The notes under the pieces: model-generated | The model's input: the letters and a program-made list of their open reading frames with translations, nothing else | Databases searched by the model: none | Told to the model about the DNA's origin: nothing | DNA from: Planctomycetales bacterium | GTDB taxonomy: Bacteria > Planctomycetota > Planctomycetia > Isosphaerales > Isosphaeraceae | NCBI GenBank assembly: GCA_027449865.1 | Contig: DAIDKV010000104.1 | Coordinates: forward strand, 1-47,840 | Reading direction: 5' to 3' | DNA length: 47,840 nucleotides | Program-made: the position numbers and the translations under genes | In this document: one piece after another, positions 1 to 47,840 of the stretch | How the letters are laid out: each line of letters begins with the position of its first letter | Numbering within the stretch: position 1 is the first letter of the stretch

Positions 1-347
1 GACCGGCCGGCCGGCCGGAGCGGGCCGGGGCGACCGGGGCCGATAAGTCCGATCAATCGGGGCCGGAGCACCGCCACCCGACGGGAGCGGCGAAGCCCAT
101 TAAACTATCATACGCGAACGGGGTCCGAACGTGCCAACGAACAGCCCGGATTCCCGCACAAAGCCCTTCGCAGATCTCCAGGAATGATAGGCGCGCTCAC
201 CAGAGACGGAGAGAAAAACCGCCCCTTCCTGAGATTCGCGGCCGGCATATATCGGCAAGGGACGGGCAAACTTTTCAGCCTTGACCGGATTTACTGGGGA
301 TCTGACGCGAGGACAGATCACGCCCGACGATCGGCCGTATTCCGGCA
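1..347. other. Left-edge stretch without a convincing gene
   Basis: Short open frames exist on both strands, but none resembles a protein family or has a convincing ribosome-binding site. The stretch lies downstream of the minus-strand ligase gene and may hold its 3' UTR and the flank of a gene outside the window. A less GC-rich patch near 100-115 is the only compositional break. Confidence 0.4.
3..18. repeat. CCGG tandem low-complexity run
   Basis: Four CCGG units stand in tandem, followed by further CG-rich sequence. It is a simple-sequence patch with no assigned role. Confidence 0.6.
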
Positions 348-1133
348 TCAAAGCCGCTCAATCCAACCAGGATCAGCGAATCTCCCGGCCAGGAGCCCGG
401 GAAGGTGTGAGATCGGACCGGCAAGGTCGTCTCCCTCTTCTTCATCGAGGCGGATCTGGCCCGTAGGAGAGAGTCCCTCGACCAGCTCTGAACGGGTCAG
501 CCCGAGATTCCCGACAAATTCGTGGTGAGGCCGCCCGCGCCGGTATTCCGGCTGACGGTCAGGTTGCTTCAGGTAACGCCCGAGACGGCCGAGGTCAAAG
601 TTGTAGAGAATCGAGCAATGCACCAGGAACCAGGTCCTCAACCGACGCTGAGCACTGCCGGCGCACTTCCGATCGTCAAGGACCAGATCACCGTGGCCGA
701 GGACATCGACCCGACGCCCCAGCCCTCGGATCGTCAGAGCCATTCGGTCCAGCACGTGCCGATGAGCGACGTCGACGGCCGAAAGCCCCGGCGCGGCCGA
801 CTCGGGGAGAATGACCGAGACGTTAAGAGCCCCTGGCCCAATCACCACGGTTCCGCCCCCGCTTGATCGTCGGAAGATCGGGACGCCGTCCGCCCGGCAA
901 GCGTCGACGTCCACGTCCTCCCGAATCCGGCGGGATGCCCCCAGGACGACCGCGTGAGTCGACCGCTCCCAGAATCGGACCAGAGCGGGGCCGCGACCTG
1001 AGTCGGCCTCGATCAACAGGGCCTCGTCGAGTGCCAGGTCCTCGGCGACGCTGGGGAGGGTCCGATCGTGGCAGGCCATCCTCCCCCACGCAGCCGACTC
1101 CAACCATCGGGTTCCCAGCCTGGTCGCCGGCAT
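348..1133 (-). CDS. Lipoate-protein ligase / octanoyltransferase-like protein (BPL/LplA/LipB fold)
   Basis: A protein of about 261 residues with the biotin/lipoate transferase fold, which attaches lipoate or octanoate to a lysine of lipoyl-domain proteins in the cytoplasm. Visible signatures are the N-terminal 'AEDLALDEALL' helix, the strand 'VRFWERSTHAVVLG', the 'RRSSGGGTVV' loop (normally R-R-x-S/T-G-G-G-x-V), and the lysine motif 'RKCAGSAQRR', whose K sits where the lipoyl-AMP-contacting lysine belongs. These are followed by 'PEYRRGRPHHEF'. The start at 1133 is an ATG four bases after the upstream cytochrome stop, so the pair is probably co-transcribed; an internal ATG at 1079 is the alternative. 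Family membership is secure. Ligase, octanoyltransferase or amidotransferase cannot be told apart from sequence alone. Confidence 0.82.
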   Translation of the reverse strand: MPATRLGTRWLESAAWGRMACHDRTLPSVAEDLALDEALLIEADSGRGPALVRFWERSTHAVVLGASRRIREDVDVDACRADGVPIFRRSSGGGTVVIGPGALNVSVILPESAAPGLSAVDVAHRHVLDRMALTIRGLGRRVDVLGHGDLVLDDRKCAGSAQRRLRTWFLVHCSILYNFDLGRLGRYLKQPDRQPEYRRGRPHHEFVGNLGLTRSELVEGLSPTGQIRLDEEEGDDLAGPISHLPGLLAGRFADPGWIERL

Positions 1134-1137
1134 CCGC

Positions 1138-1590
1138 TCAGAACTTTTCGTCTTCAACCCGGAAAACTTTGTGACAGTCCGAGCAGGTCTTCGAAACGGC
1201 ACTGAACGCCTTCTTGGTGTCGTCGTAGTCTGGCTCCGTCTTGTTCGCCGTCCCCGCGAGCTTCTCTGACTTCTCGATGAAGTCGTCCATCAACTCGTCC
1301 CACTTCTTCTGGGGGTTGGCCTCGTTCTTCGCCCGGCCGACCGCTTCCTTGATGGGCTTGCTCGCCTTCGCCAGCTTGACCATCTCCTTCGACTGCTTGG
1401 CGGCGTCCTTGTGCATCTTCTTGAAGGCGACCGGCGTCCGAACGCCCTTCTTGATGGCGTTGTTCGCCTTGTTGACCTTCTCCATCACCTTTTCCAGCTC
1501 AGACTCGTCGTCGGTCAGACCGAAGCCGGCGCCGGCGAAGGCGATAAGGATGCCCGCGCTGAGGCCGAAGACCATCCACTTTCGAAGCAT
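1138..1590 (-). CDS. Cytochrome c'-like exported haem protein
   Basis: A protein of 150 residues with an N-terminal signal peptide (about 1-25, 'MLRKWMVFGLSAGILIAFAG'), a lysine-rich helical body, and one C-terminal haem c motif, C136-S-D-C139-H140, eleven residues from the end. A single CxxCH near the C-terminus of a four-helix protein is the arrangement of the cytochrome c'/c-556 family (Cytochrom_C_2). It should act in the periplasm as a small electron carrier or gas-binding haem protein. The ATG at 1590 was chosen because it begins the signal peptide; longer frames upstream lack one. It is first in a two-gene minus-strand unit with the lipoate-ligase-like gene and faces purM across about 250 bases of divergent promoter space. 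Confidence 0.8.
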   Translation of the reverse strand: MLRKWMVFGLSAGILIAFAGAGFGLTDDESELEKVMEKVNKANNAIKKGVRTPVAFKKMHKDAAKQSKEMVKLAKASKPIKEAVGRAKNEANPQKKWDELMDDFIEKSEKLAGTANKTEPDYDDTKKAFSAVSKTCSDCHKVFRVEDEKF

Positions 1591-1844
1591 GGATTGAAAC
1601 TCCCGGTGTCTGGGGGATGTCAAGAGGGTTGCACGGCATGTCGTTCGAGGCAGGCCGGAACGATCCCGAGATCGAACCGGTGCGGGAAGCTGAATCGGCT
1701 TCAGGATACTCGCGCCGAGTGGTATGTTCAAGGGACCCGGTGCCTCGCGGCAGGCGATCCGACCCGGCCCGGGTCGGGGCCGTCTGGATGATCCGGGCAG
1801 CTCGGCGAAACGCCTCACTCTTGCGACCGAAGATTGGACCGGAC

Positions 1845-2909
1845 ATGGACTACCGATCGGCCGGGGTCGACCTCGACGTCTACGAGCAGACGATGTCCCG
1901 GCTGCCACCTCTGCTCCGCCGTACCTTTACACCGAGGGTCCTCGAATGGAAGGACGGTTTCGCCGGACTCTTCCGTCTCAACGACCAGATTGGCCTGCTC
2001 TCGAGAACCTACCGTGACCCGGTCCTCGTTGCCTCGACCGACGGGGTCGGCACCAAGCTCAAGCTCGCCTTCGCCACCGGCCGACACGCGACCGTCGGCA
2101 TCGACCTGGTCGCCATGTCCGTCAACGATTGCCTTTGCGCGGGGGCCGAGCCACTCCTCTTTCTCGACTATGTGGCGATGAGCCGCGACGAGCCCGAACT
2201 CACCGCACAGATTATAAAGGGCGTGAGTGATGGATGCGTCGAAGCTGAGTGCGCCCTTCTTGGCGGCGAGACCGCCATCCTCCCCGACTTTTATCGTCCC
2301 GGCGAGTACGACCTCGCCGGCTTCTGCCTCGGCGTCGTCGAGCGGCGCCGGATGCTCGACGGCCGGGATATCCGCGTCGGCGATCGCGTGATCGGTCTGG
2401 CCAGCTCGGGCCTTCACTCGAATGGTTACAGCCTCGCACGCAAGATCGTCTTCGAGCACGCCGGATTGTCCCCCGAGACCTTCGTTCCCGAGCTCAACCG
2501 GACGGTCGCCGATGAACTACTCGAACCGACCCGCATCTATGTCCCTGCAATGAAGGCTGTCTACCGGCACTATCGAGTCAAACGGACCGTCCACGGGATC
2601 GCTCACATCACGGGCGGCGGCCTGATCGATAACCCTCCCCGGATTCTCCCCGAAGGATGCTCGATCCGGCTGGCCCGCGGGTCCTGGACCGCTCCCCCCG
2701 TTTTTCCCTGGCTCATGAAACTCGGGCAGGTGGACCCCGAGGAGATGGACCGGGTTTTCAACATGGGCATCGGCCTGGTCCTCATCGTTGCGGAATACTA
2801 CGCCGAGGCCATTGTCCGGCACCTGAGGCAGGAGGCGAACGTCCCTTCCTGGATTATCGGTGAGGTTGTTCCGGGTGACCGCTCCGTCGCCTGGGGCAAC
2901 CCGGATTAA
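1845..2909 (+). CDS. purM: Phosphoribosylformylglycinamidine cyclo-ligase (AIR synthetase)
   Basis: PurM converts formylglycinamidine ribonucleotide to aminoimidazole ribonucleotide with ATP, the fifth step of purine synthesis, in the cytoplasm. The 354 residues match the usual 340-350. Signatures in order are 'YRSAGVDLD' at the N-terminus, 'LVASTDGVGTKLKLA', 'IDLVAMSVNDCLCAGAEPL', 'GGETAILPDFY', 'LASSGLHSNGYSLARK' and 'HGIAHITGGGLIDNPPRILP'. The ATG at 1845 fits the conserved N-terminus; the frame stays open further upstream but that part is unrelated to the family. It stands alone and is divergent from the cytochrome gene. Confidence 0.96.
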   Translation: MDYRSAGVDLDVYEQTMSRLPPLLRRTFTPRVLEWKDGFAGLFRLNDQIGLLSRTYRDPVLVASTDGVGTKLKLAFATGRHATVGIDLVAMSVNDCLCAGAEPLLFLDYVAMSRDEPELTAQIIKGVSDGCVEAECALLGGETAILPDFYRPGEYDLAGFCLGVVERRRMLDGRDIRVGDRVIGLASSGLHSNGYSLARKIVFEHAGLSPETFVPELNRTVADELLEPTRIYVPAMKAVYRHYRVKRTVHGIAHITGGGLIDNPPRILPEGCSIRLARGSWTAPPVFPWLMKLGQVDPEEMDRVFNMGIGLVLIVAEYYAEAIVRHLRQEANVPSWIIGEVVPGDRSVAWGNPD

Positions 2910-3231
2910 CAGAGCGAATCCGGCGCCCCGGGCGCTGGAAATCTTAACGATTTCCTTGCCGGTCGGCTCACGGCTTGGTAAGTTCAAGTGTCCTCATTGA
3001 TTCGGTTAATCCCCTTTCATCCTCGATCTGACGGTGCGGCCGGGTCGTCCGGATGGTCGTCACGGTATCGATCCTGTTCCTGTAAATCTTCGAGTCCCTG
3101 CGAGCGATCAGACCACCCACGGACCCTTCGGGCCGGGCTGACGTCGAAGGAGAGTCGCCGCGCCCCGCGGTCGCCTCCTGCCGGCGATCATTCCCCGGCA
3201 AGCGGTCGTTCACTTCCGGAGTCGTTCTGCC
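2910..3231. other. purM to pilB intergenic region
   Basis: No gene was recognised. Directly after purM lie two small hairpins: GCGCC/GGCGC around 2922-2935, and GAAATC (2938-2943) with GATTTC (2949-2954) around a TTAAC loop. Neither has a strong T-tract, so termination is only possible. The remainder presumably holds the promoter of the pilus-type operon. Confidence 0.4.
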
Positions 3232-4962
3232 ATGGCCAAGAGTCGGGATTGGACCGAAATCCTGGTCCGTCGCGGGGTGATCGGCCCCGATCAACTCAAG
3301 GAAGCCGCCGGTTCCCCCAACAGCACTGTCGAGGAGGCCCTCGTCCGCCTCGGTTATGCCGACGCCGACGCGATCATGAAGGCCAAGGCCGAGCAACACG
3401 GCCTCGCCTTCGTCGAACTCCGCGAGATCGAGATCCCCGCCTCCGTCATCGAACTTGTCCCCGAGTCCCTGGCACGCGAAAACATCGTCATGCCCCTCGC
3501 CCAGGAGGGAGGACTCATTCGAGTCATCATGCATGATCCTCTCGACTTCGACACCATCGACAAGCTTCGGTTCGTCCTGAACCGGGATATCGAGATCTCC
3601 CTCGCTCCCAAGGAATCGATCGTCGAGGCCATCAATAAATATTACGGGAGTAGTACCGCGGAGACGGAGTCCGTTGACTCCATGCTCCAGGAGTTCACTG
3701 ACACCGCCATCGACTTCGCCGAGGACGTTGGTACAGGCGGCAAATCCAGCACCACCAACACCCTGGAGGAAGGAGACGCACCCGTCATCAGGCTCGTGCA
3801 TCTTATCATCCAGGAAGCCGTTCAGCAGAGAGCCAGTGACATCCATATCGAGCCGTTCGTCGATCGCGTCCGGATTCGGTATCGGATTGACGGCGTCCTG
3901 ATCGAGCGTGACAACGCCCCCCGCCGATTGCTGGGCGCGATCGTCAGCCGCCTCAAGATCATGGGACAGATCGACATCGCCGAGAAACGCCGTCCTCAGG
4001 ACGGCCGAATTAAGATCCTCGTGGCCGGCAAGGATATCGATCTCCGTGTCAGCATTATTCCTACCACGCATGGCCAATCGGTCGTCATGCGCATTCTCGA
4101 CCGCGACAATATCAAGGTGGGATTGCAGGATCTGGGCTTCGGCGATGACGACTGGGCCCGGTTCAAGCAACTGATCAAGCGACCCAACGGAATCCTCCTC
4201 GTCACGGGCCCGACGGGTTCGGGCAAGACGACCACCCTCTACGCGGCGCTCAACGAACTGAACCGGCCCGACGTCAAGATCATCACCGCGGAGGATCCGG
4301 TCGAGTATTACCTGCCTGGCGTGAACCAATGTGAGGTCAAGGCCAAGATCGGGATGACCTTCGCCCGGATCATCCGGGCCATGCTCCGACAGAATCCGAA
4401 CATCCTCCTGGTCGGTGAAATTCGCGATCTGGAGACCGCTGAGACGGCCATTCAGGCCAGTCTGACCGGACACTTGGTTTTCAGTACATTGCACACGAAC
4501 GATGCGCCCAGTGCCATTACACGTCTGGTCGATATCGGCATCCAGCCATTCCTGGTGGCAAGCTCGGTGATGGCCATCATGGCCCAGCGGTTAGTGCGGA
4601 AGGTTTGCCCGAAGTGCAAGGTCCGGTACGAGCCGCCGGCGCACATTCTCAATGGCCTGGGGCTCCGCCCGGAGATCGCCAAGAAGGCCAATTTCATGAA
4701 GGGGAAGGGTTGCTCCAACTGCAACAAAACGGGCTATCGGGGCCGAATGGGTATCTACGAATTGATGATCATGACGACCCAGGTCCGTGAGATGGCGTTC
4801 AAGGGCGAATCCACGCTGAATGTGCGCAAGATGGCCCGGAAACAGGGGATGCATACGCTGTTCGAGGATGGAATGATCAAGGCGCTGAAGGGCCTGACCA
4901 CGATCGACGAGGTTCTCCGGATCACGCAGAAGGAGGTGGCACCCGAGTCGGCTGTCAAGTAA
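3232..4962 (+). CDS. pilB: GspE/PilB-family assembly ATPase, paralogue 1
   Basis: A hexameric cytoplasmic ATPase that powers pilin or pseudopilin assembly by acting on the GspF/PilC platform. The 576 residues match the family. An N-terminal MshEN/T2SSE_N-type region (about 1-145) precedes the motor. The motor has Walker A GPTGSGKTTT starting at residue 326 (K332), Walker B 'LLVGEIRD' with E396, the histidine box 'STLHTNDAPSAITRL', and a zinc tetracysteine C459-x2-C462 and C494-x2-C497 followed by 'TGYRGRMGIYEL'. The N-terminal region lacks the canonical RLG start of c-di-GMP-binding MshEN domains. It opens the plus-strand pilus/secretion block and is followed by pilT. PilB and GspE cannot be told apart by sequence alone, so the symbol is a family label. 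Confidence 0.93.
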   Translation: MAKSRDWTEILVRRGVIGPDQLKEAAGSPNSTVEEALVRLGYADADAIMKAKAEQHGLAFVELREIEIPASVIELVPESLARENIVMPLAQEGGLIRVIMHDPLDFDTIDKLRFVLNRDIEISLAPKESIVEAINKYYGSSTAETESVDSMLQEFTDTAIDFAEDVGTGGKSSTTNTLEEGDAPVIRLVHLIIQEAVQQRASDIHIEPFVDRVRIRYRIDGVLIERDNAPRRLLGAIVSRLKIMGQIDIAEKRRPQDGRIKILVAGKDIDLRVSIIPTTHGQSVVMRILDRDNIKVGLQDLGFGDDDWARFKQLIKRPNGILLVTGPTGSGKTTTLYAALNELNRPDVKIITAEDPVEYYLPGVNQCEVKAKIGMTFARIIRAMLRQNPNILLVGEIRDLETAETAIQASLTGHLVFSTLHTNDAPSAITRLVDIGIQPFLVASSVMAIMAQRLVRKVCPKCKVRYEPPAHILNGLGLRPEIAKKANFMKGKGCSNCNKTGYRGRMGIYELMIMTTQVREMAFKGESTLNVRKMARKQGMHTLFEDGMIKALKGLTTIDEVLRITQKEVAPESAVK

Positions 4963-5309
4963 CTCTTGGCGGCCTGGGATGTCCGGACTTCGGCGTCCGC
5001 CCATTGCGATCCGAGAGGGATCGGGATGCCGGCGTCCCTGGAAGACCGCGGCCGACCTCGTCCGAGGTCTCCCGGCCGCCGCGGGGTCGATCGATCCCGC
5101 CAATTGGTCGCCGCTTGATCCAACCAGGTTCCCCCGAAATAATACGGGTGCACCCAGGGTCCGGGCATTTTGTCCTAACCCCATGGCGCACGGTAACGAT
5201 TCGATGGACACCTGGACGACGGGAAGAAGTCAAGTCGCCGCGCCTCGGCGAGGCGCTCGTTCGGTGTCGCCGGTTTCATCGACGTTCCCGCGGAGGGGAA
5301 AACAGGGCC
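4963..5309. other. pilB to pilT intergenic region
   Basis: There is no gene here. It contains a GC-rich hairpin (5044-5088) and a less GC-rich patch near 5135-5175. A Shine-Dalgarno GGAGGGG just before 5310 serves pilT. The length is unusual for a tightly packed operon and suggests an additional promoter or a processed leader. Confidence 0.4.
5044..5088 (+). other. Two-tier hairpin upstream of pilT
   Basis: The outer stem pairs CCGCGGC (5046-5052) with GCCGCGG (5078-5084). The inner stem pairs GACCTC (5054-5059) with GAGGTC (5064-5069) around a GTCC loop. No T-tract follows, so it is more likely an RNA-stability or attenuation element than a plain terminator. Confidence 0.4.
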
Positions 5310-6422
5310 ATGGGCACGCTGCTGATCGACAAGCTGCTTCAGACGGTTTGCACCCAGAGGGCGAGCGACCTGCACCTGACCGTGGGGAGCCCGCCAATGC
5401 TTCGGCTCCACGGTCACATGCGCCCGCTCCAGACCAAGGTGCTGGAGCCATCGGACACGACCTCCCTGATGAAGAGCATCACGCCCGAGCGATGCCAGCA
5501 GGAGCTTCAGGAGGTTGGGGGGACGGACTTTGGTTTTGCTTTCGGCGACATGGCCCGGTTCCGGGTGGCGATCTTCAAGCAACGCGGGAATATCGGGCTG
5601 GTCCTCCGGCGAATCCCGAACGAGTTCCTCTCATTTGAGCAACTGGGGCTTCCCGCGGTCATCGAGCAGTTGATCCAGCGCCCGCGCGGACTGATCCTGG
5701 TGACGGGGCCGACGGGCTCCGGCAAGACGACCAGTCTTGCATCGATGATCAACTGGCTGAACAACACCCTTGACCGTCACATCATCACGATCGAGGACCC
5801 GATCGAGTATTACCACAAGCACAACAAATCGCTGATCAACCAGCGAGAGATCGGTGTGGACGTTCCCGACTTCCCCGAGGCGATTCGCCGCGCCCTTCGA
5901 ATGGACCCGGATTGCATCCTGGTCGGCGAAATGCGAGACCTCGCGACGATCTCGGCGGCGATCACCGCGGCCGAGACCGGCCACATCGTCTTTGGAACCC
6001 TGCACACGAACTCGGCCGAGGGAACGGTCAACCGGATCATCGACGTCTTCCCGAAGGACCAGCAGGACCAGATCCGAACTCAGCTTTCGGTCGCGATCAT
6101 CGGTATCCTGGCCCAGGCGCTTCTGCCCCGGAAGCCCAAGGGGCTGGTGGCTGCCTACGAGATGCTGGTCGTCACACCGGCCATCTCGAACCTGATCCGC
6201 GAGAACAAGACGTACCGGATCGACTCCTCGATTCAGACCGGCCGGAAGCACGGGATGATCCTGCTCGACGACAGCCTCTTCAACCTCTGGAAGCAGGGGC
6301 TGGTCGAGGAGAGTGAAGTCATCATGAAAGCTCGAAAGGCCACCGAACTCCGCGAGCGGATCGAGAACGCCAAAAAGGGGATCTTCGACGAGGAGCCCGA
6401 CGACGACGAGGAAAAGGACTGA
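5310..6422 (+). CDS. pilT: Twitching-motility retraction ATPase PilT
   Basis: A hexameric ATPase that depolymerises pili for retraction. The 370 residues are slightly longer than classical PilT (about 345) owing to an acidic tail ending 'EEPDDDEEKD'. The N-terminus 'LLQTVCTQRASDLHLTVGSP' is PilT-like and lacks an MshEN domain. Walker A is GPTGSGKTTS from residue 133 (K139) and Walker B is 'ILVGEMRD' with E207. The diagnostic retraction motif AIRNLIRE appears as A291-I-S-N-L-I-R-E298, followed by 'SSIQTGRKHGM'. There is no tetracysteine, which separates it from its GspE/PilB neighbours. The ATG at 5310 has GGAGGGG upstream; the longer upstream frame is not PilT-like. It sits between two assembly ATPases. 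Confidence 0.93.
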   Translation: MGTLLIDKLLQTVCTQRASDLHLTVGSPPMLRLHGHMRPLQTKVLEPSDTTSLMKSITPERCQQELQEVGGTDFGFAFGDMARFRVAIFKQRGNIGLVLRRIPNEFLSFEQLGLPAVIEQLIQRPRGLILVTGPTGSGKTTSLASMINWLNNTLDRHIITIEDPIEYYHKHNKSLINQREIGVDVPDFPEAIRRALRMDPDCILVGEMRDLATISAAITAAETGHIVFGTLHTNSAEGTVNRIIDVFPKDQQDQIRTQLSVAIIGILAQALLPRKPKGLVAAYEMLVVTPAISNLIRENKTYRIDSSIQTGRKHGMILLDDSLFNLWKQGLVEESEVIMKARKATELRERIENAKKGIFDEEPDDDEEKD

Positions 6423-6710
6423 GAATCCGCTGTGGTCCTCTCGGCGTCGTTTCTCACTCGAATGGCCCTCAATCTCTTGCTATCCCTGGCGGACCCGACC
6501 CAGGCGGGCATCGTCGCCTTCTCGGGTCTGCCCATCGCTCTGGCCGGTTCCGGTCGCGGCGAGATAACCGATCTTCACCCGTATCTCCGACGGCACCGAT
6601 AGACGACCGATTCCAGTAGCAGCCCAACCGCCGCGATCGGCCTGGGCCTCTCTTCAGAGGGCCTGCCCGGACCTCGCGACGGATCGGCCCGGCCCCCGGG
6701 ACGCCCCACG

Positions 6711-8426
6711 ATGGCTCGACGACTCGGCATGATCATGGTCGACCTGGGCTACCTCGACGAGGAAGCCCTGATGAAGGTGCTCGAGGAGCAGAAACGGACC
6801 GGGAGCGAGCTGCTGGGGAAGGTCGCGGTTCGAATGGGCCTGGTCAAGGATGAGCAGGTTCTGCGCGCCCTCGGCGAGCAGCTTGGGATGAAGGTCATCC
6901 GGCTGGCCGACGTGACGATTCCCGCCGAGTTGACCGAGATGGTCAACGAGAGCATGGCGACGGCCTACAAGATCATCCCGGTCTCGCAGAACAAGAAGGA
7001 CAAGAGCGTCACGGTCGCCATGGCCGAGCCCCAGAACCCCTCGACCCTCGACAGCCTCCGGATGTTTCTCGGGGTCGAAGTGAAGGGTGCGGTCGCGGCC
7101 GAGTCGGACGTGATGGCGAAGATCGAGCAGCTTTACGCGGGCCATCACGAGAGCATTCAGGACGTCGTCAAGCAGATCGAGCAGGACAAGGGCCTTCAGA
7201 AGATGGCCGGCCGCAACGAGAACACCATCGACCTCGAGGCCATCGAGGAGATGGCCGAGGCGGCGCCGGTGCGGAAGCTTCTGAACATGGTTCTGCTGCT
7301 CGCGATCAAGGACAAGGCCTCGGACATCCACTTCGAGCCGTTCGAGGAAGAGTACAAGATGCGGTATCGGGTCGACGGGATTCTCTACGAACTCGTCCCG
7401 CCGCCCCGCCACCTCGCCCCGGCGATCTCGAGCCGGATCAAGGTCATGTCGAATCTGGATATCGCCGAGCGCCGGCTTCCTCAGGACGGCAAGATTCAGC
7501 TCGCCCTGGGCGGAAATACGGTGGACATCCGGGTCTCGACCCTGCCGACGATGTTCGGCGAGAGCGTGGTGCTCCGGATTCTGGACCGAACGGTGGTCCA
7601 GCTTGACCTGAAGAAGCTGGGGATGCCGGAGGACACCCTCGCCCGATGGTACGAGGTGGTCGAAAAGCCGAACGGGATCATCCTGGTGACCGGGCCGACC
7701 TCTTCGGGAAAGACGACGACGCTGTATGCGACGCTCAACTTCCTCAACCGGATTCAGGAGAAGATCATCACGACCGAGGAGCCGGTCGAGTACGAGATTG
7801 AGGGCCTGATCCAGATTCCGATCAACGCCGAGATCGGCGTGACCTTCGCCAGTTGCCTCCGCGCGATCCTTCGGCAGGACCCCGACAAGATTCTCGTCGG
7901 CGAGACCCGCGACCTGGAGACGGCCGAGATCGCGATCCAGGCCTCGCTGACCGGGCACATCGTCTTCACGACCCTGCATACCAACGACGCACCGTCGGCG
8001 ATCACCCGGCTTCGCGACATGGGCCTGCCGACGTTCCTCATCACGGCGACCGTCGAGGCCGTGCTGGCCCAGCGGCTCGTCCGCAAGATTTGCCAGTACT
8101 GCAAGACGGAGTTCACCCCCGCGCCCGAGGTCTGCATGGAGCTCGGGCTCTCGCCCGAGCAGGCGGCCTCCAAGAAGTTCTTCTACGGGAAGGGGTGCGA
8201 CAAGTGCAACAACACCGGCTACAAGGGACGCATGGGCATTCATGAGCTTCTTGTCATGAACGACCCGCTTCGCGACATGATCGTCGCCGAGACCTCGCTC
8301 GACGAGTTCCGCGAGGCCTGCCGGAAGTACGGGATGAGGACCCTCCGCGAGGTCGGCCTCTGGAACATCCACCAGGGGAACACCACCATTGAGGAGATCC
8401 TCCGCGAGACGGTGACGGACGACTGA
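6711..8426 (+). CDS. gspE: GspE/PilB-family assembly ATPase, paralogue 2
   Basis: A second extension-type ATPase of 571 residues. The N-terminus 'RRLGMIMVDLGYLDEEAL' and the following 'LLGKVAVRMGLVKDEQ' reproduce the two-half MshEN pattern (RLGxxφxxxG, about 23 residues, LGxxφxxxG) known to bind cyclic di-GMP in MshE-type ATPases, so regulation by c-di-GMP is plausible. The motor has Walker A GPTSSGKTTT from residue 328 (K334), 'ILVGETRDLETAEIA', 'TTLHTNDAPSAITRL', and a tetracysteine C461-x2-C464 and C496-x2-C499. It lies 95 bases before the gspF-type platform gene and is therefore probably its direct partner. It differs from paralogue 1 mainly in the N-terminal domain. Confidence 0.93.
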   Translation: MARRLGMIMVDLGYLDEEALMKVLEEQKRTGSELLGKVAVRMGLVKDEQVLRALGEQLGMKVIRLADVTIPAELTEMVNESMATAYKIIPVSQNKKDKSVTVAMAEPQNPSTLDSLRMFLGVEVKGAVAAESDVMAKIEQLYAGHHESIQDVVKQIEQDKGLQKMAGRNENTIDLEAIEEMAEAAPVRKLLNMVLLLAIKDKASDIHFEPFEEEYKMRYRVDGILYELVPPPRHLAPAISSRIKVMSNLDIAERRLPQDGKIQLALGGNTVDIRVSTLPTMFGESVVLRILDRTVVQLDLKKLGMPEDTLARWYEVVEKPNGIILVTGPTSSGKTTTLYATLNFLNRIQEKIITTEEPVEYEIEGLIQIPINAEIGVTFASCLRAILRQDPDKILVGETRDLETAEIAIQASLTGHIVFTTLHTNDAPSAITRLRDMGLPTFLITATVEAVLAQRLVRKICQYCKTEFTPAPEVCMELGLSPEQAASKKFFYGKGCDKCNNTGYKGRMGIHELLVMNDPLRDMIVAETSLDEFREACRKYGMRTLREVGLWNIHQGNTTIEEILRETVTDD

Positions 8427-8521
8427 GCCCTCGCCTCCGAACGGGGGCGACGGGCATTCGATCCGATTCCAAGGCCGCGACGGGCGACGGACAGAAGGAC
8501 CACCGGAGAAGGACAAGAGCC

Positions 8522-9766
8522 ATGCCGACCTATCAGTACGAGGCGATGGACCACACCGGGCGCGAGGTCAAGGACACGATCGACGCCGCGACCCAGGAAG
8601 AAGCCCAGCAGCTCATCCGCCAGAAGGGGTTCTTCGTCACCAAGATCGCCGAGAAGGCCAAGAAGACCGCGGCCCGCGGGAAGGCCAAGGGCGGACGACG
8701 CCGCAAGAAGAAGTCGTTCACCATCGGCCGGATCTCGATGAAGCAGCTCTGCACCTTCACCCGGCAGCTCTCGACGCTCCAGGACGCCGGTCTGCCGATC
8801 CTGCGGAGTCTGAAGATCCTCGAGGGGCAGTGCAAGCCGGGGGTCTTGAAGAACTCCCTCGGCGACATCGTCGAGGATATCGAGAGCGGGATGACGCTCT
8901 CCGAGGCGTGTGCCAAGCACCCGAAGGCGTTTGATCGCCTCTATTGCAACATGCTCAAGGCGGGTGAGGCAGGCGGTGCCCTTGAGGCCATCTTGCAGCG
9001 CCTCGCGGATTTCAAGGAGAAATCTCAGTCGCTCAAGCGTCGAATCAAGGGGGCCATGGTCTACCCCGTCGTGGTCATCACGGTCGCCTGCGCGATTGTC
9101 GGATTCATCCTCTACTTCATCATTCCCAAGTTCGAGGCCATCTTCAAGGATTTCGGCGTGCCTCTGCCGGGCATGACGATCTTCCTGATCGAGGCCAGCC
9201 ACCTCATCATCAACTATTTCTACGTGGTCTTCCTGTCCCCACTGTTTATCTGGATCTTCATCAAGCTTCTGTATCGAAATAAAACAGGGGCCTATGTCTG
9301 TGACCGGATAAAATTGATGATCCCGGTCATGGGTGCGATTGTCGAGAAATCCACGGTGGCCCGGACGACACGCACGCTGGGAACGCTGGTCACCTCGGGC
9401 GTTCCGATCCTCGAATCGCTGAACATCGTCCGTGACACGGCGGGCAACGCCGTCTTCGAGCGGGCGTTTACCCGAATCTACGAGAGCATCCGCGAGGGCG
9501 AGACGATCGCCCAGCCGCTGAAGGAGTCTCGAATCGTCGACGACATCGTCGTGAACATGATCGACGTCGGCGAGGAGACGGGCGAGCTCGACACCATGTT
9601 GAACAAGATCGCCGACAACTACGACGAAGAGGTCGAGACGGCCGTCGAGAGCCTTGTGAGCCTGCTCGAGCCGCTGATGATCGTGGTGCTTGGCGGTATC
9701 ATCGGCTTCATCGTCATCGCCCTGTTCCTGCCGCTGATCACCCTGATCTCGAAGCTTTCGGGCTGA
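8522..9766 (+). CDS. gspF: Inner-membrane platform protein GspF/PilC
   Basis: A polytopic inner-membrane protein that couples the GspE/PilB motor to pseudopilin assembly. The 414 residues match the family. It has the N-terminal 'YQYEAMDHTGREVKDTIDA', a basic linker (KAKKTAARGKAKGGRRRKKK), and two GspF domains. The first begins 'MKQLCTFTRQLSTLQDAGLP' and the second 'VARTTRTLGTLVTSGVPILES'. Hydrophobic segments lie at about residues 180-200, 230-248 and 383-405. The signature 'MIDVGEETGELDTMLNKIADNYDEEVE' region is intact. GGAGAAGGA precedes the ATG. It follows gspE paralogue 2 closely and precedes the pseudopilin genes, as in gsp operons. Confidence 0.95.
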   Translation: MPTYQYEAMDHTGREVKDTIDAATQEEAQQLIRQKGFFVTKIAEKAKKTAARGKAKGGRRRKKKSFTIGRISMKQLCTFTRQLSTLQDAGLPILRSLKILEGQCKPGVLKNSLGDIVEDIESGMTLSEACAKHPKAFDRLYCNMLKAGEAGGALEAILQRLADFKEKSQSLKRRIKGAMVYPVVVITVACAIVGFILYFIIPKFEAIFKDFGVPLPGMTIFLIEASHLIINYFYVVFLSPLFIWIFIKLLYRNKTGAYVCDRIKLMIPVMGAIVEKSTVARTTRTLGTLVTSGVPILESLNIVRDTAGNAVFERAFTRIYESIREGETIAQPLKESRIVDDIVVNMIDVGEETGELDTMLNKIADNYDEEVETAVESLVSLLEPLMIVVLGGIIGFIVIALFLPLITLISKLSG

Positions 9767-9792
9767 TCGAAAAAAATCGTGAGACAGCGGGC

Positions 9793-9816
9793 GGCCTCGC
9801 TCGTTCTAGCGAGGCC
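9793..9816 (+). terminator. Hairpin between gspF and the first pseudopilin gene
   Basis: A perfect 9-bp stem pairs GGCCTCGCT (9793-9801) with AGCGAGGCC (9808-9816) around a 6-base loop. No T-run follows on the plus strand, so it may attenuate or stabilise rather than terminate. A run of seven A residues lies upstream (about 9770-9776). Confidence 0.5.
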
Positions 9817-9902
9817 GTCCCTTCCCCCGAATGTTGACTCTCTTCCCGGGCTTGCCGCTCGAACGTGTGACGACCCCTGGTTGCCTTATGGTGGGAGGAC
9901 CG

Positions 9903-11162
9903 ATGATCCGCCTGACGACGAGCATAGCGAGCCGATTCGGCCGTCCCGAGACGCGGGGCCGGCGACAGAGGACGGTCAACAAGGGCTTCACGCTGGTGGA
10001 GCTTCTGGTCGTGATCGTGGTGCTGGCCATTCTGATCGGGCTGCTCCTTCCCGCGATCAATGGAGCGCTCAAGACGGCCCGGAACGCCGCCGTCTCGGCC
10101 GAGATCAATCAGCTCGCGCAGGCCCTGGCCAACTTCAAGGCCAAGTACGGCGATTATCCCCCCAGCCGATTCCTCTGCGTCGAGAATGGCAATTATCTGC
10201 CGTATCTGAGCGAGACCACGACCGCTCTGAATTCGGGCGGTCTCGATCCGACCTCGATCGGGGCGGGGGACATCTATGTCTCCCAGCTCGCGCAGCGGTC
10301 GGTGGCCGCGCTCCGCAAGTTCTGGCCCCGGCTCACGACCACGTCGGCCCTCCCGGGTAATACCTGGTACGACTTCAACGGAAACGGCCAGATGGACGGG
10401 GCGTACATCCTGCACGGCCACGAGTGTCTGGTCTTCTTCCTGGGTGGTGTCCCGCTTCACGATCCGACCAGCGGCACCTACGGCCTGACCGGATTCGGCA
10501 AGGATCCGACGAATCCCTTCACCAACATGATCGTCGGCAACAAGATGTACAACGCCAATCGCCAGGAGGCGTTCTACCAGTTCAACCCGGGCCGGTTGTT
10601 CCTCGACACGATCAACATCCAGACGAACAGCGGGGCCATCCCCATTCCGGGTATCCCCGCCTATTACGATAGCCTGAACAGCGGTCCGCCGATGGGGACC
10701 GGCCAGCTCAATTTCTATGCCTACTTCAACGCCTACGGCAACAATAATTACGATCCGAATGACGTGAACTTCCTGCATGAGTCCGACGTCATGGGCAACG
10801 CACCAGTCGAGCTCGAGTTCAAGCTTCCGTTCCCGACCAATCATCCCTCGTCGGCGTCCTACGGCTCTGGCGCGATCTCCGCGTCGCCCAACCCATACAC
10901 CTCGTCGAGCACCCAGCCGGCCACCGGTAGCGTGATTTACCAGAACCCGCAGACATTCCAGATCATCTCGGCTGGACTGGACGGGCTCTACGGTGTGGGC
11001 GGCCAGTATGTCTCGAACTCGCAAGCGGCGTCCGGTGAGCCATTGCCGTTCGATCCGAACAGCACCTTTTACGGGGGATCGTACGGTAAGGAATCCGACG
11101 GCGCCATCCGCCAGCGTGAGTTCGATAATCTGACAAACTTCAAGTCGGGGACGCTTAACTAA
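9903..11162 (+). CDS. Large GspG-like pseudopilin 1
   Basis: A prepilin of 419 residues. A 28-residue basic leader ends NKG, then 'FTLVELLVVIVVLAIL' with phenylalanine +1 and glutamate +5, the class III signal cut and N-methylated by prepilin peptidase. The helix and the 'AEINQLAQALANFKAKYGDYPPS' segment are GspG-like (T2SSG). A loop D157-F-N-G-N-G-Q-M-D resembles a calcium-binding DxNxNGxxD site. The C-terminal 'QIISAGLDGLYG' is frequent in planctomycete pseudopilins. Typical GspG has about 140 residues, so this is three times the normal size. The ATG at 9903 follows GGGAGG by 5 bases. Most likely the major or a second-tier pseudopilin of the system encoded here. Confidence 0.85.
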   Translation: MIRLTTSIASRFGRPETRGRRQRTVNKGFTLVELLVVIVVLAILIGLLLPAINGALKTARNAAVSAEINQLAQALANFKAKYGDYPPSRFLCVENGNYLPYLSETTTALNSGGLDPTSIGAGDIYVSQLAQRSVAALRKFWPRLTTTSALPGNTWYDFNGNGQMDGAYILHGHECLVFFLGGVPLHDPTSGTYGLTGFGKDPTNPFTNMIVGNKMYNANRQEAFYQFNPGRLFLDTINIQTNSGAIPIPGIPAYYDSLNSGPPMGTGQLNFYAYFNAYGNNNYDPNDVNFLHESDVMGNAPVELEFKLPFPTNHPSSASYGSGAISASPNPYTSSSTQPATGSVIYQNPQTFQIISAGLDGLYGVGGQYVSNSQAASGEPLPFDPNSTFYGGSYGKESDGAIRQREFDNLTNFKSGTLN

Positions 11163-11302
11163 CCGGGCGCCCTCCGCGACACCCCGTGGACCGGTCCCGG
11201 GCCGGGCCTCGCGGAGACGGCCTTCGGAGATGGTCCGCACCGACCGCAACCCCCCGGAAGCCGGGCCCTGATACTCGTTCCTGGACCGACGCGAGGGCAG
11301 TC

Positions 11303-12961
11303 ATGAGCGATCGAATCCGAGAGACGGAACCCGAGACGCGGGCGGCGACGGACCTTCCCCTCGCCGTTCTCCGTGCAACCGTTCGCCGGGCGGGCCGCGG
11401 ATTCACTCTCGTTGAGCTGATGGTCGTGATGGTGATCATCGGCATCCTGTTGGCCTTCATCCTCAACGCCTCGATGAACTCGGTGAAGCGAGCCCAGGAG
11501 CGAGCCACCCAGACGCTCATCACCAAGCTCGAGGGGGGACTGAACGACCGGCTTGCCGCCCTGATGCAGCGTCGCCCCGAGCCGAACTCGGCGCACCTGC
11601 TGATGGGCTCGGTCTGGAACAGTGGAACCACCCAGCCGATGGCCGGCTTGCTTCGAGCTCAGGTGATCGCCTGGTACGACTACGTGAAGCGAGAAATGCC
11701 CGATACTTTCTTCGTTCAGAACACGAGCGGGCCCTACCCCCTCAATTTCGCCGCCAATCCGTATCCCCTGTCGGGCGGGACGCCGACCGACCCGAACGGC
11801 CTGGGACAATACATCTTGCCGATGGGTAATTCGATCGGCGGCCAGGTCGGCGCGACGGCCTACTTCTATGGGGACGGGAGTGGTTCCGGCTACAGTTCGA
11901 CGTCCACCGGCGGGTTGATGGAATACAACCCGTCCGGAATCGGGATTTATGGTGCCTCCTATCCCGTGGCCGCGGGGCTTTACAGAAACCTCGGCTATCT
12001 GCCCGCTGGCTACGACGGTGTCGACAACAACCAGAATGGGATGGTCGACGAGTGGCAGGAGGGCGTGACCGGCACGAACCAGGCACTGGTCCAGGCGAAC
12101 CTGGCGAACCACAAGCACATCACGGCCCGCTCTGAGATGCTTTACGCGGTCCTCGTCGAGGGCCAGGGGCCATTGGGCTCGGTCTTCAATCGGGACGAGT
12201 TCACCGATCGCGAGGTTCAGGACACCGATGGCGACGGCCTTCCCGAGTTCGTGGACGCCTGGGGAAACCCGCTCCAGTTCTTCCGGTGGCCCTTGCTCTA
12301 CCATTCCGGGCTCCAGCGTGGCCAGGTGCTCACGGCCGACGGAGCGGATTCCTGGACGCTGACCGCTCCCTTCGTCTCGATGTTTGAGCAGCGCGAACAG
12401 AACCCGATGGACGCGAATCAGCAGCTCGTGGCGCCGGCCTGGTGGTCGAATATGTACAACAACTCCTCGCCGATCGCGGGCTATCCCACGCCAGATAGTA
12501 GCATCCTCAGTGGGCCGGCTCAGGCGTTCGAGTATTACTTCCATCGCCTGGTCGAGCCCGTTCCCGGCGGTGGCGGGGCTTATTACTGGGATCGCGGCGC
12601 AATCTACGGGAGCCGGCGGGCCTTCTACTCGAAGTTTCTGGTCGCCTCCGGGGGGCTCGATGGCCAGCTTGGGATCTTCCTTTATTCCGACGCGGCCCTC
12701 AGTAGCCTGGGAACCAGGGCGGCGTGGGCCCTGATCGCCAACGAGAACAACGCGCTTCCCTTTAGCGTGACGGATACCTCGGGTGGGTTCACCGTCGATT
12801 TCACGAGCGCTGCGCATAACCAGTATTCGGCCACGCAAATCAATTACACCGAGTCGGACGAACCGTCGAATCCCTCGACGGGCCAGTTGCTCCAGGCGGC
12901 TGGCGACGACATCACCAATCAGAATATCCAGGTTACCGTCGGAATCGGAGGTGGCGGATGA
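11303..12961 (+). CDS. Large GspG-like pseudopilin 2
   Basis: A prepilin of 552 residues with a 33-residue leader ending GRG and then 'FTLVELMVVMVIIGILLAF' (F+1, E+5). The exported body has two acidic turn motifs: D241-N-N-Q-N-G-M-V-D, and D307-T-D-G-D-G-L-P-E-F-V-D followed by 'AWGNPLQFFRWP'. The rest is rich in Asn, Gly, Tyr and Pro. No enzyme signature is visible. It ends in an ATGA overlap with the next gene (ATG at 12958, stop 12959-12961), so the two are translationally coupled. By position it is a duplicate G-type pseudopilin; assignment to GspG rather than another minor class rests on the N-terminal helix and gene order. Confidence 0.82.
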   Translation: MSDRIRETEPETRAATDLPLAVLRATVRRAGRGFTLVELMVVMVIIGILLAFILNASMNSVKRAQERATQTLITKLEGGLNDRLAALMQRRPEPNSAHLLMGSVWNSGTTQPMAGLLRAQVIAWYDYVKREMPDTFFVQNTSGPYPLNFAANPYPLSGGTPTDPNGLGQYILPMGNSIGGQVGATAYFYGDGSGSGYSSTSTGGLMEYNPSGIGIYGASYPVAAGLYRNLGYLPAGYDGVDNNQNGMVDEWQEGVTGTNQALVQANLANHKHITARSEMLYAVLVEGQGPLGSVFNRDEFTDREVQDTDGDGLPEFVDAWGNPLQFFRWPLLYHSGLQRGQVLTADGADSWTLTAPFVSMFEQREQNPMDANQQLVAPAWWSNMYNNSSPIAGYPTPDSSILSGPAQAFEYYFHRLVEPVPGGGGAYYWDRGAIYGSRRAFYSKFLVASGGLDGQLGIFLYSDAALSSLGTRAAWALIANENNALPFSVTDTSGGFTVDFTSAAHNQYSATQINYTESDEPSNPSTGQLLQAAGDDITNQNIQVTVGIGGGG

Positions 12962-14385
12962 GGACGCGATCGCGTCGCCCGGGCGGATCGCAGGCCGCGA
13001 GCCGGGGCTTTACTCTGATCGAGCTGCTGGTGGTGATCTTTATCATCCTGCTCATCAGCGCGGTGGCCCTTCCGACCGTGCTTCCGGCGCTCAATCACCG
13101 TCAGGTCAGCGAGGCCGCGCGCATCTTGCAGGGAGCCCTGGTCGGAGCCCGCGACAAGGCGATTCACGACAATCAGCCCTGCGGCATCCGGCTCATGCCC
13201 GACCCGGCCTTTCCGCTCCAATGGGTCAATATTGGACAGTACGTTCAGGTCAACCCGTACAGTATCCTGGCCTACAATCGCGCCATCCCGCTCGAAGCGG
13301 CTCCTGAATATAGCGAAGGGAACTGTACTCCCTACACCCCGGGGAACATCAATTACCTGGCGAGCCTTGTGCCCCCGGTGACGATCACGATTCCTAGCGC
13401 CGTGCAGTCGCAATATCCCAGTTATCTGATCCTGCTGGAGAGTCTCGCCAATCCCAAGACGAGTGCCCCGAATTCGCCGACATCGTGGTACTGGAATATC
13501 CGGATCGGGGACAAGATTCAACTCAACAACTCCGGTCCCTGGTACACCGTCGCTGGGCCGATGATCCTCAATCAGGCGGGCGGAAATCCGGATGGATTTG
13601 TGAACGTCGGCCCTCCAGCAGCGATCAATCAATCCTCGTATGCTCCCCTGGTAGGGAACCAGCCTGTCGAATTCCTGATCCTGGTCAATGGGCGGGACGA
13701 CAACAACAACGGCTGGGTGGACGAGGAATTCGACGGAGTGGACAACAATAATGATGGTTATATCGATTTTCCTGTTCTGAGCGAACTCGAGAACGAGCAG
13801 TGGCTTGGCACGCTTGGTTCAGTGACGGGGCATGAGGTTAATGTCCCTTACACGATTCGCCGACGCCCGGCTCCCGCTCCGAACGCACGGGAGATCGCCC
13901 TTCCCACGGATATCGTGGTCGATGCCACCGCGTACAAGATGCCGAATACGCCGCATCCGGAGCGTTCGCGGCTGCCGGTCGATCTCTCTTCCGGCTACGT
14001 CGATATCATCATCAATCCCGATGGGACAGTGCTGCCGATCACGGCCTATAGCACACCAGCCTCGTTCCAGATGGGGAGCGCGTTCTATCACTTCTGGCTG
14101 GCCGAGCGGCAGGATCTGAACCCGGTCCAGGTGACGAGCAATGGCACGCCCCAGCCCTGGGCGCCGGGCGCTTCTTACTATCTGCCGATCGCGGAGCCGT
14201 CCAGTTCGTTCTCCAGCAACTTCCCGGGCCCCTATTTGAAGGGGGAATACGCGGTGCTGACGCTCTTCACCCGCACCGGGCAGATTGTGGTGAATTCGAG
14301 TCCTCCGTTCGTCAACCAGTTTGGCTACTATCACTCCGTGAACCCGTTCATCCAGGCCGAGCAGGGCGTGGTTGGGGGCCCTTGA
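12958..14385 (+). CDS. Large GspH/FimT-like pseudopilin
   Basis: A prepilin of 475 residues with a 17-residue leader ending SRG and then 'FTLIELLVVIFIILLISAV'. The segment after the helix, 'EAARILQGALVGARDKAI', is the GspH/FimT hallmark. Two tandem acidic loops, D248-N-N-N-G-W-V-D-E and D262-N-N-N-D-G-Y-I-D, lie 14 residues apart like paired EF-type or thrombospondin-type calcium sites. GspH normally has about 170 residues. Its start overlaps the stop of the preceding pseudopilin, and the next gene begins 3 bases after its stop. It should be a minor pseudopilin near the filament tip. Confidence 0.83.
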   Translation: MRTRSRRPGGSQAASRGFTLIELLVVIFIILLISAVALPTVLPALNHRQVSEAARILQGALVGARDKAIHDNQPCGIRLMPDPAFPLQWVNIGQYVQVNPYSILAYNRAIPLEAAPEYSEGNCTPYTPGNINYLASLVPPVTITIPSAVQSQYPSYLILLESLANPKTSAPNSPTSWYWNIRIGDKIQLNNSGPWYTVAGPMILNQAGGNPDGFVNVGPPAAINQSSYAPLVGNQPVEFLILVNGRDDNNNGWVDEEFDGVDNNNDGYIDFPVLSELENEQWLGTLGSVTGHEVNVPYTIRRRPAPAPNAREIALPTDIVVDATAYKMPNTPHPERSRLPVDLSSGYVDIIINPDGTVLPITAYSTPASFQMGSAFYHFWLAERQDLNPVQVTSNGTPQPWAPGASYYLPIAEPSSSFSSNFPGPYLKGEYAVLTLFTRTGQIVVNSSPPFVNQFGYYHSVNPFIQAEQGVVGGP

Positions 14386-14387
14386 CC

Positions 14388-15971
14388 ATGAGGAAACCAG
14401 TGGTCCGTGATCGATGGTCGGCGGCCTGTATCCCCTCGGGGCGGTCGCTGGCCGGTTCGGGCCTTCGGCCCGGGATCACACTGACCGAGATCCTGATCTC
14501 GATCATGATTCTCGGCATCGGCCTGATCTCGCTGGCGACGCTCTTCCCGATCGGCTTGCTCCGGCTCCGCGACGCGGCCCGATGGAGTCGCTCAGCCACC
14601 CTGATGGAGTCCGCGGCCTCCGACGCCATCGCGCGCGGGTTGCTTGGCAGTCATACGTTCTCGCAGGTGGATTTCCAGAATCAGATTCTGCACGGTCCGA
14701 ATGGCCCTTTCTGGTATCGCGATTCCAACCTCCAGCCTTATCACCCGATGGTTCAGGATACCGCCTCGTATCTGGGACCGGCCTTTGTCGTGAATAACGG
14801 GACCATCACCGGCCTTGTCGGTGCCAACGCCAATCCCTTCGCCACCACGCCGGCAAACGCGGCCAGTGCGAGCTTCCCGGGACTGCCGTTTGCCTACGAT
14901 CCGCTCTGGCGCTACTACACGGTTAACCCCAACTTTCCGCAGGCCAACGGCCCGGCGACCAACTTCGCACCCGGTGGTTATTACATCGGCGACTCGGGAG
15001 CTTATGAGGCAAGGTTCGGGTACGGACTGCCGAACCTCGGCGCATCGGCCAGCGCCCACGGTTTGCAACGGATCACGAACTTCAACCGCCCCTACGCCCC
15101 TTCGGGTTTGCCGGTCATGCCGACCTCGATGAATGTGCCGAACATCTTCGTCTCGCAGGAAGACGTGGTCTGGCAGGATGCCAACGTCAATACCTACACG
15201 CTCGGGGGCATTGCCGGCGGCCAGCCGGTGACCACGCCCAACCCGGTGCTCCCGGATCTCTCGCCCACCGTCGCCGAGGCCGCGTCGGGAATCAGTGGCG
15301 GGACGATCTCACTCGACTGGCGATACACCTGGATGTTCACCGGCCAGCTCGCCAGCGCCGGCAACCGCTCGGTGATCGACGGCAACATCGTCATCTTCGA
15401 GAATCGCCCGTTCGGGATCGGCCTGCCGACGAACACCAGCCCTCAGGTGACAGCGGGAAGCGGGCTCGATTACGAGGTCGCCGGCGAAACCGTGGTTGAG
15501 GGCGTCTTCGGGTACAGCGGAAACGTAATCCCCCAGGGCGGGCCTGGCTCGAGCGGTCCCGGCTATGGTGCCAGCGGCGATCGGACCGTGCTCCTCCGGT
15601 GGCCGACCACCCTGCCCGATCCGGTCGTCCGGCCCGGTGACTGGATCGCCGACGTTACGTATGAGCGCCATCAGGCCATCGTCCAGAGCCGGTTCCTCAA
15701 CGGAGTCGGCATGGGAGTGCCGAACTATGCCAACAAGGGCGAGTGGGACAACCTGCCGGCCCAGCGCTGCTTCTGGTATCGCGTGCAGAAGTCCACGCCG
15801 CCCGGCCCTGACCTCATCGTCGCCGGGACGCGATCGATGGTCGTCTACGTCAACCAGAACGTTCAGGCTCGAACCCTGCTGACCCAGGGCGGGGTGCCGG
15901 TCTACACCAACGCCGCGCTGATCTCCCCGAACGTCGTGAATGTGATCCCGCAGACGATCTTCGTCCGCTAG
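14388..15971 (+). CDS. Large GspI/PilV-like pseudopilin
   Basis: A prepilin of 527 residues with a 29-residue leader ending RPG and then 'ITLTEILISIMILGIGLISL' (isoleucine instead of phenylalanine at +1, E at +5). The segment continues 'ATLFPIGLLRLRDAARWSRS', typical of PilV/GspI-type minor pilins. The exported part is rich in Pro, Asn, Gly and Thr. No acidic calcium loop was seen, unlike its neighbours. An ATG three bases after the preceding stop was preferred to an in-frame TTG at 14382. GspI normally has about 120 residues. It is the fourth pseudopilin in the block. Confidence 0.8.
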   Translation: MRKPVVRDRWSAACIPSGRSLAGSGLRPGITLTEILISIMILGIGLISLATLFPIGLLRLRDAARWSRSATLMESAASDAIARGLLGSHTFSQVDFQNQILHGPNGPFWYRDSNLQPYHPMVQDTASYLGPAFVVNNGTITGLVGANANPFATTPANAASASFPGLPFAYDPLWRYYTVNPNFPQANGPATNFAPGGYYIGDSGAYEARFGYGLPNLGASASAHGLQRITNFNRPYAPSGLPVMPTSMNVPNIFVSQEDVVWQDANVNTYTLGGIAGGQPVTTPNPVLPDLSPTVAEAASGISGGTISLDWRYTWMFTGQLASAGNRSVIDGNIVIFENRPFGIGLPTNTSPQVTAGSGLDYEVAGETVVEGVFGYSGNVIPQGGPGSSGPGYGASGDRTVLLRWPTTLPDPVVRPGDWIADVTYERHQAIVQSRFLNGVGMGVPNYANKGEWDNLPAQRCFWYRVQKSTPPGPDLIVAGTRSMVVYVNQNVQARTLLTQGGVPVYTNAALISPNVVNVIPQTIFVR

Positions 15972-16107
15972 GTTTTTGACCCCCCATGGTCCGGCGCCTG
16001 TGGTCCGATGTCTCCGAAGCGGGGCGTGGGCCGGCGAGGCGATGGCCGGAACCGAGGAAACGCCAGGACCCGATCGGGAATCGCCCGAGCCAGGCTGGAG
16101 CGGAATC

Positions 16108-18306
16108 ATGGTCCTCCTTCGCCGCGATCGCAAGCCCAACGACAGCCGAGGCCGGAGAACGATCCGACCGAGCAGAAGAGGCTTCACCCTCGTCGAGATG
16201 CTCGTCACGGTGGCCGTGCTGGTCATCATGATGACGATCCTGGTGCAAATCTTCCAGGCGGCGACCGGGTCGGTCTCGGCGGCGCAGGCCTACCAGCAAC
16301 TCGACGACCAGCTTCGCCGGCTCGACGGCATCCTCCGGGCGGACCTCCGCGGAGCGACCGCCCACTTCACCCCGCCACTCGATCCCGAGTTGAACCTTGG
16401 CTACTTCGAGTATGGCGAGAATGAGTTTGCCGACAACCAGGGCGAGGATGGCGACGATTACGTTCGCTTCACGGCCAAGGCCCCGCCCGGTCGGCCGTTC
16501 ACCGGGAGGTTCTGGCCCGTGGTCTCGTCCAATGGAGTGACCACGTTCCTCGCCGGTAATTCCAACCTGGCAAGTTTTCCGATCACCATCACCAGCGACT
16601 ACGCCGAGATCATCTACTTCGTCCGCAACGGCAATCTCTATCGGCGTGTCCTGCTCATCGCGCCCGAGCTCCAGTCTTCGATCACACCGACGGTGAGCGG
16701 TGGCAATCTCCACAACGTCGCCTATCTGCCCGCTGGGGGCACATTCAACTTCCAGCCTCCGATCTTCGGCGCGCAGAGCGTGAGCTGGCAGGGGGTCAAC
16801 GATCTCTCGGCGCATCCCTCCCCGAGCGGCCCGGTTTCTGGGGCCTCGCTGCTCTCTCAGGCGCAGGGAACAATCGTCCTGAACACACTCGGGCACCTGA
16901 CCAACCGCGAGAACCGGGCTTTTTACTCGCGGTTCGCCAACGATTTCTTCGACGCCAACGGCGTCGCTGGCTCCGACGGTATTCCGGACGATCTCAACGG
17001 TGACAATATTCCCGACCTGTACCCGACGCTCTACCCGACGGTGTTCGCCAACACCGCTCTGATCAACGCCCCCGCGTATAACCTGAACTTGATCACGAAC
17101 ACGGGCGCGCTGAGCGCCCTGGCCTTCCCGTTTGTCTTCCCTGGCGCGTATTCCAAGGCACAGGCCGTCTCCACCGACGCCTACGGCTGGATCCACGCCC
17201 CGTCGCCCACCGCGAATGTCAATGGCTCGTTGGTCCAGTACGACACGAATCCGGCCGCCTACTTGCAGGCGCTGAACCATCACCCGGCGGAGATCGGCGA
17301 TAACCTGCCGACACCACTGAATCCGCCCGTGTCCTCGAATCTTCCCATGCTCCAGTCGTGGTGGGGTTTTCCCACCTGGCGTGAGACGCTCCCGGCGACC
17401 TGGGTCGATCCGACCTGGCAGGTCAATGTGAATAAACTACAGCCGCTGGGTCTGAATCCGGCCGAGATGGCGGTGTCCTCGGGCATCCTGACGACCAACG
17501 CGAACTTCACTCCCGGTTTCCTGCCTCCGACCACATCCATCGTCGGCGGCACCGATTACCTTGGGCTGCGATTCCCCAACGATATTTTTTCGGATCAGGC
17601 GGGGAACAACTCGGCCTTCATCAACCTGCCGAACTGGAATACGGGCACCACGCTCTGGCAGTTGAGCTGGGAAGACGACCTGATCATGTCGGGCGTTCGG
17701 AGCTTCGACGTCAAGGCCTTTGACAACGCCCTTCAGAATTATGCCGACCTGGGCTGGGGGGACGATCTTCGGGTCTATCCTCTGGGGCAGGTCAAGAATG
17801 TGCCGCCGTTCCTGGCGGGTAACCCCGATTATTCAACGAGCGGACTCATCTATCCCCCGCTCGCCTCCATCCAGAACCAGTATGTGGATTATATCAATCA
17901 CTCGTTCGCGCACGAGGGGCGGATGCCGCCGCTAATCCACGACAACCGCCTCGATTCCCAGTATCCGAATCCGAATTACGTGAATTACGCGAATTATGTC
18001 CCACAGTATGGGATCAACGCGAGTTACTCGAGCAACGTCGGCGACAACAGCAACGGAATCGTCCGGCTCCGGCGGGTCTGGGATTCGTGGTCGACGGATT
18101 ACAGCCGGGCTCCGGCCATCGGCGTGAACACCGTGGCGAACGGCTTCCCGGCCGGGCCGCCGTTTTCGCCGCCGATTTATCCGTCGTATCCGCCGCCTTA
18201 CCCGGCGCCCTTGCGAGGGATTCAGATTCAGGTTCGGGTGGTGGATCCGACGAACCAGCGGGTCAAGCAGCTCACCATCCGGCAGGACTTCACGGACAAG
18301 TTGTGA
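16108..18306 (+). CDS. Large GspJ/PilW-like pseudopilin
   Basis: A prepilin of 732 residues with a very basic 25-residue leader ending SRRG and then 'FTLVEMLVTVAVLVIMMTIL'. It continues 'VSAAQAYQQLDDQLRRLDGILRADLRG', which resembles the GspJ/PilW segment after the helix. A thrombospondin-3-like acidic stretch, residues 282-306, reads D-A-N-G-V-A-G-S-D-G-I-P-D and then D-L-N-G-D-N-I-P-D. The C-terminus 'GIQIQVRVVDPTNQRVKQLT' is a beta-rich ending typical of PilW/GspJ. The ATG at 16108 follows a GGAG; upstream in-frame starts give an implausible leader. GspJ normally has about 200 residues. Confidence 0.82.
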   Translation: MVLLRRDRKPNDSRGRRTIRPSRRGFTLVEMLVTVAVLVIMMTILVQIFQAATGSVSAAQAYQQLDDQLRRLDGILRADLRGATAHFTPPLDPELNLGYFEYGENEFADNQGEDGDDYVRFTAKAPPGRPFTGRFWPVVSSNGVTTFLAGNSNLASFPITITSDYAEIIYFVRNGNLYRRVLLIAPELQSSITPTVSGGNLHNVAYLPAGGTFNFQPPIFGAQSVSWQGVNDLSAHPSPSGPVSGASLLSQAQGTIVLNTLGHLTNRENRAFYSRFANDFFDANGVAGSDGIPDDLNGDNIPDLYPTLYPTVFANTALINAPAYNLNLITNTGALSALAFPFVFPGAYSKAQAVSTDAYGWIHAPSPTANVNGSLVQYDTNPAAYLQALNHHPAEIGDNLPTPLNPPVSSNLPMLQSWWGFPTWRETLPATWVDPTWQVNVNKLQPLGLNPAEMAVSSGILTTNANFTPGFLPPTTSIVGGTDYLGLRFPNDIFSDQAGNNSAFINLPNWNTGTTLWQLSWEDDLIMSGVRSFDVKAFDNALQNYADLGWGDDLRVYPLGQVKNVPPFLAGNPDYSTSGLIYPPLASIQNQYVDYINHSFAHEGRMPPLIHDNRLDSQYPNPNYVNYANYVPQYGINASYSSNVGDNSNGIVRLRRVWDSWSTDYSRAPAIGVNTVANGFPAGPPFSPPIYPSYPPPYPAPLRGIQIQVRVVDPTNQRVKQLTIRQDFTDKL

Positions 18307-18521
18307 TCGGATTCTCAGGCCTCCCTTCCCGATATCCGGCCCACGGCGAGCCGAGCCCGGGGATCGAGAGCTCAATGGATACAGACAGGCGGGCATTTCC
18401 TTCGTACGAGTGTCACAAGAGCATTCGGGATCAGGGAACCGCGTCCGTCGGGTCGAGGTCTAAAAGAAGAGGATGAGCCGTCGGCCCGCGATCGGGCGGG
18501 CCTGGGTCGATGGTCGCGTAG

Positions 18522-18531
18522 AAGGGGAGAG
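18522..18531 (+). promoter_or_regulatory. Ribosome-binding site deciding the giant pseudopilin start
   Basis: AAGGGGAGAG lies about 8 bases before the ATG at 18539. That start gives a compact 14-residue leader. An earlier in-frame ATG at 18473 has its purine-rich sequence too close and would yield an atypically long leader. Confidence 0.6.
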
Positions 18532-18538
18532 ACGTCTC

Positions 18539-21500
18539 ATGCTGGCCGGAACACGACACCAGACGCGAGAACGCCGGGGCGTCGTTTTGGTCCTGGTCCT
18601 GGGTATGCTTGGCCTGCTGGCCCTGATCGGGGTCATGTTCGCCACCTTCAGCGGCCAGGCGCGGATCAACGCGCGCAACTTTGCGGAGTCGGTCGTGCGC
18701 GCCCAGCGCGACGAACTGATGGATTTCGCCCTTCAGCAGTTGATCACCGACACCGCCGACGCCCGCTCCGTGATCCGCGGCCATAGCCTGGCACGCGACA
18801 TGTTCGGCAACGACGCGGTCTACAACGGCCAACTGACGTCCATCCCTGGTGTGGGCCCGTGCCAGATCACGGCTCCGCTTCAGCCCATCACTAATGGAAA
18901 TGTCATCGTGGGCTACTACGTCGTGACCAACATCCCGACCCCGAACCTTAACTCGGCGATGTACGGTTACGACTTCACGCGGTGGACGATGCGGGTCAGC
19001 TATGTCGGCCCGTTCACGCCTCCCCAGGGCAATAGCCCCTATCCACCCAGCCCGTATCCGGTCAGCCAGACGTTCGAGATCGTGCAGGACGATTACGGCC
19101 AGCTCGGGGCCTACTCCACGCCGCTGAGCAACGGGAACTACCACGTCTTCCGGATCGCCCCGTACGACGCACAGACGGTTCTCAATAATCCGACGCTCGG
19201 CTACATCACCACCAATCCCATCAACCCCTTCCCGGGCTGGCCCGCCGGAACTGTCAACGCGACCCAGATGGCGCTCAACTACGCCTTGAACGGAGCCGGT
19301 CTGGGGAATCTCACGTTCACGCTCGACGGCCGATGGCTCCACGCCTTCAACGGCCAGGGGATGGGGTCGCTGAACGTCTCCTGGCCAGTCCCCAGCCTCA
19401 ACTCCAACACCACGAACCCGCTTTCGACCTACGGCAATTTCCGCTACAACGCCCCTCTGCTTCAGGCGGCGGGAGTGCAATTCAATCCGAACTCACCCCT
19501 CGTGCTGACCGGCCCGGACTCCCTCGGGATGGACGAGGATTACGATTCCTGCGACCTCGAGAACTGGTTTCTGGCGATCCAGAGCGCCGATGGCCAGGTG
19601 ATCATCCCTTCGTTCCACCGTCCGGCGATCATTCGATACGATCCCAGTAATCCCAACACGAACCTCCAGGCCAACGACTGGGGGCTGACCAGTAGTGGCG
19701 CCAACTTCCGGGCCCTGCAGGGCGCGGACTCGATGGCCCGAATTCTCCGGCCAGTCGCCGCCGACGGCCACGATCAGCTAGCGTTCAAGGACCTGACCCC
19801 CGACCCGAACACCGGTAAGATCACGTACGACGTCGATAACGATGGCGACGGTGTGACCGACTCGGTCTGGCTCGATCTTGGCTATCCGGCCCGCCGCGAC
19901 TCCGCCGGCAACCTCTACAAGCCGCTGTTCTCCTTCATGGTGATTGGGCTGAACGGTCGCATCCCGTTGAACACGGCCGGCAACCTCGCTGGCGGCGGCG
20001 TCACCCACGCCCAGCACCTGGGGAACTCCGTCAGCGAGATCGACCCGCAGTACGGCCTGCAAAACGCCTACGTGCCGGCCACGGATGCCGATCCCTTCAA
20101 CCAGTATCTCAAGGGCCTGGGGTCCGTGGGATGGGCCGGGCCGAACGGCGCCAATCCGACCGCCAACACCCAGGTCGACAACTCGATTGGTGCGACGAGT
20201 GGTGTCTACCAGTCGATCGATGTCCGCCTGACCCAACTCCGCAACCTTCTGGCCGGTACCCGGCCGCAGGTCAACCCGGCTCAGCCGGACACATCGGGTA
20301 CGATTAATGGGGATACGAATCTCGTCTGGGGCTCGTTCTCCGGTCGGGGGGCTGGTTCCGCCTATGCCTTCCCGAACAGCATGGCCGACCTCAACGACGT
20401 GCCGGTCTCGTCGTTCCCTGGCCCCAACAACACCACCCTTCCACTGGTCCAGCGCACCACGTCGCCCGTGCCTGGACGCTGGGGCGAGGCGCCGATGATC
20501 CCCGGTGTCCCCTTCGCGACACAGAATGCCACCGCTCCCGCGGGCCTCGTTCAGCCGTTCTACGCGAACCCCGTTCGCGCCGGCTATTCGTTCGACATGG
20601 TCGACCTGCTGAATAACCTGACCTACAACCCGACGCTGTACCCGTTCCCCCGCGAGGCGGCCGACGACGATAACAATGCATTCGATGTCTACCCGCCGCG
20701 GCTTCTCGGCGAGGTCGGCGATGCCGACTATTACGACTCCGCCGGGGCTCTGATTCTGCCAGTCGAGCGGATGCGGCGGTTCGTCACTCCGGTGGACATC
20801 AACGGGACCGGCTCGGTCCGCCAGTGGGCCTACACCGTGAACGCAGGGGCAGCCGCGCCGATCGGCCGGAACCGAGGCCCCGATCTCTTCGGCCGCGTCC
20901 AGTTCAACAGTTACTTCCGTCCCGCCGGTTCCCCGGGCGCGATCAACATCACCTCCCCGTTCCCCAACCTCGCCAACCTGACCCCAACCACGCCCAACGA
21001 GTCTCCCTACGGCTCGATCGCCGGGGCAAATCCCACGACTCCGGGCGGGAGCGTGACAAATGCCACGAATCCGGGCGTGTTTGGGAACTGGTACAACGGG
21101 GCGGCAACTCCTCTGATCTCCGGGAATCCCTACGTCCCCGACGTGACGAACAACCCGTTCCACGGCTTCGAGTGGAACCGGATGCCCAACAATAACCAGA
21201 TCCCCGGCGTCTCGACGACAGCACCGGCCGCGACCCCGTATTCGGCCGCCACCCTGGGAGGTGTTCCGGTCTATTCGCCGAGCACGTCCGCGACCGTTCC
21301 GCCCCCGCAGTATCCGCCCACGACCTGGCCCACCTATGGGATGTCCGCCGTCGTTCTCGGAAACGGAACCGACTCAATCGTTCGCTCCGACGGCCTCAAC
21401 GAGGCCGACGAGATGAACCTCTACACGCCCAATCCGCTCCTCGATTCGCCCTATGGCCCCAGCGACCTCGAATGGCTCTACCGTCTCCAGGACGTCGACG

Positions 21501-24500
21501 GGGCCAGCCTCACCAGTCGGCTCTCGCAACTCGCCCCGGTGAGCTTCACGAACACAATCGACGGCCAGCGACGACGTCGGCTTTACTCGACCGATACCTG
21601 GGAGTCGAGCCAGTTCGTCTGGACCCCCGACAATCCCGGCGGCAATTTCACGAATAACAGCTACTTCAGCCCCGTGCCGGCGATCTACACGGTCAATCCC
21701 TCGGGGCCTCCCGGAGCCCTTACGGATACCTCGAACGCCAGTTTCGGCAGTCTCAGCGCCATTCGGTCCCTGGCCAATGGCGGCCTGGTCAATCCCGCCA
21801 ATTTCGTGTTCCTCAATGGCCCCTCGCTGGCCCACCGTGGCAAGAAGATCAACCTCAATTATCCGCTCCCCGTCTCGAACGATCCCAATGAGCCTGTCCG
21901 ACAGAAGTGGATCAGCGATACCTATCAGTTCCTCAAGGTGATCCTGCCCCCGACCTCGGTCGATTCGCCCGAGGAACTGGCGCAGCTTAGCCAGTTCGTG
22001 ATCAACATCATCGACTTCCGCGACCCCGACGCGACCATGACGCACTGGGTCAACCCGGAAGTTTTCATCTCGCCAGGTTCGCAGCAGACTCTCGCAAACG
22101 GGACCACCGTGTACACGAATCCGGTTTTGACCTCCCTAACCTACGGTGGGGCAGTACCCGGCAGCATACCACTCGATCAGTACGGCATGGAATACTGCCC
22201 CGTCGCGATCAACGAGGTGCTGGCGTATCAGTATTACAGTCTCCAGTCGGGCCAGGCGTTGACCAGCGCCACGCCGACGAACCGCTTCTTCATCGAGCTG
22301 GTGAACACGCAGACGGCGGCCTACAACCCCGGATTCGATACCACCAACCTGTCCGACCCAAATAACTACTATGGCTACGGCCCCACCAACCAGAATGGCA
22401 ATCAGTTGCCGCTGAATGGAAACACGCCGGGCCCGCCCCAGCAGGCCAGCACGCTCGATCTGGGCGGCTTTACCTATGTCCAGCCGGCCAACGGCCTCGT
22501 CGATCCCTACGGCGCTGGCTGCTGGGACCTCGTCTTCACCGCCGACAACGCGATGGCGCGCCCCGATCCCTACCGGGGAGAGCTCAGCAACCCCGTCCTC
22601 CTCGGAAACCAGGCGACGCCCATCACGACCTACAGCCTGATCCCGCTGAACCGGGACGCGATGGGGACCGGTGTGAATAACTACACATCGCCCAACGGCG
22701 GGGACGTCACCCTGTTGCCCATGAGCCCGACCGGCATCGCCGATCCGACGCTCCCTCCGATGGCCACTCCGATTAACCAGACGACCCCACCGACGACCTA
22801 TTTCTACGTGATCGGAAATCAGCCCACGACCATCAGCGAGAATAATCCCTACTCCACCACCTCCTCGATCGCCAACCAGCCGCCACCTGTCACCCAGTTC
22901 CTGGCACCGTCGTTCGACCCGATGATCAATTCGGGTTCGAAGACCGCGACTATCTGGTGGCGGCCGGGCATGTTGCCGGGCGTTCAGGGGACCACCCCCG
23001 GATCGTACCAGCCCCCGCCGAACTACCAGCAGGGCTTGCAGATTTCGGCCGCGAACGGAGCGACGGCCGGTCCAGCCCAGTTCTTCTGGGTCTGCCTGCG
23101 ACGGCCGGCCAACCCGTTCGCTCCCGTCTCGCAATACAACCCGATGTGCGTGGTCGACTCGATGAGGTTCCCGTTTATCAATGGTTCTCCGGCCCTGACC
23201 ACCCAGAACTGGACGAATGCCAACGGGAACTGGACCGCCAACGGGGCGGTCAATACGATCTACTCCGCCCAGCGATTGCAGCCCTACCGGGGCGGTCACG
23301 CGGTTCCCATGCCCAACGCCACGGCGAGCGGGGGTCAGGTCACAACCAACCAGCCGCCGGATCCGCGTTACGGATATACCGAGCAGACCGCTTACCCGCA
23401 GCTTTCGACCATAAATCCGATCTTCAACTACGCCCTGGCGAACGCGGGTGGTAGTACCTCGAAGGTCGCGTCGACCAACACGATTTACCAGACGCTCGGA
23501 TATCCCAACAGTAGCGCCGAGAACTGGGACTATTTCCCGTTCAACGATCGCGATTTCTCCAGCGTGGCCGAACTCCTTCTGGTTCCGGGATGTCCACCAG
23601 GCCTGTTCACCAAGCAGTTCGTCGAGTTCGCGCCCTCGCAGATGAACGCGGCCAACATCTTCGGCGCCGTCACACCGATCATCACACCGAGCTTTTCCGC
23701 CGCGCTAACCCAGGGCGGGAATTCCACCCAGCCACTCTCTTCCCCGACACCGTTCGCCACCGCCACGCTGCCGTTCCCGTCGGTCTCGTACCTTACCGCG
23801 ACCACTGCGATCGGCAGTAATCCTTCGTCGCAGGGAGGGCTGCCGACGACATCGGTCCCGCCGTTCAGCTCGCTTCCGACCGTGTATGGTCAGCCCGGGA
23901 CCTCGCAGAATACGACCGTCCCTACCGTCCCCGCGCCTGAGCAGCCCCACGCCTTCCCGTACCTGGTGGACAAGTTCTTCTACACGGGGGCCTCGACCTT
24001 CTATTACACGCCGAATGGGGCTCAGATGGATCCGGGGTCGGTGAGTCTCCTTCCTGCCAGCCGCGTACCGGTCGTCGGCGGGCCCGGCGGCGATGGCTGG
24101 TTCAAGATGTTCGAGTTCTTCGAGGTTCCCAGCCAGTCCGCGGGCTCGATCGGCACGGTCGCCCAGGGGTCGAATTTCGACTGGGCCCGCCAGGACCTCA
24201 AACCGGGCCTGATGAACGTCAACCTCCTCATCGATGAGGAGGCCTTCTTCGGCATCTTCGGTAGCGAGGACGGCTCCTACAATCAGAACCTGCTCAACTC
24301 CATCGAGCTGCCGCTTCTCGCCACTCTCAATACCAGCGGTGCGCTGACCCTTCCGTACAACATGCCGTTGTCGCAGAACAATTACTACAACTCCGTGAAC
24401 ACCATCGGCAATCCGCCAATCCCGACGAACGGCCCGCCGGTGCCGCTGGTTGTCAGTGCCTCGCAAATTTACGGGGCGCCCAACTACGCCTACCCGATCA

Positions 24501-26176
24501 CCGACCAGACGCAGTACGTCGAGCACGGCTATCTCGCCGGGACCGACCCGATCTCCAACGCCCTTCAGCGGGCCGCCGGAACCGCGATACCGGCGCCCGG
24601 AAACCGGATCAAGGCCGCGTTCGCTCAGTTCCTCTGGGCACGACACGGCGGGTCGGGCTACGTCTTTGGATTCGGCAATGGCGTCACTGGGCAGAATAGC
24701 GCGGTCGCCACGCAGGCGCTGGCCTCGGCGGGCTACTCTCAGGCGACGCCGATGGAGCGGCCATTCCACTCGCTCTCCTATCCGGACATCGACCAGACCA
24801 TCATGCGGCCCGCCGCGTTGCCGCCCTCGTCCCACAGCAACCCGGCGATTCTGGTCGATCCCAACAACGTTCTCCCGCCGAGTGTGTACAACGCCCAGGC
24901 GCTGCAATACCAGCCGACAACGGCATCGGCGTCCGCCTGGTATCTCCAGACATCGCTGGCGGCGACGGCCCTGCCGACCTACTACGCCCCTTACGTCGTC
25001 GCCAGCGGTACCGTCTCACCAAGCAACTACTTCACCGGGAACTACGCGAATTATCCGGTTGTCTATACGGGCGATCCGGGTGTCCGCAATCCCTACCTGA
25101 ATACGGGCTACGTTTCGAGTTACATCGCGCCGTCGACCCCAACCAACACCCCGCCGACCGTGACCGCCACGCCGCCTTATCCGGTCTACCTGCCGATCAC
25201 CGTACCCAGTCCTCTCAATAACACCACGAATAGCCAGTACTCCGTACCACCCGGCGTTCCGCTGCCGACGAACGTCGCCTTCCCCATGGGCGGCGCCACA
25301 CCACCGACGCAGGATAGCGTGGTGATGCCTCCGCCCATCCCGGCCGCACGGTTGTTCCAGATCCCCGACTTCTACGGCTACGGTCAGATGCAGGCGAACA
25401 TGTACATGGGGATCATCAACAACAACGGAACCGGCCAGGGCAACCTGCCGCCCGCGGTCAGCAACGCCGGCGATTCCGGCGACCCGTGGATCAACAACCA
25501 GGTCGCCAATCAGTGGGGGGGATTGAACCCGTACCTCAACACGGCGACGAACACTCCCACTCCGAACATGAACAGCTACCCGAGTTCCAGCTACACGCTG
25601 AATAACGGGTTTGTCAGCCTTCCCTGGTCTGGCGGGACCAATTACTATCCAAATGGGCCTGCCGCTCCCTATGTTCCCGCGACCGGTGCACTGCCGCCGA
25701 CGGGTATCAATTACGCGCCATACAGCGTCAATACGGGCGCGCTGCCGGCCCTCTGGTATTTCAACAACGCCCCGCTGTTCGGAACCATCACCAACCCGCC
25801 CAACGGCCCATATCTTGGGGCCAACGAGGCGGCTGGGAGCATCGCACCGATAAGAATGGACCGCCGCCAGCACCCGTACTGGCGGACGGAGATGCTTCAA
25901 AAGGCGATGAACCTGACGACGGTCCGAACCCATCAGTACGCGGTCTGGATCACGGTGGGATTCTTCCAGGTCAAGCGGCAAGGGGATATCGCCATGCTCG
26001 CCACGAACATGAGCCTGGCCTTCGATATTCTGGGCCCCGAGCTGGGCGCCCTCGACGGGAAGAACATTCGTTATCGCGGCTTCTTCATCGTGGACCGGCT
26101 GAAGCTCACCGGCTTCAATCCTGGCGACGTCGGAGCTTTCCACAAGGCGGTCATCTATCGGAGTGTGATCGAGTAG
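18539..26176 (+). CDS. Giant GspK/PilX-like minor pseudopilin (about 2545 residues)
   Basis: The leader MLAGTRHQTRERRG is followed by 'VVLVLVLGMLGLLALIGVMF'. This is a prepilin-type helix without Glu+5, as in GspK and PilX proteins that cap the filament tip. Next comes 'QARINARNFAESVVRAQRDELMDFALQQL', consistent with GspK. An acidic loop D433-N-D-G-D-G-V-T-D with a DVDND lead-in precedes 'GLNGRIPLNTAGNLA'. The following roughly 2000 residues are rich in Asn, Pro, Thr, Tyr, Gln and Gly, with few Lys or Cys, and no obvious tandem repeat or enzyme motif. The final 110 residues ('MDRRQHPYWRTEMLQKAMN' to 'AVIYRSVIE') look more globular. GspK normally has about 330 residues. Last of the E-to-K ordered block, it is probably a very large exported tip or adhesive protein. 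The frame is uninterrupted over 7.6 kb. Confidence 0.8.
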   Translation: MLAGTRHQTRERRGVVLVLVLGMLGLLALIGVMFATFSGQARINARNFAESVVRAQRDELMDFALQQLITDTADARSVIRGHSLARDMFGNDAVYNGQLTSIPGVGPCQITAPLQPITNGNVIVGYYVVTNIPTPNLNSAMYGYDFTRWTMRVSYVGPFTPPQGNSPYPPSPYPVSQTFEIVQDDYGQLGAYSTPLSNGNYHVFRIAPYDAQTVLNNPTLGYITTNPINPFPGWPAGTVNATQMALNYALNGAGLGNLTFTLDGRWLHAFNGQGMGSLNVSWPVPSLNSNTTNPLSTYGNFRYNAPLLQAAGVQFNPNSPLVLTGPDSLGMDEDYDSCDLENWFLAIQSADGQVIIPSFHRPAIIRYDPSNPNTNLQANDWGLTSSGANFRALQGADSMARILRPVAADGHDQLAFKDLTPDPNTGKITYDVDNDGDGVTDSVWLDLGYPARRDSAGNLYKPLFSFMVIGLNGRIPLNTAGNLAGGGVTHAQHLGNSVSEIDPQYGLQNAYVPATDADPFNQYLKGLGSVGWAGPNGANPTANTQVDNSIGATSGVYQSIDVRLTQLRNLLAGTRPQVNPAQPDTSGTINGDTNLVWGSFSGRGAGSAYAFPNSMADLNDVPVSSFPGPNNTTLPLVQRTTSPVPGRWGEAPMIPGVPFATQNATAPAGLVQPFYANPVRAGYSFDMVDLLNNLTYNPTLYPFPREAADDDNNAFDVYPPRLLGEVGDADYYDSAGALILPVERMRRFVTPVDINGTGSVRQWAYTVNAGAAAPIGRNRGPDLFGRVQFNSYFRPAGSPGAINITSPFPNLANLTPTTPNESPYGSIAGANPTTPGGSVTNATNPGVFGNWYNGAATPLISGNPYVPDVTNNPFHGFEWNRMPNNNQIPGVSTTAPAATPYSAATLGGVPVYSPSTSATVPPPQYPPTTWPTYGMSAVVLGNGTDSIVRSDGLNEADEMNLYTPNPLLDSPYGPSDLEWLYRLQDVDGASLTSRLSQLAPVSFTNTIDGQRRRRLYSTDTWESSQFVWTPDNPGGNFTNNSYFSPVPAIYTVNPSGPPGALTDTSNASFGSLSAIRSLANGGLVNPANFVFLNGPSLAHRGKKINLNYPLPVSNDPNEPVRQKWISDTYQFLKVILPPTSVDSPEELAQLSQFVINIIDFRDPDATMTHWVNPEVFISPGSQQTLANGTTVYTNPVLTSLTYGGAVPGSIPLDQYGMEYCPVAINEVLAYQYYSLQSGQALTSATPTNRFFIELVNTQTAAYNPGFDTTNLSDPNNYYGYGPTNQNGNQLPLNGNTPGPPQQASTLDLGGFTYVQPANGLVDPYGAGCWDLVFTADNAMARPDPYRGELSNPVLLGNQATPITTYSLIPLNRDAMGTGVNNYTSPNGGDVTLLPMSPTGIADPTLPPMATPINQTTPPTTYFYVIGNQPTTISENNPYSTTSSIANQPPPVTQFLAPSFDPMINSGSKTATIWWRPGMLPGVQGTTPGSYQPPPNYQQGLQISAANGATAGPAQFFWVCLRRPANPFAPVSQYNPMCVVDSMRFPFINGSPALTTQNWTNANGNWTANGAVNTIYSAQRLQPYRGGHAVPMPNATASGGQVTTNQPPDPRYGYTEQTAYPQLSTINPIFNYALANAGGSTSKVASTNTIYQTLGYPNSSAENWDYFPFNDRDFSSVAELLLVPGCPPGLFTKQFVEFAPSQMNAANIFGAVTPIITPSFSAALTQGGNSTQPLSSPTPFATATLPFPSVSYLTATTAIGSNPSSQGGLPTTSVPPFSSLPTVYGQPGTSQNTTVPTVPAPEQPHAFPYLVDKFFYTGASTFYYTPNGAQMDPGSVSLLPASRVPVVGGPGGDGWFKMFEFFEVPSQSAGSIGTVAQGSNFDWARQDLKPGLMNVNLLIDEEAFFGIFGSEDGSYNQNLLNSIELPLLATLNTSGALTLPYNMPLSQNNYYNSVNTIGNPPIPTNGPPVPLVVSASQIYGAPNYAYPITDQTQYVEHGYLAGTDPISNALQRAAGTAIPAPGNRIKAAFAQFLWARHGGSGYVFGFGNGVTGQNSAVATQALASAGYSQATPMERPFHSLSYPDIDQTIMRPAALPPSSHSNPAILVDPNNVLPPSVYNAQALQYQPTTASASAWYLQTSLAATALPTYYAPYVVASGTVSPSNYFTGNYANYPVVYTGDPGVRNPYLNTGYVSSYIAPSTPTNTPPTVTATPPYPVYLPITVPSPLNNTTNSQYSVPPGVPLPTNVAFPMGGATPPTQDSVVMPPPIPAARLFQIPDFYGYGQMQANMYMGIINNNGTGQGNLPPAVSNAGDSGDPWINNQVANQWGGLNPYLNTATNTPTPNMNSYPSSSYTLNNGFVSLPWSGGTNYYPNGPAAPYVPATGALPPTGINYAPYSVNTGALPALWYFNNAPLFGTITNPPNGPYLGANEAAGSIAPIRMDRRQHPYWRTEMLQKAMNLTTVRTHQYAVWITVGFFQVKRQGDIAMLATNMSLAFDILGPELGALDGKNIRYRGFFIVDRLKLTGFNPGDVGAFHKAVIYRSVIE

Positions 26177-26214
26177 TGCGTTGTCGAGAGAACCGCGGGC
26201 GCTGGGGATGCGAG

Positions 26215-26233
26215 GCCCCGCGACCCGCGGGGC
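26215..26233 (+). terminator. GC hairpin after the giant pseudopilin gene
   Basis: A perfect 8-bp stem pairs GCCCCGCG with CGCGGGGC around ACC, 38 bases after the stop. No T-run follows. It may end or attenuate the long pseudopilin transcript before the DUF1559 gene. Confidence 0.4.
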
Positions 26234-26360
26234 GGCGCCTCCCGGGTGGTTCCGGACGGCCCGCGGAGGACGCGCAGCGGGCCCGTCGAGCCTTGTCGCC
26301 AGCCCGTCGGCGCGGTTAGAATTGGATCCAGGCCACTTCCCTATTGCGAAAGGACCGATC

Positions 26361-27686
26361 ATGAGATCCCGACGTCGCCGCCGTGGCTTCACCCTGATCG
26401 AACTGCTGGTGGTGATCAGCATCATCGGCATCCTGGTCGGGCTCCTGCTGCCCGCCATCAACGCCGCCCGTGAGGCGGGCCGCCGCACTCAGTGCGCCAG
26501 CAACATGCGCAACATCGGTCTGGGCATTCTCGGCTACGTCAATAGCAAGAACGCCTTCCCCGCCGCCGGTACCTTCGGCGAGAATCCCAAGTCCCTCTCG
26601 CTGACCAACCCGATGTCGTCCACGATTTATGGCTTTCTTCCCAAAAGCACCACGCCTGCCGCCGGCATCCCGATGTATAGCTGGGTCGTTCCGACCCTCC
26701 CCTACCTGGACAACCAGGAACTCTTCAATCAGTGGACGATGTTCTCCACGGGCGTCAGCAACGGCGTATCCGGGTTGCCCGTCTCCTACGCGGACACAAC
26801 CAACTACGTGAAAGGCCAGGCCTCCAATGCTACAATTGCCAACACGGCGATCGGAATCCTTCGTTGTCCGGACGACAACACGACGCAGCCCAACCAGGGA
26901 AATCTGAGTTACGCGGTCAACGGTGGCTTCGCGCTCTGGCACGCCATCCCCACGAGCCTGGTCGGCCACCAGAGTGACGGCGCCCAGATCCCTCAAATGA
27001 TGACCTGGACCGCCACTGCGTCGACCAGCACCGTCGACGCGGCCACTATCGGTGTGATGCAGAAGCTTGGTGTCTTCTTCCTCCAGTCGGTCCTCCCCCA
27101 GGGAATGGGCACGAATGTGAATGTCCCCTGGAACATCCGATCGACCCTCACGGGGATCTCGGACGGGGCCAGCAGCACCCTGATGCTCAGCGAGAACACG
27201 CTGACCGGCTTCGCGAGTTCCAACCCGTTCTTTAGCGGCGGCGGCACCTACGAGGGGAACTGGGCCGCCCCCCAGCCGACCCTCAGCATGTTCATCGGCT
27301 CCTCCGCGATCTGCAGTAGCGCCGGCTACTCGTGTTACAGCAATCCTCCCTCGCCTGCCCTGCTCGCTCCGACCAGTTCGATGGGTGCAGGCGGCTCGAG
27401 CGGCGATCAGGACGGAGCGGGCTGGCAGGGTGCCAACCACGTGGGAACCTTCGAGAACATCAACTTCGCTCAGACGGCCGGCCTTTCGGTCGAGGGCTCG
27501 TTCCCGTTCTCGAACAGCGGCCACCCCGGCGGCTGCAACATGATGTTCTGCGACGGCGCGGTTCGGTTCATCACCAACACGATCGACGGCACCGTCTACG
27601 CGAAGCTGCTCACCCCCGCGGGCAGCCGGCTCCCACTCTACTGCAAGCAGATGCCGCTCTCGCAGGACGCGTTTGTCAGCCAGTAA
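26361..27686 (+). CDS. DUF1559 prepilin-like protein (H-X9-DG family)
   Basis: A protein of 441 residues of the planctomycete/verrucomicrobial DUF1559 family, which occurs in many copies per genome. The 9-residue leader MRSRRRRRG is followed by 'FTLIELLVVISIIGILVGLL' and 'LPAINAAREAGRRTQCASNM', the family signature. Near the C-terminus, 'GHPGGCNMMFCDGAVRFI' is the H-X9-DG motif. The protein should be processed by prepilin peptidase and displayed at the cell envelope; the family's function is unknown. AAAGGA precedes the ATG at 26361. It follows the giant pseudopilin and is followed by a strong terminator, so it closes the block, possibly from its own promoter. Confidence 0.92.
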   Translation: MRSRRRRRGFTLIELLVVISIIGILVGLLLPAINAAREAGRRTQCASNMRNIGLGILGYVNSKNAFPAAGTFGENPKSLSLTNPMSSTIYGFLPKSTTPAAGIPMYSWVVPTLPYLDNQELFNQWTMFSTGVSNGVSGLPVSYADTTNYVKGQASNATIANTAIGILRCPDDNTTQPNQGNLSYAVNGGFALWHAIPTSLVGHQSDGAQIPQMMTWTATASTSTVDAATIGVMQKLGVFFLQSVLPQGMGTNVNVPWNIRSTLTGISDGASSTLMLSENTLTGFASSNPFFSGGGTYEGNWAAPQPTLSMFIGSSAICSSAGYSCYSNPPSPALLAPTSSMGAGGSSGDQDGAGWQGANHVGTFENINFAQTAGLSVEGSFPFSNSGHPGGCNMMFCDGAVRFITNTIDGTVYAKLLTPAGSRLPLYCKQMPLSQDAFVSQ

Positions 27687-27773
27687 TGTCCTCTCTGTCC
27701 GTCGGGATCGATCGACAGGCCGGCCTCGAACGCGGGGCCGGCCGCCCGTTCGCGGAAATGTGAGTGGCCCTAT

Positions 27774-27819
27774 CCGGCATGAACCAGTCCGATCGGACGG
27801 GCTCATGCCGGTTCTTTTT
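27774..27819 (+). terminator. Intrinsic terminator after the DUF1559 gene
   Basis: The outer stem pairs CCGGCATGA with TCATGCCGG. The inner palindrome is GTCCGATCGGAC, with a small internal loop between them. TTCTTTTT follows directly (27812-27819). This is the clearest rho-independent terminator in the window. Confidence 0.8.
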
Positions 27820-27849
27820 CGTCATGGTCCCTTCGCGAGAACCTCGATC

Positions 27850-28383
27850 ATGCCCCGCAATCTTGTGCTGACCGTCACCGGCCCCGACCGAGTCGGGATG
27901 GTGGAAGAAGTCGCCGGTTTGGTGGCCGCACGCGGCGGCAATGTCGAGGTCAGCCGGATGGCCCGTCTCGGCGGCGAGTTCGCCATCCTGATGCTGGTCG
28001 CCGTTCCCGACGATCGGCTCGACGGCCTGGAGGCCGATCTCGCCCGTCTCTCCAATCGCGGATACACGGTCTCGACCACCCAGGCCCGTGCCGGCGCCTC
28101 GGCGCATCCCGAGGCTCGACGTTACCGGATCGCCGTTCAAGGGGCCGATCACGAGGGGATCATCCAGGAAGTGGCTCGCTATCTCTCACGCCTCGGGATC
28201 AATATCGAGTCGGCCGACTCCGATACAATCCCAGCACCGATCAGCGGAGTTCCGCTCTTCACGATGACCGCCGAAATCGCCGTTCCGCCCGCACCCGAGG
28301 GCCCGGTGGACTGGGAGTCGGGTCTCCGCGAGCTGGCCGCTCACCAGAATCTGGAGGTCGACGTCGAACCGGTTGGGCGTTGA
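27850..28383 (+). CDS. Tandem ACT-domain regulator (GcvR-like)
   Basis: A cytoplasmic protein of 177 residues made of two ACT domains. The first, about residues 3-75, begins 'LVLTVTGPDRVGMVEEVAGL'. The second, about 92-172, begins 'YRIAVQGADHEGIIQEVARY'. Both carry the ligand-binding 'G-D/A-D-x-x-G-I/M' turn. GcvR in enterobacteria is a double ACT protein that binds glycine and restrains the gcv activator, and many bacteria have stand-alone double-ACT proteins of unknown target. No DNA-binding domain is present, so it would act through a partner. The ATG at 27850 was chosen because the ACT strand begins at once; an in-frame ATG at 27805 lies within the terminator hairpin. No functional partner is adjacent. 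Confidence 0.82.
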   Translation: MPRNLVLTVTGPDRVGMVEEVAGLVAARGGNVEVSRMARLGGEFAILMLVAVPDDRLDGLEADLARLSNRGYTVSTTQARAGASAHPEARRYRIAVQGADHEGIIQEVARYLSRLGINIESADSDTIPAPISGVPLFTMTAEIAVPPAPEGPVDWESGLRELAAHQNLEVDVEPVGR

Positions 28384-28513
28384 GCAAGGCCTGTCGGGTT
28401 CGATGAGTGGATCGGCATTGACCGCTTAGGCAATGGACGTCATGATCCGTCGCGAAGAACCCTGCACGGAGGCCCGGGGGGCGCCTCGTCGTGGGTCAAG
28501 GGAGTGACCCGTC

Positions 28514-30514
28514 ATGTCGATGGCCCATATCACCGTGATGGTGTCGGCGCTGCTGGGCTGGTCGGACATCGAGATTCAGCCGAGTCGAGGTGAGCGGGCC
28601 GCGTCCGCCTACCGGAGCGTGGCCGAGCTCGATCGCCCAACCGAGCGAACCGTCGAGACACTTCGGCGTTACAATCTTCACTCCCTGTACTTCCGTCGCT
28701 TCCGGGCGCCGGACGTCAACCAGGTGCTGCTTCGGCTGGAGAAATTCGCCCAGCAACGGGCTGAGCCCGAGGTCGTTTACGCGCTGGCCGAGCTTTCCTG
28801 GATCGAAGGAAAGCGGCTGGATCGCCACCGAGAACCGCAGGCGATTGATCGCTATCTCGATGCCGCCGCCTACGCTTATGACTTCCTCTTCGACGAGGAT
28901 CCGGTGCTCGCCCAGGGCCGGAAGCCGGCCGACCCGCGATACCGACAGGCGATGGACCTCTACAACGCCGGCGTCGACCACTTCATCCGTGCGGCGATGA
29001 CCCGGGGCGAGATCCGGCCCGAGGGGGGCAAGGTCATCGCCTTCAAGTTCCACGGCGTCGAGCGGAAGTTGCAATTCCTGATCCAGGAATCGGCCTGGCA
29101 GCCGCCCGACGTCCACAAGCTGCTGATGGCGACTGACTTCGAGGTCATCGGCCTGAACAAGGACTATCATCAGTACGGCGTCGGCGTCCCGCTGATCGCG
29201 ATCCGGGAGACGCAGACCGATCCCAAGGGGAAGCGCGAGCCCTCCGAGCAGTTCTATCCGTTCGAGATGGCCTTCCCGATGACGGCCTTCCTCGTGCCGA
29301 ACCGGAGGCTCAAGGACGCCCGCGCCGATCAGGGCGAGGCACGGGTCTGCCACCTGAAGCTCATCGACCCGATCAAGCAGCAGTATGTCAGCGGACCGCC
29401 GATCCAGGGACAGCCGAGTTCGAACGGCCTCCCGATGGAGATCGACCTGACGACCCCGCTCGCCTACATGTGGTCGCACACCGACCTCGATCGATTCCGG
29501 TGGGCCGGCCTGATCCGCCCCGAGAAGAACCTCGAACGGGCCAACCTGCTGCTGATCCGCCCGTACGAGCCAGAGAAGATCCCCGTGGTGATGGTCCACG
29601 GCCTGATCTCCACCCCGCTGGCCTGGATTCCGATGCTCAACGAGCTGCTCCGCGACCCGGACATCCAGAAGCGTTATCAGTTCTTCCTCTACATGTACCC
29701 GACGGGCGTCCCGATCCCGATCGCCGCCGCCGGGCTGCGTGACTCGCTCTACGAGGCGCGTCGGCTGTACGATCCCCAGGGCCGCAACCCGGCCTTCAAC
29801 CAGATGGTCCTGCTCGGCCACAGCATGGGCGGCCTGCTGAGCCACATGATTTCGGTCTCGAGCGGGGAGAATCTCTGGCGTCTCTACTCCGATCGTTCCT
29901 TCGAGACCGAAATCCTCGGCCCGCGCGAGACGCTCGACGAGCTCAAGCACTATCTCTTCTTCCAGCCGGTTCCGTTTGTCCGCCGTGTGGTCTTCCTGGC
30001 GACGCCGCATCGAGGCTCCGACCTCTCACGCGGAGTGGTCGGCCGGGTCGGCAACGGCCTGATTTCCGACTCCGATCACATCCACAGCCTGCTCTCCCGC
30101 CTGGTCCGCGACAACCCGGATGCCTTCGACTCGCGACGGTTTCGGCGACTCCCGACGAGCATCGAGACGCTGGAGCCGAACTCCAAGATTCTGAAGGCGA
30201 TCGAGGTGATGAAGCCGGCCGACGGTGTGAGCTATCACTCGATCATCGGGTCGGTCCGTCCCACGGGCGTACAGGAGAGTACCGATGGTGTGGTGCCCTG
30301 GACCAGCTCGCACCTCGATGGGGTCGCCTCGGAGCGGGTTGTCCGGTCGGATCACGGTGTCCAGAAGTCGCCCGAGGCGATCCGGGAAGTCCGTCGGATC
30401 TTGCTGGAGCATCTCGGTATTGCGATGGAGGGCGGCATCACCCGGGAAGCTCGCGCACCCGCGTCCGCGGACGATCCCGGGATCGAGCTCCAACCCCCCG
30501 CGACGGTCCGTTAA
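28514..30514 (+). CDS. Large alpha/beta hydrolase (lipase/esterase-like)
   Basis: A protein of 666 residues. The first 350 or so have no recognised domain; they are helical at the start ('RYNLHSLYFRRFRAPDVNQV') and strand-rich later. The C-terminal half is an alpha/beta hydrolase. The oxyanion strand is 'IPVVMVHGLISTPLAWIPM', the nucleophile elbow is G-H-S437-M-G-G, and probable triad partners are D591 in 'STDGVVPW' and H614 in 'RSDHGVQ'. 'FLATPHRGSDLS' is typical of PGAP1/lipase-like members. The N-terminus MSMAHITVMVSALLGW is only weakly hydrophobic, so export is uncertain. AAGGGAG lies about 10 bases before the ATG. The substrate cannot be predicted. It stands alone between the ACT gene and the oxidoreductase. 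Confidence 0.82.
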   Translation: MSMAHITVMVSALLGWSDIEIQPSRGERAASAYRSVAELDRPTERTVETLRRYNLHSLYFRRFRAPDVNQVLLRLEKFAQQRAEPEVVYALAELSWIEGKRLDRHREPQAIDRYLDAAAYAYDFLFDEDPVLAQGRKPADPRYRQAMDLYNAGVDHFIRAAMTRGEIRPEGGKVIAFKFHGVERKLQFLIQESAWQPPDVHKLLMATDFEVIGLNKDYHQYGVGVPLIAIRETQTDPKGKREPSEQFYPFEMAFPMTAFLVPNRRLKDARADQGEARVCHLKLIDPIKQQYVSGPPIQGQPSSNGLPMEIDLTTPLAYMWSHTDLDRFRWAGLIRPEKNLERANLLLIRPYEPEKIPVVMVHGLISTPLAWIPMLNELLRDPDIQKRYQFFLYMYPTGVPIPIAAAGLRDSLYEARRLYDPQGRNPAFNQMVLLGHSMGGLLSHMISVSSGENLWRLYSDRSFETEILGPRETLDELKHYLFFQPVPFVRRVVFLATPHRGSDLSRGVVGRVGNGLISDSDHIHSLLSRLVRDNPDAFDSRRFRRLPTSIETLEPNSKILKAIEVMKPADGVSYHSIIGSVRPTGVQESTDGVVPWTSSHLDGVASERVVRSDHGVQKSPEAIREVRRILLEHLGIAMEGGITREARAPASADDPGIELQPPATVR

Positions 30515-30651
30515 GGGGATCGCTCGGCGCGATGTTGTGGTGCGTTGGACGGCATTGACTTGACTCGGGCACTCGGTGGCGTTCTCATATCGATGGCTTC
30601 CGACACTTCGGACGCGCCCGATCGATCTCACAGCCATTCGAGGGCCTCGCC

Positions 30652-31983
30652 ATGCGCACCTCCCACCGCCGCCAGTTTCTCCACGACTCCGCCGCCCTGA
30701 CCGCAGCGCTGGCCGCCTTGCCAGCGGCCGGTGCTCGGGCTGAGGACCTCCCTCGCGAGAACGCCGACGCCAAGCCGGCCGGACCCAACGAGGTTCTGCG
30801 GGTTGGGGTCGTTGGCGTCCACGGCCGCGGGATGGAGCATATCCGCGGCTTTGGCCATCTCAAGGACCAGGCCCGGATCACGACGATCTGCGACGCCGAT
30901 CTGAACGTCACCGGCAAGGCCGTGAAGGCCGTCGCCGCGAGTACGAAAAGTGAGCCCAAGGTCGTTCAGGATTTCCGCCGCCTCCTCGACGACAAGTCGA
31001 TCGACGTGATCTCGATCGCGACGCCGAATCACTGGCACGCCCTGATGGCGATCTGGGCCTGCCAGGCTGGGAAGGACGTCTATGTCGAGAAGCCGGTCAG
31101 CCACAACGTGGTCGAGGGCCGCCGGATCGTCGAGGCCGCCCGCAAGTACGGCCGGATCGTCCAGACCGGTACCCAGTGCCGGAGCCACAAGGGCATCCAG
31201 GACGCGATGGCGTTCCTGCACTCAGGCAAGCTCGGCCATGTCTACATGGCGAAGGGCCTCTGCTACAAGTGGCGCCCCTCGATCGGCCACAAGCCCGAAG
31301 AGGCCGTGCCGACCGGCCTCGACTTCGACCTCTGGACCGGCCCCGCGCCGAGACACGCGTTCAGCAAGAATCTGGTCCATTACAACTGGCACTGGTTCTG
31401 GGACTTTGGTAACGGCGACCTCGGCAACCAGGGCATTCACCAGATGGACCTCGCCCGCTGGGGAATCAACAAGAAGGAGATGCCCCGCGCGGTCATGGCG
31501 TCGGGCGGTCGGTTTGGCTACACCGACGACGGCCAGACGCCCAACACCCTCGCGGTTTCATTTGACTACGAAGACTGCGAACTGCAATTCGAGGTCCGCG
31601 GGCTGATTACCAACTCGGAGGAGGGTGTCCGGGTCGGCAACCTCTACTACGGGACCGAGGGTATCCTGGCGATCACCAGCTATCAGGACTGGCACGTTCT
31701 GCTAGGCCCCAAGCTGGAAAAGGGCCCGCACGGTTCCGGCGGCGGCGATCACTTCGCCAACTTCCTGCAGGCCGTTCGCGCCCGCGATCCCAAGATCCTC
31801 AACGCCGAGATCGCCGAAGGGCATCTATCGAGCGCGTATTGCCACCTTGGTAATATCGCCTATCGCCTCGGCCGGAAGCTGCACATCAACCCCTCGACCG
31901 AGTCGTTCATCGACGACCCCGCCGCCGACGCCATGCTCACCCGCGAGTATCGGGCGCCGTTCGTCGTCCCGGCCAAGGTCTGA
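30652..31983 (+). CDS. Tat-exported Gfo/Idh/MocA family oxidoreductase
   Basis: A protein of 443 residues. The twin-arginine signal 'SHRRQFLHDSAAL' (R6-R7) is followed by a hydrophobic stretch and an AGARA cleavage site near residue 30, so it is exported folded with its cofactor. The NAD(P)-binding Rossmann motif is G52-VVGVHGRG. The family motif E146-K147-P148 ('VYVEKPVSHN') holds the catalytic lysine, and 'NWHWFWDFGNGDLGNQGIHQMDLARW' marks the C-terminal substrate domain. Planctomycetes encode many such exported sugar dehydrogenase-like proteins, and the substrate is probably a sugar or inositol derivative. It converges on accA across an inverted repeat. Confidence 0.9.
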   Translation: MRTSHRRQFLHDSAALTAALAALPAAGARAEDLPRENADAKPAGPNEVLRVGVVGVHGRGMEHIRGFGHLKDQARITTICDADLNVTGKAVKAVAASTKSEPKVVQDFRRLLDDKSIDVISIATPNHWHALMAIWACQAGKDVYVEKPVSHNVVEGRRIVEAARKYGRIVQTGTQCRSHKGIQDAMAFLHSGKLGHVYMAKGLCYKWRPSIGHKPEEAVPTGLDFDLWTGPAPRHAFSKNLVHYNWHWFWDFGNGDLGNQGIHQMDLARWGINKKEMPRAVMASGGRFGYTDDGQTPNTLAVSFDYEDCELQFEVRGLITNSEEGVRVGNLYYGTEGILAITSYQDWHVLLGPKLEKGPHGSGGGDHFANFLQAVRARDPKILNAEIAEGHLSSAYCHLGNIAYRLGRKLHINPSTESFIDDPAADAMLTREYRAPFVVPAKV

Positions 31984-32008
31984 CCTGACGGCTGGCCGAT
32001 TCCTGAAT

Positions 32009-32057
32009 CGAAGATTCAAGATGGAAAGGCGAATGGATTTTCCATCTTGAATCTTCG
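32009..32057. terminator. AT-rich inverted repeat between convergent genes
   Basis: A perfect 19-bp inverted repeat runs from 32009-32027 (CGAAGATTCAAGATGGAAA) to 32039-32057 (TTTCCATCTTGAATCTTCG), with an 11-base loop. It lies between the stops of the oxidoreductase and accA. It is symmetrical and could terminate both transcripts. It is markedly AT-richer than its surroundings. Confidence 0.65.
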
Positions 32058-32093
32058 GTCCGGATTATCGAGTGACATCCTCCGGAGAGTCTT

Positions 32094-33116
32094 TTAACCC
32101 TCCAGGGCCCCGTTGACGTTCTCTGCTCTCGTGGCGTCGTCGGCGAATGCACCGATCTTTCGATACTTGTCGTACCGGCGAGCGAGCAGTTCGTCGGTGG
32201 GCAAATCTTTGATCTGTCGAAGGGCGTGGAGGAGGAAGGACTTGATGCTGGCGGCGGCCTCGCGATGGTCGCGGTGCGCGCCGCCGAGAGGTTCCGGAAT
32301 GACCTCGTCGATGATTCCAAACGAGAGGAGGTCGCGGCTCGTCATTTTGAGTGAGGCGGCGGCCTTGGGAGCGTGCTCGCTCCCTTTCCAGAGGATCGAG
32401 GCGCATCCCTCGGGGGTGATGACCGAGTAGTAGCTGAATTCGAGCATACCGAGCCGGTCGCCGATTCCGATCCCGAGGGCGCCGCCGGAGCCTCCCTCGC
32501 CGATGACGACCGAGATGATGGGGCTCTTGATCCGGCTCATGGCCATGAGATTTTCGGCGATCACGGCGGCCTGGCCGCGCTCCTCGGCGGTGATGCCAGG
32601 ATAGGCGCCGGGGGTGTCGATGAAAGTCACGATCGGCAACCGGAATTTCTCCGCTAGCCGCATCTTGAGGAGAGCTTTTCGGTAGCCTTCGGGGTGGGCA
32701 CAGCCGAAATGGCAGGCGGTTCGCTCGGCGAGGTTCTTCCCCTTCTGGTGGCCGATGAAGAGGATCTTGTGTTCGTCGAGGTGGGCCAGGCCGGTGACGA
32801 TCGCCTTGTCGTCACCGATGGCACGGTCGCCATGCAGCTCGATGAACTGGTCGAAGAGAAGGTCGATGTAGTCGCGGGTCTGGGGGCGGGACTGATGCCG
32901 GGAGACCTGGACGACCTGCCAGGGATCAAGGTGTGAGTAGATCTCGCGTTTGAGGGCGGCCAGCTCGCGGCGGAGGCGGCGGATTTGCTCGGCGATCCTT
33001 GTGGTGTCGCCGGTTGAGCGGTTTCGGGCGTACTGGGCCTCCATCTCGGAGAGCCGCGACTCCATCTCGTAGATCGGGGCCTCGAAGGCGAGACGAGGCT
33101 CGGTGGCGCTGGGCAT
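32094..33116 (-). CDS. accA: Acetyl-CoA carboxylase carboxyltransferase subunit alpha
   Basis: AccA forms the alpha2beta2 carboxyltransferase with AccD and moves CO2 from carboxybiotin to acetyl-CoA, making malonyl-CoA for fatty-acid synthesis. The 340 residues match the family (about 320). The N-terminal helical part ('EMESRLSEMEAQYARNRSTG') is followed by 'DPWQVVQVSRHQSRPQTRDY', 'FIELHGDRAIGDDKAIVTG', 'HQKGKNLAERTACHFGCAHP', 'FIDTPGAYPG' and 'GEGGSGGALGIGIGDRLGML', all hallmark AccA blocks. AAGGA precedes the ATG. It lies 75 bases downstream of the kinase gene on the same strand. accD is not in the window. Confidence 0.96.
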   Translation of the reverse strand: MPSATEPRLAFEAPIYEMESRLSEMEAQYARNRSTGDTTRIAEQIRRLRRELAALKREIYSHLDPWQVVQVSRHQSRPQTRDYIDLLFDQFIELHGDRAIGDDKAIVTGLAHLDEHKILFIGHQKGKNLAERTACHFGCAHPEGYRKALLKMRLAEKFRLPIVTFIDTPGAYPGITAEERGQAAVIAENLMAMSRIKSPIISVVIGEGGSGGALGIGIGDRLGMLEFSYYSVITPEGCASILWKGSEHAPKAAASLKMTSRDLLSFGIIDEVIPEPLGGAHRDHREAAASIKSFLLHALRQIKDLPTDELLARRYDKYRKIGAFADDATRAENVNGALEG

Positions 33117-33191
33117 CGGGGCGGGGTCCTTGGCCGGGGCAGGTTTGATCGCGGTCGCCGTTCGGTTGTGGAGCCGACACGTCTGACCCGA

Positions 33192-34085
33192 TCAGGAGAA
33201 CGCGGGATCGCGCCCCGTCATTGGGTCGGGATCGTCCTTGAAGATCCGGACGGCTCGGAATCGCGACAGGAATTCGTCCAGGCTGTCGAGCCGATCTCCC
33301 GGGCGCTTCTCGATCATCCGAAGCACCAGTTCGTTGAATTCTGGCGTCACCCGCTTTTCCTGGTTGGTCAGCGGGATCGGCTTTTCTTTCAGGTGCTTCT
33401 CCAGCAATTCCTGCGACGAATTGGCGCGGAACGGGGGCCGGCCGCATGCCAATTCATAACAGGTGATCCCGAAGCTGTAAATATCGGCCGCCGGAGTCGG
33501 CGGCTCGCACCGGATCTGCTCAGGGGGGATGTAGGTCCGGGTTCCCTCGCGAGGCGTTTTGCCGGCGAAGAGTCGCAGAAGCCCACTCGTTGCCTTCCGC
33601 GTCAGAGCGTAGTCGATCACCCGAACCTCGCCCGACCGACTGACCAGGATATTCTCGGGCTTCACGTCTCGATGCACCCATCCTTTGCTGTGCATGTAGG
33701 AGAGCGCGCCGGCTGCCTGCTCAATGATTCGATGCAGTTGTGCCTTTGGCATCGGGTAAAGCTGGGGACGAGCGATACAGAGCTTGAGGTGATGTCCGCT
33801 GAAGAGCTCCATTACGAAATAGGGCTGCTCGCGATCCTTGACGAACTCATACACCCGAATGAGGTTCGGATGACGGAGATCCATGCCGAGTTGGGCCTCG
33901 TGGGCAAAGTGTCGATATTCCTGACGATCCTCGGCACGTGAGGCGAGCAATTGCTTGATGGCGAATCGACGCTGGGTGCTCTCCTGGACGACTTCGATCA
34001 CGACCGAAGTATGGCCGGGATGGATCGTCCGGATGTAGCGATAACCGCCGATTCGGTCGCTGGCTGTGTTGACGTCGGTGGCCAC
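33192..34085 (-). CDS. Hanks-type serine/threonine protein kinase with a DYA motif
   Basis: A single-domain soluble kinase of about 297 residues without a membrane anchor or sensor domain. Catalytic features are the VAIK-like lysine K44 ('FAIKQL'), helix-C E63, H138-R-D140 with K142 and N145, the APE-like 'YIPPEQ' (E189) and D201-IYSFG. The usual DFG is D158-Y-A160, and the glycine loop is degenerate ('IHPGHTSVVIEV'). The metal-binding Asp is retained, so activity is plausible. A GTG start at 34085 is favoured by GGAGGGG four bases upstream; the longer frame to 34196 has no such site. It is transcribed towards accA and divergently from the ExeA-like ATPase gene, so it may share control with the latter. 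Confidence 0.85.
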   Translation of the reverse strand: MATDVNTASDRIGGYRYIRTIHPGHTSVVIEVVQESTQRRFAIKQLLASRAEDRQEYRHFAHEAQLGMDLRHPNLIRVYEFVKDREQPYFVMELFSGHHLKLCIARPQLYPMPKAQLHRIIEQAAGALSYMHSKGWVHRDVKPENILVSRSGEVRVIDYALTRKATSGLLRLFAGKTPREGTRTYIPPEQIRCEPPTPAADIYSFGITCYELACGRPPFRANSSQELLEKHLKEKPIPLTNQEKRVTPEFNELVLRMIEKRPGDRLDSLDEFLSRFRAVRIFKDDPDPMTGRDPAFS

Positions 34086-34477
34086 GGTGCCCCTCCATAC
34101 CGGGCTGGAACACCTGGGTTGACCCTGCGGCCCGGTGACGATACCGGCCATCGGGTCGGGCCGCTGAGCGGGCGCCCCGTCGAGGAATCTTACCAAAAAC
34201 CGAAAAGTCTAAGCAACTTCCGTCATTCCACAACGGTGACCTTGGACGAATCCGGGTTCAAGACCAGGCCTGTCCGACACCGATGTTTTTCCTGGTCGAT
34301 AGCTCGTGCATCTCCCCGAGAGCATAGTCCGCGAGTTGGTCGATGTGACGCAGGGAAAGCCGTTTTCCCACTGGGTTCTCGGCCACAACTGCGGGAATGT
34401 CCCGAGATTTCGGACTTCCCAGCCCGTCGGGACCGGCGGGCTGCCCCACGATTTAGAGGACGAAGGACGGACCAGCC
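34086..34477. other. Divergent control region between kinase and ExeA-like ATPase genes
   Basis: About 390 bases separate the two divergent starts. A less GC-rich patch at roughly 34185-34235 is the likely promoter area. Small minus-strand frames here (up to about 100 codons) show no family resemblance and no ribosome-binding site, so no gene is called. AGAGGACGAAGGA just before 34478 serves the ATPase. Confidence 0.4.
34090..34096 (-). promoter_or_regulatory. Shine-Dalgarno supporting the GTG start of the kinase
   Basis: On the minus strand GGAGGGG is followed by CACC and then GTG at 34085. This is the strongest ribosome-binding site near the N-terminus and decides the start. Confidence 0.6.
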
Positions 34478-35665
34478 ATGCAGCCAGACCAGGCCGGGGC
34501 CCGGGTGATCGGGACGCGACGATCACCGATCGATCCGGATCGGATGGCGGCGGGGCCCGTCGAGAGTCGCCGGCGGGCCCTTGATCGGCTTATCTCCGCA
34601 TTTTGGTCCGGTCTAGCCGACCCCGTGCTGATGACCGGGGAGCCAGGCTCGGGTAAGCGATGGCTCGCCCGATACTTCGCCAGTGGTCTATCGACCGATT
34701 GGCGGTGTTCCGAAGTCTCGCTTGCCGCTGCCATCGACGGCGTTGACCTGCTCCATCTTGCCGCCGATCCGATCGGCCTGGATTTAACGGGCCGTACCAG
34801 TGCCGCTCGGCTCAGGCTCGCGGAGGGGCTTCGCGACGAATCTGCCGATGGCCGGAGCTGGCTCCTGATTCTCGAAGAGGTCCAGCGGGCCTCGGATTCG
34901 GCCTGGGAGGAGATCGAATGGCTCGCCAGGCGGATTGGGCGGCCAGACGGATTCGCTGCCATGATTCTCCTCGGCAGGACCGAACTCGTTCGCGGGCTGT
35001 CGAGCGGACGACTCCGTGGCTGGTCGGGCCGGCTCGGTCTGCACATCCACCTACCTCCTCTCGACCTCGATGAGTCCCGGGCCCTTCTCGATCCCGAGAG
35101 CACCCTGGATCGCCAGGAACTCGAAACCATCCACCGAGACGCTCGCGGCAATCCGGCCGCGATGCTCCGGATCGTTGCGACGAGGCCTGTGAAGATCTTC
35201 GAACGAGCCCGCCCACTCCCGATCGCCGATGAACCGCCGCCGCCGAGGCTCCCCTCGCTTCTGCCAGCCCGGCCGCCGATCCGGGTGGAGGAGGGACTGG
35301 TCGAGGTCGGATGGGAGGGGGATCTTGAGGCTGAGCCGACGATCCGGCCCGAGCCGTCCTCGATCGAGGACGAGGTCATCCCGAACAGCCCGCTCCAGGG
35401 CGAGGAACCGATCGAGGATCGATACGCGGCGCTCCAGGCTTGGGCCGAGTGGTCACGGAACCGAGGCCGATCCATCCCGATGGGATCCGAGACGCCGCAG
35501 GATGAAGGAAAGCCCGACGAAACAGGTTCGTCAATCTTGCCGAGTTCGGCAGCCGACAAACCCGAGTCTGCCGCGATCTCCGAGAATTCGGCCATCCGCG
35601 TCGAGCCACCGCACGACTTCGCCCCTTATAGTCCTATCTTTGGCCGAACGCGGCATTCCCTCTGA
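34478..35665 (+). CDS. ExeA/GspA-like AAA ATPase with a disordered tail
   Basis: A protein of 395 residues. The N-terminal 240 form an AAA ATPase of the ExeA/MshM type (AAA_22), with Walker A G54-E-P-G-S-G-K60-R, Walker B 'WLLILEEVQ' (128-136), and 'ILLGRTELVRGLSSGRL' in place of the family's 'llxGqpeLxxxLxxxxL'. These are followed by a late-domain 'LPPLDLDESRALL' and 'GNPAAMLRI'. Residues from about 240 onward are rich in Pro, Glu and Ser and probably unstructured; the transmembrane and peptidoglycan-binding parts of ExeA are absent. ExeA helps insert secretins through peptidoglycan. A comparable role for the secretion-like system at 3232-27686 is inference. It is divergent from the Ser/Thr kinase, and the Ser-rich tail could be a phosphorylation target. 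Confidence 0.7.
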   Translation: MQPDQAGARVIGTRRSPIDPDRMAAGPVESRRRALDRLISAFWSGLADPVLMTGEPGSGKRWLARYFASGLSTDWRCSEVSLAAAIDGVDLLHLAADPIGLDLTGRTSAARLRLAEGLRDESADGRSWLLILEEVQRASDSAWEEIEWLARRIGRPDGFAAMILLGRTELVRGLSSGRLRGWSGRLGLHIHLPPLDLDESRALLDPESTLDRQELETIHRDARGNPAAMLRIVATRPVKIFERARPLPIADEPPPPRLPSLLPARPPIRVEEGLVEVGWEGDLEAEPTIRPEPSSIEDEVIPNSPLQGEEPIEDRYAALQAWAEWSRNRGRSIPMGSETPQDEGKPDETGSSILPSSAADKPESAAISENSAIRVEPPHDFAPYSPIFGRTRHSL

Positions 35666-35690
35666 AGACGGATGATTCGTCTTGCTGAAG

Positions 35691-35749
35691 AGCCCGTGTT
35701 CGATCATGTTCCATCGAATCGCAAGTCCTGCCCCTCGGGGCCACGGGCT
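35691..35749. terminator. Inverted repeats between convergent genes
   Basis: AGCCCGTG (35691-35698) pairs with CACGGGCT (35742-35749) and encloses the hairpin GCCCC-TC-GGGGC (35730-35741). A further stem AAGACG/CGTCTT lies at 35665-35683. They sit between the ends of the ATPase and the ADP-ribosylglycohydrolase genes and may serve both strands. Confidence 0.5.
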
Positions 35750-36684
35750 CAGAGAATTGAACTTGCCGGGCCGTTGAGAAGTCGCCCGGCCCTCGTTTCG
35801 ATGACCTCGCGCATCGCAAGCCGAGCGAGCCATTTTCCCGGAATGCCCGGCTCACCGTAGTACGCTCCGGCGAGCTGTCCAAAGACGGCCCCGGTCGTGT
35901 CAGCGTCGTCGCCGAGGTTCACCGCCAGTAAAGCTCCTTCGCGGAACGAATCGCCGCGATGAAACGACCAGAGCGCCGCTTCGAGCGAGTCGACCACGTA
36001 GCCGGTGCCTCGGATCTCGGGCGGCTCTCGGCGGCGGAACGACCCGTCGGCAATCGCGGCGATTCGGGGCGAGAAGGGCGGATCGTCCCAGAGCCCCGGC
36101 ACGGGGCAATACCGGTCCGCGAGCAGTTCTTCCTTCGATGCTCCTCGCAAAGCCCCGACAATCAGGGCCGCCAGGTATCGGCAGGCGTCCACGGCTTCGG
36201 GGGCTCCGTGAGTCGTGCGAGAGCTTTCGGCCGCTCGATCGACGGCCGCACGCGGATCGCCGGCGAAGAAGAGCGGGACCGGGGCCAGCCGCATGATCGA
36301 GCCGTTTCCGGCCGTCCGGGCGTCGGTCGAGCCGCAGAAGGGCTCGCCGGTCTGCTCGAACCGTTGGAGGGCGCTCGAGACCGTCACACCAATGTCGAAG
36401 CAATGGCCGTTACTGCTGAGATGCCCCTCACGCCACCATCGGACGTATCGACGAAGCTGGTCGGCCGGGTCGAACGTCCCTGTCTCGATCAGGCTTTCAG
36501 CAAGACAGAGGGCCATCGAGGTATCGTCGGTCCACTCGCCGGGCCGCAGATCGAACGGCCCGCCGCCGACCATGTCAGTGATCGGCTCGAACGAGCCGGG
36601 CGAGCGAAATTCCAGTGTCGTCCCGAGCGCATCGCCGACAGCGAGGCCGAGCAGGCTCCCCCGGTAGCGTTCGATTTGCTCCAT
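35749..36684 (-). CDS. ADP-ribosylglycohydrolase family protein (DraG-like)
   Basis: A cytoplasmic protein of 311 residues that hydrolyses ADP-ribose from proteins or small molecules using two divalent metals. Both metal-binding signatures are present: 'EWTDDTSMAL' (T52-D53-D54) and 'NLGDDADTTGAVFGQLAGAYYG' (D259, D260, D262, T263). The N-terminus 'YRGSLLGLAVGDALGTTLEF' and 'TARTAGNGSIMRLAP'-like block ('DARTAGNGSIMRLAPVPLFF') are family hallmarks. GGAGGGAAAGG precedes the ATG. It lies 44 bases downstream of the haem/copper monooxygenase on the same strand and is probably co-transcribed. The substrate (protein arginine, ADP-ribosyl serine or a nucleotide) is not predictable. Confidence 0.92.
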   Translation of the reverse strand: MEQIERYRGSLLGLAVGDALGTTLEFRSPGSFEPITDMVGGGPFDLRPGEWTDDTSMALCLAESLIETGTFDPADQLRRYVRWWREGHLSSNGHCFDIGVTVSSALQRFEQTGEPFCGSTDARTAGNGSIMRLAPVPLFFAGDPRAAVDRAAESSRTTHGAPEAVDACRYLAALIVGALRGASKEELLADRYCPVPGLWDDPPFSPRIAAIADGSFRRREPPEIRGTGYVVDSLEAALWSFHRGDSFREGALLAVNLGDDADTTGAVFGQLAGAYYGEPGIPGKWLARLAMREVIETRAGRLLNGPASSIL

Positions 36685-36728
36685 CGACCTTTCCCTCCAG
36701 GTAGAGGAATCTCTCCGCGTGCTGCCCT

Positions 36729-38150
36729 CTACCGCGACATCGCTCTTCGCATCTGCCGTTCGCGCTGGCGGACGAAAGTCTGGTAGAGGTCATCGCGCGA
36801 GCCAGGCATCGTTAGATCCTGTCCCTTTTTCACAACAGCGATGTACCCGACACACATCTCGTCGTCAGCGTTCGGCCCAACCTCGACGTTGCGAGGCGGG
36901 TGGCTGGGGTTACGCGGGTGGGCCGAGTTATCGTAATGCGAGACAACCTGCACGACCGAGCCAGCCGGCAGGGGTATCCGGTCGTGGAAATAATAAGATC
37001 CTTGCCACGACGGATCCCAGTCGGCGATCTCGATGAGGGTACGCGTCTTGCCGCTGGGAAGCTTTACCGACATTTGCATATCGTGACCGAGACTGTGCAT
37101 GTGCGGGCAGACGGCTAGCGCCTCAAGATCGACCGGAACGAACCAATTTGCCTTGACCTCGATGTTATTTTTTCCCGCGGGAAGCCTGAACCGATAATTG
37201 GTCGCGTTATTCCAGTGCATCGCCTGCTTGACGGGCTTTTTCGAGAAATAGAGCCCAACGCGAGTCCGATCCAGCGCCGCCCGGCCGTTCGGGTGATAGT
37301 GGATCTGTAAAACGATATCGGCCTGAGCCTGCAGATGGATGCCAATCCCGTCCGGGAGCCGGTGCGCCTCGCTACCCGCCATCCAGAAACTCAGCTCGTC
37401 GGCCTCGATCATCGGTCCGCTGGTTGTCGGATATCCAGGCCCGGCCGCTGCGTCGTCGAGGATGCGGGCACGCCCGGTGGTGTCCATGTAGGCGATCAGG
37501 TGGTGGACGACACCGCGATCCCCAGGAGCGTAGTCGATCGCCTCAAGGAAACCATCGCGTCTTAGGTTCGTGGGTAGGACGAAGCATCGATACACGTCGG
37601 GCCCGCTCGCGGATACGGGGAACGCCTCGGTTGGTTCGAGGATCAGATCGGGTGGGCCGAGCTTCCATCCCTCGGCGTATTTCGGGGGAGTCGGCATCTC
37701 CTTAATGTCGCCGAGCGGCGCACCCCCCTCGGCCCAGGCGGCGAGAATCGCCAGTTCCGCATGTGTCAGCGACTGATCGTGCTTGAGTCTCGGCCCGATC
37801 CCCCGGGTCGGCTTCCACGGGGGCATCGATCGTTCCTCGGTGACCGCCGCGATGTCGGCGGCGCGCTTCCGGGCTTGCTCGTAGGTTTCCAGCGGGAACG
37901 GTCCGACCTGGTGGCGTCGGTGGCAATTCTGACACTTCGCCTGAACGATCGGGGCGACGTCGCGCGCGTAGGTCGGCACCGGGTCTTTTTTTCTGATAGT
38001 CGGCGTGGCTGTTCCCGGTTTCAGCTCCGATCGGTCCTGTTGCGGTGGGCTGGCAGAAGCGGCCGTCATGCAGAGACCTAGTACGCACGCGGCGACACTC
38101 CGTCCGACTCGACCGGCCCACGGCGTGGGCCGCCGTCCGTACTGGCTCAT
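36729..38150 (-). CDS. Exported haem c-containing copper type II monooxygenase-like protein
   Basis: A protein of 473 residues with a signal peptide (about 1-34, 'VAACVLGLCMTAASA'). An N-terminal cytochrome-type segment contains C73-Q-N-C76-H77, followed by 'VGPFPLETYEQARKRA' and 'RSMPPWKP', usual in planctomycete haem proteins of this type. The larger part resembles the copper type II ascorbate-dependent (PHM/DBH) monooxygenase fold. It has candidate copper ligands H216-H217 ('GVVHHLIAY') for one site and H284/H286 ('IHYH') with H350/H352/H356 ('CPHMHSLGH') for the other. It should act in the periplasm as a redox enzyme of unknown substrate. AGAGGAGG stands 5 bases before the ATG. It leads a probable operon with the ADP-ribosylglycohydrolase gene. 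Confidence 0.85.
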   Translation of the reverse strand: MSQYGRRPTPWAGRVGRSVAACVLGLCMTAASASPPQQDRSELKPGTATPTIRKKDPVPTYARDVAPIVQAKCQNCHRRHQVGPFPLETYEQARKRAADIAAVTEERSMPPWKPTRGIGPRLKHDQSLTHAELAILAAWAEGGAPLGDIKEMPTPPKYAEGWKLGPPDLILEPTEAFPVSASGPDVYRCFVLPTNLRRDGFLEAIDYAPGDRGVVHHLIAYMDTTGRARILDDAAAGPGYPTTSGPMIEADELSFWMAGSEAHRLPDGIGIHLQAQADIVLQIHYHPNGRAALDRTRVGLYFSKKPVKQAMHWNNATNYRFRLPAGKNNIEVKANWFVPVDLEALAVCPHMHSLGHDMQMSVKLPSGKTRTLIEIADWDPSWQGSYYFHDRIPLPAGSVVQVVSHYDNSAHPRNPSHPPRNVEVGPNADDEMCVGYIAVVKKGQDLTMPGSRDDLYQTFVRQRERQMRRAMSR

Positions 38151-38749
38151 CGAGCCTCCTCTTACGATCTCAGTGGATTTTTGGGTCGAGTGGTTCGAGA
38201 GGATCGTGGACGCGCGCGACAGGGGCGGCCGGCAGGAGGAACTCCTGGACCCGGACGATCCGACTGGGGTTTTAGCGCATTCAGAAACGGGGAGATTAGG
38301 AGATGGATCGTATCAACTGACGAGCCCAGCGGCAAGGGGGTGGAAGTTAGCGGTCGTCCGCTCCCCTGGCTCGTCCGCTCGATGCAATCCTCGTTTGAAC
38401 CGGGAGCGAGGCCAGCTTCGGCCGAACCGTCTCGGTTTTTGCGGGTATGTTCTAGCGATCACGTCGGTGCCTTGACGGTTGGGAGACGGCCCAGGTTTGC
38501 TTCCTCTACCGACTCTCTCTGGCCGTGTATCTACGGCGACGCTTGGCACGGACCGACTGAGCCGACACCAGGTGTGGGTTGCGATCGGCATGGCCCGCGG
38601 CCACGTTCTGGCAGGTCGATTCCCACCCACGGCTCGTCTTCGGCCCGATGACTAGCAAAGTTGAATTCGAGTGGGCAAGGTTCAACGACGACGGAGCCAC
38701 ATGGGAGGCGGCCCGCCTTCGTCTCGAATTCGAAGTCCTTTGACAGTCC
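38151..38749. other. 599-base stretch without a confident gene
   Basis: It lies between the end of the DUF11 gene and the start of the monooxygenase gene, both on the minus strand. The 38151-38350 part should carry the monooxygenase promoter. A 31-codon plus-strand frame at 38648-38743 reads through cleanly but has no ribosome-binding site or recognised family and is not called. No RNA gene was recognised. Confidence 0.4.
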
Positions 38750-40558
38750 TCAGCGCTCTCGGACCGTAGGCGGCAGAACCTTGACGCCTGCCATGTCCTC
38801 ATAGGTCCCGGAGAGGTCATCGTGGGTGGCCGTCACCGTGAGAGTGGCGAGTCTCGGCTCAGGGCCGGTCACCTCGACCTCCAACCCGATGACGACTTCC
38901 TTACCTGGACCGAGCCGAGGAATTGCCGGGCCCTCCGTCTGCCCGCGGGCGAAACGAATCTGGCCGTCCTTGCTCCAGACCTCCAGGTCAGAGGGAACAC
39001 CGTCACTTGTCAGGAGCTTAGAAAATTTGAGGTTGGCCGTGACGCTTCCCTTCAGGACAATGTTTGTCGCCTCCTTGGTCCCGTAGTTCCTCAGGCGGAT
39101 AAAGAACGTCGTTCGGCCCTTGACGTCAACGGCCCGCTGCCGCTCGCTCACGACGAGATCGACGTCAGGCATGCCGAACACCTCGGTGACGAGCCGTCCC
39201 GCGTTGGCCTTGAGTCCACCGGTGCCGGTCGCTTCCGCCGAGACCTCGTACTTGCCGACATCGCCGACCTTCACCTCGAAGCCGATACGGCGCGGGCTTT
39301 CCCTGGGCTCGATCCTGTCGAAGGACCATACGAGCCTCCTCGAGACCTGGTCGTATTTTGCGCCTTCCGGAACGCCGAGAAGTCGTACGCCGGGCGGCAC
39401 GAGCGCCGTCACCCGAACCTTCCGTGCAGGGGCCGTTCCCGGGTTACGCACCTCGAGTTGGTAAGGGGCGACGGTGTCGGTGTATCGCCGCTGCGGACCG
39501 TCGAGGGCGAGCTGGAGCTTTGGCTCGACGACTTCGACCGTGACAACGCTCCGCGCCTCCTCCTCTTTGGTGACGACCACGTCGGGACTGGTCGCCGTCA
39601 CGGTGCAGTTTGCTGGTCCATCCGTGATCGCCTCGGCGACCAGCGGATCCAGTTCTTCGACCTGGTCGCGGGCGAGTACCGGGATTGGATCGGTAACGAC
39701 CTCATTATCCCCACGGCCACCGGACCCGTAGCGCAGGCCTGGGCTGAGCCTCGCTGTGATCCGGACGTTCCTCGCTGGACCGTCTCCTTCGTTTCGGACC
39801 GCGATCCGAAACTCGACCTCGTGCCCTTTCAGAACAGAGGTAGCACTCGCTGTCTGGACGATCTTTAGTCGGGGTTGATAGACCCGACTTGGTGCGCTGG
39901 TTCCGGTCTGGAACCAGACTGAGGCACCGTGCTCGAGGCTTCCGGCCTTCGTCGGCTCGACCTTCATGTGGACGACCTTCTCAGACCCGCTCCGCAGGAC
40001 GCCGAAGGTCCACGAGAGGATTCCGTCACGCGGCTCGCCATCGGGCTTCGGGTCGCTCTCGATGAACTTCAGGCCGTCGGGGAGCCTGTCCTCGACCCGG
40101 AGCTTCAGGGCGTCAGAGGCGCCGGTGTTCCGGATCACCAGCCGGACGGTTGCCGGCTGATGCACGTTCATGCTCGGCGGCGACTGGACATCGACCGTCA
40201 CGGCGACTGATTGTCTCCCGGTTGGGAGCGGTTCAGAAGAGACGTCTCGCACGGACTCGGCCGGTACACCTTCCGCTCGGTCGATCGAGCGATCGGCCCT
40301 AGGCCTGGCCCCCGCCAGTCCGGGCTCCTCGACGACCGGGTCGAGTTTCGGGACCCCCGACGTCTGGGCGTTCGCGGGATGCGAAGCGATTGCCGGCAGC
40401 GACCCAGGGCCCGGCGGCAAGTCCGGAACGGCCGGCAGGTTGAGCTCCGACGGTGCCGAAGGTATTTCGGCGCCCCGTGGCACCGAGAGGCCATCCTGGG
40501 CACGTGCTGAGCCAAGAATTACGAGTATGCTCAAATTTAGCAATAATCGCCGGCCCAT
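38750..40558 (-). CDS. Exported DUF11/COG1361 repeat envelope protein
   Basis: A protein of 602 residues with a signal peptide (about 1-20, 'LLLNLSILVILGSARA'), a Pro-rich disordered stretch to about 115, and then four immunoglobulin-like DUF11 repeats of about 110-130 residues. They start near 118, 232, 343 and 466 and carry recurring 'V-x-N-x-G-x-x-x-A-x-x-V-x-V-x-x-x-L-P-x-G' motifs ('IRNTGASDALKLRVEDRLPD', 'VRNEGDGPARNVRITARLSP', 'VRNPGTAPARKVRVTALVPP', 'LRNYGTKEATNIVLKGSVTA'). Proteins of this type, such as chlamydial OmcB and archaeal S-layer-linked proteins, are cell-wall or surface structural components. AAGGAGGGG stands before the ATG at 40558. Only one cysteine was seen in the mature part, so disulfide cross-linking like OmcB is unlikely. 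Confidence 0.85.
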   Translation of the reverse strand: MGRRLLLNLSILVILGSARAQDGLSVPRGAEIPSAPSELNLPAVPDLPPGPGSLPAIASHPANAQTSGVPKLDPVVEEPGLAGARPRADRSIDRAEGVPAESVRDVSSEPLPTGRQSVAVTVDVQSPPSMNVHQPATVRLVIRNTGASDALKLRVEDRLPDGLKFIESDPKPDGEPRDGILSWTFGVLRSGSEKVVHMKVEPTKAGSLEHGASVWFQTGTSAPSRVYQPRLKIVQTASATSVLKGHEVEFRIAVRNEGDGPARNVRITARLSPGLRYGSGGRGDNEVVTDPIPVLARDQVEELDPLVAEAITDGPANCTVTATSPDVVVTKEEEARSVVTVEVVEPKLQLALDGPQRRYTDTVAPYQLEVRNPGTAPARKVRVTALVPPGVRLLGVPEGAKYDQVSRRLVWSFDRIEPRESPRRIGFEVKVGDVGKYEVSAEATGTGGLKANAGRLVTEVFGMPDVDLVVSERQRAVDVKGRTTFFIRLRNYGTKEATNIVLKGSVTANLKFSKLLTSDGVPSDLEVWSKDGQIRFARGQTEGPAIPRLGPGKEVVIGLEVEVTGPEPRLATLTVTATHDDLSGTYEDMAGVKVLPPTVRER

Positions 40559-40836
40559 GGATCGGTCCCCTCCTTGGGAACGGCCCCGGTGACAGCGTCG
40601 TCGGGATCGCATCGTCGTCGAGACCGGACGCCCCGGCCCTGACGGAAGACAAGAGTGGAGGGCCGCCCTCCTCGACCGCGCCGCCGGCGCATCGAGGCGC
40701 CCATCGGGCGGAGGGCCGGCCGGACAGGGGGGGTGATATCAGATCCCCGCCGATCGAGGAAGGCCAATCCCTCGGATCTCCTCGGGTCTGTGTCGGGCCA
40801 TGAGTCTTCGGCGTTGGCCGGCCGGATACTGGGTGT

Positions 40837-42243
40837 TTAATTCTTGGCGTTGTCGGTCTCGCCAACACCGGATCGTTCCGAGCGATCCATAGGCCGAGAC
40901 GAACCTGTCCGGATCATCCGTGTGAGAAATCGCCCGTCGCAATCGTGCAGGTGCGGCCAGAGGATCAGCGTGCCGGCGGTTGTCGTCTCCTCCAAGGGGT
41001 GTTGGAAGGGCTGCAACTGGAAGTCAGAGTGCGATTGGAGGAACGATTCGATCACGCCGAAGGTCTCGACACGGGTGAGGGTTGCGACCGAGTAGATCAG
41101 GACGCCGCCTGGCCGGACTCGCGTGGCGGCCATCTGCAGCAAGCGGCACTGTTCATCGGCCAGCCTTGGGAGGTCGTCGGCTCGGATAACCCATCGGGCA
41201 TCAGGATGGTGTCTCCACGTGCCGACTCCCGACGACGGCGCGTCGAGTACCACTCCGTCGAAGCTCGCCGCCTTGCCGGTCGGATGAAGTCCCTCGCGGA
41301 GCCGGGTCGTGATATTATGATAGGCCCCCTTGCGGAACCGGAGCGCCGCCTCATGCCGCCGACGCTCCGACTCAAACGTGCAGACGACCGAGCCCTTGCC
41401 TCCCATCAATGAGGCCAGATGATGACCGATCAGGCCGCCATCGCCCTCGCCGCGGACGTCCCACCACCGTTCGCCCGGGTCGGGGTCGCACGCGAGTCCG
41501 ATCATCTGTGCTGAAAGGTCCTGAACGACGAGCTGGCCCGACGCGAACGCCTTGAACTCTGAGAGATCGACGTCGGGCGGGAGCTTGGCGGCGTCGGTTC
41601 GGCGTCGGTGGATCCAGGGCTTGAGTCCGGCCTCGCGCATTTCGTCCCAGACGGGCTTCGGATCGATCCCGCGGACGGCCACCCAGGTCGAGGCGCGTGC
41701 CTGAAGCGCGGCGAGCAGGTCGAGCCGGCGCAGCTTCGGCGTGGAGTCGCCGGGCGGGACCGGGACTTGGTCGCGGATCCAGCCCGGGAAGAGGCGCCAG
41801 GGGTCAGCGTTGACGGCCGATCCGCCGATCCATCGCTTCAGGCCCTCGGCTCGGGCCGTCCAGCCGGGGGCGTCGCCGACCGGGACGAGCCGGTCGACCG
41901 ATCGCCCGATCCGGCCGGCCCAGACCCGGGCGAACGCCGAGACTTCCGGCAGATCGAGCAGCGAGGCGAGGAGCAACTGCTCCTCGGGCCGCTTCATGTG
42001 GAGCGTTTCGATCCAGCCCCACCATCGGAGCAGCGCCCGCAAGCTGCGCGCGATCCCGGCGCGGTCCTTGACGTCGCGAACCCGCTCGCGATCCTTCAAC
42101 GCGGCGGCGAGCGCGGGGCCGAGGCGCCGGCCGTCGTGGACCACGGAGCGCAGAATTGCCGGTGCGATCGCGGCGGCCATCTCGGCGGCCGGCGCGACGG
42201 CGGTGTGGGTGGTCGGTCGTCGGGTACGTCGTTGCTGTTTCAT
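40837..42243 (-). CDS. RsmB/NOP-type rRNA methyltransferase-like protein lacking the catalytic cysteines
   Basis: A protein of about 468 residues aligned by eye to RsmB-type m5C RNA methyltransferases. An N-terminal helical NusB-like region is followed by a pre-SAM part and a Rossmann domain with 'GQLVVQDLSAQMIGLACDP' (family: G-x-x-x-V-Q-D-x-S/A-S/A). The SAM loop reads 'WDVRGEGDGGL' instead of D-x-C-A-A-P-G-G-K-T. Motif IV, normally D-A-P-C-S-G, is D-A-P-S337-S-G. Motif VI, normally Y-S/A-T-C-S/T, is Y-S-V-A387-T. Both the catalytic nucleophile and the release cysteine are therefore missing, and m5C chemistry by the known mechanism is not expected. The ATG at 42243 was chosen because the upstream extension is unlike the family, though no good ribosome-binding site is visible. 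Confidence 0.75.
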   Translation of the reverse strand: MKQQRRTRRPTTHTAVAPAAEMAAAIAPAILRSVVHDGRRLGPALAAALKDRERVRDVKDRAGIARSLRALLRWWGWIETLHMKRPEEQLLLASLLDLPEVSAFARVWAGRIGRSVDRLVPVGDAPGWTARAEGLKRWIGGSAVNADPWRLFPGWIRDQVPVPPGDSTPKLRRLDLLAALQARASTWVAVRGIDPKPVWDEMREAGLKPWIHRRRTDAAKLPPDVDLSEFKAFASGQLVVQDLSAQMIGLACDPDPGERWWDVRGEGDGGLIGHHLASLMGGKGSVVCTFESERRRHEAALRFRKGAYHNITTRLREGLHPTGKAASFDGVVLDAPSSGVGTWRHHPDARWVIRADDLPRLADEQCRLLQMAATRVRPGGVLIYSVATLTRVETFGVIESFLQSHSDFQLQPFQHPLEETTTAGTLILWPHLHDCDGRFLTRMIRTGSSRPMDRSERSGVGETDNAKN

Positions 42244-42417
42244 CGGGGGCGGTGCCTGTCTGGGCGGCTGGGCATGCAAGTCGTAATGTCGGAGGGCACA
42301 GTCGGAATAACCACCTTCAGGTCGCCTACAGCGGAACAAGGATGCGCGGCTGGTTGCGGATTTCGTCAACGAAGGCCACGGTCAACAACTCCGCCACATC
42401 CCGGGCGACCCTCATGG

Positions 42418-42741
42418 CTAAGCTGCGTTGCTTTCGAACCGAGCCTTGTTGGCCAGTGTTAACACGGGAAGATGCCCCTCACGCCACGAATCCTGGAGCG
42501 TTGCGCTCAGGGAATTCTCGTCCTCTTGGTTTCGGTTATCGGGAAAGAGTACCCATCCATTTTCCTGGCAGAATCGCCATAACGTCCGGTCATCCGTACC
42601 CCGGTCAAGGCCGAGGTCGGGGAAGATTGCGAGCGAGATGTCGAGTTGCGTCATGATTTCCATCAGGCCCTGAGCTTCCATCAGCCGCCTCAAATAAGGC
42701 AAGTGTCCCTGAAGGTTGACGTCGGCCAGCAGGCCGGGCAT
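42418..42741 (-). CDS. DUF5615-like PIN-fold protein, probable toxin partner
   Basis: A protein of 107 residues. The N-terminus 'MPGLLADVNLQGHLPYLRRL' matches the DUF5615/PIN-like start (a short strand with an acidic D7, then N and L). 'DRTLWRFCQENGWVLFPDNR' resembles the family's 'D-x-x-i-x-x-x-a-x-x-x-g-x-v-l-v-T-x-D' block. Such proteins pair with DUF433 proteins in loci classed as toxin-antitoxin-like; nuclease activity has been suggested from the fold. AAGGAG lies shortly before the ATG, and the upstream DUF433 gene ends 15 bases away, so they form one operon. No other family fits better. Confidence 0.7.
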   Translation of the reverse strand: MPGLLADVNLQGHLPYLRRLMEAQGLMEIMTQLDISLAIFPDLGLDRGTDDRTLWRFCQENGWVLFPDNRNQEDENSLSATLQDSWREGHLPVLTLANKARFESNAA

Positions 42742-42756
42742 CCCGCGCTCCTTCGC

Positions 42757-43218
42757 TCAATGCTTCGCTTTTTCCGACAACCACTCGCGGAACGTCGGGA
42801 ACCGTTGCGGCCTCACTCGTGCCTCATCCGGCCCGAACTCAGTGGCCGGACTCTCGCCTGCCCAGTCCTCAAACGTCGCCTCCTCCTCCTCCGATTTTGC
42901 GGCCTCGCTCTCGGCCAGCCAGGATTTGAACGTCTGAAATGTGGATCTCGCCTGCTCCGCCTGCTGCCTCACCTCCGGGGGATTCCCCGCCGCCATTTTT
43001 TCTTCGATCTTGAGATGTTCTGCGAGAACAGTATCAGGGTGACAGAGTACATAGGCGCGAGCAGCCGCCACCTGGTCCAGCGAGAGGCCATAAATGGCGC
43101 AGATTTCTGCCTCCGTGACGGTCGGGTCGAGAAAAGATGGAAGCAGGTTGTAGACCGTGATACGGGTCCCAGCGATCTCGGGTCCCCGGCCACGATCCTG
43201 AATCACAATGGGAGCCAT
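42757..43218 (-). CDS. DUF433 protein with an acidic C-terminal extension, probable antitoxin
   Basis: A protein of 153 residues. Residues 1-78 are a DUF433 domain, a small winged/homeodomain-like helix-turn-helix: 'DRGRGPEIAGTRITVYNLL' followed by 'TEAEICAIYGLSLDQVAAARAY'. DUF433 proteins are usually about 75-110 residues. The extra tail is acidic and contains three copies of a short motif, TF-x-x-W-x-x-E, at 96-103 (TFKSWLAE), 115-122 (TFEDWAGE) and 142-149 (TFREWLSE). The tail could bind and mask the DUF5615 partner encoded 15 bases downstream. The ATG at 43218 begins the conserved domain; the open frame extends upstream without support. Autorepression is typical of such pairs but no operator was identified. 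Confidence 0.78.
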   Translation of the reverse strand: MAPIVIQDRGRGPEIAGTRITVYNLLPSFLDPTVTEAEICAIYGLSLDQVAAARAYVLCHPDTVLAEHLKIEEKMAAGNPPEVRQQAEQARSTFQTFKSWLAESEAAKSEEEEATFEDWAGESPATEFGPDEARVRPQRFPTFREWLSEKAKH

Positions 43219-43312
43219 GATCTCTGCTCTCTGAAGAGGACGATTCCGCATTCCCACGTAACCCTCTCCAGCCAGGGTCAGATGAACTTGTTCCAACCAC
43301 TGCCACCCCGCG

Positions 43313-43744
43313 TCATGGGTTCCGTCCTCCCGATTTCTTCTTCTGCCGCCTCTGTGCCGACTTCCGCCCCGGCCGGTAGCCCCGATTCGGCAACCCGCGC
43401 TCGCCAATCGGTTCACCCTTCGCCGGGTTGGCGATCGAAGGATAGTGGTCGCCCTCGGCGGTCCCGTTCGCCTCGCGCCTTCGCGCCTCGATCGCCTGGC
43501 GGGGCGGATTCGCCGGGATCAGGGCGTCACACCCGTCGCCGATCAAATCGCCGCGGCCCGCCTTGAGCAGGGCCTCGCGCACCAAAAAGTAGTTCTCGGG
43601 CTTGAAGAACTGCATCAGCGCCCGCTGCATCTTCCGGTCGCGCAGGCCCCGCGCGACGTGGACCTCCTCGCCGCTGATCGGGTCGATCCCGGTGTAATAC
43701 ATGCAGGTCGCGATGTCATGGTTCGGTCGCATAGGCCTGGCCAT
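43313..43744 (-). pseudogene. Detached 3' fragment of ygiQ
   Basis: The 143-codon frame begins '[19 protein letters not shown]' and ends 'RRQKKKSGGRNP'. Residues from '[10 protein letters not shown]' to 'RPGRKSA' match the C-terminal 120 or so residues of the intact YgiQ at 45607-47622, with only about four substitutions before the tails diverge. It lacks the radical SAM core, the cobalamin-like N-terminal domain and any sensible start, so it cannot function as YgiQ. At DNA level 43354-43717 aligns without gaps to 45657-46020. It is the remnant of a ygiQ 3' end separated from its 5' part by the genes at 43901-45477. Confidence 0.88.
43354..43717 (-). repeat. Direct repeat, copy A (ygiQ 3' end)
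   Basis: 364 bases align without gaps to 45657-46020. A hand count found about 29 mismatches (about 92% identity), mostly at third codon positions. Both copies are on the same strand and about 1.9 kb of cargo lies between them. Confidence 0.88.
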
Positions 43745-43900
43745 TCGAGCAGTTTGGAAACAACATGCAGAATCCCTATCAGATCTTACCGGTGTCCGCC
43801 CGGCTCAGGACTATACCTTGGCCTATCACGGCAACACCTAATTTCTAACGGCGAGGCAGGAGCGAGCGCTTCCGCAATGTCGCTCTAGCCACGCAGCGGC

Positions 43901-44545
43901 TCATCCGGACCTCGGTAGCCAATCCATGATTTCCGTGCTCATCGGGTGGTTCTCAAGAAACTCGCCGATCACCTTGCAGTAATCGGGCGGGTCCGACTTG
44001 CTGAGGGCCGTCAGATAGGTCCGCAGCGCCTTGAACGATCGGATGCCTTGGTTCCGTAGCGTGATTCCCTGGGCCGGGGCAACGATCGTTCCTTTGGCTG
44101 CCGACCAGAAGGGGTACTCCGTGTTCTCCTGGATGATTTCCAGGGGTTGCAAATTTCCACGCTCCGCCTCGGCCACGAGCGGCGGCTTTGGGGCCAGGGA
44201 CTCGAGCCACTTGAGTTCACGCACGATCGAGCTGTTCACGAGGTTCAGGGCCTGGATCAAGCGAGTAAGGGCACGCTGGTGGCTCTGTGGCTGATCCGCG
44301 ATCAGTTCCGTAAAGGGCGTGTGGCCCTTCGTCGGGTCAAAGGATTGTGAGTGCCAGAGCAGGTAGCCTTTGGTCAGCTTCTCCACAGATTGCTGGGACT
44401 TCGAGACGACAAGGTGGGCAAAGGTCACCGGTTCACCGAACAGCTTCAGATCGACGGGACGCAAGGCGAACCGGGCTGCCAGGCAGTCGGCGATTCCCTG
44501 GTTGCGCAGCGCTATGGCCAGTTCCTTATTCTTCTGCCACAGCAC
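43901..44545 (-). CDS. HEPN-like domain protein
   Basis: A helical protein of 214 residues. The segment at 47-82, with 'SKSQQSVEKLTKGYLLWHSQ' and then 'GHTPFTELI', follows the HEPN pattern 'A-x-Q-Q-A-V-E-K-x-L-K-A-x-L-L' then 'x-T-H-x-L-x-x-L'. HEPN proteins are frequent in toxin-antitoxin and defence loci, many as RNases with an R-x4-6-H motif. A clear R-x4-6-H was not identified here, so catalysis is uncertain. A GTG start at 44545 is used because it lies two bases after the stop of the upstream gene, with GAGGG in the end of that gene; an internal start is possible. It forms an operon with the 309-residue protein inside the segment bracketed by the ygiQ duplication. Confidence 0.6.
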   Translation of the reverse strand: MLWQKNKELAIALRNQGIADCLAARFALRPVDLKLFGEPVTFAHLVVSKSQQSVEKLTKGYLLWHSQSFDPTKGHTPFTELIADQPQSHQRALTRLIQALNLVNSSIVRELKWLESLAPKPPLVAEAERGNLQPLEIIQENTEYPFWSAAKGTIVAPAQGITLRNQGIRSFKALRTYLTALSKSDPPDYCKVIGEFLENHPMSTEIMDWLPRSG

Positions 44546-44547
44546 CG

Positions 44548-45477
44548 CTAGACCCTCAGTAGCTCAGCGAAGACCTGCCCGAAGGCCTCGCCCTTATCAT
44601 CAGGAAATAAAAAGTCGCAGTTGCCGGTTCGGAGGTCATTGAACAGAGGGTGGTCCCGGTTGGCCCGGAACGCGGTGCGCAGGTCGTTCGGGTGCGTGAG
44701 GTAAATTTTAAGCGAATTCGCGTAGGGCACAACGCCCCGTGCTGAGAAACCGACGCCGTCGAGGCGGCCGTCCCCAAGTTCTGCAGCCTCTGACGAAACC
44801 TCGAGTAGGTGGATCGTTTCCCGATCCTGCAGCAAGAAACACAGGGCAAAATCCGGGTTCGGCTGCCCGTCACGCCGATGCTGATCAACCAGCCCCAACA
44901 ATGCCTCCCGCACCCCCTCTCGCTTTAGCAGCCAGGGATCCTCGCGGAGTTGGAAGCCGCAATCCACAGCGACGTCACGGACCGCCGCCGCGAACGGCTC
45001 GTTGACCTCGATGGCAAAGTCGGTCAGAAGGAAGTTGTCGGGCCTCTGCGGGACGAAGCGAACCTGGTTATGCAATCGGAGCCGCGCCCGTCCGATGTCC
45101 GGGATCTGCCCCAGGCGGAGGCGAAGTTGCTCCAACTGATCCGTTGGCACGAAGGCGTCGCGGAGTTCGACGCGCACACGCGGTTCGCGGGGCTGGCGTG
45201 GCATGACCATCTCGCCGATCAATTCGTAGATGCGACGCCGGAGTTGCCCCTCGTTGCGCAGTTCGTCCGGGGCAAAATCGCCCACGGCCGATCCCCACGG
45301 GTCGGTCAGGACGAGGGTCAAGTCATCCCGCGCCCGCTCGTCTCCGGCCAGGTCCCACAGTGCCCTGGCGGACTGCGACTGCTCCAGCAACGTGGGCATC
45401 AGGATAGGATCTGCCCCCCGGACAACTTCTGCCAGATCCCGACGCTGTTCGAGGCGTGCGCTCAGTTGACTCGGCAT
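44548..45477 (-). CDS. Unrecognised 309-residue protein in a ygiQ-flanked cassette
   Basis: I do not recognise this family. It is a soluble protein with no signal peptide or membrane segment. The N-terminal 100 residues are helical and charged ('LSARLEQRRDLAEVVRGADP', 'LRRRIYELIGEMVMP'). A middle mixed region includes 'VRVELRDAFVPTDQLEQLRL', and the C-terminal half alternates strands and helices ('FALCFLLQDRETIHLLEVSS', 'NSLKIYLTHPNDLRTAF'). It ends 'CDFLFPDDKGEAFGQVFAEL'. The ATG at 45477 was preferred to TTG/GTG a few codons upstream. It is the first gene of a two-gene unit; the HEPN-like gene starts two bases after its stop. The upstream DNA is unusually AT-rich for the region. A defence or toxin role is suggested only by context. 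Confidence 0.7.
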   Translation of the reverse strand: MPSQLSARLEQRRDLAEVVRGADPILMPTLLEQSQSARALWDLAGDERARDDLTLVLTDPWGSAVGDFAPDELRNEGQLRRRIYELIGEMVMPRQPREPRVRVELRDAFVPTDQLEQLRLRLGQIPDIGRARLRLHNQVRFVPQRPDNFLLTDFAIEVNEPFAAAVRDVAVDCGFQLREDPWLLKREGVREALLGLVDQHRRDGQPNPDFALCFLLQDRETIHLLEVSSEAAELGDGRLDGVGFSARGVVPYANSLKIYLTHPNDLRTAFRANRDHPLFNDLRTGNCDFLFPDDKGEAFGQVFAELLRV

Positions 45478-45512
45478 TCGTGACACCAACGGCCGTCGTT
45501 CAGGCCGCTCCT

Positions 45513-45541
45513 GTTTTTATTAATCTTGTTACATTGTGCTC
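45513..45541 (-). promoter_or_regulatory. AT-rich candidate promoter of the two-gene cassette
   Basis: A short AT-rich stretch, including a T5 run and TTAAT, stands about 35 bases upstream of the ATG at 45477 in otherwise GC-rich DNA. No convincing -35 hexamer was found, so this is only a candidate. Confidence 0.25.
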
Positions 45542-45606
45542 ACCGATGGCATTCGTTTCCGCGTTCGTGCGGTTGCCCGGGCCTAAGGCCGGTCACGAGC
45601 CGCACC

Positions 45607-47622
45607 TCATCGGCCAAGACCACCGCCGTTTCGCTTGGGCTTGTTGTTCTGGCGTCGTGCCGACTTCCGCCCTGGCCGGTAGCCCCGATTCGGCAACCCT
45701 CGCTCGCCAATCGGTTCACCCTTCGCCGGGTTGGCGATCGAATGATAATGGTCGCCCTCGGCAGTCCCGTTCGCCTCGCGTCTCCGCGCCTCGATCGCCT
45801 GACGCGGCGGCTGGGCCGGAATCAGGGCGTCGCACCCGTTGCCGATCAGGTCGCCTCGGCCGGCCTTGAGAAGCGCCTCGCGCACCAAAAAGTAGTTCTC
45901 GGGCTTGAAGAACTGCATCAGCGCCCGCTGCATCTTCCGGTCTCGCAGGCCCCGGGCGACCTGCACCTCCTCGCCGCTGATCGGGTCGATCCCGGTGTAG
46001 TACATGCACGTCGCAATATCGAAAGGCGCCGGGATAAAGTCCTGGACCTGGTCGGGGCGGTGGCCGTTCCGCTTGAGGAAGAGCGCCAGGTCGATCATCG
46101 CGTCCAGGTCGCTCCCGGGGTGCGAGGCGATGAAGTACGGCACCACATATTGCTTCTTGCCCGCCCGGGCGCTGGCGTCCTTGAAGGCCCGGGCGAAGCT
46201 CTCGAAGTTATCCACCTCGGGCTTCTTCATCCGGCGCAGGACGTCGGGATCGGTGTGCTCGGGAGCCACCTTCAAATGGCCGCCGACGTGGTGTCGGGCC
46301 AGTTCGTCGAGATATTCGGGCGACTCCTGCGCCAGGTCCATCCGGATACCCGAGGCGACCAGCACGCGGTCGACGCCCGGGATCTCGCGACTCTCGCGCA
46401 TCAGGTCGATCAACGGGCCGTGGTCGGTGCCGAGGAGCTTGCAGACCTTCGGATGTACGCACGAAAGCCGTTTGCACTTCGCCTCGACCTCGGGACGAGT
46501 GCATCGCATCTGGTACATGTTGGCCGTCGGGCCGCCGATGTCGGAGACCGTCCCGGAGAACTCGGGATCCTTCCCCATCCGCCTCAGTTCGGCCAGGATC
46601 GATTCCCGCGATCGCGACTGAATGATCCGCCCCTGGTGAGCGGTGATCGAGCAGAAGGTGCAGCCGCCGAAGCAGCCGCGCATGATCGTCACCGAATGCT
46701 TCACGACCTCGTAGGCCGGAATCCGACGCCCCCGGTACATCGGGTGCGGAAGCCTCGTGTACGAGATGCCGTAGATCCGGTCCATGTCCTCGCTGCTGAC
46801 CGGCATCGGCGGCGGGTTGCAGACGACCGCCTGGCGGTCGTGGTACTGGACCAGCCGTTTGGCGTTGAGCGGGTTGGTCTCGTGGTGGATGATCCGCGTC
46901 GCCTGGGCGAACTTGCGCTTGTCGGTCTTCACTTCCTCATAAGACGGAAGGACAATCGCGTCGTCGGGCGGCGATTCGCTGGCGCCCAGGGCATAGGCGA
47001 CGCCTCGCATGTCGCGGAGGTCCTTGACCGACTCGCCGGCGGCAAGCCTCCGGGCGATCTCGACGATCTGATGCTCGCCCATCCCGAAGACGACAAGGTC
47101 GGCCTTGGCGTCGAGCATGATCGCCCGACGGACGGTGTCGCTCCAGTAGTCGTAATGGGCGAGGCGGCGGAGCGAGGCCTCGACGCCTCCGGCGATCACC
47201 GGGACGCCCGGGAACGCTTCGCGGGCCCGCTGCGAATAAGGGACCGTGGCGCGGTCGGGGCGGAGGCCGATCTGGCCGTCGGGCGAATAGGCGTCGTCGT
47301 TGCGGACCTTTTTGTTGGCCGTGTAGTGGTTAATCATGCTGTCCATGTTCCCGGCGCTGATGCCGAAGAACAGCCGGGGGCGGCCGAACTGCCGCCAGGC
47401 GTCGGCGCTCCGCCAGTCGGGCTGGCTGAGGATAGCGACCCGGAACCCGGCCGCCTCCAGCACCCGGCCGAGGATTCCCATCGCGAACGCCGGATGATCG
47501 ACGTAGGCATCGCCGGTGACGAAGACCACGTCGACGGCGTCCCACCCGCGCGCCTCCATCTCAGCGCCGCTGGCCGGCAGGTGCGGACGCTCGGGCGTGA
47601 CCAAAGGCAAGTCCGGCAGCAT
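45607..47622 (-). CDS. ygiQ: YgiQ-family radical SAM protein (UPF0313)
   Basis: A protein of about 671 residues (E. coli YgiQ has about 740). The N-terminal domain has '[20 protein letters not shown]', '[18 protein letters not shown]' and '[20 protein letters not shown]', all typical. The radical SAM cluster motif is C317-F-G-G-C321-T-F-C324, followed by '[16 protein letters not shown]' and '[11 protein letters not shown]'. The C-terminal '[16 protein letters not shown]' begins the part that is duplicated at 43313-43744. The tail is basic and low-complexity. The ATG at 47622 matches the family N-terminus; the frame is open further but unconserved. The function is not established; it is widespread in bacteria. 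It is divergent from the partial transposase-like gene at the right edge. Confidence 0.93.
45657..46020 (-). repeat. Direct repeat, copy B (within intact ygiQ)
   Basis: The partner of copy A at 43354-43717, forming the last 120 or so codons before the basic tail of the intact gene. Sequence similarity stops abruptly at both ends. Confidence 0.88.
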
Positions 47623-47734
47623 CGTGGGCGCCACGTTGGCTTCGAGAACGGGGACAGGACACGTCTGTTCGGCACAAAATTTGCGCGATCGGCTCTGCCA
47701 GGCAAAGTGACTGCCATTCTGGCGGAGTCCTCGC

Positions 47735-47840
47735 ATGGCGAAGCCGTCCCACGATAACCCGCTCGCTGGATGTAAGCTCCAGGGGCTCAAGTATCTCGAC
47801 CGGTTACTGCCTCTCTTCGAGCGGCTGCATGATGTCGGCT
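47735..47840 (+). CDS. 5' end of a probable transposase gene, cut by the window edge
   Basis: An open frame of 35 codons runs off the window. It starts with ATG at 47735, preceded by GGAG with 8 bases spacing. The peptide begins [12 protein letters not shown] and continues '[18 protein letters not shown]', which resembles the start of IS4-type transposases I know from planctomycetes. The match is from memory and the fragment is short, so the call is tentative. If right, it places an insertion element next to ygiQ and the island-like segment. Confidence 0.4.

What the first reader, a model, noticed from the sequence alone, without database searches (positions are those of the whole stretch)
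18539..26176. Pseudopilin-type protein of about 2545 residues
A continuous 7.6-kb frame starts with a prepilin-peptidase-type leader and a Glu+5-lacking helix as in GspK/PilX tip proteins. It is several times larger than any GspK I know. The bulk has a low-Lys, high Asn/Pro/Thr/Tyr composition with no enzyme motif, and the last 110 residues look globular. A giant protein at the filament tip could be an adhesin, substrate-capture arm or pore plug.
Basis: partly seen in the sequence, partly recalled or inferred. Interest (0 to 1): 0.8.

Follow-up and report, generated by a model that had tools for sequence, protein, structure and literature searches.

The report
Giant GspK-like pilus-tip protein
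A planctomycete bacterium makes a 2,545-residue version of the small protein that normally caps the tip of type II secretion/type IV pilus filaments; almost every member of its class carries one such giant gene, always in the same filament operon, so it is a real and probably important surface or envelope part that no annotation database recognises.

Summary
Window 18539-26176 is one uninterrupted frame of 2545 residues with a prepilin leader (RRG|VVLVLVLGML), no Glu at +5 and an almost lysine-free bulk. It is not a fused-gene artefact: 39 of 40 sampled genomes of the class carry it as one large ORF (about 1400-2909 aa), essentially single-copy, with dN/dS 0.3-0.5 along the whole gene. It is the last pseudopilin of a conserved operon (GspE, PilT, GspE, GspF, then G-, X-, H-, I-, J-, K-type pseudopilins and a DUF1559 pseudopilin), the canonical T2SS order.

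No curated model detects it. Short relatives in other planctomycete classes (771-1020 aa) match T2SSK, NCBI GspK and "Verru_Chthon cassette protein A"; profile comparison links them to the giants (E=5e-22) and to canonical GspK (E=3e-12). I conclude it is a GspK-type tip pseudopilin swollen by about 1,440 residues of Pro/Asn/Thr/Tyr-rich inserts and probably a lamin-tail-like domain. Partners H, I and J are enlarged too.

Tip location, export and ligand binding are inferred. AlphaFold models were too poor to use (pLDDT 31-36). I rate it a new variant of a known kind.

The parts
18539..26176 (+). giant GspK-type pseudopilin gene, 2545 aa
18539..18580 (+). prepilin (class III) leader, residues 1-14, predicted cut after Gly14
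   Evidence: two A24 prepilin peptidases over cut-off in the genome
18581..18688 (+). N-terminal hydrophobic pilin helix (residues 15-50), Leu instead of Glu at +5
   Evidence: Alignment; hhalign to GspK E=1.4e-6; AF2 gives a long helix, low confidence
19532..19624 (+). conserved block DEDYD...IPSFHRP (residues 332-362)
19829..19987 (+). core block 1: DxDxDG acidic loop then GspK-like 'FMVIGLNGRIPLNTAGN' (residues 431-483)
   Evidence: class giants vs intermediates E=5.3e-22; phylum search with this block
21845..22042 (+). core block 2: KINLN...NIIDFRDPDATMT (residues 1103-1168), aligns with GspK profile stretch 105-164
22184..22306 (+). GMEYxPVAINE followed by the start of a lamin-tail-like domain 'FIELVN' (residues 1216-1256)
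   Evidence: Invariant E1253, N1256; LTD Pfam match at the same place in intermediate L109 (E=1.3e-10)
23543..23620 (+). core block 3: DRDFSSVAELLLVPGCPPGLFTKQF (about residues 1669-1694), aligns with GspK profile 173-196 (EL-V-G motif)
24203..24277 (+). core block 4: PGLMNVNLLIDEEAFFGIF (residues 1889-1913), aligns with GspK INVNTA..VL motif
24818..25852 (+). largest lineage-specific Pro/Asn/Thr/Tyr-rich insert (residues 2094-2438)
25853..26173 (+). conserved C-terminal domain (residues 2439-2545), probable last pseudopilin strands
   Evidence: low-confidence strands in AF2 of L101
3232..4962 (+). GspE/PilB-type assembly ATPase 1
   Evidence: Pfam T2SSE 2.2e-135
5307..6422 (+). PilT-type retraction ATPase (start codon approximate)
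   Evidence: By sequence; conserved in relatives
6711..8426 (+). GspE/PilB-type assembly ATPase 2
   Evidence: Pfam T2SSE 4.8e-135
8522..9766 (+). GspF/PilC platform protein
   Evidence: Pfam T2SSF 1.4e-67
9831..11162 (+). GspG-like pseudopilin, 443 aa
   Evidence: TIGR01710 1.7e-12, N-terminal part only, below cut-off
11186..12961 (+). second G/H-like pseudopilin ('X'), 591 aa; carries DNNQNGMVDE loop
12958..14385 (+). GspH-like pseudopilin, 475 aa; carries DDNNNGWVDE loop
   Evidence: TIGR01708 1.7e-12, below cut-off
14382..15971 (+). GspI/PilV-like pseudopilin, 529 aa
   Evidence: TIGR02523 and TIGR02598 weak; operon position
15976..18306 (+). GspJ-like pseudopilin, 776 aa
   Evidence: TIGR02599 5.6e-6, TIGR01711 0.005; operon position
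26181..27686 (+). DUF1559 (SBP_bac_10) pseudopilin with H-X9-DG tail
   Evidence: Pfam 6.8e-32, TIGR04294 3.1e-9

Best explanation
The gene encodes the K subunit (GspK-type minor pseudopilin) of the core type IV-filament/T2SS-like machine of these planctomycetes. It is cut by prepilin peptidase, anchored by its Glu5-less helix, joins the enlarged I and J subunits in the tip complex, and starts and caps the filament. Its pilin and alpha-domain core has been split by about a dozen low-charge, Pro/Asn/Thr/Tyr-rich insertions (about 1,440 of 2,545 residues) and probably a lamin-tail-like domain. These make a very large tip head. The operon also encodes two GspE-type assembly ATPases and a PilT-type retraction ATPase. 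The most likely use is therefore as an extendable and retractable filament whose outsized head touches and holds an extracellular surface or polymer. Shown: leader, operon order, conservation, selection, and sequence relationship to GspK through intermediates. Inferred: cleavage, tip position, passage of the head through a secretin, retraction, and ligand binding.
For: Glu5-less prepilin leader in aligned homologues. Gene order GspE-PilT-GspE-GspF-G-X-H-I-J-K-DUF1559 is conserved across the class. No canonical GspK over cut-off elsewhere in the genome. Relatives of 771-1020 aa match T2SSK (8.2e-10, over cut-off), NCBI GspK (4.7e-11) and Verru_Chthon A (1.2e-8). Giants vs intermediates E=5.3e-22; intermediates vs canonical GspK E=3.2e-12. 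GspK internal motifs found in order; best internal scores 29.5 and 31.2 against at most 20.5 in 40 column shuffles and 16 for the reversed profile. Essentially one copy per genome in 39 of 40 genomes of the class. dN/dS 0.3-0.6 in every slice. J and K lengths rise together (Spearman 0.87, n=20, not corrected for kinship). Secretins and prepilin peptidases are present in the genome.
Against: The window protein itself matches no GspK, pilin or Verru_Chthon model. Individual internal GspK matches are weak (P 0.02-0.3). AlphaFold models are unusable (mean pLDDT 35.6 and 31.0), so the pilin fold and SAM-like domain are not shown. No secretin lies in the operon. The surface-binding role rests on analogy alone.
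Confidence: 0.68

Rival explanations
1. It is GspK of a true secretion pseudopilus that stays in the (large) planctomycete periplasm: the giant head is a plug or cargo-engaging piston head below or in the secretin, not an external adhesin.
For: Operon order is that of T2SS genes G-H-I-J-K; the G, H and J subunits match T2SS models below cut-off; secretins exist elsewhere in the genome. DUF1559 pseudopilins are a heavily expanded protein family in planctomycetes (PMC8567305).
Against: A PilT-type retraction ATPase lies in the operon across the class, which is typical of type IV pili rather than T2SS (established knowledge).
Confidence: 0.2
2. It is a surface adhesin that merely borrowed a prepilin leader (a 'modular pilin') and is not a GspK orthologue.
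For: Modular pilins with grafted modules are widespread and can be adhesins (PMC8179133). The window protein has no significant match to GspK models.
Against: GspK-like motifs run through the whole length in GspK order rather than lying in one pilin module with an appended domain. Intermediates carry both GspK and family signatures. The C-terminal block is conserved across the class and into other classes.
Confidence: 0.1
3. Sequencing or assembly artefact, or chance open frame joining several genes.
For: High GC gives many long overlapping open frames. One relative (L099) has the gene in two pieces, probably a frameshift.
Against: Dozens of independent genomes carry one long frame with conserved ends, and selection is purifying along the full length.
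Confidence: 0.01

Closest known systems
GspK / T2SS minor pseudopilin (PF03934, PF21687, NF037980; E. coli GspK, XcpX)
   Same: Glu5-less prepilin leader, place after I and J in the operon, collinear internal motifs (N-x-N, D-x-D, EL-V, NxN), C-terminal strand block
   Different: About 8 times longer; about 1,440 residues of inserts and a probable lamin-tail-like domain; scores below every GspK model; PilT in the operon
Verru_Chthon cassette proteins A-D (TIGR02600, TIGR02598, TIGR02599, TIGR02596)
   Same: A large prepilin-leader protein in a cassette with smaller pseudopilins; intermediate relatives match A (1.2e-8), and window H, I, J weakly match D, B, C
   Different: The A model is 1296 positions and, by its name, was described from Verrucomicrobia; the window protein does not match it; no hit in 149 sampled planctomycete genomes passes its cut-off
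Modular pilins (S. sanguinis PilB and PilC; survey in PMC8179133)
   Same: A large extra module carried by a minor pilin, probably at the filament tip
   Different: The survey's most extreme case with multiple extra domains was an 860-residue protein; here material is inserted into a GspK-type core rather than appended
Planctomycete 'giant genes' >5 kb (PMC5352709, PMC5177795)
   Same: This 7.6-kb gene belongs to that size class (26 and 36 per genome in P. borealis and S. acidiphila)
   Different: Those are listed mostly without function; here an identity can be given

Membership tests
GspK (T2SS minor pseudopilin K) | Prepilin leader and hydrophobic helix without Glu at +5 | tested here: met
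GspK (T2SS minor pseudopilin K) | Encoded next to I and J in a G-H-I-J-K operon with GspE/F | tested here: met
GspK (T2SS minor pseudopilin K) | Sequence relationship over the alpha-domain and C-terminal strands | tested here: inconclusive
   Collinear weak matches above shuffles; strong only through intermediates
GspK (T2SS minor pseudopilin K) | Score over the curated cut-off of PF03934, PF21687 or NF037980 | tested here: not met
   No hit for the window protein; met for relative L108 (PF03934 39.3 bits)
GspK (T2SS minor pseudopilin K) | Pilin fold with inserted SAM-like alpha-domain | tested here: inconclusive
   AF2 mean pLDDT 35.6 and 31.0
GspK (T2SS minor pseudopilin K) | Binds GspI/GspJ at the pseudopilus tip; binds calcium | not testable with these tools
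   -
Verru_Chthon cassette protein A (TIGR02600) | Score over 332.3 bits to the model | tested here: not met
   No hit for the window protein; none of 149 planctomycete genomes passes
Verru_Chthon cassette protein A (TIGR02600) | Large prepilin-leader protein encoded with B, C, D-type pseudopilins | tested here: met
   H, I, J match TIGR02596, TIGR02598 and TIGR02599 weakly, below cut-offs
Modular pilin | Pilin module with a grafted, separable functional domain | tested here: inconclusive
   Probable LTD inside (in L109; 0.032 and 0.11 in class members); not appended

The most novel reading that the evidence does not exclude
The giant K, with its enlarged H, I and J partners, forms the substrate-catching tip of the 12-nm pili-like fibres that leave planctomycete crateriform structures and bind dextran (PMC5394234), whose proteins are unknown. 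PilT retraction would then reel bound polymer towards the periplasm: a polysaccharide-uptake pilus.
Probability: 0.13. Interest if true: 0.85.

Novelty: new variant of a known kind. Interest (0 to 1): 0.58.

Why it matters
Planctomycetes have many giant genes without function and a filament that binds polysaccharide whose proteins are unknown. This work assigns one class-wide, essentially single-copy giant gene to the tip subunit of their core type IV-filament operon, and gives a named operon to knock out. It also shows a natural size series for one protein, from ~330 aa in canonical GspK to 770-1020 aa and then 1400-3200 aa in planctomycetes. That series could show what the poorly understood alpha-domain of GspK tolerates and does.

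Tried and rejected
Artefact or fused genes: rejected by homologues and selection. Direct Pfam, NCBIfam and PDB searches with the giant or its profile: nothing. Canonical GspK elsewhere in the genome: none over cut-off; the two best PF03934 hits are a helix-hairpin-helix (ComEA-like) protein (L037) and a protein kinase (L038), neither a GspK. AlphaFold of residues 1-1200 and of the last 1194 residues of a shorter relative (L101): mean pLDDT 35.6 and 31.0, so no fold search was run on them. EF-hand-like loop search: the strict pattern is absent from K but present in H and X; the K loop DVDNDGDGVTD lacks the last acidic ligand position, so calcium binding is only a possibility. Taking the first ATG (18473) as start: rejected because homologues begin at the equivalent of 18539. 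Note on circularity: the block-1 search used sequence from intermediates L106-L109 in its model, so their own scores there are not independent; searches are.

Full report
OBSERVATION. The frame 18539-26176 (+) is continuous over 2545 codons. It opens with MLAGTRHQTRERRG followed by VVLVLVLGMLGLLALIGVMFATF, a prepilin-peptidase-type leader with Leu at +5. A purine-rich stretch precedes the ATG, and homologues start at the equivalent Met. Composition is as described: Pro 11.1 %, Asn 8.6 %, Thr 8.7 %, Lys 0.8 %. Splitting the protein against relatives outside the family gives about 1,100 core residues and about 1,440 inserted residues. The inserts are almost free of Lys (0.1 %), Cys (0.1 %) and Glu (0.9 %) and rich in Pro (13.5 %), Thr (10.4 %) and Asn (10.0 %).

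REALITY OF THE GENE. The window lies in an 8.5-Mb genome whose named best relatives are planctomycetes of the family Isosphaeraceae: Singulisphaera acidiphila, Paludisphaera soli and Isosphaeraceae MAGs. Relatives carry it as one long frame with the same leader. A profile of the C-terminal domain finds one copy each in 38 of 40 sampled genomes of the class, in ORFs of 1560-2909 aa. A profile of core block 1 finds it in 39 of 40; only one of these has a second match, a short partial one. The same block finds further copies in other classes, mostly in ORFs of 771-3237 aa. dN/dS by Nei-Gojobori is 0.3-0.6 in every 400-codon slice, 0.32-0.52 overall. It is therefore a real, selected, essentially single-copy gene.

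NEIGHBOURHOOD. In the window the order is GspE (3232), PilT (about 5307), GspE (6711), GspF (8522), GspG-like (9831), a second G/H-like pseudopilin (11186), GspH-like (12958), GspI-like (14382), GspJ-like (15976), the giant (18539) and a DUF1559 pseudopilin (26181). The same order, with the giant directly after the I/J-type genes, recurs across the class wherever the contig reaches far enough. That is the canonical gspG-H-I-J-K order, seen for comparison in E. coli K-12, where the annotated genes give G, H, I, J and K of 145, 169, 125, 195 and 327 residues. In the window, H, I and J have 475, 529 and 776 residues, so the whole tip set is enlarged. J and K lengths rise together across 20 loci (Spearman 0.87; related sequences, so not a formal test). 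In another class (L107) the other pseudopilins are near-canonical (160, 224, 215 residues) while K is already 894 aa.

IDENTITY. No Pfam, NCBIfam or PDB sequence matches the giant. The genome has no canonical GspK over cut-off. Three lines lead to GspK. (a) Aligned homologues show, in order, the N-helix, 'NGRxxLNTAGN', 'KINLN...DFRDPD...GMEY', 'DFSSVAELLLVPG' and 'PGxxNLNxxxDEEAF', then a C-terminal block. An HMM-HMM comparison with canonical-size GspKs (E. coli and planctomycete) matches these to the corresponding GspK stretches in the same order. The best internal scores are 29.5 and 31.2, against at most 20.5 in 40 column-shuffled profiles and 16 for the reversed profile. (b) Relatives of 771-1020 aa from other classes match PF03934 (L108, 8.2e-10, over cut-off), NF037980 GspK (L109, 4.7e-11), HHH_3 and, in L109, a lamin-tail domain (1.3e-10, over cut-off). 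(c) A profile of these and two larger outgroup relatives matches the class-wide giant profile at E=5.3e-22 and canonical GspK at E=3.2e-12. The two links run partly through different blocks, so this is homology at gene level rather than residue by residue. The lamin-tail start 'FIELVN' sits at the same place in the giant (E1253 and N1256 are invariant), but Pfam scores there are weak (0.032 and 0.11).

STRUCTURE. Two AlphaFold jobs with 13-14 sequence alignments gave mean pLDDT 35.6 (window residues 1-1200) and 31.0 (last 1194 residues of L101). Only parts of the first ~210 residues (a long helix, then strands) reach 50-67. These models neither support nor refute the fold, and no fold search was made with them.

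MECHANISM. From established knowledge of T2SS and type IV pili: GspK lacks Glu5, binds I and J, and sits at the tip (PMC8179133 and PMC6211770 summarise this; the function of its alpha-domain is unclear). The conserved PilT next to two GspE-type ATPases points to a filament that can retract. The best-supported reading is a giant tip head on such a filament, exposing low-charge inserts to a surface or polymer. Cleavage, tip position, export and binding are inferred. The closest rival is a periplasmic pseudopilus with an outsized piston head.

CONTEXT AND NOVELTY. NCBIfam already holds 'Verru_Chthon cassette protein A' (1296 positions), a large prepilin-leader protein encoded with three smaller pseudopilins. 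It is the nearest named kind, and intermediate L109 matches it at 1.2e-8. No hit in 149 planctomycete genomes passes its cut-off, and the hits cover only the N-terminus, mostly of large ORFs. I found no paper using that name. A survey of modular pilins named an 860-residue protein as its most extreme multi-domain case (PMC8179133). Giant genes (>5 kb, up to 60 per planctomycete genome) are well known but largely unexplained (PMC5352709). Pili-like fibres on crateriform structures bind dextran, and the paper names no protein for them in the passages read (PMC5394234). I therefore call this a new variant of a known kind. The novelty lies in its size, its class-wide single-copy conservation, the co-enlargement of H, I and J, and the PilT-containing operon. 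It is not a categorically new machine.

Noticed in passing
G377:C2:188403-188534 and G365:C19:30364-30495: Members of the same family in another planctomycete lineage lie in 3237- and 2682-aa open frames, larger than the window's.
   Followed up: no
L067, L068, L069, L073, L077-L080, L083, L084: Other planctomycete classes hold 960-1790-aa open frames, several with a prepilin leader, with a GspK-type 'INVNTAP..VL' motif near residue 280-420 and a quite different C-terminus: apparently a second kind of giant GspK-like protein, sometimes several per genome.
   Followed up: partly
window 12958-14382 and 11186-12958: The H- and X-type pseudopilins carry EF-hand-like loops (DDNNNGWVDE, DNNQNGMVDE; 0.006-0.014 expected by shuffling), and K carries DVDNDGDGVTD: possible calcium sites in the tip set.
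   Followed up: partly
window 3232-9766: Two GspE-type ATPases flank a PilT-type ATPase upstream of T2SS-ordered pseudopilins; this mixed T4P/T2SS layout is conserved across the class.
   Followed up: yes
L109 3119-5431 (-), residues 402-501: A lamin-tail domain sits inside a GspK-like pseudopilin, directly after the alpha-domain motif.
   Followed up: partly
L099 8916-15804: In one MAG the gene is split into two frames (867 and 1501 aa), probably an assembly frameshift.
   Followed up: no
window 28514-30514: A 666-aa protein with a weak alpha/beta-hydrolase (PGAP1-like) match lies downstream; function unclear.
   Followed up: no
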